Part shown: positions 1-40,713 of the stretch, in pieces
How the letters are laid out: the number at the start of each line of letters is the position of its first letter
Numbering within the stretch: the first letter of the stretch is position 1
Origin: Oscillospiraceae bacterium
Lineage (GTDB): Bacteria; Bacillota; Clostridia; Oscillospirales; CAG-382
DNA: 40,713 nt
Direction: 5' to 3'
Assembly (NCBI GenBank): GCA_015064955.1
Contig: SVRD01000006.1
Location: 1 to 40,713, forward strand
Program-made: the position numbers and the translations under genes
Notes under the pieces: generated by a model
The model's input: the letters and a program-made list of their open reading frames with translations, nothing else
Told to the model about the DNA's origin: nothing
Database searches by the model: none

Positions 1-50
1 GCGGCCTGATGGTCCCAAACCACCCGCTCTACCAGCTGAGCCACACCCCG
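1..50 (-). tRNA. tRNA-Pro (UGG), 3' part cut off by the window edge
   Basis: Read on the minus strand from 50 downwards, the sequence gives a 5' acceptor strand CGGGGTG, a D arm with GCTC/GAGC stem and GCTGGTA loop, and a 5-bp anticodon stem (one G-U) around the loop TTTGGGA. That loop places anticodon UGG, which reads proline codons. About 50 of the expected 77 nt are present; the T arm and 3' acceptor strand lie outside the window. Confidence 0.9.
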
Positions 51-134
51 ATTTTGTATTGAATTTTTAAGTTTTTGCGTAGAAGTGGGACAAACTGTGG
101 TCAAACCCGATTTTTACGCTTTTTTGAGATTTTG

Positions 135-185
135 CAAAGTGCCGAAAAGGTGCATAAATAAAGGCTTTTTCGCACTTTTGATTTT
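135..185 (+). terminator. imperfect hairpin followed by T-rich tail, purpose unknown
   Basis: CAAAGTGCCGAAAAGG (135-150) can fold on CTTTTTCGCACTTTTG (165-180) with small bulges, and T-rich DNA follows on the plus strand. It is shaped like an intrinsic terminator, but no gene on either strand obviously needs it. It may end an unseen small RNA or a transcript from the minus strand. Confidence 0.3.
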
Positions 186-565
186 TCGAAGCGGAGAAGT
201 TTGTTCACGCTCCCAAACAGTTCGATATACCAAATTGCTCTATGGTGAATATAAAATGTATTCAGCCGCAAGCACAAAGCCCGAAAAATCGATCAACTCT
301 ATTTAAAGCCACCACAAATATTATATACACTTTTTGAAAAATGTCAAGCAAAACGCGAGATGCAGTCATCTTGTTTTAACGCTTTGCAGCAGCGTTGTCT
401 CTTCTGTAGGATTTTGCGCAACGGTCAACGCTATATAAAGATTTTGCTATTGTTTTGCTCGAAGCGCATTCACTCGGAAATTGTCACCGAGAAGCGCATT
501 GTGGTTTTCATTATTTTTCCTTCGGATTATTCTGCTTTTGACACATAGAATTATGTCGAATGTTA

Positions 566-594
566 TTGATTTATTTGCGTATTTATGATATAAA
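566..594 (+). promoter_or_regulatory. sigma-A-like promoter of the hydrogenase operon
   Basis: TTGATT (566-571) and TATAAA (589-594) are separated by 17 bp. They match the consensus at 4 of 6 and 5 of 6 positions. Transcription would start near 601, giving a leader of about 50 nt before the first gene. No Rex-type operator was recognised. Confidence 0.55.
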
Positions 595-651
595 TATTTT
601 GATAAGCATAGCGGTTATGTGCCAAATTTGAAATTAAGTGAGGAAAAAATT

Positions 652-894
652 ATGCTTAAAATTACAGTATGCATCGGAAGCTCCTGCCATATCAAAGGCT
701 CGCGTCAGGTAGTCGAGCAGTTACAGCGCTTGATAGCTGAAAATAACGTGGCTGATAAGGTGGATCTTGGCGGCACATTTTGTATGGGTAACTGCCAGCA
801 GGGTGTATGTGTAACGGTTAACGACGCTTTCCATTCGGTCACTCCCGATAACGTCGTTGAATTTTTCGCAAAAGAAGTTTTGGCAAAGGTGTAA
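652..894 (+). CDS. thioredoxin-like [2Fe-2S] ferredoxin, copy 1
   Basis: An 80-residue protein of the NuoE/HymA-like thioredoxin-fold [2Fe-2S] family. The four cluster ligands are visible as C7-x4-C12 and C44-x3-C48. It is about the size of the isolated ferredoxin domain and lacks the helical N-terminal part of true NuoE. The start at 652 is chosen because GTGAGG (638-643) sits 8 nt upstream; an in-frame GTG at 619 has no such site. As first gene of the operon it probably carries electrons to or from the sensory hydrogenase or phosphatase downstream. That role is inferred from context; the fold assignment rests on the motif. An extra Cys (in QQGVC) sits close to the second ligand pair. Confidence 0.8.
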   Translation: MLKITVCIGSSCHIKGSRQVVEQLQRLIAENNVADKVDLGGTFCMGNCQQGVCVTVNDAFHSVTPDNVVEFFAKEVLAKV

Positions 895-897
895 AAA

Positions 898-1161
898 ATG
901 TTGTTTGTTCAGATTTGTGTCGGCTCATCGTGCCATTTAAAAGGCTCTGCCGATATCGTAGCACTCTTTGAGGAAGCAATAGAAGAGCATCATATTGAGG
1001 ATGAAATAGTGCTTTCGGGTAGCTTTTGTATCGGAAAGTGCAACCGTGTCGGTGTTACCGTTCAGGTAAACGACGAAATCCACGTTGGTGTTACAAGAGA
1101 AAACTTCAGAGAGTTTTTTAAAAGAAATATACTTGACTTGATCGAAAAAGAAGGGAAGTGA
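898..1161 (+). CDS. thioredoxin-like [2Fe-2S] ferredoxin, copy 2
   Basis: An 87-residue paralogue of the preceding protein. Its ligands fall at identical positions (C7, C12, C44, C48), and both share the block GSSCH-x-KGS after the first ligand. It begins 3 nt after the previous stop, with AAAGGTG as ribosome binding site, and its stop overlaps the possible GTG start of the hydrogenase gene. Two adjacent, diverged copies suggest distinct partners, for example one for the sensory hydrogenase and one for the catalytic hydrogenase further down. No further domain is present. Tandem duplication is inferred from order and ligand spacing. Confidence 0.8.
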   Translation: MLFVQICVGSSCHLKGSADIVALFEEAIEEHHIEDEIVLSGSFCIGKCNRVGVTVQVNDEIHVGVTRENFREFFKRNILDLIEKEGK

Positions 1162-1166
1162 CGGAA

Positions 1167-2846
1167 ATGCCCAATTGCTTGACGCTTAAGAAATCCAACT
1201 GCAAGAACTGTTACAAGTGTATCCGTCATTGTCCCGTAAAGGCAATCAGGTTTTCCGGTAACCAAGCACACATTATCGGTAACGAATGTATTTTGTGCGG
1301 CCATTGCTTTGTTGTGTGCCCTCAAAATGCCAAGGAAATTGTAGATGGCACCGAAAAGGCTCGCGTTTTACTTCAAAGCGGCGATCCCGTCGTAGTAAGC
1401 CTTGCGCCGTCTTTTATCGCAAATTATGACGGCGTCGGTATCGAATCGATGAGAAAAGCACTTAAAAAGCTCGGATTCTACGATGTCGAGGAAACTGCAA
1501 TCGGCGCTACCATCGTGAAGAAGGAATACGAGCGTATGCTTGCCGAGGAAAGCAGAGATATCGTCATTTCGTCCTGCTGCCATTCGGTTAATTTGCTCAT
1601 TCAAAAGTATTTCCCGTCGTCGCTTCAGTATCTCGCCGACGTAATGTCGCCGATGCAGGCTCACTGCACCGATATTAAAAAGCGTATGCCGGAAGCAAAA
1701 ACCGTATTCATCGGTCCTTGTGTTGCAAAAAAGGACGAGGCTGAATACTACGAGGGCATTGTTGACGCGGTGCTTACGTTCGAGGAGCTTACCAAGTGGT
1801 TGGATGCCGAGGGAATTGAACTTGAGCAGGAAACCGATAACCTTCCCGAAAGCCGAGCGCGCTTTTTCCCGACAACCGGCGGCGTGCTGAAAACTATGGC
1901 GCAAAACGCTCCCGGATATACCTATTTGGCGTTGGACGGTGTCGAAAACTGTATTTCTGCTTTGCGAGATATTGAAAGCGGAAAAATACATAAATGCTTC
2001 ATAGAAATGTCGGCGTGTGTAGGTAGCTGTATCGGCGGTCCCGTTATGGAAAAATATCACAGCACTTCGCCGATCAAAGACTATATCACTGTTTCCGACT
2101 ATGCCGGAGAACGCGATTTCGCGGTTGAACAGCCCGATCCGATGTATCTTAAAAAGAACTTTTCGGCAATAGAGCATAAGTTTGCTGCACCCTCCGAAAT
2201 CGAGATTATGACAGTGCTTCGTCAAATGGGCAAATTCAAGCCTTCGGACGAATTGAATTGCGGCTCGTGCGGGTATAATTCCTGCCGCGAAAAAGCAATT
2301 GCCATTATTCAGGGCAAGGCGGAAATTTCGATGTGCCTGCCTTTCCTCAAGGATAAAGCCGAAAGCTTTTCGGATACTATCGTAAAGAACACACCCAACG
2401 GCCTCATCGTTTTGAACGAAAACCTCGAGGTACAGCAGATCAACAACGCAGCACGCGATATAATGAATATTCGTGCCGCTTCCGACGTTCTCGGCGAGCC
2501 GGTTGTTCGTATACTTGATCCTACCGTGTTTATTCAGGTTAAAAACAGCGGTAGAACTGTTAGAAACCAGCGCACCTATCTGGCAGAATATAAAAAATAT
2601 GTCGAACAGACTGTGGTATATGACCCCGAATCTCATATGCTCGTCGGAATTATGCGCGATATCACCGAAGCAGAAGCCGAAAGGGATAAGAAGACAAGAC
2701 TCAATAAGCAAACTCTCGAGGTTGCCGATACCGTTGTTGAAAAGCAGATGAGAATCGTTCAGGAGATTGCATCACTGCTCGGCGAAACCGCGGCAGAAAC
2801 AAAGATAGCATTAACCAAGCTGAAGGAGTCGATCGACGATGAATGA
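1167..2846 (+). CDS. sensory-type [FeFe]-hydrogenase with PAS domain (HydS-like)
   Basis: A 559-residue protein. Domains in order: two [4Fe-4S] ferredoxin motifs (about residues 4-53), the hydrogenase H-cluster domain (about 70-330), a four-Cys Fe-S domain (C365, C368, C373, C390), a PAS domain (about 401-505) and a C-terminal helical tail. H-cluster ligands are visible as SSCC (137-138), GPC-x-AKK (C185), and SACVGSC (C284, C288). The L1 motif has His where catalytic enzymes have Pro, and L3 reads SACVGSC instead of MACxGGC. This pattern and the PAS domain fit the putative H2/redox-sensing group C hydrogenases. No histidine kinase or diguanylate cyclase domain is fused, so output probably runs through the SpoIIE-type phosphatase whose gene overlaps this one by 8 bp. 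An in-frame GTG at 1158 is a less likely start because AAGGG at 1151-1155 is too close to it. Confidence 0.8.
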   Translation: MPNCLTLKKSNCKNCYKCIRHCPVKAIRFSGNQAHIIGNECILCGHCFVVCPQNAKEIVDGTEKARVLLQSGDPVVVSLAPSFIANYDGVGIESMRKALKKLGFYDVEETAIGATIVKKEYERMLAEESRDIVISSCCHSVNLLIQKYFPSSLQYLADVMSPMQAHCTDIKKRMPEAKTVFIGPCVAKKDEAEYYEGIVDAVLTFEELTKWLDAEGIELEQETDNLPESRARFFPTTGGVLKTMAQNAPGYTYLALDGVENCISALRDIESGKIHKCFIEMSACVGSCIGGPVMEKYHSTSPIKDYITVSDYAGERDFAVEQPDPMYLKKNFSAIEHKFAAPSEIEIMTVLRQMGKFKPSDELNCGSCGYNSCREKAIAIIQGKAEISMCLPFLKDKAESFSDTIVKNTPNGLIVLNENLEVQQINNAARDIMNIRAASDVLGEPVVRILDPTVFIQVKNSGRTVRNQRTYLAEYKKYVEQTVVYDPESHMLVGIMRDITEAEAERDKKTRLNKQTLEVADTVVEKQMRIVQEIASLLGETAAETKIALTKLKESIDDE

Positions 2847-4011
2847 TTTGTGTGCAGATATCGGATATAAAAGCATCAATCATGTCGGCGAAGAGCTTTG
2901 CGGTGACCACGTAGACGTTGTTGAGGAAAATGAGAATTCGACTGTGATCGTACTTGCCGACGGTCTCGGATCGGGTGTAAAAGCAAGTATTCTTTCTACA
3001 CTCACGTCAAAAATCATTTCCACGATGATGGCGGCGGGACTTCCGATAGAGGAATGCGTGTCGACTATCGCCGCAACCCTTCCCGTGTGCTCGGTACGCG
3101 GTGTTGCATATTCCACGTTTACGATTATTCATTTGTTGAATAATGAAGTTGCCGAAATTATTCAGTTTGATAATCCTCACGTGATCGTTATAAGAAATTA
3201 CGAGAATTACGATTATCCAAAGACGGAAATCAATATCGGCGGAAAGAAAATATATAAGTCTACGATAAGACTTCAGGAGGAAGATGTTTTCATCGCGATG
3301 AGCGACGGCTGCCCCCATGCCGGCTTGGGAAATCTTTACAATTTCGGTTGGAAACGCGAGGATATCGCTGAATATATGCAGGTTCTTGCCGCAGGCGGAT
3401 ATACTGCAAAGAATCTTTCCACGATGCTCGTTGACGAATGTGACAGACTCTACGGACACGAGCCGGGAGACGACACCACAGCGTGTGTTGTAAAGATAAG
3501 AAAAAGAGAACCGATGAACATTCTCTTCGGCCCGCCCTCTAACCGCGATGATGCAAACCGAATGATGTCGCTGTTCTTCTCAAAGGAAGGCAAGCATATC
3601 ATTTGCGGCGGCACCACTTCGTCGATCGCCGCGAAATATTTAGGCAAGCCTATTCAGGCGAGCTTGAAATTCGAGCGCAGCGACGTTCCCCCTATCGCGC
3701 GCATCGAGGGCGTGGACCTCGTGACCGAAGGGGTAATCACTATGAATAAGGTAATTCAGTACGCAAAGGATTATCTCGGTGAAAACGAGTTTTACGGGGA
3801 GTGGAGCTTCAAGAAAGACGGAGCATCGCTTATCAGCAGACTTTTGTTTGAGGAAGCTACCGATATAAACTTTTTTGTGGGCAGGGCAGTCAATCCCGCT
3901 CACCAAAACCCCGATCTTCCTATTAATTTCAATATTAAGATGAACCTTGTCAAAGAGCTTTCCGATTGTCTTAAAAAAATGGGAAAGCGCATTAAAGTAA
4001 GCTATTTTTAA
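2839..4011 (+). CDS. SpoIIE/PP2C-type serine/threonine phosphatase
   Basis: A 390-residue protein. Its N-terminal half carries the PP2C metal-binding signatures ADGLGSG (D41), MSDG (D156) and GDDTT (D211, D212). Residues from about 226 to 390 form an additional domain that I cannot name. The gene overlaps the end of the sensory hydrogenase gene by 8 bp, indicating translational coupling and probably a shared pathway. The likely role is dephosphorylation of a regulatory protein in response to the redox or H2 signal read by the hydrogenase. No anti-sigma or STAS partner is visible in the window, so the substrate is unknown. Similar phosphatases accompany hfs-type hydrogenase clusters in thermophilic Clostridia. 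Confidence 0.8.
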   Translation: MNDLCADIGYKSINHVGEELCGDHVDVVEENENSTVIVLADGLGSGVKASILSTLTSKIISTMMAAGLPIEECVSTIAATLPVCSVRGVAYSTFTIIHLLNNEVAEIIQFDNPHVIVIRNYENYDYPKTEINIGGKKIYKSTIRLQEEDVFIAMSDGCPHAGLGNLYNFGWKREDIAEYMQVLAAGGYTAKNLSTMLVDECDRLYGHEPGDDTTACVVKIRKREPMNILFGPPSNRDDANRMMSLFFSKEGKHIICGGTTSSIAAKYLGKPIQASLKFERSDVPPIARIEGVDLVTEGVITMNKVIQYAKDYLGENEFYGEWSFKKDGASLISRLLFEEATDINFFVGRAVNPAHQNPDLPINFNIKMNLVKELSDCLKKMGKRIKVSYF

Positions 4012-4025
4012 GGACTGTGAAGAAG

Positions 4026-4973
4026 ATGAAGAAAAAAGTAACAATTATCGGCGCAGGATCGGTTGGCGCTACTACCGCATTTGCTTTGCTGGCAAGAAAT
4101 GCCGCATCGGAGGTCGTATTGATCGACATAAATACCGAAAAGGCACTCGGCGAAGCTTTGGATATAAAGCAAGCAACCCCTTTTATCGACAACTGCGATA
4201 TTTATGCGGGCAGCTACCGTGATGCCGTCGACTCCGACGTCGTCGTTATCACCTCGGGTGTCGGCAGAAAGCCGGGTCAAACCCGTTTGGAGCTTGTTCA
4301 GACAAACGTAGGTATTATTCGTAATATATCTACCGAGATCATCAAATACGCACCCAATGCAATCTATATTCTCGTTGCAAACCCCGTTGATATACTTACC
4401 TATGCATTTTTGAAGTTTACCGGACTTCCCAAAAATCAGGTTATGGGTACCGGTACTGTGCTTGATACTATCCGTCTGCGTACCCGACTTGCCGAGATTT
4501 ATAACGTAAACAAACAGCAGGTACACGCAAATATCCTCGGTGAGCACGGCGATACTTCGTTTGTTGCTTGGTCTACTGCGACAATTGCGGGCGTTCCCTT
4601 GGATGAGTACAATTCCTCTATTGCAACACCCTACAATATCCCGACCGAATACAAGAGAGAAGATGTGGAAACCTATGTAAGAAAATCGGGAGGAAAGATT
4701 ATTTCTCGCAAGGGCTGCACGGTCTACGGTATCGGTATGTCTACCACTCATATCGTAAAGAATCTCAGCGGCAGTGCCGAAACTGCGATGACAGTTTCCT
4801 CCTTGCACGAGGGCGAATATGGCATCTCTGACGTGTGTCTCAGTTCTCTTTCTTTGGTTGATTCTACCGGCGTAAGATCAATAATTACTCAAAAGCTTTC
4901 CGATGACGAAATGCGTAAGCTTTACGAATCGGCAGAAGCATTAAAGGCAGTTATCAAGAGTGCCGGTTTGTAA
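4026..4973 (+). CDS. malate/lactate dehydrogenase family enzyme with malate-type Arg
   Basis: A 315-residue NAD-dependent 2-hydroxyacid dehydrogenase. Visible: the Rossmann motif GAGSVG (9-14), D34 as NAD-type acidic residue, NPVD (119-122), catalytic D147 with R150, and H174 in GEHGD. The substrate loop reads RKPGQTR (R81, R87). Typical bacterial L-lactate dehydrogenases carry Gln (QKPGETR) at the first position, whereas malate dehydrogenases carry Arg. By overall family the usual label would be L-lactate dehydrogenase, but this residue argues for malate/oxaloacetate. The Thr of the KGCTVYG segment is lactate-like, so the signal is mixed. ATG 4026 is preferred over GTG 4017 because AAGGA (4010-4014) is too close to the latter. 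The gene lies between a phosphatase and a hydrogenase gene, linking NADH oxidation to H2 metabolism. Confidence 0.75.
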   Translation: MKKKVTIIGAGSVGATTAFALLARNAASEVVLIDINTEKALGEALDIKQATPFIDNCDIYAGSYRDAVDSDVVVITSGVGRKPGQTRLELVQTNVGIIRNISTEIIKYAPNAIYILVANPVDILTYAFLKFTGLPKNQVMGTGTVLDTIRLRTRLAEIYNVNKQQVHANILGEHGDTSFVAWSTATIAGVPLDEYNSSIATPYNIPTEYKREDVETYVRKSGGKIISRKGCTVYGIGMSTTHIVKNLSGSAETAMTVSSLHEGEYGISDVCLSSLSLVDSTGVRSIITQKLSDDEMRKLYESAEALKAVIKSAGL

Positions 4974-4983
4974 GAGGTGACTT

Positions 4984-6414
4984 ATGAGAAAATTTGATAC
5001 AAAAGTCCAACACCTTAAATATAAGGTTCTCCGCGAGGTTGCAAGACTTGCGTGGGAGGACAGACTTCTTGATGATATTATAGATATCCCTACACGTCTA
5101 TCGCCCGGAAGAGTTCCGACAATGCGTTGCTGCGTATATAAAGAACGCGCAATTCTCGGCGAACGTGTTAAGCTCGCCATGGGTGGCGACAAGTCAAACC
5201 CCAATATTATCGAGGTTATTGAAATCGCATGCGATGAATGTCCCGTCGGCGGCTATGAGGTTACCAATGCCTGCCGAGGCTGTCTCGCGCATCGTTGTGA
5301 GGACGTTTGTAAATTCGGAGCACTTACCTTCGACCAGAACCACGTTGCTCATATAGATAAATCCAAGTGCAAGGAATGCGGCGCATGTGCAAGAGTCTGT
5401 CCGTATACCGCGATTGTCAGCCGTAAAAGACCCTGTCAGAATGCCTGCAAGGTCAAAGCAATCTCGATGAACGAGGACAAGGCGGCAAAAATAGACAACT
5501 CCAAGTGTATTCAGTGCGGTGCTTGTGTTTATCAGTGTCCCTTCGGTGCGATCACCGATAAATCGTTCATTCTTAATGCTATTGATATCCTTAAAAACAG
5601 CGAACGCAATACAAACGATGGCGGCTATAAGGTTTATGCCGTCGTTGCTCCGTCTATTTCGAGTCAGTTTTCCTATGCCAAACTCGGTCAGGTTATAACC
5701 GGTCTAAAACAACTCGGCTTCAACGATGTGATCGAAGCAGCACTCGGCGCCGATATGGTTGCTATGGCAGAGGCAAAGGAGCTTTCCGAAAAGGGTCTTC
5801 TCACAAGCTCCTGCTGTCCTGCGTTCGTTCAGTATATCAAATCGACCTTCCCGAATCTCGTCGAGCATATTTCGCACAATATGTCTCCTATGGCTGTGCT
5901 GGCGAAATATATAAAGGAAACAACCCCCAACTCCAAGGTAATCTTCATCGGCCCCTGCACTGCGAAAAAGGCAGAAGCACAGCTCGAAGAGGTCAAGCCT
6001 TACGTTGATACAGTCCTTACCTTTGAAGAACTGCAAGCGCTCTTTGACAGCCGCGATCTTGATCTTTCGTCACTCGAAGAGGGCGTTCTCGATAACGCTT
6101 CCTATTTCGGAAGAATATTTGCGAGAAGCGGCGGATTGACCGATGCGGCGGTTCAGGCGATGAAGGAACAGAATATTGATTTCGAAATCAAACCCGTCGT
6201 ATGTGACGGTATCGAAGCCTGCCGTGTTGCGCTTCTCAAGCTCAGCAAAGGTATGCTCGACGGCAATTTCATCGAGGGTATGGCTTGTATCGGCGGCTGT
6301 ATTGGCGGCGCAGGCTGTCTTACACACGGAGAAAAGAACAAAGCCGAAGTCGATAAATATGGCCGTGAAGCCTTTGAAAAGACAATCGGCGATGCAATCT
6401 CTATTTTGAAATAA
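4984..6414 (+). CDS. monomeric ferredoxin-type [FeFe]-hydrogenase
   Basis: A 476-residue catalytic hydrogenase that interconverts protons and H2, probably with reduced ferredoxin. The Cys-rich N-terminal third carries C83, C86, C97, C100, C105 and C109, then clusters around C129-C139 and C175-C185. The H-cluster motifs are clean: TSSCCPA (C276, C277), IGPCTAKK (C325) and MACIGGC (C435, C439). Length and motifs fit the monomeric group B type common in Clostridia. There is no NuoF-like flavin subunit, so it is not itself a bifurcating HydABC complex. It starts 10 nt after the dehydrogenase gene with AGAGGTGA as ribosome binding site and is the last gene before a terminator. An odd point is the long stretch (about residues 1-75) before the first Fe-S motif. 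Confidence 0.88.
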   Translation: MRKFDTKVQHLKYKVLREVARLAWEDRLLDDIIDIPTRLSPGRVPTMRCCVYKERAILGERVKLAMGGDKSNPNIIEVIEIACDECPVGGYEVTNACRGCLAHRCEDVCKFGALTFDQNHVAHIDKSKCKECGACARVCPYTAIVSRKRPCQNACKVKAISMNEDKAAKIDNSKCIQCGACVYQCPFGAITDKSFILNAIDILKNSERNTNDGGYKVYAVVAPSISSQFSYAKLGQVITGLKQLGFNDVIEAALGADMVAMAEAKELSEKGLLTSSCCPAFVQYIKSTFPNLVEHISHNMSPMAVLAKYIKETTPNSKVIFIGPCTAKKAEAQLEEVKPYVDTVLTFEELQALFDSRDLDLSSLEEGVLDNASYFGRIFARSGGLTDAAVQAMKEQNIDFEIKPVVCDGIEACRVALLKLSKGMLDGNFIEGMACIGGCIGGAGCLTHGEKNKAEVDKYGREAFEKTIGDAISILK

Positions 6415-6424
6415 TTAATAAAAG

Positions 6425-6455
6425 GTCTGCCCGACAGCTTCGGACAGACTTTTTT
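6425..6455. terminator. intrinsic terminator between convergent genes
   Basis: A 10-bp stem with one mismatch (GTCTGCCCGA at 6425-6434, TCGGACAGAC at 6440-6449) encloses the loop CAGCT and is followed by six T. It ends the hydrogenase operon. An A-rich left flank lets it also serve the convergent M42 gene. Confidence 0.85.
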
Positions 6456-6481
6456 GATTTGTATATAGTTTGGAGTGCGGT

Positions 6482-7522
6482 TTATATATCAAGCAGATAT
6501 GCCGCTAAAAGCTTGAGAGTGTTTTCAATTCCGTCGATATGTGTGCGCTCCATTCCGTGACTGCAATAGACCGCCATACCGAAAGCCGCCGCGCGAAGAT
6601 TGTTGCCTGCACGCATCGCCGCGTTTCCGTCTGTGCCGTAGTGGTAGAAAATATCAACCGCATAATCACATTTTGCCGACTTGGCGTAGTTTATCAATCT
6701 TGTTGTCAGCTCGTAATCATAGGGTGCGGTTGCGTCCTTTGCGCAGATGCTTACCGCGCGCTCACTGCCCTCGTAACCCGGACCGATCAATCCGATGTCA
6801 AGTGCGATATATTCCGAAACCCCCTCGGGAACGTAAGTGCCGCCCAACCCGATTTCTTCGCTGTACGGGAAAGCAAAAATCGTTTTGTATTTCGGCTTTA
6901 AATTGTTATCTTTGAAATATTTCAACATTGTGAAGCAGCATGCAACAGCCGCCTTGTCGTCGATAAACCTCGATTTGATATAACCGTTTTCGGTGAACTG
7001 GCAGCGCGGGTCGATCGAGATAAAATCGCCGTTAAGAATACCGAGCGCGCGTACTTCGTCCTTGCACTTTACGTCCTCGTCGAGAATGAGTATCATAGTG
7101 TTTTCGTTGCGTTCCGCGGTTCTCGCATCGTCAAATACGTGTACCGAGTGCGATTGACAGGCAAGAAGTCCGGTGTATTCGCGTCCGTCACGAGTGTGTA
7201 CCGTTGCCGTTTCACCCTCGAGATTGGAGTAATTTACACCGCCAAGCTGACGCACTCTTATCATACCGTCACTGTCTACCGTGCGCACCACCAAGCCGAG
7301 CGTGTCTGCGTGCGCGCCGATGAGAACCGTCTTTTCGTTATCCTCGCCATCAAGAGTGATGTATGCCGTGCTTTTGTTGTCGTATGTGACCTTTTCGCCG
7401 AAACTCAAAGCGTATTTTTCGATAACGGAGTTGAGCTTACTGTAAAAACCGACGGGAGAGGGGACCGATACGATGTCTGCAAAGCATTTTTTGAAGAACT
7501 CTATGTCAAATCTGAAATCCAT
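6482..7522 (-). CDS. M42 family metallopeptidase
   Basis: A 346-residue cytosolic aminopeptidase of the M42 (FrvX/glutamyl aminopeptidase) family. Metal and catalytic motifs are visible in order: AHADTLG, FIDDKAA (bridging Asp), SEEIGLGG (catalytic and metal Glu), ALDIG, and the late His in CSHGMERTH. Such enzymes usually form large dodecameric shells and trim small peptides. The start at 7522 is chosen because AGAGG lies 5 nt upstream; an in-frame GTG at 7561 has a poorer site and would lie upstream of the predicted transcription start. The gene diverges from the AEC transporter gene, and a perfect 14-bp palindrome lies between them. Confidence 0.85.
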   Translation of the reverse strand: MDFRFDIEFFKKCFADIVSVPSPVGFYSKLNSVIEKYALSFGEKVTYDNKSTAYITLDGEDNEKTVLIGAHADTLGLVVRTVDSDGMIRVRQLGGVNYSNLEGETATVHTRDGREYTGLLACQSHSVHVFDDARTAERNENTMILILDEDVKCKDEVRALGILNGDFISIDPRCQFTENGYIKSRFIDDKAAVACCFTMLKYFKDNNLKPKYKTIFAFPYSEEIGLGGTYVPEGVSEYIALDIGLIGPGYEGSERAVSICAKDATAPYDYELTTRLINYAKSAKCDYAVDIFYHYGTDGNAAMRAGNNLRAAAFGMAVYCSHGMERTHIDGIENTLKLLAAYLLDI

Positions 7523-7551
7523 AAAAACCTCTTGTATATTGTATTTTTTTA

Positions 7552-7580
7552 ATTCTATCACCTTTTGCTATTCTTTTCAA
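7552..7580 (-). promoter_or_regulatory. promoter of the M42 peptidase gene
   Basis: On the minus strand, TTGAAA (7575-7580) and TAGAAT (7552-7557) are spaced by 17 bp. Transcription from about 7545 would begin downstream of the alternative GTG start at 7561, which supports translation from 7522. Confidence 0.5.
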
Positions 7581-7591
7581 TACCCGACTAC

Positions 7592-7620
7592 TTGTTTTCA
7601 TATGAAAAATATGCTACAAT
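7592..7620 (+). promoter_or_regulatory. promoter of the AEC transporter gene, spacer holds a palindrome
   Basis: TTGTTT (7592-7597) and TACAAT (7615-7620) are 17 bp apart. The perfect 14-bp palindrome TTTTCATATGAAAA (7595-7608) overlaps the -35 box and spacer. It lies only 15 bp from the -35 box of the divergent peptidase promoter and is a candidate operator acting on both genes. Confidence 0.5.
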
Positions 7621-7647
7621 TAATCATCAATTTTCAAGGAAATAAAT

Positions 7648-8547
7648 ATGATTTTGATTTTAAGACAGCTTTCTGTTCTGTATATTTTTATAATTATCGG
7701 ATTTTTCTTCGGAAAGCTCAAAAAGGAGCAAAACGGACACACCGGAATACTGTCGTTCCTGCTCGTGAATCTGTTTTTACCTGCCAAGGTATTCAATACC
7801 TTTTCAAAGAATTTCACCGTCGAATATATTACCGAAAACAGCAAGACCGCTGTAATATCGCTTGCCTTGCTCTTGCTTCTCGTCGGATTTTCGCTTTTGG
7901 TTTCAAGGCTTGTTTTCAAGGATAAATACGACCAAAAGGTCTGCCGCTATTCATTGACACTTGCAAACTACGCCTATATGGGCTATGCTCTGTGCGAAAG
8001 CCTATTCGGTACAGAAGGACTTACCGATCTTATTCTGTTTTGTATTCCGTTTGCGATATATACATATACCTTCGGTTATGCGATGCTGACGGGAAAGGGC
8101 AAGACGTATAAAAAGCTTCTCAACCCGATGACAGCCGCGATCTTACTCGGTATTGCGGTGGGATTGTCAGAGATTGATGTTCCCGATATCATCGTCGACG
8201 TGCTTTCCGCATCGTCGGGCTGTGTCGCACCGCTCAGTATGCTGCTTACCGGACTGACTCTCTCGGCGTTCACAATGCGCGAGCTTGTAGCAGATTACAA
8301 AGCGTATATCGTTGTTGCAATCAGACTGATCGTCATTCCTGCGCTCGTTTACTGTGCTTGCAGACTGTTTGCGCTTGATTCTGTAATAATGCCCGCGGTT
8401 ATGATGTCTTGTATGCCGTGCGGACTGAATACTATCGTGTTCCCGAAGCTCGTAAATGAGGATTGCGCTCTCGGCGCAAAGCTTGCAACACTGTCACATC
8501 TGTTTTCGTTGGCAACCATTCCGTTTTGGCTTTCGCTTTTGAAATAA
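7648..8547 (+). CDS. AEC family (auxin efflux carrier-like) transporter
   Basis: A 299-residue hydrophobic protein with about ten predicted membrane segments in two halves, as is usual for the AEC superfamily (typically 300-320 residues). It opens with a membrane segment right after the start, has a central stretch SLTLANYAYMGYALCESLFG, and a late segment rich in Met and Cys (MPAVMMSCMPCGLNT). Bacterial members export or import organic acids such as malate, or amino-acid-like anions; the substrate here cannot be read from sequence. Ribosome binding site AAGGAA lies 6-8 nt before the ATG. The gene is followed after 18 nt by the DUF4886 gene, so the two are probably cotranscribed. Confidence 0.75.
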   Translation: MILILRQLSVLYIFIIIGFFFGKLKKEQNGHTGILSFLLVNLFLPAKVFNTFSKNFTVEYITENSKTAVISLALLLLLVGFSLLVSRLVFKDKYDQKVCRYSLTLANYAYMGYALCESLFGTEGLTDLILFCIPFAIYTYTFGYAMLTGKGKTYKKLLNPMTAAILLGIAVGLSEIDVPDIIVDVLSASSGCVAPLSMLLTGLTLSAFTMRELVADYKAYIVVAIRLIVIPALVYCACRLFALDSVIMPAVMMSCMPCGLNTIVFPKLVNEDCALGAKLATLSHLFSLATIPFWLSLLK

Positions 8548-8565
8548 TATATCGGAGGATATTAT

Positions 8566-9363
8566 ATGAACAACGTGCCCGAAGAATTAAAAATACTTTT
8601 TATCGGAAACAGCTTTTCGGTCGATACAGCTCAGCATCTGCCCGAGGTTTCGCTCTCTATGGGTGTGAAAAAATTGCATATCGGCGTTCTCTATATCGGC
8701 GGCTGCTCGACAAAAATGCATTATGCAAATATAACCGAAAACGCAAAACTCTATGATTATTACGAAAGCTTCGGAGCAAACGGCGAATGGCGCTGTACCC
8801 AAGGCGTCAGCTCTAACGATACGATAAAAAGCGACGAATGGGATTTTATCGCGCTCCAGCACGGAACGCTCGACGGAAGCAGAAATACCGAACTTGCCGA
8901 TTACGATAAGCTCGAATCTCTTGTGCTTGCGGTTCGTGAAATTGCACCCGAAAAGGCAAAGATAATTTTCAATCGCCATTGGGTAGGCGAGCCTTGGCAC
9001 ACCCATCCCGAGATCGTCTCGTTTGACGGCGATACAAAGAGAATGTACGAAATCGTCAGCGATATCGTTAAAAATCATATCGTGCATACAAAAGGGCTGG
9101 ATTTCGCGACACCCGTCGGAACAGCTATTCAGAACGCCCGCGGTACGAATATCAAATCGCTCCACCGCGACGGATATCATCTTTCGCTCGGAATCGGAAG
9201 ATATATCGCCGCGCTTGCGTTTTTTGCATCGGTAACGGGTGCCGACATCAGCAATATCGGCTGGTCACCCGACGACGTAGATGATTACGAAAAGAGTATT
9301 GCTGTCGAATCGGTAATCAATTCGTTAAAGAATCCGTACTCGGCTACAAAATCAAAGATATAA
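8566..9363 (+). CDS. DUF4886 domain protein, SGNH-hydrolase-like
   Basis: A 265-residue protein recognisable as a DUF4886 member by the opening block ILFIGNSFS and the late block LHRDGYHLS. These correspond to the nucleophile block and the Asp-x-x-His block of SGNH-type esterases, so a serine hydrolase fold with S in GNSFS and D/H in RDGYH is likely. No signal peptide is seen, so it appears cytosolic, unlike the secreted Bacteroides members. The substrate is unknown; esters on carbohydrates are usual for such enzymes. GGAGG precedes the ATG. It probably shares a transcript with the AEC transporter and ends at a terminator. Confidence 0.75.
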   Translation: MNNVPEELKILFIGNSFSVDTAQHLPEVSLSMGVKKLHIGVLYIGGCSTKMHYANITENAKLYDYYESFGANGEWRCTQGVSSNDTIKSDEWDFIALQHGTLDGSRNTELADYDKLESLVLAVREIAPEKAKIIFNRHWVGEPWHTHPEIVSFDGDTKRMYEIVSDIVKNHIVHTKGLDFATPVGTAIQNARGTNIKSLHRDGYHLSLGIGRYIAALAFFASVTGADISNIGWSPDDVDDYEKSIAVESVINSLKNPYSATKSKI

Positions 9364-9367
9364 ACAA

Positions 9368-9398
9368 AAGGCTGACATTATTTGTCAGCCTTATTTGT
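9368..9398. terminator. intrinsic terminator between convergent genes
   Basis: A perfect 10-bp stem (AAGGCTGACA 9368-9377, TGTCAGCCTT 9383-9392) with a 5-nt loop, followed by a T-rich tail. It serves the DUF4886 gene. The right arm overlaps the last codons of the convergent fusion gene, so the same hairpin may serve both strands. Confidence 0.8.
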
Positions 9399-11162
9399 TA
9401 TGTATTCAAGCGGAATATTATAGAAATTCTCGTAAACATTTTTCCATACGTCATAATTCTGCTTCATCATATATTCGACGTTTTCGGAAAAAGACTTTTC
9501 GCGGTCGGGATATATCGGCTTTGAAATATGAATCGTGTATTCCTGAACGTAAAATCCGTCTTCGCCCATAATATCACTGTCCTGCATTGTTATAAAGCAG
9601 GGAAGCACGGGGACCGAATTCCGCGCCGCAAATACAAACGCACCGTTTTGCAGAGGCTTCGGCTTTCGGTAATTCCACCACATACTTTGCTCGGGATAAA
9701 CCAAAACAAAGTGCCCGTCGCGCAATAAAGTATTTGTCGCCTTTACGAATTTCGCCATCGTCTTTCTGTTCGATGAAAGGGGAAGAGTGTGGCAATTCCT
9801 CATTAAAAATCCGTAAAAACCGGGGAAAGAGGTGTAATTTCCCTCGCGGATCACACGGTAAAACCTGCGTTTTTTGTGCTTTGATGCCTCGTAAGCAAGC
9901 TGTATAGCGAAGCTGTCGAAAGCATTGAAATGATTACAGGTAACGATCGCGCCGCAATCAAGGGCTTTGAAATTCTCTATACCCTTGATATCCTTAACGA
10001 TGAAATTGCCTGCCTTTATCTGTTTTTTCAAAAATCTGTGAGCGATAAAATAAGCAAGCTTTGATTTGAGCTTTTGGATAAGACTTTTCTTAATATATTC
10101 GATCTCGTCGGGCAAAAGCTCACGTGTAGGCGGATCGTCCTCGACATCCTCGTCAAATCTTCCGTCACGTTCGTATTCATCGATTTTTTTGAGAATCTCA
10201 ACTCTGTCGCTTGCACGGGTGTTTTTGTTTATTCTGTTCAGATAGTTGTCCTCGCGGTTGATTTCGGTTATCGCGAGCTGTAAAAGCTTTTCCTGAACGA
10301 GTGCGTCGTTTTTCTTTTCTTCGTCGCTGTAATTATCAAGCTCCGCGGCAATCTCGTTATAGACCGATGTCTCCCCGGCATAGCTCCAAAATATGTCGCC
10401 GTGCTTGCAGTCTGCATAGTGCCAGGGCTTGCTTGTCATTATGTAGTGAAGTATCTTAGCCTCGCTTATATCATAGGGGATATCGCAAAATACCTCGGTG
10501 TTCCACCTTTGGTCGAGGAAATATACGTGGTCCTTGCAGATAAGGTTAAGATAATCCTCGTCCTGCGTAACGACAAAATTGTATTCACCAAGCTTGCTTA
10601 TAAATTTGTAAAGCACCTTTTTGCTTCTGAATGCTTCGCAGTTTATAAGAATGATGCCCGCATTGAAGAAATTATGGCGGGATATTCCGACAACTTTTTC
10701 TGCGTAAGTGCCGTAAACGTCGACCTGAACCATCGCTTGCTCGTGGCATGCTCCGAGGTAATAGTCGCCGATATCGGTATTAAAAAGCTCACTGATGTCG
10801 TCGGTTACGATTGTATCGCAGTCGATATATATCGCCTTGCTGTATTGAGTAAACATCTCGGCGATAAAGAGTCTGTAATATGTCGATTTAGAATAGTAAT
10901 CGCGTATCGGAAGCTTGTCGGAAATAGATTCGAGATAGTCCGAAACGTTTTCAAAGTTTATTTCAAAACATTCGTCGGCAAGCTCCAAAACGGCATTCAT
11001 CATTCTTTCCGATATACCGTTGTGAAGAAAACAGACCTTGTATAAATAGTCACGAGACGCATTTTTGATCATTGAATGAAGCGAAACAATGCCATACTTT
11101 ATGAAATTATCGTCACACGCATAAAACACGGGTACGATTTTCTTTTCCTTCATATTGCGCAC
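9378..11162 (-). CDS. fusion of GT8 glycosyltransferase and 1-acylglycerol-phosphate-type acyltransferase
   Basis: A 594-residue two-enzyme protein. Residues 8-265 form a family GT8 glycosyltransferase: the IYIDCDT motif carries the metal-binding D114-x-D116, NAGI follows at about 167-170, and the HY-x-PW region lies near 239-247. After a charged linker (about 275-360) comes an LPLAT acyltransferase domain with NH-x4-D (H411, D416) and YPEQS (489-493). No signal peptide or clear membrane helix is seen, so it probably works at the inner face of the membrane. The combination suggests sugar transfer coupled to acylation of a lipid or glycerol-phosphate acceptor; the product is unknown. The gene overlaps the preceding GT8 gene by 13 bp. 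The same two activities are encoded as separate proteins upstream in the operon. Confidence 0.8.
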   Translation of the reverse strand: MRNMKEKKIVPVFYACDDNFIKYGIVSLHSMIKNASRDYLYKVCFLHNGISERMMNAVLELADECFEINFENVSDYLESISDKLPIRDYYSKSTYYRLFIAEMFTQYSKAIYIDCDTIVTDDISELFNTDIGDYYLGACHEQAMVQVDVYGTYAEKVVGISRHNFFNAGIILINCEAFRSKKVLYKFISKLGEYNFVVTQDEDYLNLICKDHVYFLDQRWNTEVFCDIPYDISEAKILHYIMTSKPWHYADCKHGDIFWSYAGETSVYNEIAAELDNYSDEEKKNDALVQEKLLQLAITEINREDNYLNRINKNTRASDRVEILKKIDEYERDGRFDEDVEDDPPTRELLPDEIEYIKKSLIQKLKSKLAYFIAHRFLKKQIKAGNFIVKDIKGIENFKALDCGAIVTCNHFNAFDSFAIQLAYEASKHKKRRFYRVIREGNYTSFPGFYGFLMRNCHTLPLSSNRKTMAKFVKATNTLLRDGHFVLVYPEQSMWWNYRKPKPLQNGAFVFAARNSVPVLPCFITMQDSDIMGEDGFYVQEYTIHISKPIYPDREKSFSENVEYMMKQNYDVWKNVYENFYNIPLEYITNKADK

Positions 11163-11983
11163 CTTTCAAATTCTTCTTTTAATAATAGATATTCCTGCAG
11201 AATATCGTCAAATTGATTGTATTTAAAAATTCTATGTACTTCATCTACCTGCCACTGCTTAATATTTGCTGTGTGAGGGTAGGGGAGCCAAAACAGTCTT
11301 TTTGAAAAATGCCTTACGACCGTGTGCTTGTGCAGGAATTTTTGGTCGTTGAAGCGTTGCTTCAGCATTTTTTTCTTTGTTGTAGAACGTATTATCGCGC
11401 TTTGGTCAGCAAAAGTAAGCTTTTTTGTTTTTATCAATTCTCGTGCTCTGCATAAAAGTCCGCTTCTTCTTATCTCGCGCATATTAAGCAGTAAAACGCC
11501 CGCATTAATGTAATTCGGCTTTACGAGATATTTGCCGTAATGATCGCGCGCCGCTGCATATTCGTATCCCTCGATATCTATGTCATAAAGTAAATGTATA
11601 TCACGGTTGAACATAATATCGGCATCGAGATACAAAACCTTGTCGGGAATAGCTTCTACCTTGTCGGCAAAAAGCCTTATCAACGTATACGGCGAGCAAT
11701 ATGCATCTTCGTTCGGGCATTTGCTGAATTCATTCATATAAAGCTCGGTAACGTCGATCTTGATTGCGCGGTTATTTATATTATACCGCTTTATCACATT
11801 CTCAAAAAAGCTTATCTGCTTATCGGTTATCGGAACGTAGCTGTCTTTTATATGCGAAACGTCCATTGTGAAAACGTAAAAGCAAAACGGCTCGGTTGAC
11901 TGTGTGCGCTTAAGTATTGATAATGCGCAGGTCAGCATACCGTCAAATACCTTGTCGTTTCCGCAGAACAGAATATTAACCAT
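11150..11983 (-). CDS. family GT8 glycosyltransferase
   Basis: A 277-residue stand-alone GT8 enzyme (the family of galactosyl- and glucosyltransferases such as RfaJ and LgtC). It has the opening strand NILFCGNDK, the DxD motif in YLDADIM (D119, D121), the acceptor-site motif INAGVLLLN and a C-terminal HFSKR/PYPH segment. It transfers a hexose from a nucleotide sugar to an unidentified acceptor. Start and stop overlap both neighbours (8 bp upstream, 13 bp downstream), so translation of all three genes is coupled. The paralogous GT8 domain of the downstream fusion is divergent, implying two sequential sugar transfers rather than redundancy; that is inference. Confidence 0.85.
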   Translation of the reverse strand: MVNILFCGNDKVFDGMLTCALSILKRTQSTEPFCFYVFTMDVSHIKDSYVPITDKQISFFENVIKRYNINNRAIKIDVTELYMNEFSKCPNEDAYCSPYTLIRLFADKVEAIPDKVLYLDADIMFNRDIHLLYDIDIEGYEYAAARDHYGKYLVKPNYINAGVLLLNMREIRRSGLLCRARELIKTKKLTFADQSAIIRSTTKKKMLKQRFNDQKFLHKHTVVRHFSKRLFWLPYPHTANIKQWQVDEVHRIFKYNQFDDILQEYLLLKEEFERCAI

Positions 11984-12761
11984 TCTCTTGCTCTCTTTTA
12001 ATATATTTGATTATTTCAATATCCGATTCCTTCGCCCGAGTGCACATCGCGTTGTAGACCTCGTCACGAAGTTTTTGCCTTCTTTCTCTTTTGGAAAGTG
12101 TTGAATCGGGATAAAACGGCCCGTCAATATAAGTGATGATTCTCGGCTTCCTGCGAAGCTTTCGCTTTTTATAGGTGTTGGTGAAGCAAAATACAGGAGT
12201 ATCGAGATCAACGGGATACTTAAACGAAACGTCGGTAAAAGGACGAATCTTTGTATAGTAGGGCCAAATATGTGCCTCGGGATAAACAACGACAGTATTA
12301 CCCTCGCCGATTCTGCGGTTGATTGCAGAAATGAAATTTTTATAAGCCTTTAAATCGTCGGGTAAAGGCAACGCCCCCAACGATGGAGTAATATGTCCCA
12401 AAATCGGCATCGAAACGTTGTTTGCGTGCGCTATGCAGTAGTCGGATTGCGGAAAGTTGATCATCGTCGGCAAAAACGCATCTCCGATATCTTGTGTGTG
12501 GTTGCCGTAAAGAAAATATCCCGTTCCCTTGAATGAATTGAGTTTTTTTCTGCCAAAAGTTCTGTGTCCGAAAGATATCTTTGTATATATAAACGCAAAT
12601 GGGGTTGCAATAATTCTGTACCAAAAGAAGCGCGTAAAGCGCTTAAAGAGGGAATTGTGGCAATATATATAGTTTTCGTCGATGTTCTTCTTTTCGATTT
12701 GCGCGGTCGAAAATTCGTTATTCAATTCGTCGGTATAGTATATCACCTTGCGCTTGTCCAA
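11976..12761 (-). CDS. lysophospholipid acyltransferase (LPLAT) family protein
   Basis: A 261-residue protein with the acyltransferase signatures GNHTQDIGD (H88) and YPEAH. The His-to-Asp spacing is not the usual four residues: D91 and D94 flank the expected place, so the catalytic dyad is probably a variant. It presumably transfers an acyl chain to a lyso- or glyco-lipid at the membrane; one hydrophobic segment near residues 45-62 could attach it. The start codon is TTG, supported by a strong GGAGGG 7 nt upstream. First gene of the three-gene operon, preceded by a good promoter with an inverted repeat over its -35 box. Confidence 0.75.
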   Translation of the reverse strand: MDKRKVIYYTDELNNEFSTAQIEKKNIDENYIYCHNSLFKRFTRFFWYRIIATPFAFIYTKISFGHRTFGRKKLNSFKGTGYFLYGNHTQDIGDAFLPTMINFPQSDYCIAHANNVSMPILGHITPSLGALPLPDDLKAYKNFISAINRRIGEGNTVVVYPEAHIWPYYTKIRPFTDVSFKYPVDLDTPVFCFTNTYKKRKLRRKPRIITYIDGPFYPDSTLSKRERRQKLRDEVYNAMCTRAKESDIEIIKYIKREQENG

Positions 12762-12786
12762 GCTTTTACCCTCCGAAGCTATAAAA

Positions 12787-12820
12787 ATTATAGCAGATAA
12801 TTCCTGTCTATCAAGGAATT
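12787..12820 (-). promoter_or_regulatory. promoter and candidate operator of the acyltransferase/GT8 operon
   Basis: On the minus strand TTGATA (12809-12814) and TATAAT (12787-12792) are spaced by 16 bp. A perfect 7-bp inverted repeat, AATTCCT (12799-12805) and AGGAATT (12814-12820), spans the spacer and -35 box. That is a position where a repressor would block RNA polymerase. Confidence 0.55.
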
Positions 12821-12956
12821 TAAACGATTATTAATGAATACTTTTTCGGTATATATAAGTAGAGTGTGTATAACTCGACTCTACCGAGAGTAGACCTCTT
12901 CAAATAGACTATATTACAACAATGTTTCGTTAAGGTTAACTTTGTTGAATATTTCA

Positions 12957-12992
12957 ACGAAAAAAGAAAGCGCAAATAAATTCACGCTTTCT
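12957..12992 (-). terminator. terminator of the GNAT-like gene
   Basis: AGAAAGCG (12965-12972) pairs perfectly with CGCTTTCT (12985-12992) around a 12-nt loop. On the minus strand it is followed by a T-rich tract, just beyond the stop codon at 13003. Confidence 0.75.
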
Positions 12993-13002
12993 CTGAAACT
13001 TA

Positions 13003-14163
13003 TTATTTGTTCTCCCCGAACCTGTCGATTTCCGAAACAGGAACGTACATTATACCGAAGTGGAATTCGGTGCCCTTGTCACATTCTTCCGCGATACGTG
13101 TATGCAAGCTCGAGCCCTTGCGGATAAACATACAGTCGGCATCAAAAGTCGAAATGATCGGAAGCAGATGCAGACAGTTGTTTACCTTGATTATCTTACT
13201 GTCCTCGGGAAGCACCTTTTTAAGCTGCGGAGAGAGTATCCACGAATAACAGCAAATAGCCTTCGGCTTGTGCTCGGGATAAAAATCCTTGTAAAAGTCA
13301 AGCGCCATAATAAAGGCTTTCTTGAAATTTTCGGGAGTGTATTCGACTCTCGGCGGAATGTGTATCTCAAGCGTGTGACTGCCGCCGCGGAGAAAATCGC
13401 TCCATTCCGATTTCTTGAATTCTCTTTGGGCAAGCTCTACACTGCCGTCGGGGTTGATAACGTTGCCGATATATTTTTCATCGTCCTCGTAAAACGATGT
13501 CATTCCGACCGATTTTTCCTTGCAGTCTACAAGCTCGCCCTCTTTGCCGACAAAAAATTCACCGCCCGCAAGCGAAATGTAATTCTTGCCGTCGGTAATA
13601 ACGGGGAAGTCGCCCGTAAATTCACCGGGAACAAATTTTAGTATACCGAACAAAAACATACAACCCGCCGCGCAGAGCATATTCCAATGCCACTCGAGAA
13701 TTCCCCAGTAACCGTTTTTGTCAAAGCAGGCTTGCGAATATCCGCGGAACGCGCCGATATTTTCCTCGTTGAGATCCTTCGGCGGTTGCTTGTTCTTCAG
13801 TGTATTTGCGAGCATGACCGCAACCAAAACCCAGCCTATCTGCTCCTTGTGAAGTCCCTCTACGTTGAAATGATCGTCCTGATAAATATAATTTACCCAA
13901 GGCACTCGCTTGTAAACCGTGAGCTCGGCGATAAACGAGGCACAGATATGAGCATCGTCGTCAGAATTGATGATTTCGGCACAGCGAAGCAATTCGTTTC
14001 TTGCGTCATCGGAAAGCGAGGTAGCATCTGCTACAAGGTTTACGTCGTCTGCAGACAAAACAGGCTTGCTTTTGCTGTATTCGGCAATAAAGCTGTCAAA
14101 ATATTCCTTTGCGTATTCGGGCATTTGAAAGTTGTATTTTTCACAAAGCTCGGTGTATGTCAT
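13003..14163 (-). CDS. acyltransferase-domain protein with GNAT-like C-terminus (DUF5596-like)
   Basis: A 386-residue protein. I recognise the C-terminal part (about residues 265-375) as resembling the GNAT_C-type domain, by LEIHIP, then FYKDFYPEHKPKAICCYSW and LSPQLKKVLP. The N-terminal 250 residues resemble the matching N-terminal domain, with conserved aromatic blocks (WILEWHW-like LEWHWNM, near 155-162). Members are described only as acyltransferase-domain proteins and their substrate is not established. No signal peptide or membrane segment is seen. It begins 1 nt after the stop of the metallophosphoesterase gene, so the two are translationally coupled and probably act in one process. 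The assignment is by remembered motif only. Confidence 0.55.
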   Translation of the reverse strand: MTYTELCEKYNFQMPEYAKEYFDSFIAEYSKSKPVLSADDVNLVADATSLSDDARNELLRCAEIINSDDDAHICASFIAELTVYKRVPWVNYIYQDDHFNVEGLHKEQIGWVLVAVMLANTLKNKQPPKDLNEENIGAFRGYSQACFDKNGYWGILEWHWNMLCAAGCMFLFGILKFVPGEFTGDFPVITDGKNYISLAGGEFFVGKEGELVDCKEKSVGMTSFYEDDEKYIGNVINPDGSVELAQREFKKSEWSDFLRGGSHTLEIHIPPRVEYTPENFKKAFIMALDFYKDFYPEHKPKAICCYSWILSPQLKKVLPEDSKIIKVNNCLHLLPIISTFDADCMFIRKGSSLHTRIAEECDKGTEFHFGIMYVPVSEIDRFGENK

Positions 14164-14164
14164 T

Positions 14165-14986
14165 TTATTCTCCTATAATGTATTTATTAATATTTCCCGT
14201 AATGCCCTGGGCAGTCACGTATTGAATAAGATCGGGTGCGATCTCGCTTTCATTGGCGTAATGCAGGTGTCCCGCAAGAACGGCAATAAAGCTTTCGGAA
14301 TTTTTGCGGATCAACTCGATAAATTCAAGATTTTCTTCACAGCAGTTCTCAAAGTTAAGCTGGAAATAGACTCCGCTTTTTAAAAGAAGCTCTCTGTTGC
14401 CATCTGTCATTATCGGCACGTGTAAAACTAAAAGTATCTTCCTGCCCGATGCGATCTGCTCCTTCAAAAACTCGATCTGCTCACGGCTTATACTGCGTTT
14501 TGAATCGTCAAGCCCGATTATTACCATATCTCCCAAATCGAGTATCTGTATGCTGTTTTTCATACATTCAAGCGGCTGACCGCAGGGGATATCGTCAGCG
14601 TTTTCGTGGTTGCCGCAAACTGCAATAAAGGGAACAGCGTAATCCTCGAGTGCGGTTTTTGCAAGACGGATATTCGCGCCGTTTACATAGTCGAGAATAT
14701 CGCCCGCCATAATCAGAGCATCACCGTCTTTCGCCGCTTCAAGCAAATTGTAAAAGTGTGTTTTGGGGGATTGCTTTTGCAATTCACCATAGGGCTCGCC
14801 GTATGCATCGCAAAATCCCTTGCGAACGCCCTCCCAGGCGTTACTCGAAGAAATTGCCTTTTCTTTTTCGGAAATATCGGAAAATTCGTCATATTCGGTA
14901 AGATGTGAATCGCTGAAATGATATATCACCTTTTTCTTTACCGATTTTATCGGAATTCGGAATTCGTGCAGTTGAATTTTTTCCAT
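14165..14986 (-). CDS. calcineurin-like metallophosphoesterase (cytosolic)
   Basis: A 273-residue protein with the full set of metallophosphoesterase motifs in order: FSDSHL (Asp, His), AGDILD (Asp), CGNHE (Asn, His), VLHVP (His), and AGHLHY (two His). These bind a dinuclear metal centre. No signal peptide or membrane segment is present. The insertion between the first and second motif (about 60 residues) is longer than in minimal enzymes. The substrate is unknown; phosphoesters of nucleotides, lipids or proteins are all possible. GGAGGTG precedes the start, and the gene heads a two-gene operon with the GNAT-like protein. Confidence 0.85.
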   Translation of the reverse strand: MEKIQLHEFRIPIKSVKKKVIYHFSDSHLTEYDEFSDISEKEKAISSSNAWEGVRKGFCDAYGEPYGELQKQSPKTHFYNLLEAAKDGDALIMAGDILDYVNGANIRLAKTALEDYAVPFIAVCGNHENADDIPCGQPLECMKNSIQILDLGDMVIIGLDDSKRSISREQIEFLKEQIASGRKILLVLHVPIMTDGNRELLLKSGVYFQLNFENCCEENLEFIELIRKNSESFIAVLAGHLHYANESEIAPDLIQYVTAQGITGNINKYIIGE

Positions 14987-15008
14987 AAATACACCTCCGT
15001 TGAAAAAA

Positions 15009-15037
15009 ATTATATCACGATTTGATGATTATGGCAA
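15009..15037 (-). promoter_or_regulatory. promoter of the metallophosphoesterase/GNAT-like operon
   Basis: On the minus strand, TTGCCA (15032-15037) and a perfect TATAAT (15009-15014) are spaced by 17 bp, about 23 bp upstream of the start codon. Confidence 0.6.
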
Positions 15038-15047
15038 GTTTTAATTT

Positions 15048-15077
15048 GACATTTGAGAAAATATATGGCATTATAGA
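15048..15077 (+). promoter_or_regulatory. promoter of the histidine phosphatase gene
   Basis: A perfect TTGACA (15048-15053) is followed by TATAGA (15072-15077) with an 18-bp spacer. The leader is short and leads to AAAGGAG before the ATG. Only 10 bp separate the -35 boxes of this and the divergent promoter. Confidence 0.6.
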
Positions 15078-15104
15078 ATAAGTAAAAAGTAAAGGAGAAT
15101 TAAA

Positions 15105-15758
15105 ATGATTTTATATATAATCCGCCACGCAGACCCCGACTATGCAAACAATACGATAACCGAATTCGGTTGGGAGGAAGCACACGCGCTCGCAGATTGG
15201 CTCAAGGATATACATATTGATAAAATCTATACCTCGCCCCTCGGAAGAGCAATAGATACCGCAAAACCGACCCTTGAGATCAAGGGTATGACCTCCGAAA
15301 TACTTCCTTGGACCGAGGAGAGTATGGATTATATGGAATCACATCGGTTAAAGCCCGATTCCGATTGCTCATATAGCTTTTCCGTGCAGAAGGGCGTTTA
15401 CGACTTCAAGGATTTTATGCCGACAGAACGAATGAAGACTGTCGAGAATATGCAAAAATGCTCCGATGAATTCCTCGCCTCGCTCGGCTATGAGCGCGAC
15501 GGCGCATTCTATAAAATAACCCGCAACAATGATGAGAGCATCGCTGTATTCTGTCACGGCGGCTTTGGCGTTGCCTGGATCGCCCATTTGTTAAATACCG
15601 CACCCGGCGTTTTGTATCCTAATATTTCTCTAAATACAAGCAGCGTAACTACGTTTGAATTTCGCAACGCAGATGAGGGCTTTGTACGCCCCGTTCTCCG
15701 CAGACTCGGCGAAATCAACCACATCTATAAAGCAGGACTTCGTGTAAATAATCGCTGA
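15105..15758 (+). CDS. histidine phosphatase superfamily protein
   Basis: A 217-residue protein of the phosphoglycerate mutase-like superfamily. The phosphohistidine motif RHA lies in IIRHADPDY near the N-terminus (His8), the conserved Arg region is YTSPLGRA, and the second catalytic His is in FCHGGFG. The motif reads RHA rather than the RHG of true phosphoglycerate mutases, and the length is closer to broad-specificity phosphatases. The substrate is unknown. It is cytosolic and expressed from its own promoter. Similar genes are scattered through Clostridia genomes without fixed context, and nothing here points to a pathway. Confidence 0.85.
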   Translation: MILYIIRHADPDYANNTITEFGWEEAHALADWLKDIHIDKIYTSPLGRAIDTAKPTLEIKGMTSEILPWTEESMDYMESHRLKPDSDCSYSFSVQKGVYDFKDFMPTERMKTVENMQKCSDEFLASLGYERDGAFYKITRNNDESIAVFCHGGFGVAWIAHLLNTAPGVLYPNISLNTSSVTTFEFRNADEGFVRPVLRRLGEINHIYKAGLRVNNR

Positions 15759-15772
15759 ATCGTTCCAAACAC

Positions 15773-15800
15773 TTGCTTTTTATATAAAAAGGCGTATAAT
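15773..15800 (+). promoter_or_regulatory. promoter of the OhrR-like gene
   Basis: TTGCTT (15773-15778) and a perfect TATAAT (15795-15800) are spaced by 16 bp. No clear OhrR-type inverted repeat was recognised around it. Confidence 0.5.
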
Positions 15801-15831
15801 AGTGGTACATCATTTAAAAGAGGATAACGCT

Positions 15832-16266
15832 ATGTCTGATAATAAATACGATTGTTTAAAGCTGAAGGGTCAGCTCTGCTTCCCGCTGTATGCCGCCGCG
15901 CGAGAGACCATAAAGCTTTATAAACCGCATCTCGATAAGCTTAATCTTACCTATACTCAATATATCGCGATGATGCTGCTTTGGGAAAAAAGTCCGAGAA
16001 ACGTAAAAGAGCTCGGCGACGAGCTTTATCTCGATTCGGGTACACTGACTCCGATGCTCAAAAAGCTCGAAGCAAAGGGCTATATTGTCAGAACACGTTC
16101 TCAGGAGGACGAACGCAATCTCAACGTTTCGCTTACCGAAAAGGGCGAAGCACTGAAGGAAGAAGCTGTTGTCGTTCCGCACGAAATGGCAAAATGTGTC
16201 AATCTTTCAATGGAAGAGTGCCTAGAGCTTTACAATGGGCTTTATAAGCTTTTGGGAAAGCAATAA
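15832..16266 (+). CDS. OhrR-like MarR-family regulator
   Basis: A 144-residue winged-helix regulator. The N-terminus LKGQLCFPLYAAARE matches the 1-Cys OhrR signature, with C16 in the place of the peroxide-sensing Cys. Next come the conserved LDKLNLTYTQY block and YLDSGTLTPMLKKLE, the recognition-helix region. OhrR represses peroxidase genes until organic hydroperoxide or hypochlorite oxidises the Cys. The start at 15832 is set by AAGAGGA 8 nt upstream; an in-frame GTG at 15802 overlaps the promoter. No ohr peroxidase gene is adjacent, which is unusual, so its target is elsewhere or different. The gene is monocistronic and ends at a strong terminator. Confidence 0.85.
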   Translation: MSDNKYDCLKLKGQLCFPLYAAARETIKLYKPHLDKLNLTYTQYIAMMLLWEKSPRNVKELGDELYLDSGTLTPMLKKLEAKGYIVRTRSQEDERNLNVSLTEKGEALKEEAVVVPHEMAKCVNLSMEECLELYNGLYKLLGKQ

Positions 16267-16274
16267 TTATAAAT

Positions 16275-16313
16275 AAAAAACCAAGCTTCAAAATTTCAAA
16301 GCTTGGTTTTTTT
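16275..16313. terminator. intrinsic terminator of the OhrR-like gene, bidirectional
   Basis: CCAAGCTT (16281-16288) pairs with AAGCTTGG (16299-16306). The hairpin is flanked by an A run on the left and eight T on the right, so it can also end the convergent cyclophilin gene. Confidence 0.88.
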
Positions 16314-16324
16314 ATTATGTTTGA

Positions 16325-17539
16325 TTATTCAACAATGATTTCGATACTGTTGATAACAGGCTGCTGATCTTTAGAAATTGTGCCGTTGTTGTCGGTAGGT
16401 GTAGCGTCCTCGCAAATCTTGTCAACAACCTCCATGCCCTCGGTTACCCAACCGAATGCGGCATATTGACCGTCGAGGAATACGCTGTCCTCGTGGCAGA
16501 TAAAGAACTGACTGCTTGCGCTGTCGTACGCCTGCGCTCTTGCCATCGAAATAACACCGCGCTTGTGCGAAATCGAGTTGCTGTGGCCGTTGGCGGGGAA
16601 TTCACCGACAATATTCTTGTCCGAGCCGCCCGTGCCGTTGCCCTTGGGGTCGCCGCCCTGCATCATAAATCCTTCCATAATTCGATGGAAGGTAAGTCCG
16701 TCATAAAAACCGCTTTCTGCGAGAATCACAAAGTTTTCAACAGTAAGAGGCGCTTGCTTCTGGTCAAGCTCCAAAGTGATCTTGCCGTAATCCTTAATGT
16801 CGATAACAGCCTTGTATGTCTTTTCGGCATCAAGCGATGTCGAAACGTCGGAAGCAGATTCCTCCTCGGACGCTTCGGACGATTCGTCCTTGCTTTCTAT
16901 CTTAAGGTCGGTTTCGATAACGATAGATTCGATAACGGGCTGATTCTTTTTAGGGATAGTGCCGTTGTTGTCGGTGGGTTTGGCATCCGCGCATACCTTG
17001 TCAACAACGTCCATACCGTCGACAACGTAGCCGAAAGCGGCATACTGTCCGTCGAGGAATACACTGTCCTCGTGGCAGATAAAGAACTGACTGCTTGCGC
17101 TGTCGTAATCCTGAGCTCTTGCCATCGAAATAACTCCGCGCTTGTGGGATATCGGATTGTAATGTCCGTTTGCGGTAAATTCGCCGACAATATCCTTGTC
17201 CGAGCCGCCGGTACCGTTGCCTTCGGGATCACCGCCCTGCATCATAAATCCCTCCATAATACGATGGAAGGTAAGTCCATCGTAAAAACGGTTGGAAGCA
17301 AGAGTAACAAAGTTTTCAACTGTCTTGGGCGCAGCCGTATGATCGAGCTTGACAATAATTTTGCCGTAATCAAGTACGTTGATAGTAGCATAATATGTCT
17401 TATTGGTATCGATAGTGACAGTAGTGAAGACAGGATTGCTTACACTGCTTTGATCGCTTGTTTCTGCTTCTTCACCGCAAGCGGCAAATAGGGCGAGTGC
17501 CATAACAACGATAATTAAAAGTGAAATTAATCTTTTCAT
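16325..17539 (-). CDS. lipoprotein with two tandem cyclophilin-type peptidyl-prolyl isomerase domains
   Basis: A 404-residue protein. A hydrophobic signal sequence ends in the lipobox LFAAC (Cys21), so it is a membrane-anchored extracytoplasmic protein. Two cyclophilin domains follow, at about 48-212 and 240-404, joined by a Ser/Glu-rich linker. Each carries the active-site block FHRIMEGFMMQGGDP with the catalytic Arg, and SSQFFI further on. It accelerates proline isomerisation in folding of exported proteins. Single-domain lipoproteins are the common form; here the domains are nearly identical, indicating recent duplication. GGAGAG precedes the ATG. No partner gene is adjacent. Confidence 0.9.
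   Translation of the reverse strand: MKRLISLLIIVVMALALFAACGEEAETSDQSSVSNPVFTTVTIDTNKTYYATINVLDYGKIIVKLDHTAAPKTVENFVTLASNRFYDGLTFHRIMEGFMMQGGDPEGNGTGGSDKDIVGEFTANGHYNPISHKRGVISMARAQDYDSASSQFFICHEDSVFLDGQYAAFGYVVDGMDVVDKVCADAKPTDNNGTIPKKNQPVIESIVIETDLKIESKDESSEASEEESASDVSTSLDAEKTYKAVIDIKDYGKITLELDQKQAPLTVENFVILAESGFYDGLTFHRIMEGFMMQGGDPKGNGTGGSDKNIVGEFPANGHSNSISHKRGVISMARAQAYDSASSQFFICHEDSVFLDGQYAAFGWVTEGMEVVDKICEDATPTDNNGTISKDQQPVINSIEIIVE
16381..17400. repeat. intragenic tandem duplication of the cyclophilin domain
   Basis: The segment 16381-16821 repeats at 16960-17400 with a constant offset of 579 bp (193 codons). The central blocks, for example 16471-16570 and 17050-17149, differ at only a few positions. 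The DNA-level similarity shows that the duplication is recent or kept alike by gene conversion. Confidence 0.85.
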
Positions 17540-17568
17540 AAAACTCTCCGTTTTGTCTGATTTTATTT

Positions 17569-17597
17569 ATTATACGATATTCGATAGCATTTTGCAA
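17569..17597 (-). promoter_or_regulatory. promoter of the cyclophilin lipoprotein gene
   Basis: On the minus strand TTGCAA (17592-17597) and a perfect TATAAT (17569-17574) are spaced by 17 bp, followed by a short leader with GGAGAG. Confidence 0.6.
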
Positions 17598-17604
17598 TAA
17601 TAAA

Positions 17605-17645
17605 TAACAAAACAACGCTTTTCGTTTGCCGAAAAGCGTTGTTTT
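17605..17645 (-). terminator. terminator of the fumarate reductase operon
   Basis: A perfect 14-bp stem, AACAACGCTTTTCG (17611-17624) and its complement (17630-17643), encloses a 5-nt loop. On the minus strand a T-rich tail follows. It lies about 20 bp beyond the last stop codon of the long minus-strand operon. Confidence 0.85.
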
Positions 17646-17663
17646 TGATTAGCTTATAAAAAA

Positions 17664-18854
17664 CTATGCGAACAACATGATTACTTTTGCCACAAGCACG
17701 ATCGCAACAAGTGCAATCGGGTAGGTTGCAGCATAAGCCGAAGCAACTTCGTCTGTTCCTGCGGTTGAAATGAGCGCACCGAGAGCGGGTGTAGATGTCA
17801 TGCCGCCGGTGATAGAACCGAGGTTGTTGAAAATACTGAGCTTGAAAACGTAACGTGCGAAAATATAGCCTACAACCATAGGAATGGTAGTAAGGGCAAC
17901 GCCGTAAAGGAAGTATTCCAACTTTAAGTTTTCAACAAAGTTTACACCGCCGGGGACGCCCGCACCGATAAGGAAGAGAACGAGTCCTAATTCGCGGAAA
18001 ACGTTAAGATTGTTTTTGCTGACCGAAAGGTCAATTGGACCAACGTGCGAGAAGTGACCGAAGATCAAGCCGGAAACAAGCGTGCCTCCCGATGTACCAA
18101 GCGAAAAGTTGATGCCGGGAATATTGATAGAACCGATAATAACACCAACTGCAACCGCAAGGAAAAACGGGAAGAAGTCAAGCGAATCGAGCTTATGAAG
18201 CTTACGCTTGGGCGCGGGAATATTGATCTGACCTGCAGCAATAAAGGACTCGCGTTCCTTTGCGATATCAACCTTTAAAATTTTCGGCAACAATTGAACG
18301 AACAAAACTACGCCCAATACGCCGTAAATGTACGCGATACCATAACCTGCGGTCGCGTTATTCGCCAAATCTTCCGAAACACCCTCTGTTGCTGCCGAAA
18401 GACCGGGTGTAGAGGTCAAACCGCCGGTAAGCAAGCCGACAGTCATGCCGGCGTCAACGTCAAACACTTTGATTATTAATACCGCAACAAGAGCACCGCT
18501 TGAGATAACTACAACGCCCATAAGAATGTATGCAAGTGATTTGCGGTTAAGCGTTCTGAAAAATTTAGGTCCTGCAATATAGCCTACTGCGGTTACAAAT
18601 AACGCGGTGCCTATATTGGAAAATATCTTAAAGCCGGCTTGATTATAAAGATTGATCGTGTTTTCTCCAACAGTGATCTCGGGCACGTAGTGCACCATAA
18701 TACCGTATAAAAGAGCAACAAGCAAAACACCCGCAGTACCGAGAGAAATACCCTTGATGCTGATGCCGCCGATAAGATAACCGACTGCCCCTATTGCAAA
18801 TGCGATGAAAATAAGAGACAGCATTGAATTTAATACATCGCCTAAATAAACCAT
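17664..18854 (-). CDS. aspartate:alanine exchanger (AAEx) family transporter, candidate succinate exporter
   Basis: A 396-residue membrane protein built of two homologous halves, each with about five membrane segments. Each half holds the family signature: TGGLTSTP (143-150) and TGGMTSTP (349-356). The AAEx family (AspT, YidE, YbjL) usually has about 540-560 residues with TrkA-C/RCK domains between the halves. Here the connecting loop is only about 40 residues, so the regulatory domains are missing. AAEx members move aspartate, alanine and, for Corynebacterium SucE1, succinate. It is the last gene of the fumarate reductase operon, 14 nt after the flavoprotein gene, so export of succinate or exchange of aspartate or fumarate for succinate is the most economical reading. 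Substrate is inferred from context. Confidence 0.8.
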   Translation of the reverse strand: MVYLGDVLNSMLSLIFIAFAIGAVGYLIGGISIKGISLGTAGVLLVALLYGIMVHYVPEITVGENTINLYNQAGFKIFSNIGTALFVTAVGYIAGPKFFRTLNRKSLAYILMGVVVISSGALVAVLIIKVFDVDAGMTVGLLTGGLTSTPGLSAATEGVSEDLANNATAGYGIAYIYGVLGVVLFVQLLPKILKVDIAKERESFIAAGQINIPAPKRKLHKLDSLDFFPFFLAVAVGVIIGSINIPGINFSLGTSGGTLVSGLIFGHFSHVGPIDLSVSKNNLNVFRELGLVLFLIGAGVPGGVNFVENLKLEYFLYGVALTTIPMVVGYIFARYVFKLSIFNNLGSITGGMTSTPALGALISTAGTDEVASAYAATYPIALVAIVLVAKVIMLFA

Positions 18855-18868
18855 AAGTTGCCTCCGAA

Positions 18869-20473
18869 TTAGCCGTTGACCTTTCTGGTGTAGTCGGGAA
18901 GAAGCTTGGGCGATACGGTATCGGTTGTAATACCGGCATCGGAAATTTCCTTCTCGAATTTTGCGACGTGGTCAAGGCTGAGCTTGCCGACAGTGATGTC
19001 CTTGCAAGCTGCGCCCGCAGATTTACCGGCGATTCTGCCGAATACGATGATATCAAGCAGGGAGTTGCCCATAAGTCTGTTCTTGCCGTGGATACCGCCG
19101 ACAGCCTCGCCTGCAACAAAAAGATTCTTAACGTTGGTGGTCATACCATCGGGAGTAATATCAAGACCACCATTCTGATAGTGAAGGGTAGGATAAACAA
19201 GAATCGGCTCTTTTCTGATATCGATTCCGTACTTGCCGAACATTCTCATCATCGCGGGAATTCTCTTTTCGATAGTGCCTTCGCCGCCGATAGCCTCGAT
19301 CATCGGGGTATCAAGCCAAACAGCCTTGCCCTGATCGGTTTCAACGCCGTTGCCGCGGGTAGAGCATTCGCGGATAATAGAAGCCGCGGAAACGTCTCTC
19401 GTTTCAAGCGGGTGCATAAATACCTCGCCGTTTACGTTAACAAGCTTTGCGCCGAGCGAACGTACCTTTTCGGTAACGAGTGCGCCGAAGATCTGCTCGG
19501 GGTATGCCGCACCTGTCGGGTGGTACTGAAGTGTTTCAGCATAAAGAAGCTTTGCACCTGCACGGTAACCGAGTACAAGACCGTCTGCGGTTGCACCGTA
19601 GTGGTTCGAGGTGGGGAAGCCTTGGTAATGCATTCTGCCCGCACCGCCGGTCGCGATAACTACAGTCTTTGCCTTTGCAACCAAAAGCTCCTTGGTTTCC
19701 ATATTGAGAAGAACCGCACCTGCTGCGTTGCCGTTTTCGTCAAGAATAAGCTCGATAGCAGAGGTGAAATCAACAACAGGAATCTGTCTGTTGAGAACCT
19801 CATCGCGAAGCGTTCTCATAATTTCAGCGCCGGAATAGTCCTTTGCCGCGTGCATACGCTTTCTCGAGGTACCGCCGCCGTGGGTAGTTACCATAGTACC
19901 GTCTTCGGTCTTGTCAAATTCAACGCCGAGCTCGGAAAGCCACTGGATAGCATCGGGAGCATCGCAAACAAGCTTCTGCAAAAGCTCGCGCTTTGCCGCA
20001 AAGTGACCGCCGCCGAATGCGTCGATAAAGTGGATAGCGGGGGAGTCATTGGGCTTATCTGCCGCCTGAATACCGCCCTCTGCCATCATCGTGTTGGCAT
20101 CACCGATACGAAGCTTGGTAACGATCATAACGTTTGCGCCCGCTTCGTGAGCTTCGATTGCAGCAGAAGAGCCTGCGCCGCCGCCGCCGATAACGAGTAC
20201 GTCAACGTCGTAGTCGGGATTTTCAAGGTCTATATCAGAAGCGGTGATACGGCTGTGCGCCTGAAGTATTGCCGCGAGCTCCTTCGGAACCTTGTCACCC
20301 TTGTTGGGACCGATCTTCAAAAATTCAAATTCGTCCTGCTTGTAGTCGGGGTGGTATTCGGCAAGCAGGTCGGTTTTTTGCTGTGCTGTCATTCTTGCAG
20401 GCTCAAGAGCAATATTCTTTTCTCTTGCCGCTTCAACAGCCGCCAAGGATTTCTGGAATTTTTCAGAATACAT
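18869..20473 (-). CDS. soluble fumarate reductase flavoprotein subunit (FrdA/TfrA-like)
   Basis: A 534-residue FAD protein that should reduce fumarate to succinate. The FAD motif GGGGAG is at 96-101, after an unusual N-terminal extension of about 88 residues. Substrate and catalytic residues of the FrdA/SdhA family are visible: HPTG, the Glu in LVTE, the Arg in ETRD, the His in LHYQNGG, and the Arg in GKNRL. The His that binds FAD covalently in membrane-bound enzymes (SHT-x-AA-x-GG) is replaced: the segment reads ANTMMAEGG, with N127 there. Non-covalent FAD is typical of soluble fumarate reductases such as methanogen TfrA and L-aspartate oxidase. No signal peptide, heme or FMN domain is present. 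It follows the Fe-S subunit gene by 13 nt, and no FrdC/FrdD membrane gene exists nearby. Confidence 0.85.
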   Translation of the reverse strand: MYSEKFQKSLAAVEAAREKNIALEPARMTAQQKTDLLAEYHPDYKQDEFEFLKIGPNKGDKVPKELAAILQAHSRITASDIDLENPDYDVDVLVIGGGGAGSSAAIEAHEAGANVMIVTKLRIGDANTMMAEGGIQAADKPNDSPAIHFIDAFGGGHFAAKRELLQKLVCDAPDAIQWLSELGVEFDKTEDGTMVTTHGGGTSRKRMHAAKDYSGAEIMRTLRDEVLNRQIPVVDFTSAIELILDENGNAAGAVLLNMETKELLVAKAKTVVIATGGAGRMHYQGFPTSNHYGATADGLVLGYRAGAKLLYAETLQYHPTGAAYPEQIFGALVTEKVRSLGAKLVNVNGEVFMHPLETRDVSAASIIRECSTRGNGVETDQGKAVWLDTPMIEAIGGEGTIEKRIPAMMRMFGKYGIDIRKEPILVYPTLHYQNGGLDITPDGMTTNVKNLFVAGEAVGGIHGKNRLMGNSLLDIIVFGRIAGKSAGAACKDITVGKLSLDHVAKFEKEISDAGITTDTVSPKLLPDYTRKVNG

Positions 20474-20486
20474 TTCTTAAACCTCC

Positions 20487-21161
20487 TTATTTCTCGATTT
20501 CTCTTGTGTTGTAAAGCTCTTTCATCTCTTCGATAGGCTTCTGCATCAAAGCCTCGATGAGATCGTTAAACGTGCCGTCCTTGATCTCGCGAACTCTGTC
20601 TTCGAGATGATCGCAGTGAGGAGCGAGATATTTACCGTTGATACGGCGGGCAAGCATAGCAACCTGCGGGTGAGAAATACCTGCGGGGCAACGCGCAGAG
20701 CAAACACCGCACATAACACAGTCAAAGGATTCCTCTGCACACTTTTCGAAATCGCCGCGCTGAGCATATGCAATATACTGCATAACGTTGAGCTCCTGCG
20801 TGCAAGCCTTTGTGCATGCATTACAGCCGATACAAGCATAGATTTCGGGGTAAAGCTGCATCATAACCGATTCGGTTACGGGAACCTTGTTCATATCGTA
20901 TACCTGCTTCACAAGAGGGAAGAAGGGAAGAGTTGCTATGTACATATTGTCTTCAACTTTAGTCTGGCAGGCAAGGCAAGCCTTGAGCTCCTTGTCGCCT
21001 TTAATGCGGTAGATGGTTGCGCAAGCACCGCAAAAACCGTTTCTGCATCCGCATCCGCGAACAAGCTGATAACCGGCATATTCCATAGCGTTCATTATTG
21101 TTAAATTGTCCGGAACTTCGTATTTTTTACCGAACAGAAAAATGTTGACCATATTCGCCAT
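20487..21161 (-). CDS. iron-sulfur subunit of fumarate reductase (FrdB/TfrB N-terminal-like)
   Basis: A 224-residue electron-transfer subunit. The N-terminal domain (1-75) has a [2Fe-2S] ligand pattern C37, C39, C44, C47 and C62/C65. The C-terminal half carries two four-Cys clusters, C110-C113-C116-C120 and C148-C151-C154-C158. SdhB/FrdB proteins have one [3Fe-4S] cluster with three Cys; here both sets have four, as in HdrC/GlpC-type dicluster proteins. In methanogen thiol:fumarate reductase, TfrB adds a C-terminal CCG (HdrB-like) domain. That part is missing here but is encoded separately as hdrB in the same operon. The start at 21161 has AAGGAG 11 nt upstream; M4 is an alternative. Confidence 0.8.
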   Translation of the reverse strand: MANMVNIFLFGKKYEVPDNLTIMNAMEYAGYQLVRGCGCRNGFCGACATIYRIKGDKELKACLACQTKVEDNMYIATLPFFPLVKQVYDMNKVPVTESVMMQLYPEIYACIGCNACTKACTQELNVMQYIAYAQRGDFEKCAEESFDCVMCGVCSARCPAGISHPQVAMLARRINGKYLAPHCDHLEDRVREIKDGTFNDLIEALMQKPIEEMKELYNTREIEK

Positions 21162-21209
21162 AAGTCGTAATTCTCCTTAAAACGTAAATAAATCCTGTAA
21201 CGTCTTTTA

Positions 21210-22043
21210 TCAATATTCGCTGGGGAGCTCGTCGAGCTCGTCAAATCTGAAAACAGGTCCGTCCTTGCAAACGTACTTCGAGCCGACGTTGCAACGGCCG
21301 CATTTGCCGATGGCGCACTTCATCTTAAGCTCGAGTGTTGTGTAAACCTGAGTCTTTTTAAATCCCAACGCCTGAAGTCCGTCGAGTGTGAACTTGATCA
21401 TTATGGGAGGACCGCAAAGAACAGCAGTCTTGTCGGTATCAAATCCGAGCTCCTTTACGTAGTTGGGAACAAAGCCTACGTGTCCGTCCCAACCCTCTTG
21501 CTCTCGGTCGATGGTAAGGTGTACGTTAACACCCTCATCGGTCGACCATTCTTCGATGATTTCTTTGTACTGAAGAAGATCGTCCTTACTGCGCGAACCG
21601 TAAACGATATCGATTGTGCCGTAGCGTTCACGGTAATGTCTGCAGTAATTGATAACCGATCTGAGCGGAGCAAGACCTACACCGCCCGCTACGAAAAGCA
21701 GATTCTTGCCGACGAACGCATCGTCAACAGGGAACGGCTTGCCGTAAGGACCGCGTATGGTGATCTGCTGACCGACCTCAGCCTGATGAAGCCAATCGGT
21801 CACGCAACCGCACTTTTTGATAGAAAATTCCATATACTCGGTGTTTGTGGGGGAAGAGGTGATCGAAAACATCGCTTCGCCGACACCGGGTATCGAAAGC
21901 ATTGCACACTGTCCGGGCATATGGTCAAATGCCTTTTTGCCGTCGGGCGTTACAACACGGAAGGTTTTGATATCGGGAGTATCAATACGAACGTCGGTGA
22001 TCTCGGCAACTACCGGAATCAAGGGCTCTTTGATCATGTTCAT
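21210..22043 (-). CDS. flxA: FAD/NAD(P)H-binding subunit (FlxA-like)
   Basis: A 277-residue ferredoxin-NADP reductase-type protein. It has a flavin-binding barrel (about 10-105, with MFSITSSPT), an NAD(P)-binding domain (about 108-235, with FVAGGVGLAPLRS and LCGPPIM) and a C-terminal [2Fe-2S] motif C-x4-C-x2-C-x7-C in CAIGKCGRCN. This is the layout of FlxA and of sulfhydrogenase gamma subunits, which oxidise NAD(P)H and pass electrons to Fe-S partners. The start at 22043 has GGGAGG 9 nt upstream. The gene overlaps the flxB-like gene by 4 bp (ATGA). In this operon it is the likely entry point for NADH electrons into the Hdr complex. Confidence 0.82.
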   Translation of the reverse strand: MNMIKEPLIPVVAEITDVRIDTPDIKTFRVVTPDGKKAFDHMPGQCAMLSIPGVGEAMFSITSSPTNTEYMEFSIKKCGCVTDWLHQAEVGQQITIRGPYGKPFPVDDAFVGKNLLFVAGGVGLAPLRSVINYCRHYRERYGTIDIVYGSRSKDDLLQYKEIIEEWSTDEGVNVHLTIDREQEGWDGHVGFVPNYVKELGFDTDKTAVLCGPPIMIKFTLDGLQALGFKKTQVYTTLELKMKCAIGKCGRCNVGSKYVCKDGPVFRFDELDELPSEY

Positions 22044-23056
22044 TCTTCATTACCTCCCATTGTTCTCATAACCTTGGCGATATTCATCGAAATAGGACAC
22101 TTGGCAAGACATCTTCCGCATCCGACACAGCCGAATATGCCGTCGTTATTTTCGGGATAATATACAAGCTTGTGCATAAATCTCTGTCTGAAACGCTCTA
22201 CCTGGCTTATACGGTTGTTACCGTGTGCCATTTTGGTAAAGTCGGAATACATACAGGAGTCCCAGCAACGGAATCTGATAATTTCGTTACCGGTATTGAA
22301 ATCCTTAACGTCATAGCATTGGCAGGTCGGGCAGACAAAGGTGCAGGTGCCGCAGCCGAGGCAGGATTCCGAAAGCGATTTCCATTCGGGGCGGTCAAAA
22401 AGCTCTTTTGTCTTGCCGCCGCCGAAGCCGTCGGTGGTGAGATTTGCGAGCGGAAGCTTGTCAAGAATCTTTTTGGTCGATTCCTTCTGTGCTTCAACCG
22501 CGCTTTCGTCACATTCTTCGAGACCGAGCGATGAAAGAAGCTTTTCGCCCTTTTCGGTGTTTGCCTGCCAATAGAGCGAATCTTCTGTCTTCCAGACAGA
22601 AATATCTCCGCCGGGATTGGTGCAGTCAATGCCAAAGGTCTTGCAGAAGCAGGTTTCGGTCGGTCTTGTGCAGGCAACCGAAATAATAACACCGTGCTCT
22701 CTGCTGGAAGCATAATAGCTGTCGTAGGGTTCAACAAGGAATACTCTGTCGAGAATATCAAAGCTTCTTACGTCGCAAGCGCGTACTCCGAATACGATAA
22801 AATCCTCGGATTCCTTTCTGATATCGTCAACAGAAATAGATTTGCCGCTGACCTTGAATTTCATAAGGTCTTGTACTTGGGGGAAGAAGAAATCCTTGGG
22901 ACTCTTAACGGTGTTGAGAGCATCGCTCCATTCGGTTCCATTTTCCCATTTGGTGTATTCGGCGCGGCCGTCCTTGTCAGCAGGGAGATAAAGAGTGGCG
23001 TTGCTTGCAAGCTTCTCGAAAATACTGTTGATCGAATCGATCGAGCACTTAAACAT
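22040..23056 (-). CDS. flxB: [4Fe-4S] dicluster electron-transfer subunit (FlxB-like)
   Basis: A 338-residue protein with two [4Fe-4S] motifs near its C-terminus: CLGCGTCTFVCPTC followed by QCYDV, and CVGCGRCLAKCP. The N-terminal half (FGVRACDVRSFDILDRVF) resembles sulfhydrogenase beta/AsrA-type proteins, with further Cys pairs in CTRPTETCFC and DCTNPGGD. It should relay electrons between the FlxA flavoprotein and the rest of the complex. It overlaps both neighbours (4 bp with flxA, 1 bp TAATG with flxC), so the stoichiometry is probably fixed. The letter assignment follows position next to flxA; FlxB and FlxC are similar in type and could be swapped. Confidence 0.75.
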   Translation of the reverse strand: MFKCSIDSINSIFEKLASNATLYLPADKDGRAEYTKWENGTEWSDALNTVKSPKDFFFPQVQDLMKFKVSGKSISVDDIRKESEDFIVFGVRACDVRSFDILDRVFLVEPYDSYYASSREHGVIISVACTRPTETCFCKTFGIDCTNPGGDISVWKTEDSLYWQANTEKGEKLLSSLGLEECDESAVEAQKESTKKILDKLPLANLTTDGFGGGKTKELFDRPEWKSLSESCLGCGTCTFVCPTCQCYDVKDFNTGNEIIRFRCWDSCMYSDFTKMAHGNNRISQVERFRQRFMHKLVYYPENNDGIFGCVGCGRCLAKCPISMNIAKVMRTMGGNEE

Positions 23057-24045
23057 TATTCGCCCCTCCTTTCAAATGCTTCGGACGGCTCGAGGTCGCC
23101 CTCGGTATAGTTTACAAGCGGCGCGCGTGAGCCAACCTCTGCGCCTGCCTGATAATCGCCGTAGAATTCGTTGATATCTTTAATAAACTTACGGTTCAAA
23201 AGATGAAGCGGAATGTGCTGCGGACATACTCTCGAGCATTCGCCGCAGTCGGTACAGCGTCCTGCAACGTGGAATGCACGAATGATGTGGAACATCTTTT
23301 CCTCAAATTCGTTTGCCGGAGCCTTGTTTTCAACACCGGATTTGGGGTTGTCGAAAACACACTTTTCACAAGTACAAGCAGGGCAAACGTCTCTGCAGGC
23401 GTTGCAACGGATACATCTCGAAAGCTCGTTCTGCCAGAATGCAAAGCGTTCGTCGGGCGTCATAGCCTCGAGCTTTGCAACCTCGTCGAATCTCGCGTTT
23501 TCGATTACATCACCGTCTTCACCCAAAAGCTCGTCAAACGCAACGTGCTTTTTGCTCTTGCAGTTGATGCAGCGTTCTGCGAGCACGTCCTTCGGGTCGA
23601 TGAGTATCTTTTCATCGCTGTAAATTGTTGAAACAGCGATTTTTTCGCCGCATTCGATTTCCGAAATACCGTCGCCGACAGCTTCTCTTACCTTGTTGAT
23701 ATCCGCCATACCCTCGCAGGGAATACCGACAACGTATACTTTTTCGCGGTCGAAGCGGTGCTCGGTAAGGAGCTGGTTAAAGCTGTAAGTGTCGCAGGGC
23801 TTGAGGAAAACAAGAAGCTTGCCCTCCGCCTTGCGAGTCTTTTGAATAAGATATTTAGAGAAGTTTGCACCGCAAAAATCGTTCCAAACGAATTCTGCGT
23901 TCAGATCCTCTGTTGTAGTAAATACAGAAGGGGTTACGTCGTAATCAAATTCGCCCTTTCTCCAACCGAGGACAGCGCAAACACTGCCGTTTTCGAGAAG
24001 TGAAGCGGCCTTTTCGATCAAAGCGTTACGGGTTATTTTTTGCAT
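23056..24045 (-). CDS. flxC: [4Fe-4S] dicluster electron-transfer subunit (FlxC-like)
   Basis: A 329-residue protein. The N-terminal part (1-170) holds FLKPCDTYSFNQLL, a fold also seen in the preceding paralogue. Fe-S motifs are CINCKSKK, CIRCNACRDVCPACTCEKC and CTDCGECSRVCP. It resembles the second Fe-S subunit of FlxABCD and related oxidoreductases. Start GGAGG lies 7 nt before the ATG, the stop overlaps the flxB start, and the start overlaps the flxD stop by 13 bp. It probably bridges FlxB and FlxD. It has one more Cys-rich motif than expected for a simple dicluster protein, so an additional cluster is possible. Confidence 0.72.
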   Translation of the reverse strand: MQKITRNALIEKAASLLENGSVCAVLGWRKGEFDYDVTPSVFTTTEDLNAEFVWNDFCGANFSKYLIQKTRKAEGKLLVFLKPCDTYSFNQLLTEHRFDREKVYVVGIPCEGMADINKVREAVGDGISEIECGEKIAVSTIYSDEKILIDPKDVLAERCINCKSKKHVAFDELLGEDGDVIENARFDEVAKLEAMTPDERFAFWQNELSRCIRCNACRDVCPACTCEKCVFDNPKSGVENKAPANEFEEKMFHIIRAFHVAGRCTDCGECSRVCPQHIPLHLLNRKFIKDINEFYGDYQAGAEVGSRAPLVNYTEGDLEPSEAFERRGE

Positions 24046-24467
24046 CTCAGGTCCTCCAATCTCTTGTTCTCGCCCAATGCCTTTATCTTTTCGGCAAAAT
24101 CATTCATCGTTGCGGCGAACTTTGCACCTTCTGCAGCAGATACCCATTCGAGTCTGGTGCGCTCTCTTTCGATACCGAGATAATCGAGCATCGAGAAAAG
24201 AAGCGTCATTCTGCGGCGGGTATAATAATTACCCGAGGTGTAGTGACAGTCGCCGGGGTGGCAGCCGCAAAGGATAACACCGTCCGCACCGCGCTGGAAT
24301 GCGCGAAGCACGAACATCGGGTTAACTCTGCAGGAGCAGGGAACTCTGATTATCTTAACGTCAGCGGGGTAGTTGAGTCGGTTGTTGCCCGCAAGGTCGG
24401 CACCTGCATAAGAACACCAGTTACAGCAGAATGCGACGATAAGGGGCTTGTATTCGTTTACTTGCAT
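24033..24467 (-). CDS. flxD: MvhD/FlxD-type [2Fe-2S] subunit linking to HdrA
   Basis: A 144-residue protein of the MvhD family, often auto-named hydrogenase iron-sulfur subunit. Signature blocks are FCCNWCSYAGADLAG near the N-terminus, VPCSCRVNP, and VILCGCHPGDCHY. In Mvh-Hdr and Flx-Hdr complexes this subunit docks on HdrA and delivers electrons from the hydrogenase or NAD(P)H module. No [NiFe]-hydrogenase subunits (MvhA, MvhG) are present in the window, whereas FlxA-like and FlxB/C-like genes are adjacent, so the partner is the NAD(P)H module. GGAGGT precedes the start by 10 nt, and the gene overlaps hdrA by 10 bp. Confidence 0.88.
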   Translation of the reverse strand: MQVNEYKPLIVAFCCNWCSYAGADLAGNNRLNYPADVKIIRVPCSCRVNPMFVLRAFQRGADGVILCGCHPGDCHYTSGNYYTRRRMTLLFSMLDYLGIERERTRLEWVSAAEGAKFAATMNDFAEKIKALGENKRLEDLRCKK

Positions 24468-26452
24468 ATTGCATCCACCTCCGCAATAATCTGTTCGCTT
24501 GCAAATCCCTTAAGGTCCATAGCGCCCGAGGGACAAACAACTGTACAGCAGCCGCAGCCTTGACATACGGCAGGGTTGACAACTGCGATACGGCGCATAA
24601 GTGTGCTTCTGTCGGGCATACGGAACTCTTTGTCTTCATAAGTGATAGCACCGTAAGGACATACTCTTTCACAGCTCGAGCAGCCGTTACACATCATTTC
24701 GTTAGACTGTGCAACGCAGGGGTTGCCGGTGAGCTTATCCTTGGCAAGCAAGCCGATAACCTTGGATGCCGCCGCACCTGCCTGCGAAACGGTTTCGGGG
24801 ATATCCTTGGGACCTTGGCAGGCACCCGAAAGGAATACACCCGCAGTAGGACTTTCAACAGGACGAAGCTTCGGGTGAGCCTCGGTGAAGAAGTCGTTTG
24901 TATCCATACTTGCGGTAAGCATTGTCGCAAGCGGACGAGCGGATTTGTCGGGCTCGATAGCCGCGGCGAGAACAACCAAGTCAGCGTCGATCTTGATCTG
25001 CTTGTTTGCAATAAGATCAGATGCCTGAACGATAAGCTTGTCTCCTTCGGGAACTACCTTGCCGACCATACCCTTAATATAATGTACGCCGTATTCTTCA
25101 ACAGCTCTGCGGTAGAATTCATCGAAGTTCTTACCGGGGGTACGAACGTCTATGTAGAATACGTAAACTTCGGTGTCGGGATATTTGTCTCTTGTAAGCA
25201 TTGCATGCTTTGCGGTATACATACAGCAGATCTTCGAGCAGTATTCCTTACCTTTTTCGTTGCAAGCGTCACAGCGAGAGCCCACGCACTGAACGAAAAC
25301 GATCTTTTCGGGGTGCTTGTGGTCGGAGGGACGCAAAAGCTTTCCCGCGGTAGGACCTGCCGCGTTGGTAAGACGCTCGAACTCGAGCGAGGTAATAACG
25401 TCTTTGGACTGGTTGTATGCGAATTCATCGAATTTATCCATACTTATGGGATTGAAACCGGTCGCAACAACGATAGCGCCGTATTTTTCTTCGATGATCT
25501 CGTCCTTTTGAGTATAATCAATCGCGCCTGCGGTACAAACCTTCGAGCATACACCGCATTTGCCGTTTTTGAGCATATTACAGTAATCGGGGTCGATAGT
25601 CGCAACCTTCGGTACTGCCTGCGCAAAGGGAATGTAGATAGCGCGCTTTGTATCCATATTAAGATTGAAGTCGTTGGGGACCTTCTTCATCGGACACTTT
25701 TCGGTACAAGCACCGCATCCGGTACAAAGCTCTTCCTTAACGTAACGAGCCTTTTTCTTGATCTTAACGTCAAAATTGCCGACAAAGCCGCTGACCTCGG
25801 TGACTTCGCTGTAAGAAAAGATACGGATCTTTTCGTTCTGGGCAACGTCAACCATTTTGGGAGTGAGAATACACGCCGCGCAGTCAAGCGTCGGGAAGGT
25901 TTTATCAAGCTGAGCCATCTTACCGCCGATAGTGGGCTTCTTTTCGACAATGTCGACCTCAAATCCCGCATCTGCGATATCAAGCGCGGTCTGAATACCT
26001 GCGATACCGCCGCCGATAACAAGCGCGCGCTTTGTAACGGGCGATTCGCCGGGAGTAAGCGGTGTGTTCAAATTGACCTTTGCAACAGCCGCCTTGCCGA
26101 GAATAATCGCTTTTTCGGTGCCGGTGGGGATATCCTTGTGTACCCAAGAGCACTGCTCGCGGATGTTTGCGATCTCAACCATATAGGGATTGAGTCCTGC
26201 CGCTGCGGCAGTCTTTCTGAATGTAGCCTCGTGCATACGGGGCGAGCAGGAACATACTACGATACCGGTGAGCTTGTGCTCCTTGATCGCATTTTTGATA
26301 AGATCCTGACCTGCTTGTGAGCACATATACTGGTAGTTGTCGGAAAAGACAACACCGGGCTCGTTTCTAAGTGCTTCGGCAACGGCAACAACGTCAACCG
26401 TACCTGCGATATTAGTACCGCACCAGCACACAAATACGCCGATTCTTTGCAT
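24458..26452 (-). CDS. hdrA: heterodisulfide reductase subunit A, bifurcating flavoprotein (HdrA)
   Basis: A 664-residue full-length HdrA. The N-terminal motif CWCG (C9, C11) is followed by SCSPRMHE, the FAD motif GGGIAGIQTALD (about 147-158), the HdrA Cys motif DCAACILTP, a ferredoxin motif CTGCGACTEKCP (mid-protein), CVGSRCDACN with CSKICC, and two C-terminal [4Fe-4S] motifs, CNGCSSCERVCP and CQGCGCCTVVCP. HdrA carries the FAD at which an electron pair splits to low-potential ferredoxin and a high-potential acceptor. TAAGGAGGA precedes the ATG. The protein is complete, including the N-terminal segment some short versions lack. With flxD and hdrBC it defines a complete Hdr-Flx unit. Confidence 0.9.
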   Translation of the reverse strand: MQRIGVFVCWCGTNIAGTVDVVAVAEALRNEPGVVFSDNYQYMCSQAGQDLIKNAIKEHKLTGIVVCSCSPRMHEATFRKTAAAAGLNPYMVEIANIREQCSWVHKDIPTGTEKAIILGKAAVAKVNLNTPLTPGESPVTKRALVIGGGIAGIQTALDIADAGFEVDIVEKKPTIGGKMAQLDKTFPTLDCAACILTPKMVDVAQNEKIRIFSYSEVTEVSGFVGNFDVKIKKKARYVKEELCTGCGACTEKCPMKKVPNDFNLNMDTKRAIYIPFAQAVPKVATIDPDYCNMLKNGKCGVCSKVCTAGAIDYTQKDEIIEEKYGAIVVATGFNPISMDKFDEFAYNQSKDVITSLEFERLTNAAGPTAGKLLRPSDHKHPEKIVFVQCVGSRCDACNEKGKEYCSKICCMYTAKHAMLTRDKYPDTEVYVFYIDVRTPGKNFDEFYRRAVEEYGVHYIKGMVGKVVPEGDKLIVQASDLIANKQIKIDADLVVLAAAIEPDKSARPLATMLTASMDTNDFFTEAHPKLRPVESPTAGVFLSGACQGPKDIPETVSQAGAAASKVIGLLAKDKLTGNPCVAQSNEMMCNGCSSCERVCPYGAITYEDKEFRMPDRSTLMRRIAVVNPAVCQGCGCCTVVCPSGAMDLKGFASEQIIAEVDAICK

Positions 26453-26466
26453 TTGTCTCTTCCTCC

Positions 26467-26859
26467 TTACTTAGTGTACTTTCTGAATGCCGAAACGATA
26501 AGCTGCTGAGGCGTGTCGTCATCAACGAGCTCGGGAATATCATTTGCGGTAAGTCTGTTGTTGCCTTGCTTGCGGATCGCGGCAAGACGTACTGCCTCTA
26601 CAAGCTTTGCGGGCTCGACGCTTCTCGGGCATCTTTCAACGCAAGCAAAGCAGGTAAGGCATTTATAAAGCGATTCGCTTTCGAGCAACGGCTCGATATC
26701 GCCGCTTTCTACCATGTAAACAAATTGATGAGGATGATATTCCATTTCGTCAAACGAAGGGCAGGTAGCAGTGCACTTGCCGCAACGCATACATTTCTTC
26801 GGATTAACTCCGCTGATACGGATTATCTCCTCCTGAAGATACTTTTTGCTGTTACTCAT
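26467..26859 (-). CDS. hdrC: heterodisulfide reductase subunit C (HdrC)
   Basis: A 130-residue protein with two classical [4Fe-4S] sets, C23-C26-C29-C33 and C67-C70-C73-C77, spaced as in HdrC. It carries electrons from HdrA to the HdrB active site or, in this operon, to the fumarate reductase Fe-S protein. AAGGAGG precedes the ATG, and the start overlaps the end of hdrB by 8 bp. Its length is slightly below the usual 180-190 residues of methanogen HdrC, mainly at the C-terminus, which is a common bacterial form. Confidence 0.88.
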   Translation of the reverse strand: MSNSKKYLQEEIIRISGVNPKKCMRCGKCTATCPSFDEMEYHPHQFVYMVESGDIEPLLESESLYKCLTCFACVERCPRSVEPAKLVEAVRLAAIRKQGNNRLTANDIPELVDDDTPQQLIVSAFRKYTK

Positions 26860-27640
26860 TCGTATCCTCCTTCACTCCCAAAGCCTCGGCAAGAAGCTCG
26901 GTAAGATATACAACGGGAATATCACAGTCCGCCTTTTCAAGATTGTATTTGCAAAGCGGACAAGCGGTAACGATTACTTCCGCACCCGCTTTCTTTGCGC
27001 TGTTGATTACGTTTGCACTCTTCTTTTCGGCAAGCGTTGCATCGTCAAGACGTACGTAACCGCCGCAGCACTCGTTACGGTATCCGTAAACAACGGGTGT
27101 TGCGCCGAGTGCAGAAATAAGATTTTCGATAATGCTGGGGTTTTCGGGGTCGTCCATACGCATTACCGAATTGGGACGAAGCAACAAGCAACCGTAATAA
27201 GCGGCAATCTTTTTATCTTTAAGAGGATTTACAACACATTCCTTTATCTTCTCGTAGCCGATAATGTCGCGGAGAAGCTCAAGGTAGTGATAAATGCGGG
27301 TTTCGCCGTTGTATTCGCCCTCGGACATATAACGGTTTACCTTGCTTGCAAATTCCTTGTCGTTCTGCATAGCGTAGTTTGTCTGCTTTACAACGTTGTG
27401 GCAGGCAGAGCAAACTGTTACCAGATCCTGCTCCTTCTTAAGTGCGTCCTTGAGAATTCTGACAGAAGAAAGCTTTGTGGCAACCTCATCCTTTGCGGTG
27501 GTGAAAACGCCGCCGCAGCATTGCCAGTTTTCTGTTTCTTCCAGTGTAACACCAAGCTTTTCGGCGCATTTTCTTGCATAAACGTCAAGAATTTTTGCCT
27601 TGTTCTTGAGTGTACAACCGGGGAAGTAACTGAACTTCAT
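26852..27640 (-). CDS. hdrB: heterodisulfide reductase subunit B with two CCG domains (HdrB)
   Basis: A 262-residue protein with both CCG signatures intact: C9, C41-C42, C77-x2-C80, and C151, C191-C192, C227-x2-C230. In HdrB these bind the two non-cubane [4Fe-4S] clusters that reduce the CoM-CoB heterodisulfide. Clostridia do not make these coenzymes, so another disulfide or direct electron transfer must apply. The start YFPGC is typical. In the methanogen fumarate reductase this domain is fused to TfrB, which suggests contact with the FrdB/TfrB-like protein here. It follows fumC by 74 nt with CGGAGGT as ribosome binding site. Confidence 0.9.
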   Translation of the reverse strand: MKFSYFPGCTLKNKAKILDVYARKCAEKLGVTLEETENWQCCGGVFTTAKDEVATKLSSVRILKDALKKEQDLVTVCSACHNVVKQTNYAMQNDKEFASKVNRYMSEGEYNGETRIYHYLELLRDIIGYEKIKECVVNPLKDKKIAAYYGCLLLRPNSVMRMDDPENPSIIENLISALGATPVVYGYRNECCGGYVRLDDATLAEKKSANVINSAKKAGAEVIVTACPLCKYNLEKADCDIPVVYLTELLAEALGVKEDTNE

Positions 27641-27714
27641 TTAATAGTACCTCCGATTGAACTATCGTCGTTGTTATACAAATATGAAAAGTTTTTAGGA
27701 ATCCGTGCAAGGAA

Positions 27715-29091
27715 TCAAACCATTTCTTCGGGGTGGAATACCTCGTCAAAACGCTCTGCGGTGAGGAATCCGAGCTCTACGCAAGCTTCCTTCAGCGAAA
27801 TGTTGTCCTTGTATGCCTTCTTAGCGGTCTTTGCCGCGTTTTCATATCCGATATAAGGATTGAGCGCGGTAACGAGCATAAGAGAATTGTGAAGATTGTG
27901 ATGCATCTTTTCCTTGTTTGCGGTGATGCCGACAGCGCACTTTCTGTTGAACGAGAGAATTGCTTCGGAAAGAAGTCTCGCGGACTGAAGGAAATTGTAA
28001 ATGCAAACCGGCATAAATACGTTGAGCTCAAAGTTGCCCTGCGATGCCGCCATGGAAACGGCAACGTCGTTACCCATAACCTGAACCGCAACCATAGTTA
28101 CAGCCTCGCACTGTGTGGGGTTTACCTTGCCGGGCATAATCGAGCTGCCGGGTTCGTTTTCGGGAATGAAGATCTCTCCCAATCCGTCTCTGGGTCCGGA
28201 AGCAAGCCAACGAATGTCGTTTGCGATCTTCATCATATCGCAGGCAAGCGCCTTGATAGCACCGTGTGCAAATACAAGCTCGTCCTTCGAGGTGAGAGAA
28301 TGGAATTTGTTTTCTGCGGTAATAAACTTTTTGCCGGTGATGTTGCTGACTTCTTCAGCTACTCTTTCGGCAAATCCCTTGGGTGCATTAAGACCGGTGC
28401 CGACCGCAGTGCCGCCCAAAGCGAGCTCGCGGAGCGGGTCGATAGAACGCTTGATAAGCTCAACGTCCTTTTGCAAGCTGGATCTCCAACCGCTGATTTC
28501 CTGACTGAACTTAATAGGCGTTGCGTCCTGAAGATGCGTTCTGCCGCTCTTTACGATGCCTTCGTTTTCTGCTTCGAGGCGGAGAAAGGTGGCGATAAGC
28601 TCTTCGGCTGCAGGGATAAGCTTATCCTCGAGAGCGATAACTGCCGCGATATGCATAGCGGTGGGGAAGGTGTCGTTCGAGGACTGGCTCATATTAACGT
28701 CATCGTTTGGGTGGAGAAGCTTTTTGCCAAGGATCTCGTTCGATCGGTTTGCGATAACCTCGTTCGAGTTCATATTGGACTGTGTGCCCGAGCCGGTCTG
28801 CCATACAACGAGAGGGAAGTGGCTGTTGAGCGTGCCCGACATAACCTCGTCGCAAGCCTTTTTGAGAGCTTCCAATTTTTCATCGGTCATTTTTTCGGGC
28901 TTGAGCGCATTGTTGGTTATAGCGGCTGCCTTCTTCAAAACACCGAATGCGTGGATTATTTCGGCAGGCATTGTTTCGATACCAACGCCGATTTCAAAGT
29001 TTTCACGGCTTCTCTGAGTCTGAGCTGCCCAAAGTCTGTCTGCGGGAACCTTCATTTCGCCCATCGAATCGTGTTCTATACGGTATTCCAT
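27715..29091 (-). CDS. fumC: class II fumarate hydratase (fumarase C)
   Basis: A 458-residue enzyme interconverting malate and fumarate. Family signatures are SSNDTFPTAMHIA, SGRTHLQDATPI, and the signature loop GSSIMPGKVNPTQCE; the length is typical for class II (about 460). It needs no Fe-S cluster. It follows mdh by 21 nt and precedes hdrB by 74 nt, so it makes the substrate for the downstream fumarate reductase. AAAGGAAA lies upstream at a somewhat long distance, with AGAGAA closer to the ATG. Discrimination from argininosuccinate lyase and aspartase is by the signature and by the neighbours; aspartase would also fit the family but keeps other active-site residues. Confidence 0.88.
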   Translation of the reverse strand: MEYRIEHDSMGEMKVPADRLWAAQTQRSRENFEIGVGIETMPAEIIHAFGVLKKAAAITNNALKPEKMTDEKLEALKKACDEVMSGTLNSHFPLVVWQTGSGTQSNMNSNEVIANRSNEILGKKLLHPNDDVNMSQSSNDTFPTAMHIAAVIALEDKLIPAAEELIATFLRLEAENEGIVKSGRTHLQDATPIKFSQEISGWRSSLQKDVELIKRSIDPLRELALGGTAVGTGLNAPKGFAERVAEEVSNITGKKFITAENKFHSLTSKDELVFAHGAIKALACDMMKIANDIRWLASGPRDGLGEIFIPENEPGSSIMPGKVNPTQCEAVTMVAVQVMGNDVAVSMAASQGNFELNVFMPVCIYNFLQSARLLSEAILSFNRKCAVGITANKEKMHHNLHNSLMLVTALNPYIGYENAAKTAKKAYKDNISLKEACVELGFLTAERFDEVFHPEEMV

Positions 29092-29112
29092 TTTCTCTGT
29101 ATTTCCTTTCGA

Positions 29113-30057
29113 TTAAAACTCAATCGCGTTAATAACGTTTTTAAGTGCTTTTGCGCTGTTGTGAAGTGCTTCGATTTCCTTGTCGTTAAGAGGAAGCAAT
29201 ACCTTGCCGTGCGCACCCTTGTTGCCTACAATGTTAACGAGCGACAAACATACGTCGTCGATGCCGTATTCGCCGTCAAGCATAGTGGAAACGGTAAGGG
29301 TGGTATCAATACCCGAAAGAAGTGCTTTGACAACACGGCAAACCGAAATAGATACGGCGTAGAAGGTTGCACCCTTGCGAGAGATGACTCTTGCGCCCGA
29401 TTTGCGTACGTATTCCTCTACCTCTGCTTCGTTGAGCTCGGGATAAACACCTTCGGTTCCGAGAAGCGATTCGCGGTAGTCCTTAACGGGAACGTTACTG
29501 ATGTTTGCAAGCGACCAAGGAATGAAGCAGCTGTCGCCGTGCTCGCCGAGAACGTATGCGTGTACGTTCTGCTGATTTACGTGGTAGTATTCGGAAATTC
29601 TCGAACGAAGTCTCGATGTGTCGAGAATAGTGCCCGAGCCGATGATGTGCTCGTAAGGAAGTCCCGAATATTTACAGAAGGTGTAGGTGAGGATATCAAC
29701 GGGGTTGCTGACGATAACGTATGTCGCATCGGGAGCATACTTCGTGATCTCGGGAATAATCTGCTTTGTGATGTTGACGTTTACTTGGGCAAGATCAAGT
29801 CTTGTCTGACCGGGCTTTCTTGCAACGCCGGATGTGAGAATGACAATGTCAGAACCGACCGCATCGGGATAACTGCCCGCGTAGATTGTGCAGGGATGAC
29901 AGAAGGGAGTGCCCTGACGGATGTCAAGCGCTTCGCCCATTGCTTTTTCGCCGTTGATATCGATCATAACGATTTCGGAAGCGATGCCCTGAACGGTGAG
30001 GGTGTAAGCGATGGTGGCACCAACGCTGCCGGTGCCGATAATGGTGATTTTTGTCAT
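29113..30057 (-). CDS. mdh: malate dehydrogenase, LDH-like type
   Basis: A 314-residue NAD-dependent enzyme with GTGSVG (8-13), D33, NPVD, LDTSRLR, and GEHGD carrying the catalytic His. The substrate loop reads VARKPGQTR, with R80 at the position that is Gln in lactate and Arg in malate dehydrogenases. A standard annotation would probably say L-lactate dehydrogenase. This residue and the location directly before fumC and fumarate reductase make malate dehydrogenase far more likely. The Thr in KGATFYA is lactate-like. AAAAGGAGA precedes the ATG. First gene of the 12-gene operon, read from the promoter at 30214-30242 through a leader of about 150 nt. A paralogue sits in the hydrogenase operon at 4026-4973. 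Confidence 0.8.
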   Translation of the reverse strand: MTKITIIGTGSVGATIAYTLTVQGIASEIVMIDINGEKAMGEALDIRQGTPFCHPCTIYAGSYPDAVGSDIVILTSGVARKPGQTRLDLAQVNVNITKQIIPEITKYAPDATYVIVSNPVDILTYTFCKYSGLPYEHIIGSGTILDTSRLRSRISEYYHVNQQNVHAYVLGEHGDSCFIPWSLANISNVPVKDYRESLLGTEGVYPELNEAEVEEYVRKSGARVISRKGATFYAVSISVCRVVKALLSGIDTTLTVSTMLDGEYGIDDVCLSLVNIVGNKGAHGKVLLPLNDKEIEALHNSAKALKNVINAIEF

Positions 30058-30213
30058 AAAGTTCTCCTTTTGTGTTTCAGCAGATTTTGCCTTGCACTGT
30101 ATGTTATGAAATTCTTTTTCGTGATTGTTCCCAACGGGGATTAGAAAAGCTTTGCGCGGAGAGAAAATATCATTAATATCATTAAATATAAAGGTACGGA
30201 CTAAACCGACAAT

Positions 30214-30242
30214 ATTATAGCAGAAAAAATCGTATTTTGCAA
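30214..30242 (-). promoter_or_regulatory. promoter of the mdh-fumC-hdr-flx-frd operon
   Basis: On the minus strand TTGCAA (30237-30242) and a perfect TATAAT (30214-30219) are spaced by 17 bp. The leader of about 150 nt holds two adjacent direct repeats ATATCATTA (30168-30176, 30177-30185); no known riboswitch was recognised in it. Confidence 0.65.
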
Positions 30243-30253
30243 TTATAATTTTT

Positions 30254-30282
30254 GTATATCAGCATTATATTTATTGATATAC
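30254..30282. promoter_or_regulatory. inverted repeat upstream of the mdh promoter, candidate activator site
   Basis: GTATATCA (30254-30261) and TGATATAC (30275-30282) form perfect 8-bp arms around 13 bp. The centre lies about 60 bp upstream of the predicted transcription start, where LysR-type or other activators bind. A LysR gene lies just upstream in the same direction. Confidence 0.45.
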
Positions 30283-30291
30283 CCCGGCAAT

Positions 30292-30322
30292 CAAAAAAGC
30301 CTTTGATATTAAAGGCTTTTTG
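30292..30322. terminator. terminator of the LysR gene
   Basis: AAAAAGCCTTT (30294-30304) pairs with AAAGGCTTTTT (30311-30321) around the loop GATATT. Tails of A and T flank it on both sides. It separates the LysR gene from the mdh promoter, so the operon is not simply read through. Confidence 0.85.
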
Positions 30323-30328
30323 TGATAT

Positions 30329-31258
30329 TTATAAAATTTTTGCGGTTGCTTTCGTGGAATCCGTAAGATAATCGATAAATGCGTTATCAAGCATCGAAAA
30401 CTTATGATTTTTCCGGTATATCAGGGTGTCTCTGTAAAGCTTTCCGCTGCCGTCACAAGCGATTTGAACAAGACCGTAACGATCAAGCAGAATTTCGGGC
30501 AGGGGAGACATCCACATAAACGTTTTGCTGTTCTCCGCGAGCAGCTCCAATTGCGCGGCGCTGTCGAGCAGATATATTCGCTTCTCCGAGCTGATTCTTA
30601 AATCGGGCTCCTTGCTGTCAGAGGCTGTCAGCGTGGCTTCGTAGGGATCTGTATGAGTGATCTGTATAAACTCGGTAAGATCTCCTTCGGAAATAACCCT
30701 CTTCGTCGCAAGCGGACTCTTGGCAGAGGTGATTACGGTATATCTGAAATCGGTAATATGTCTGCTTTCAAGCTCGTTTTTGCGCAGCAACTCCTCAAAG
30801 TATCTCTGGGCATCTGCATCATACCTGATTATGCCGAGCTTGCATTCCGATGAAATGATTTTTTTGATTGTATTGTACGTTCCTGTTTCATCAAAAACGA
30901 TTTCCGCTGTCTCGCCGTCAATACAGCGCGTAAATGCGGCAAACGCTTCGGCAATATAAGCCGCACGCGGTGCAGAAAGCGAAAACGTTTGCTTCCTCGG
31001 AGCTGACCTTTTATAAGCCGATTCAAATTCATCTATCTGATTCAAAACAGCTCTTGCACGTGCAATAAGGTCCTTCCCGTCGGCAGTTAAAGTCATGCCT
31101 TTTGCGGTTCGGTCGAATATGGCGATGTCAAGCTCCGATTCGAGATCCTTAATTGCGCGACTGATATTCGGCTGGGCAACAGCCAGACTCTCGCTTGCCT
31201 TGCTGATAGAGCCGAGCAAAGCGACTTCTACCGCATATTTCAAGTGAATTATATTCAT
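30329..31258 (-). CDS. LysR-family transcriptional regulator
   Basis: A 309-residue regulator. The winged helix-turn-helix occupies the first 60 residues (GSISKASESLAVAQPNISRA), and a periplasmic-binding-protein-like effector domain follows. It binds an unknown small molecule and usually activates neighbouring genes. The start at 31258 is chosen because GAGGTG lies 6 nt upstream; the longer frame beginning at 31279 lacks a site. The gene lies immediately before the mdh-hdr-flx-frd operon on the same strand, separated by a terminator and an inverted repeat, so control of that operon is plausible but inferred. A 6-bp inverted repeat (31266-31285) near its own start may allow autoregulation. Confidence 0.88.
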   Translation of the reverse strand: MNIIHLKYAVEVALLGSISKASESLAVAQPNISRAIKDLESELDIAIFDRTAKGMTLTADGKDLIARARAVLNQIDEFESAYKRSAPRKQTFSLSAPRAAYIAEAFAAFTRCIDGETAEIVFDETGTYNTIKKIISSECKLGIIRYDADAQRYFEELLRKNELESRHITDFRYTVITSAKSPLATKRVISEGDLTEFIQITHTDPYEATLTASDSKEPDLRISSEKRIYLLDSAAQLELLAENSKTFMWMSPLPEILLDRYGLVQIACDGSGKLYRDTLIYRKNHKFSMLDNAFIDYLTDSTKATAKIL

Positions 31259-31325
31259 AAAGCACCTCAAATATATCATTTTGAGATATTATATCACAGT
31301 TTGCTTGAAAAATCATCGTTTTTTT

Positions 31326-31364
31326 AAAAAAATAAAGAAAACCGACGCTTTTAAAACGTCGGTT
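31326..31364 (-). terminator. terminator of the MarR gene
   Basis: AACCGACG and CGTCGGTT (31340-31347, 31357-31364) form a perfect 8-bp stem. On the minus strand a T-rich tract follows. Confidence 0.8.
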
Positions 31365-31386
31365 CTTGCAAAATATACGGTTTTCT

Positions 31387-31833
31387 TTATTCAAACTTGT
31401 TCGACATCGTCTTTAAATTGTCGGAAATGATAGCGAGCGATTTATATAAAATCTCTCGCTCCTCGGGGGATACTCCGGAGGATGCGGTGTCGACTGCGCG
31501 TTCTGCCGTAAGCTTGATTTTCTCTGCGGCACTCATACCCTTTTGGGTAAGTACAAGCTTTGCACGGTAAAAGCTGTTGTTCTTGAGGTTTTTGAACAAA
31601 AGGCCCTTGCTTTCCATATCGTTGATTGCGCGCGAAACGTCGGCCTTGTTCCGCTCGCATATCTCGCTCAGCTGAGAAGCATTGAGCCCGTCGGGATGCT
31701 TAAACAGTGTGATAAGATATATCGCATACGGACCTTTCAATCCGTATTCCGCCATAACGCTTGCGGCAACCTTGTGCCAATACTTGTCGATCTCTGAGAT
31801 AACTGTAATAAATTTTCCGAATCTGTCTGTCAT
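31387..31833 (-). CDS. MarR-family transcriptional regulator
   Basis: A 148-residue winged-helix regulator. The DNA-binding region is recognisable in GLNASQLSEICERNKADVSR, followed by the wing and a C-terminal dimerisation helix. The start at 31833 is chosen because AAGGA lies 9 nt upstream; the longer frame would start with TTG at 31875 inside the promoter region. No sensing Cys motif like that of OhrR is present, so it probably responds to a ligand. It is monocistronic, with its own promoter and terminator. A 7-bp inverted repeat upstream (31956-31971) is the obvious candidate operator. Its target genes are not evident from context. Confidence 0.85.
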   Translation of the reverse strand: MTDRFGKFITVISEIDKYWHKVAASVMAEYGLKGPYAIYLITLFKHPDGLNASQLSEICERNKADVSRAINDMESKGLLFKNLKNNSFYRAKLVLTQKGMSAAEKIKLTAERAVDTASSGVSPEEREILYKSLAIISDNLKTMSNKFE

Positions 31834-31877
31834 ATAAAGGAATCCTTGCTGAAATACTGTTTTGTTGCCGTCCAAGG

Positions 31878-31906
31878 ATTTTACACAAAACGAGATAAAT
31901 TGTCAA
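31878..31906 (-). promoter_or_regulatory. promoter of the MarR gene
   Basis: On the minus strand a perfect TTGACA (31901-31906) and TAAAAT (31878-31883) are spaced by 17 bp. Confidence 0.65.
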
Positions 31907-31955
31907 CCGATTTTTATCCTTTATATTACATTTTACACTTTTTTAATATTTTGCG

Positions 31956-31971
31956 CGTTGCAAATGCAACG
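31956..31971. promoter_or_regulatory. candidate MarR operator (7-2-7 inverted repeat)
   Basis: CGTTGCA and TGCAACG are perfect complements around a central AA. The site lies about 50 bp upstream of the MarR promoter -35 box and resembles the TTGCAA-type palindromes bound by MarR dimers. It could alternatively be a small RNA hairpin after the 32035-34455 gene, but no T tract follows. Confidence 0.4.
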
Positions 31972-32034
31972 TAAAGTTTCCATAAATGAAAACTTGCCGG
32001 ATTTTTCGATTTTACGACGGTAAAAAATCAATTC

Positions 32035-34455
32035 TCACTGCTTCCGATTGTGTCGCTTCAAAACAAAAATCACAATAACCGCGACAACAATAATTAACGC
32101 CGAAATTATTATAATTATCGGTGCTTTGCCGTTGTTGTTCACGGCATCGGGTGCGCTCGCATCGCTTTCTGCGCCTGCTACGTTTGACTCTGAACTTTCG
32201 TCCTCTAAAAAATCGGACGGTAATTCTGTCTCGGTGTCGTTCATATCAACAGCACGAAGCTCGCGCAGAGTCATTTTCTTACCGGGATCGCCCGATGCAT
32301 ATATCTGTATGCTTTTTATCAAGACGTTTCCGTCGCTTCCGACGGCACCGCTCGGAAACTCAACGCAGGACAGGTCTATTACGCCGTTGGCGGTATTGCC
32401 CTCGCCCTTTACGTCGCCGCTTCCCGAGGAAATGGTAACACCTTCAAAATAGGAATTAAGCTTGATATATCCGCCCGAAGCGAGATGAATAACAATACTC
32501 GTCTGCGAGCTCTTTTCCATATCAAAATCGTAGAATATACCTTGTGTGTTTACGTTGATTTTGATCGGCTCATTCGGGGTATAGCGCATATCGGGCCAGA
32601 GCCCGTCGGTGTTTGAAAAGGTGAGCGCACTTCCGTCGGTTTCAAGAATAAAGGTGCCCGAGCTTAAAAGCCAATCGCTTTTTTCCTTGGAGATAATACT
32701 TTCGCCGGAATAGACCGGCCCGTTTCCGAGCTCGTATCCGTTCAAAATCGCCTGCTTTCCGCTGACGATAAGCCTTTCGATGCTGCTTTTGAGTATTTTG
32801 CTTCTGCCGCTCAGATTAACAGCAAGAAGAAATCCGTTTTCGTCAATAGCAATATCCTTATCTTTGCCTGTCTCGGTTACCGTTTCGGTAAGAATATATC
32901 TGTTTTCAATATTATCGCACGGCGAAAAAGCAAATAACGCGCAATTTTTGAAATTAACGCCGTCCTTTGAGATTCTTTCTCCCCAAATTCTGTCGAAAAT
33001 CACCCATTCGCCGCTTTTGACTTCGCGGTTGAAGCCGTCTATACCGAAAGCGCCGTCAAGTCCTTTAAGATAAAGCTTTATATGCGTTGCCGCCTTAGCT
33101 TCCGCCAAACCGTTTATCTGTCTGAAGCACACAGCGTCGCCGACTTTTATGCCGCTTATGTCGAATTTGTTTTCGTTTTCGTCAACTGCATTTTTGGAAA
33201 TTACAATCACTCTGCTGTTTTGAGGGATAGAAACCGTTTTATCAGCACTGTCATATATATTTTTTACGGTAAAACCTATTTTGTCCTTATAATCAAGCGT
33301 GATAAAATATGCGTTTTCGGGGTCGGAAAGCGCATCGCGCGCGTCAAGCGAGAAGTTAGAATCATAAATACCCGCGTTTTTGTAATCAGCGCTTTGCTCG
33401 CGCTCGTTAATATAGTTTATCGGGAGCGAAATACCGCCGATGTTCACGGCGGGCTTTGAAATGACCTTGCCGTTTCCGTTTCCGTTTTGAGTCGGCTCCG
33501 AAAAATCAAAGGGAATTATAAATTCATCACGGAAGCCGTATTCGTCGGCATCGTCGCCGCGGCTTTCAAATGCGTTGAAGCTGTTCGTATAAGGAGAATA
33601 GGTGCGATGCTTGATAAACCCGCCGTCGATGTCAAACTCCATAAAACGCATAAAGCCGTTGCCGCCGTTAATGATATTCTGGTAGTTTGCCATCAGCTGA
33701 TAAACGGTTCGGTCCTCGGCACCGTCGCCGTCATCGTCGATATAATCAACAAGCCTTGTCGAGTTGTAATTATGACCGCAAAGCACCGCTTTAACGTTCG
33801 GGTTTTTCAATACAACGCGGTTGAATATTTCGTTTCCGATTGCGGTTCTCGTGCCGTCTGCGTTCAGGTATTCGTGAAACATCAAAAACGCGTGCCTGCC
33901 GCTGTTTTCGGACAAAACCTTGTTCATCCAATCGTAATCGGCATCGCTGTGAGTGCCATAGCCGAGATATACGAAAATAAAATCTATTCCGCCGAGCGTA
34001 AGCAGGTCGTAGTGTCCTCTGTTTCCGTCGTATGCTTCGCCGAAGCAATCCTTGCCTTCAAAACGTGCGGTACCGAAATACTCCTTGAATTCGGTGTAAT
34101 CACTTGCGTCGACGTCGTGGTTACCGGCAAGCACACCGTACTCAAGTCCCGCATCGTCCCATTTCTCATATTCCTTGCTTACAAAATCCCACTGCGCCCT
34201 CTCGTGCGGAAGGTCAACAAAATCGCCCGTGTGGATTATGTACCGGATATTCATACGGTCGTAGTTGTCGACCACCCAATCGTTCTGCTTTGTAAGAATA
34301 TCAAAGTATTTGAACGAGTACCATTGCGGGTCAGTGGTCCATAAAACCGTGAATTCGCAATCCTCGTCGGGATTTATTGCTTCTGCGCTCGCCGAAAAGG
34401 GAAGAGGCGCAAAAATAAGTATAATGCAAAGAATAAAGCAAAGCTTGTTTCGCAT
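32035..34455 (-). CDS. large secreted, membrane-anchored metallophosphoesterase
   Basis: An 806-residue surface protein. A signal peptide (1-24, ending SASA) is followed by a metallophosphoesterase domain (about 33-290) with TTDPQW, HTGDFVD, AGNHD, FHEY and CGHNYN. Then comes a long region with beta-rich modules I cannot name (about 330-770) and a membrane helix near the C-terminus (about 778-798) with the basic tail RHNRKQ. The enzyme part would act outside the cell on phosphoesters. The first motif has Asp-x-Gln where most enzymes have Asp-x-His, so one metal ligand is altered. It starts 10 nt after the citrate synthase stop with AGAGG, so both genes share a transcript, an odd pairing. Confidence 0.82.
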   Translation of the reverse strand: MRNKLCFILCIILIFAPLPFSASAEAINPDEDCEFTVLWTTDPQWYSFKYFDILTKQNDWVVDNYDRMNIRYIIHTGDFVDLPHERAQWDFVSKEYEKWDDAGLEYGVLAGNHDVDASDYTEFKEYFGTARFEGKDCFGEAYDGNRGHYDLLTLGGIDFIFVYLGYGTHSDADYDWMNKVLSENSGRHAFLMFHEYLNADGTRTAIGNEIFNRVVLKNPNVKAVLCGHNYNSTRLVDYIDDDGDGAEDRTVYQLMANYQNIINGGNGFMRFMEFDIDGGFIKHRTYSPYTNSFNAFESRGDDADEYGFRDEFIIPFDFSEPTQNGNGNGKVISKPAVNIGGISLPINYINEREQSADYKNAGIYDSNFSLDARDALSDPENAYFITLDYKDKIGFTVKNIYDSADKTVSIPQNSRVIVISKNAVDENENKFDISGIKVGDAVCFRQINGLAEAKAATHIKLYLKGLDGAFGIDGFNREVKSGEWVIFDRIWGERISKDGVNFKNCALFAFSPCDNIENRYILTETVTETGKDKDIAIDENGFLLAVNLSGRSKILKSSIERLIVSGKQAILNGYELGNGPVYSGESIISKEKSDWLLSSGTFILETDGSALTFSNTDGLWPDMRYTPNEPIKINVNTQGIFYDFDMEKSSQTSIVIHLASGGYIKLNSYFEGVTISSGSGDVKGEGNTANGVIDLSCVEFPSGAVGSDGNVLIKSIQIYASGDPGKKMTLRELRAVDMNDTETELPSDFLEDESSESNVAGAESDASAPDAVNNNGKAPIIIIISALIIVVAVIVIFVLKRHNRKQ

Positions 34456-34465
34456 AGCAAACCTC

Positions 34466-35821
34466 TTAGCGCTCGTTGAGCGGTGTGTAGTTTCTGTCGT
34501 CGATAACGCTTATGTATGCGGGACGTATTATCTTGCCCGCGTTCTGTATTTCTTCGATACGGTGTGCACTCCAGCCTGCAATACGTGAAATTGCAAACAA
34601 GGGGGTATAGAGCTCGTTGGGAAGATTGAGCATTTTATAAATAAGCCCGGAATAAAAGTCGACGTTTGCACTGACACCCTTGTACATCTTGCGCTTCTCG
34701 GCAATCATTTCGGGCGCGAGCTTGGCAACCGTTTCGTAAAGTGCATATTCCTCCTCGCGTCCCTTTTCGACAGAGAGCGATTTCGCACATTCCTTCAAAA
34801 TATCGGAACGCGGGTCGGAAAGCGAATACACCGCGTGGCCCATACCGTAAATAAGTCCCGCGTTGTCAAAAGCCTGCTTGTCGAGCAAACGCTTGAGATA
34901 ATCCTCAATTTCGCCTTGCTTTTTGACGTTGATGCTCTTTTTCATATCCTCGAACATCTTGACTACCTTGATATTCGCACCGCCGTGACGCGGGCCCTTG
35001 AGCGAGCCGAGTGCCGCCGCAACCGATGAATAGGTATCGGTACCGGAGGAGGTTACAACGTGTGTCGTAAACGTCGAGTTGTTACCGCCGCCGTGCTCTG
35101 CGTGAAGCACGAGCGCAAGGTCGAGAACCTTCGCTTCAAGGTCGGAAAAATCTCCATCCTTACGGAGAATATGCAAAAGATTCTCGGCAGTCGAGAATTG
35201 AGGTTTGGGCAATCTTATGTGAAGACTTTTGCCTCTGTGGTAATGACGGTAGGATTGATAACCGTATACCGCAAGAAGCGGGAACATAGATATCAATTGC
35301 ATGCTTTGACGTAAAACGTTCGGGATCGATATATCGTCGGGATTGTCGTCATAAGCATAAAGCGCAAGAACACAGCGGGAAAGTATATTCATCATATCCT
35401 TTCCGGGTGCTTTTAATATCATATCGCGGACAAAGGATTTCGGCAGACTGCGGTATTTGGAAAGCTCATGAGTGAACTTATCAAGCTCCTGCTTGTTGGG
35501 AAGCTCGGAAAAGAGAAGAAGATATACCGTCTCCTCAAAACCGAATCTGTTATCCGAGCGGAATCCGTTTACAAGATCACGCACATCTATTCCTCTGTAG
35601 CAAAGCTGACCGTTGCAGGGGATCGCGTCGCCCTGCTCGTTTATCTCTTTTGCCTTTATTTTAGATACCTCTGTCAAACCGGTCACAACACCGTTACCGT
35701 TCATATCTCGCAAGCCCTTGTTTACGCGGTGCTTAAGATACATTTCCGGCTCGATATGATTGTTGCGGTTTGAGCGCTCGGCCATTTCAGCAATGTACGG
35801 CGTTATTACGGAGTATTTCAT
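34466..35821 (-). CDS. citrate synthase
   Basis: A 451-residue citrate (or 2-methylcitrate) synthase condensing acetyl-CoA with oxaloacetate. Active-site residues of the family are visible: His in LHAEHGGGNNST, His in YGMGHAVY, and Asp in ANVDFYSGL. Length exceeds that of the simple bacterial type II-like form by an N-terminal extension of about 60 residues, as in many Clostridia. Propionate-cycle genes are absent around it, so citrate formation for glutamate synthesis is more likely than the methylcitrate route. GAGGAA precedes the ATG. It competes with the malate dehydrogenases for oxaloacetate. The downstream metallophosphoesterase is probably on the same transcript. Confidence 0.88.
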   Translation of the reverse strand: MKYSVITPYIAEMAERSNRNNHIEPEMYLKHRVNKGLRDMNGNGVVTGLTEVSKIKAKEINEQGDAIPCNGQLCYRGIDVRDLVNGFRSDNRFGFEETVYLLLFSELPNKQELDKFTHELSKYRSLPKSFVRDMILKAPGKDMMNILSRCVLALYAYDDNPDDISIPNVLRQSMQLISMFPLLAVYGYQSYRHYHRGKSLHIRLPKPQFSTAENLLHILRKDGDFSDLEAKVLDLALVLHAEHGGGNNSTFTTHVVTSSGTDTYSSVAAALGSLKGPRHGGANIKVVKMFEDMKKSINVKKQGEIEDYLKRLLDKQAFDNAGLIYGMGHAVYSLSDPRSDILKECAKSLSVEKGREEEYALYETVAKLAPEMIAEKRKMYKGVSANVDFYSGLIYKMLNLPNELYTPLFAISRIAGWSAHRIEEIQNAGKIIRPAYISVIDDRNYTPLNER

Positions 35822-35852
35822 ACTGTTTCCTCAATTCAAAAGTATTTCAATT

Positions 35853-35881
35853 ATTATATAATACTTTACATGAAAAATCAA
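35853..35881 (-). promoter_or_regulatory. promoter of the citrate synthase operon
   Basis: On the minus strand TTGATT (35876-35881) and a perfect TATAAT (35853-35858) are spaced by 17 bp. Confidence 0.62.
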
Positions 35882-35997
35882 GTGCTATGCAGACGTATAC
35901 TGTTAACACTTTATGAATCCTTTGAGCAGATAACTTGCAAAAAACGAAAAAATGCCCTATTTTTGTCGTTTGAAATTAAAAAAATTGCAATTTGCTA

Positions 35998-36026
35998 TTG
36001 ACAAAATTCACAATTCGTATTATCAT
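35998..36026 (+). promoter_or_regulatory. promoter of the pheA-aro operon
   Basis: A perfect TTGACA (35998-36003) and TATCAT (36021-36026) are spaced by 17 bp. Transcription from about 36033 would make a leader RNA of about 180 nt containing the leader peptide and attenuator. Confidence 0.7.
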
Positions 36027-36060
36027 ATTAGCCAATGATGACAAGAAAGGAGCAAACGAA

Positions 36061-36123
36061 ATGTTCGGAAAGTTTTACTTTTATTATTTTATAAAGGACT
36101 GCTCGTCTGCTCTGAACGCATAA
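36061..36123 (+). CDS. pheL: Phe/Tyr-rich leader peptide of the pheA attenuator
   Basis: A 20-codon open frame beginning ATG TTC GGA AAG and preceded by AAAGGAG (36046-36052) with 8-nt spacing. Codons 2-10 read F-G-K-F-Y-F-Y-Y-F, that is four Phe and three Tyr in nine codons, which is far beyond chance. The stop TAA is at 36121. It is too short for usual gene finders. Its role is regulatory: a ribosome waiting for charged tRNA-Phe or tRNA-Tyr would stall before the pairing element at 36096. The symbol is used by analogy with enteric pheL; there is no sequence homology. Confidence 0.85.
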   Translation: MFGKFYFYYFIKDCSSALNA

Positions 36124-36193
36124 CACCTTCGTTCATATCAAACAGCAGTCCGCATCCGCTATGCATTTTTGGCATACGAATGGCGGATTTTTT
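36096..36193 (+). promoter_or_regulatory. transcription attenuator: antiterminator and intrinsic terminator before pheA
   Basis: Element A, GGACTGCT (36096-36103, inside the leader peptide), pairs perfectly with element B, AGCAGTCC (36144-36151), enclosing a 6-bp hairpin TGAACG/CGTTCA (36113-36118, 36130-36135). The terminator stem runs 36149-36187 with small bulges (base TCCG/CGGA, top TATGC/GCATA) and is followed by six T (36188-36193). A:B and the terminator base share 36149-36151, so they exclude each other. A ribosome stalled at early Phe/Tyr codons leaves A free, A:B forms and pheA is read. A ribosome reaching the stop covers A, and the terminator forms. Confidence 0.8.
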
Positions 36194-36215
36194 GTTTTCA
36201 TAAGGAGATATTCAA

Positions 36216-37304
36216 ATGACTGAACTCGATATTGCAAGAAAGATCATCAACGCAACCGATCAGGAAATAGCAAAGCTGTTCGAGCAACGTATGGATGCAG
36301 TTCGGATGGTTGCCAACTACAAGAGAGAACACGGCATTCCGGTCGATGACCTCGGCAGAGAGGCAGAAATCATAGCAAAAAATTCGCAAGCCGTAGCTTC
36401 GGACGATTACCGCTCGTATTACGTTGATTTTCTTCGCAGCACCATCGACATTTCAAAGAAATTCCAACACCGTCTTTTAGACGGAATGCGCGTTGCTTAC
36501 AGCGGTGTGGTGGGAGCGTTTGCAAATATTGCGGCAGAAAAGATATTCCCCGATGCAATATGTGTCGGCTATCCCGATTTTGCGGCAGCTTATAATGCGG
36601 CTCTTTCGGGTGAATGCGATTGTGCGTTGCTTCCTGTTGAAAATAGTTTCAACGGCGATGTCGGAAAGGTACTCGACCTCGCATTTTTCGGCGAGCTTTA
36701 TATCAACGGTGTATATGAGGCGGAAATTATTCAAAATCTTCTTGCGTCGAAGGGTACCACGATCGGAGACATAGAACAGGTCGTTTCTCATCCTCAGGCG
36801 CTCGGTCAGTGCGCTCAATATATTGAAAAGCACGGCTTTGAGCCTGTCGAAGCAGTCAACACTGCGGTTGCCGCAAAGATGGTTGCCGAGTCGGGAAGAC
36901 AAAATCTTGCTGCAATCGGAAGCGAGGAAGCGGCAAAGAAGTTCGGACTCGAAATTCTTGAATCACGTATTAACGAAAGCGGTACAAATACAACAAGGTT
37001 CGCTGTGTTCTCGCGTAATCACCGCGATTTCGCGGCAAACGACAAGCACTTCATAATGCTGTTTACCGTAAAAAATACCGCAGGCTCGCTCGGTAGAGCG
37101 GTCTCGGTCATCGGAGAGCATGGCTTCAATCTCCGCGCTCTGAAAAGCCGTCCGACAAAGGATCTCAGCTGGGATTATTACTTCTACGTTGAGGGCGAGG
37201 GCAACCTCGGCACGTTTGAGGGCAAGGCAATGCTTGCCGATCTCAATGCCTGCTGTAACAGTGTGAAGATAATCGCAACATACGAAAAAGAAATCAAGAT
37301 ATGA
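36216..37304 (+). CDS. pheA: bifunctional chorismate mutase/prephenate dehydratase
   Basis: A 362-residue P-protein: chorismate to prephenate to phenylpyruvate, the committed steps to phenylalanine. Domains in order: AroQ-type chorismate mutase (about 1-85, with INATDQEIAKLFEQRM), prephenate dehydratase (about 90-270, with GAFANIAAEKIF, LLPVENSFNG, and the TTRF signature), and an ACT domain (about 278-360, with AGSLGRAV and LRALKSRP) that normally gives Phe feedback inhibition. AAGGAG precedes the ATG by 8 nt. First structural gene after the attenuator, so expression should follow Phe/Tyr supply. The ACT loop reads KSRP instead of the common ESRP, a small deviation in the Phe-binding region. 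Confidence 0.9.
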   Translation: MTELDIARKIINATDQEIAKLFEQRMDAVRMVANYKREHGIPVDDLGREAEIIAKNSQAVASDDYRSYYVDFLRSTIDISKKFQHRLLDGMRVAYSGVVGAFANIAAEKIFPDAICVGYPDFAAAYNAALSGECDCALLPVENSFNGDVGKVLDLAFFGELYINGVYEAEIIQNLLASKGTTIGDIEQVVSHPQALGQCAQYIEKHGFEPVEAVNTAVAAKMVAESGRQNLAAIGSEEAAKKFGLEILESRINESGTNTTRFAVFSRNHRDFAANDKHFIMLFTVKNTAGSLGRAVSVIGEHGFNLRALKSRPTKDLSWDYYFYVEGEGNLGTFEGKAMLADLNACCNSVKIIATYEKEIKI

Positions 37305-37338
37305 CAATATAATTTCGATATCGTCGTGGGAGTAAAAA

Positions 37339-38355
37339 ATGCTTATACCCGTAAAAACCCAAACAGGAATATACAATATCGTTCTTGAACGCGGTGTTAT
37401 AAATAAAGCAAACGAATATATAGATCTTTGCAGAAAGGTTCTTGTAGTTACCGATGACGGCGTTCCGGCAGAATATGCCCAAACGGTTGCACAGATGTGT
37501 GAATCGCCGTTTGTCGTTACGATCAGTCAGGGCGAGCAGTCAAAAAACCTGAAAAGTTTCGAGCTTTTGCTCTCGAAGCTTGTTGAATACGGCTTTACCC
37601 GCTCCGATTGCGTTGTCGCGGTCGGCGGCGGTGTAGTGGGTGACCTTTCGGGCTTTGCCGCAAGCACCTATATGCGCGGTATCGATTTCTACAATATTCC
37701 GACAACTCTGCTTTCTCAGGTCGATTCCTCTGTCGGCGGAAAAACGGCGATCGATTTTATGGGTATTAAAAACATCGTGGGTGCGTTTTATCCGCCCAAA
37801 GCGGTGCTTATCGACCCCGAAACTCTGTCAACTCTCCCTCGTCGTCAGCTTTCAAACGGCTTGGCAGAGGCACTTAAGATGTCGATGACTCACGATAAAG
37901 AGCTGTTTGAAATATTTGAAAACGGCGATATAGATGAAAATATCGATATAATAATCGAGCATTCACTGCGAATCAAGAAATCCGTCGTCGAGTCGGACGA
38001 AAAGGAAAACGGCTTGCGCCGTGTTCTGAATTTCGGCCATACTCTTGCCCATGCGATCGAAAGCGCAAACGAAATGGAAAGCCTTTATCACGGCGAAAGT
38101 GTCGCGATAGGAATGGTTCCGATGTGTGACGAATCGGTCAGAGAACGCTTAATAACCGTTTTGAAAAAGCTCGGTTTGCCGTATTGCTTCTCGGGCGAGG
38201 ATCTCGATACGGTTATCACTGCCTGCTCACACGATAAAAAGCTCACGGGTAACGACATCACAATAGTGTATGTAAACGATATCGGCTCATTCGAATTTCG
38301 AAAAATGCCGTTTGCGGAATTCATTGAAACAGTCAGAAAGGCGGTAAACGTATGA
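37339..38355 (+). CDS. aroB: 3-dehydroquinate synthase
   Basis: A 338-residue enzyme making 3-dehydroquinate from DAHP with NAD and a divalent metal, second step of the shikimate pathway. Motifs: GGGVVGDLSGF, DSSVGGKTAID, and the metal-binding His in NFGHTLAHAIE. It is slightly shorter than the usual 350-370 residues but complete. It starts 34 nt after pheA with GGGAG, and its last bases overlap the aroC start (ATGA). DAHP synthase is not in the window. Confidence 0.92.
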   Translation: MLIPVKTQTGIYNIVLERGVINKANEYIDLCRKVLVVTDDGVPAEYAQTVAQMCESPFVVTISQGEQSKNLKSFELLLSKLVEYGFTRSDCVVAVGGGVVGDLSGFAASTYMRGIDFYNIPTTLLSQVDSSVGGKTAIDFMGIKNIVGAFYPPKAVLIDPETLSTLPRRQLSNGLAEALKMSMTHDKELFEIFENGDIDENIDIIIEHSLRIKKSVVESDEKENGLRRVLNFGHTLAHAIESANEMESLYHGESVAIGMVPMCDESVRERLITVLKKLGLPYCFSGEDLDTVITACSHDKKLTGNDITIVYVNDIGSFEFRKMPFAEFIETVRKAVNV

Positions 38356-39443
38356 AAAACACCTTCGGGAATAATATTTCGCTTACAATATTCGGCGAAA
38401 GCCACGGTAACGCTATCGGCTGTGTCCTCGACGGTGTGCCCGCGGGTATTAAGATCGATGAGGAACGTATAAATAAGCTTCTCTCGCTCCGCAGACCGTC
38501 GGGAAGCATATCAACCTCACGCAGAGAAGCAGACGAATACAGCTTCCAGAGCGGTGTTTTCAACGGATTTACAACCGGAACACCGATTTGTATACTTATA
38601 CCGAACAAGGATACGCGCTCAAAGGATTACAGCGAAATGTCGTGTATCGCAAGACCGTCTCACGCTGACTACACCGCGCATATCAAATACCGCGGATTCG
38701 AGGATTACCGCGGCGGCGGTCATTTCAGCGGCCGTATCACTGCCGCACTTGTCGCGGCGGGCGGTATACTGATTCCGGCACTCGAGAAAAAGAATATATT
38801 CATCGGCTCGCATATCAAATCCATCGGCAAGGTCTCGGACAGAAGCTTTGAAAACGTCAGAGCGGATATAGAAAAGCTTGCCGATATGAGCTTTGCAGTG
38901 CTTGATGAAGAAAAACAAACCGAAATGACGAATCTGATCCTTGCCGCAAAAAACGACGGCGATTCGGTCGGCGGTGTCGTCGAAACCGCTGTTTGCGGCA
39001 TCGAAGCGGGCGTCGGCGAGCCTTGGTTCGACACACTCGAGGGCCTGATATCTCACGCCGTATTTTCGATTCCTGCGGTAAAGGGCATCGAGTTTGGCGC
39101 GGGCTTTGCGATCACCGAAATGAGAGGGAGCGAAGCAAACGACAGCTTTTACTCCGAAACGGGCAGGGTTTCTACCGAAACAAACAATTCGGGCGGTATC
39201 AACGGCGGCATTTCAAACGGCGCGGATATAATCTTCCGTACCGCGTTCAAGCCGACTCCGACTATTGCAAAAGAACAAAAAACGATTAATTATGTAAATA
39301 ACGAAAACGCCATACTTTCCGCCGCGGGCAGACACGATCCCTGCATCGTTCACCGTGCAAGAATCGTTGTGGATTGTGTTACCGCATTGGTTGTCGCCGA
39401 TGCACTTACAGGAAAGCACGGAGCGGACTGGTTGGCACTATGA
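38352..39443 (+). CDS. aroC: chorismate synthase
   Basis: A 363-residue FMN-dependent enzyme forming chorismate from EPSP. The N-terminus carries FGESHGNAIGCVLDGVPAG, followed by RRPSGSISTSRREAD and the late signature RHDPCIVHRA. The usual length is 360-390. It overlaps aroB and the aroE-aroK gene by 4 bp on each side, so the three are translationally coupled. FMNH2 for catalysis must be supplied by a separate reductase, none of which is adjacent. EPSP synthase (aroA) is not in the window. Confidence 0.93.
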   Translation: MKNTFGNNISLTIFGESHGNAIGCVLDGVPAGIKIDEERINKLLSLRRPSGSISTSRREADEYSFQSGVFNGFTTGTPICILIPNKDTRSKDYSEMSCIARPSHADYTAHIKYRGFEDYRGGGHFSGRITAALVAAGGILIPALEKKNIFIGSHIKSIGKVSDRSFENVRADIEKLADMSFAVLDEEKQTEMTNLILAAKNDGDSVGGVVETAVCGIEAGVGEPWFDTLEGLISHAVFSIPAVKGIEFGAGFAITEMRGSEANDSFYSETGRVSTETNNSGGINGGISNGADIIFRTAFKPTPTIAKEQKTINYVNNENAILSAAGRHDPCIVHRARIVVDCVTALVVADALTGKHGADWLAL

Positions 39444-40693
39444 AATACGGATTAATAGCCGAGAGAGTGGGTCACAGCTTTTCGGCTGAAATACACAAAC
39501 GCCTTTTCGGCTACGATTACGAGCTGAAGGCAATAAAAAAAGATGAGCTTGAGCAGTTCATAAAATCACGTGAATTTCTCGCGCTGAACGTCACGATTCC
39601 ATATAAGCAAGCGGTTATTCCATATCTTGATTATGTTAACCAAACCGCACTCGATATCGGCGCGGTCAATACTATCGTTAACCGTGATGGCAAGCTTTAC
39701 GGAGCAAATACCGATCTGATGGGCTTGTGTGCGATGATCGATCACGAGGGCATATCGTTAAAGGATAAAAAAGTGCTCATTCTCGGCAGCGGAGGAACCT
39801 CAAAAACTGCATTCGCTGCGGTGAAATCACTTTCGTGCAGGGAAGCATACCGTGTTTCGAGAAGCGGTTCCGACAGCTGTATAACCTATGAAAATGCACT
39901 TGATCTTCACTCTGATGCGGAGATAATTATCAACACGACTCCTTGCGGAATGTTTCCTGATATATATGCTTCGGCAATCGATATAAAGGATTTCAGATCC
40001 GCCGAGGGTGTAATCGACGTAGTTTATAATCCTTTGCGGAGCAAGCTCGTAACCGATGCTCTTTCTATGGGTATAAAAGCCTGCGGCGGTCTTTATATGC
40101 TCGTCGCGCAAGCGGCTTACGCGGCTGAAATGTTTGTCGAAAAGACTGTTTCTCCCGAACGTATCGACGAGATTTATAACGATATGCTATCTCAAAAGGA
40201 AAATATAGTGCTGACGGGTATGCCCGGAAGCGGAAAGACGAGCACGGGCAAGCTTATTGCCTCGTCACTCGGACGTGAATTCATCGATACCGACGATGCG
40301 ATCTTCAACAAGATCGGAAAGACTGCCGGCGATATCATTATGGAGCAGGGCGAAAAAGCCTTCCGTGATATCGAATCCGATGTTATAAAAGAGATTTCCG
40401 CGCTTCAGGGCAAAGTCATTTCAACCGGCGGCGGCGCGATTTTAAGAAAACAGAATATCGAATTGTTGAAGGAAAACGGCAGGATCTATTTTCTCGACCG
40501 CGATCTTGATTATATCGTCACAAGTGACGACCGTCCTCTTTCTTCAAACCGAGATGATCTTGAAAAACGCTTTAAAGAGCGCTATCCGATTTACTGTTCG
40601 ACCTGCGATTGCAGAATTATCGCGGTCGACGGTAAGCGGTTAAATGCAAATGCAATTCTGGAGGATTTTAAAAATGAAAATTCTCGTAATTAA
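39440..40693 (+). CDS. fusion of shikimate dehydrogenase and shikimate kinase (AroE-AroK)
   Basis: A 417-residue bifunctional enzyme for two consecutive steps. The AroE part (1-250) has the SFSAEIH substrate motif, NVTIPYK with the catalytic Lys, the dinucleotide site GSGGTSKT, DVVYNPL and MLVAQAAYA. Ser/Thr in the dinucleotide loop replaces the usual Ala. The kinase part (about 252-417) has the P-loop GMPGSGKTSTG, the DTDD metal/shikimate motif, FRDIES, STGGGAIL and DRPL. Start 39440 follows from the ATGA overlap with aroC; an in-frame start at 39374 lies inside aroC. AroE and AroK are usually separate proteins in Clostridia; fused forms in this order are less common. The end overlaps aroQ by 20 bp. 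Confidence 0.88.
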   Translation: MKYGLIAERVGHSFSAEIHKRLFGYDYELKAIKKDELEQFIKSREFLALNVTIPYKQAVIPYLDYVNQTALDIGAVNTIVNRDGKLYGANTDLMGLCAMIDHEGISLKDKKVLILGSGGTSKTAFAAVKSLSCREAYRVSRSGSDSCITYENALDLHSDAEIIINTTPCGMFPDIYASAIDIKDFRSAEGVIDVVYNPLRSKLVTDALSMGIKACGGLYMLVAQAAYAAEMFVEKTVSPERIDEIYNDMLSQKENIVLTGMPGSGKTSTGKLIASSLGREFIDTDDAIFNKIGKTAGDIIMEQGEKAFRDIESDVIKEISALQGKVISTGGGAILRKQNIELLKENGRIYFLDRDLDYIVTSDDRPLSSNRDDLEKRFKERYPIYCSTCDCRIIAVDGKRLNANAILEDFKNENSRN

Positions 40694-40713
40694 CGGGCCG
40701 AATTTAAATATGC
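40674..40713 (+). CDS. aroQ: type II 3-dehydroquinate dehydratase, first 13 codons
   Basis: The frame starting at 40674 reads MKILVINGPNLNM and is cut by the window end. This is the unmistakable N-terminus of type II dehydroquinases (ILVINGPNLN). GGAGG (40660-40664) precedes it by 9 nt, and its start lies inside the aroE-aroK frame. It supplies the missing step between AroB and AroE. Confidence 0.88.
   Translation, partial: MKILVINGPNLNM

Follow-up and report, generated by a model that had tools for sequence, protein, structure and literature searches.

The closest described counterpart of the locus analysed here is the 'succinate operon' of Pseudoclostridium thermosuccinogenes (2020, PMC7282089). 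In the section of the paper that deals with this operon, gene content and order are the same as here, and the same coupling to ferredoxin is proposed, the bifurcation idea being cited to a 2019 preprint (10.20944/preprints201912.0288). An NADH dehydrogenase/heterodisulfide reductase is assigned there to RS03360-30, which corresponds to seven genes if locus tags step by five, and a fumarate reductase to RS03325-20, followed by a hypothetical protein proposed to be a succinate transporter (PMC7282089). By RNA-seq, the operon was up about 4-fold at low CO2, with significance not reached for every subunit (PMC7282089). Thus, the idea of a bifurcating fumarate reductase is not new, having already been published for P. 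thermosuccinogenes. The first-pass annotation knew of no biochemical description; this stands for the enzymology, as no enzymatic study of the complex was found in the searched literature, which left subscription papers and preprints mostly outside its scope, but not for the operon and the bifurcation idea (PMC7282089).

The FlxABCD-HdrABC of Desulfovibrio vulgaris (Ramos 2015) has, according to the title of that report, the same seven subunit types; the title links it to ethanol metabolism, whereas here Hdr-Flx shares an operon with FrdBA. In tubeworm symbionts and Thioflavicoccus, tfrAB-korABCD-flxABCD-hdrABC clusters were described in which tfrAB is interspersed with flxABCD-hdrABC (2019, PMC6315080). 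As presented in the passage on the symbionts, these clusters belong to a reverse TCA cycle setting with interspersed Kor genes, unlike the operon here (PMC6315080). The methanogen thiol:fumarate reductase TfrAB takes its electrons from the CoM and CoB thiols, whereas NADH via Flx is the source proposed here, and its TfrB combines in one chain the FrdB-like and CCG parts that are encoded here by two genes. In the 8-methylmenaquinol:fumarate reductase SdhABE, the HdrB-like SdhE accompanies the SdhAB pair as HdrB accompanies FrdBA here; SdhABE uses quinol, whereas a search of this genome for UbiA, a marker of quinone synthesis, gave nothing over cut-off. Quinol:fumarate reductases of the complex II family have an anchor gene and a covalent-FAD His, neither of which is present in the operon here.

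The window (the whole stretch of DNA analysed, 40,713 nucleotides, from a bacterial genome with the appearance of a gut Clostridia member) carries at 17664-30057 twelve minus-strand ORFs in the order given by the first-pass annotation, as ORF positions and family models bear out. The line begins with mdh (29113..30057), of the lactate/malate dehydrogenase family, and fumC (27715..29091), a class II fumarate hydratase (TIGR00979, 710.6 bits, cut-off 664.75). Then come, assigned by family models, hdrB (26852..27640) with two complete CCG motifs, hdrC (26467..26859) for a 2[4Fe-4S]-type subunit, hdrA (24458..26452) for a bifurcating-type flavoprotein, flxD (24033..24467) for an MvhD/FlpD-type electron-transfer subunit (PF02662), flxC (23056..24045) for an iron-sulfur subunit, flxB (22040..23056) for a sulfhydrogenase-beta/AsrA-like iron-sulfur subunit, and flxA (21210..22043) for an FAD/NAD(P)H-binding subunit, the proposed point of electron entry. 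They are followed by frdB-like (20487..21161) and frdA-like or TfrA-like (18869..20473) genes and by a gene for an AspT/YidE-family (Asp-Al_Ex) transporter (17664..18854; family models), a candidate dicarboxylate carrier. Fumarase, Hdr-Flx, FrdBA and transporter thus stand, by family models, in the order known from P. thermosuccinogenes. Compared by gene list, the published description begins at fumarate hydratase, whereas an MDH-type gene precedes fumC here. What is added by the present analysis is locus conservation counts, the class-wide spread, the occurrence in Ruminococcus flavefaciens FD-1 and alternative gene orders.

The genes had been called mostly overlapping. Overlaps do exist at five of the 11 junctions (hdrB/hdrC, 8 nt; hdrA/flxD, 10; flxD/flxC, 13; flxC/flxB, 1; flxB/flxA, 4), the other six being gaps of 13-74 nt. 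A candidate sigma-70 promoter, recognized by consensus match (10/12, with TG ahead of the -10), lies upstream of mdh at 30214..30242, and an intrinsic terminator candidate with a T-rich tail lies at 17609..17645, both on the minus strand; the 16-pair stem of the latter is the longest among those listed. Both sites are found where they had been placed, but such sites are not commoner in the region than by chance (25 promoter-like sites vs 18.7 +/- 4.3 in shuffles; 21 terminator-like sites vs 19.2 +/- 5.1). The upstream LysR gene (30329-31279) was rejected as a conserved operon regulator, with a match in only 1/20 class-carrier stretches, at 34% identity.

The first gene carries conflicting signals, and its mdh label is upheld in part. 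HMM scores favour L-lactate dehydrogenase, its product being above two curated L-lactate dehydrogenase cut-offs and just under one malate dehydrogenase cut-off, whereas the specificity-loop residue is Arg80 in 40/40 aligned operon copies (window included), which we take to be the malate-type residue. The product is likely a malate dehydrogenase, lactate dehydrogenase being the less likely reading because of Arg80. A second gene of the same kind, at 4017-4973, likewise has Arg at the specificity position.

All seven HdrABC-FlxABCD subunit types are encoded together. HdrA includes flavin and ferredoxin domains and can be aligned throughout to the HdrA subunits of heterodisulfide reductase complexes of known structure (residues 3-661 to 5odc_A, 679 bits). 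With the methanogen models, scores are below curated cut-offs for HdrA (785 vs 1100), HdrB (160 vs 345) and HdrC (68 vs 160), a point against the bifurcating reading given below. HdrB shows a likeness to SdhE (145 bits, cut-off 500) and, weakly, to the C-terminal part of TfrB (43 bits), and its ten CCG ligand Cys are invariant in 64/64 sequences.

FrdB is a 224-aa protein with a [2Fe-2S]-type domain and two four-Cys cluster motifs and without a CCG domain, HdrB being encoded as a separate gene; it weakly resembles the N-terminal part of TfrB (40 bits). The Foldseek matches of its predicted fold (pLDDT 76, pTM 0.45) include SDHB and FrdB, but with TM only about 0.3, and the fold was therefore given no weight. 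FrdA has an N-terminal extension of about 86 aa, and its predicted model (pTM 0.82) matches best, as expected, E. coli FrdA (TM 0.61). Among NCBIfam models, TfrA is its best match (343.4 bits, curated cut-off 718), and the protein is under the curated cut-off of all 25 models listed (of 59 families matched), TfrA included; an identity as L-aspartate oxidase (NadB) was not supported by TIGR00551 (263.7 bits, cut-off 452.75). In the alignment as read, the Arg, His, Thr and Glu of the dicarboxylate site line up with their SdhA/FrdA counterparts, and H318, T334, E335, R338, R359, H431 and R466 are present in 81/81 aligned sequences. The place of the covalent-FAD His is occupied by Asn (Asn127) in the window and in 80/81, and by His in 1/81. 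Because FrdA, FrdB and HdrB together have the domain content of TfrA and TfrB, with all likenesses under cut-offs, a Tfr-like module seems to have been joined to the Hdr-Flx core. No membrane anchor gene is found beside frdAB among the twelve operon genes, and family models reveal no thiol-oxidising domain accompanying FrdBA.

The adjacency hdrBCA-flxDCBA-frdBA, chosen beforehand as a check on which the proposal could fail, is conserved. Because this nine-gene core is in order in 63/80 nearest loci and the remaining 17 end at contig edges <=6 kb upstream of frdA, the arrangement goes beyond chance. FrdA is carried by 53/390 other genomes of the class, and the core is present in 19 of 20 carriers inspected, which were picked from the 53 for contig room. 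The operon is thus common and well conserved, with a patchy spread (FrdA in 2/17 same-order genomes within the class survey). That this genome might have acquired the genes horizontally from outside its class had been suspected because 0/14 same-class genomes in a first sample matched; the idea was rejected in view of these 53 genomes. R. flavefaciens FD-1 has the operon; no text tying this species to Hdr-Flx was found in the searched literature, again with subscription papers and preprints mostly outside scope. Elsewhere in the FrdA tree, the same nine genes are arranged as hdrC-hdrB-hdrA-flxDCBA-frdBA in a single locus and as frdBA-hdrBCA-flxDCBA in a four-genome clade.

The best explanation is probably an NADH-driven, bifurcating fumarate reduction coupled to ferredoxin, in which the operon would encode a route to succinate that is soluble and does not depend on quinone. 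Oxaloacetate would first be converted into fumarate by malate dehydrogenase and fumarase. Within a predicted complex, hydride from NADH would enter at FlxA, electrons passing through FlxBCD to the flavin of HdrA, where one set would be directed to ferredoxin and the other through HdrC, HdrB and FrdB to FrdA, the site of fumarate reduction to succinate. HdrB would be the junction of the Hdr-Flx core with FrdBA, direct electron transfer replacing the thiol/disulfide step of Tfr, and the transporter may export succinate. The net reaction would be 2 NADH + fumarate + oxidised ferredoxin -> 2 NAD+ + succinate + reduced ferredoxin. This equation, without a membrane fumarate reductase, had been advanced by the first-pass annotation and holds as the best-supported reading, although the idea is not new and four genomes with FrdBA in which no HdrA was found weigh against it.

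These genomes, three of one genus (G380, G071 and G296) and G067, have FrdBA of this type at 58-64% identity and no HdrA at E<=1e-40; in the FrdA tree they branch closest to the operon clade, with a long branch for G067. They speak against obligate Hdr coupling. In addition, no hdr gene adjoins frdBA in 19/39 loci of the first genome sample, several of these loci being short, and 13/17 tested genomes without hdr beside frdBA have HdrA elsewhere. From the genomes with no HdrA found and the loci without hdr, it follows that FrdBA can have another electron donor. The two gene sets might then be merely co-regulated, FrdBA drawing on reduced ferredoxin, NADH or a small carrier while Hdr-Flx does another job in the same growth state. 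The adjacency of frdBA to pyruvate carboxylase in three of the four genomes, including G380, fits such a view, which we regard as unlikely given the linkage in the nearest loci and in the inspected class carriers, and the three arrangements in which the same nine genes recur.

About as unlikely is a thiol relay, where Hdr-Flx would reduce a small-thiol or protein disulfide and FrdBA would oxidise the thiol in the manner of Tfr, without direct transfer from HdrB. With all ten CCG ligands kept, HdrB could still perform disulfide chemistry, and hdrCB alone adjoins frdBA in 4/39 loci of the first sample; against this, FrdB has no CCG domain, the part with which TfrB handles thiols, and 0/14 carriers have a match over cut-off to DsrC, which could act as a thiol carrier, a result that covers a protein carrier alone. 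The sub-threshold family scores of FrdA would also accommodate action on another enoate or an operon running in reverse as succinate oxidation. This is very improbable in view of the complete fumarate-site residues, the fumarase and MDH-type genes, and the Asn at the covalent-FAD position, as in E. coli FrdA mutants changes of this kind cost succinate oxidation most. As for quinol, UbiA prenyltransferase is under cut-off in 11/14 carriers, which speaks against a quinol donor. Among these 11 are R. flavefaciens FD-1, two single-contig genomes and the present genome, which is 82% complete; UbiA over cut-off in the other three carriers counts against a quinone-free reading.

More tentatively than the bifurcating reduction itself, a Tfr-type fumarate reductase may have been joined to a bifurcating Hdr-Flx core at HdrB, with three gene orders, each in its own part of the FrdA tree, HdrB acting as a pure electron junction and not as a disulfide reductase. 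Many gut Clostridia, including R. flavefaciens, which is classically known for making succinate in the rumen, would gain a quinone-free succinate pathway that charges ferredoxin. Rnf, the obvious consumer of reduced ferredoxin, is not universal among carriers, 22/54 having no RnfC match better than 1e-20, which weighs against the bifurcating reading. If bifurcation is true, quinone-less succinate producers would conserve energy by charging ferredoxin for each fumarate reduced, and this ferredoxin would be usable for ion pumping by Rnf or for H2. Fumarate would be added to the high-potential acceptors of Hdr-type bifurcation, HdrB may serve as a wire besides its disulfide reductase role, and the 2019-2020 proposal would become testable in a second cultured organism, R. 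flavefaciens.

Twelve genes lie on the minus strand at 17664-30057 of the window, in the order given by the first-pass annotation, and the coordinates and the families assigned with Pfam and NCBIfam models bear this out. They encode an LDH/MDH-family protein (mdh), a class II fumarase (fumC), HdrB with two CCG stretches, HdrC, HdrA, an FlpD/MvhD-type FlxD, FlxC, FlxB, an FAD- and NAD-binding FlxA, a FrdB-like protein with a [2Fe-2S]-type part and a two-cluster part, a FrdA-like FAD_binding_2 flavoprotein, and an Asp-Al_Ex transporter. The genes had been described as mostly overlapping, but only five of the 11 junctions overlap, the other six being spaced by 13-74 nt. The claimed promoter-like site ahead of the run and terminator-like stem (16 pairs) at its end are both present, although such sites are no commoner in the whole region than by chance (25 vs 18.7 +/- 4.3 and 21 vs 19.2 +/- 5.1, respectively). 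On the plus strand, opposite fumC and mdh, an open frame of 803 aa (27733-30144) is probably a codon-usage artefact. Elsewhere on the minus strand, 16325-17539 encodes a single 404-aa protein with two cyclophilin-type stretches, and 9378-11162 a glycosyltransferase family 8 protein fused to an acyltransferase domain, adjoined by a second GT8 gene and a second acyltransferase gene.

The operon is real and strongly conserved. The adjacency of hdrBCA, flxDCBA and frdBA, expected to recur in related genomes, does so: when public genomes were scanned with FrdA and the best 80 of more than 80 existing loci analysed, 63 carried the nine-gene core in the order hdrB-hdrC-hdrA-flxD-flxC-flxB-flxA-frdB-frdA, and in the other 17 the contig ends at most 6 kb upstream of frdA. 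Among these 63, fumC was seen in 60, the transporter gene in 42 and mdh in 39, the 10 kb flank often ending before mdh, which in two loci lies downstream of frdA. By record title, most of the best 80 are MAGs named as Clostridia, Oscillospiraceae or Ruminococcus, with animal guts a frequent source; Ruminococcus flavefaciens FD-1 (L122) is included, with fumC through the transporter gene present and the mdh region outside the flank. A less biased sample of 390 further genomes from the class yielded FrdA at E<=1e-120 in 53. Twenty of these carriers, selected for contig room, were inspected on stretches that stop about 1 kb past frdA; the core is present in 19, mdh in 15, fumC in 11 and, despite the short downstream reach, the transporter gene in 10. 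The exception, G652, shows frdBA and a partial adjoining hdrB at the stretch end. The operon also occurs in records labelled Treponema (L119), Bacteroidaceae (L133) and Synergistaceae (L156), by either gene transfer or wrong binning.

Beyond the class, the same kind of FrdA (at least 50% identity) was found in 38 of 397 other genomes of the phylum, and neighbours were compared at 39 loci. One (L069) reads hdrC-hdrB-hdrA-flxDCBA-frdBA, and four have frdBA first, then hdrBCA and flxDCBA. Eleven carry a large HdrA, FlxD and a gene weakly flxC-like, with no flxA or flxB matches; nine of them also have hdrBC and a second HdrA gene, L048 and L058 being cut before that point. In relatives of family f60 (L042-L044, L046-L048, L051, L056, L058, L063), a distinct cluster precedes frdBA, with two HdrA, one of about 1050-1100 aa, FlxD and a ~370-aa gene product (L048 and L058 cut); the latter had no Pfam match at 1e-10 in L043, where a 2-oxoacid:ferredoxin oxidoreductase-type gene follows. 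Four loci have hdrCB alone beside frdBA, and 19, several on short pieces, have no hdr gene there. Class I fumarase subunits and malic enzyme are encoded ahead of frdBA in L052, L053, L055, L060 and L072 (clusters c13, c7 and c5, named by Pfam from L052 only). In a 67-row FrdA tree, loci of the operon type group on a single branch (support 83/86, recovered in 85% of bootstrap trees) and those with frdBA first on another (100/100); L069, a single rather long row, is placed elsewhere. The same nine genes thus recur as a group in three different orders, each in its own part of the tree, through either separate assembly or rearrangement; whichever the origin, selection seems to keep them together.

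In the proposed mechanism, NADH oxidized through Flx would feed bifurcation at HdrA. Residues 3-661 of HdrA align with the corresponding subunit in the solved Hdr complex 5odc (679 bits), and HdrB aligns with HdrB chains of solved structures. HdrA, HdrB and HdrC each score under the cut-off of methanogen models, which is no surprise for bacterial relatives. Given potentials of about -0.3 V for NADH, +0.03 V for fumarate/succinate and about -0.4 to -0.5 V for ferredoxin, the exergonic branch to fumarate suffices to drive the endergonic one to ferredoxin, the same energetic argument as for Bcd-Etf with crotonyl-CoA.

FrdA is alignable to SdhA and FrdA of known structure, and H318, T334, E335, R338, R359, H431 and R466 are kept in 81/81 sequences, whereas the position of the covalent-FAD His is Asn in 80 and His in one. 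It has an N-terminal extension of ~86 residues, and a Pfam search for the C-terminal succinate-dehydrogenase domain gave no match. Its best NCBIfam match is TfrA of the methanogen thiol:fumarate reductase (Tfr), but far under cut-off (343 vs 718). FrdB has 14 invariant Cys (76/76 sequences), including two complete four-Cys cluster motifs, and its weak match to TfrB (40 bits) covers the N-terminal part of that protein; Pfam and NCBIfam models found no CCG domain in it. The separate CCG protein HdrB retains all ten ligand Cys in 64/64 sequences. It scores 160 bits against the HdrB model, 145 against that for SdhE from methylmenaquinol:fumarate reductase and a weak 43 against TfrB, over its C-terminal half, each under cut-off. 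FrdA, FrdB and HdrB hence resemble Tfr in parts, which led to the proposal that HdrB would be the junction joining the Hdr-Flx core to FrdBA.

The first gene exceeds the cut-offs of curated LDH models (351 vs 339; 333 vs 304) and falls slightly under that of an MDH subfamily model (274 vs 283). The specificity-loop residue discriminating lactate from malate dehydrogenases is Arg in its product, as in 40/40 aligned operon copies, the window counted in; despite the LDH scores, the product is taken, on this residue, as a probable malate dehydrogenase. A second LDH/MDH-family gene, likewise with Arg in the specificity loop, is consecutive at 1158-6414 (plus strand) with genes for a SpoIIE-type phosphatase and for two proteins of [FeFe]-hydrogenase type, of which one has a PAS domain and is sensor-like.

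The cellular setting was surveyed in 14 carriers: this genome, FD-1 and, selected for completeness, 12 from the 53 found elsewhere in the class. [FeFe] hydrogenase is present in all 14 (1/14 well-known control genomes) and an RnfD/E-type subunit in nine, with a weaker match in this genome. UbiA passes the cut-off in three (controls 14/14); this genome (82% complete), FD-1 and the single-contig G462 and G532 are among the carriers where it does not. DsrC passes in none (E. coli control positive), and ATP-type PEP carboxykinase, the GTP type being outside the test, is found in seven, this genome included. Of all 54 carriers in the class, 22 lack an RnfC match better than 1e-20, another 22 have one stronger than 1e-100, and the remaining 10 fall in between, this genome being intermediate (5.3e-43); in the whole sample, 283/391 pass the cut-off. 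Possible outlets for the reduced ferredoxin would thus be Rnf in some carriers and, in the 14 surveyed, hydrogenase.

HdrA was also sought in 21 genomes, 17 without an hdr gene beside frdBA and four with hdrCB only (G276, on a short contig, was excluded). It is present in 17, and was not found at E<=1e-40 in G380, G071, G296 and G067, which stand closest to the operon clade in the FrdA tree (G067 on a long branch, its placement unsure). The first three belong to one genus, and their frdBA adjoins a gene of one shared cluster; in L039-L041, frdBA lies directly 3' of that gene, which Pfam, run on L039, names pyruvate carboxylase, L040 and L041 having a gene of the same cluster. FrdBA can thus work with another donor. 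These genomes are a clear counter-example to obligate coupling, and Hdr coupling may be a later addition to FrdBA.

Passages in PMC7282089 describe the operon of Pseudoclostridium thermosuccinogenes, and passages in PMC6315080 suggest that in tubeworm symbionts Flx-Hdr passes electrons directly to TfrAB. The first-pass annotation knew of no biochemical description; proof was indeed not found in the literature searched, but the mechanism had been proposed in print and is not new. The bifurcating fumarate reduction suggested by the first-pass annotation is partly supported, by gene set and conservation, the mechanism being a proposal only. What is new here is a wider known range of the operon, a domain-based reason for HdrB as the putative junction, and the counter-example to obligate coupling.
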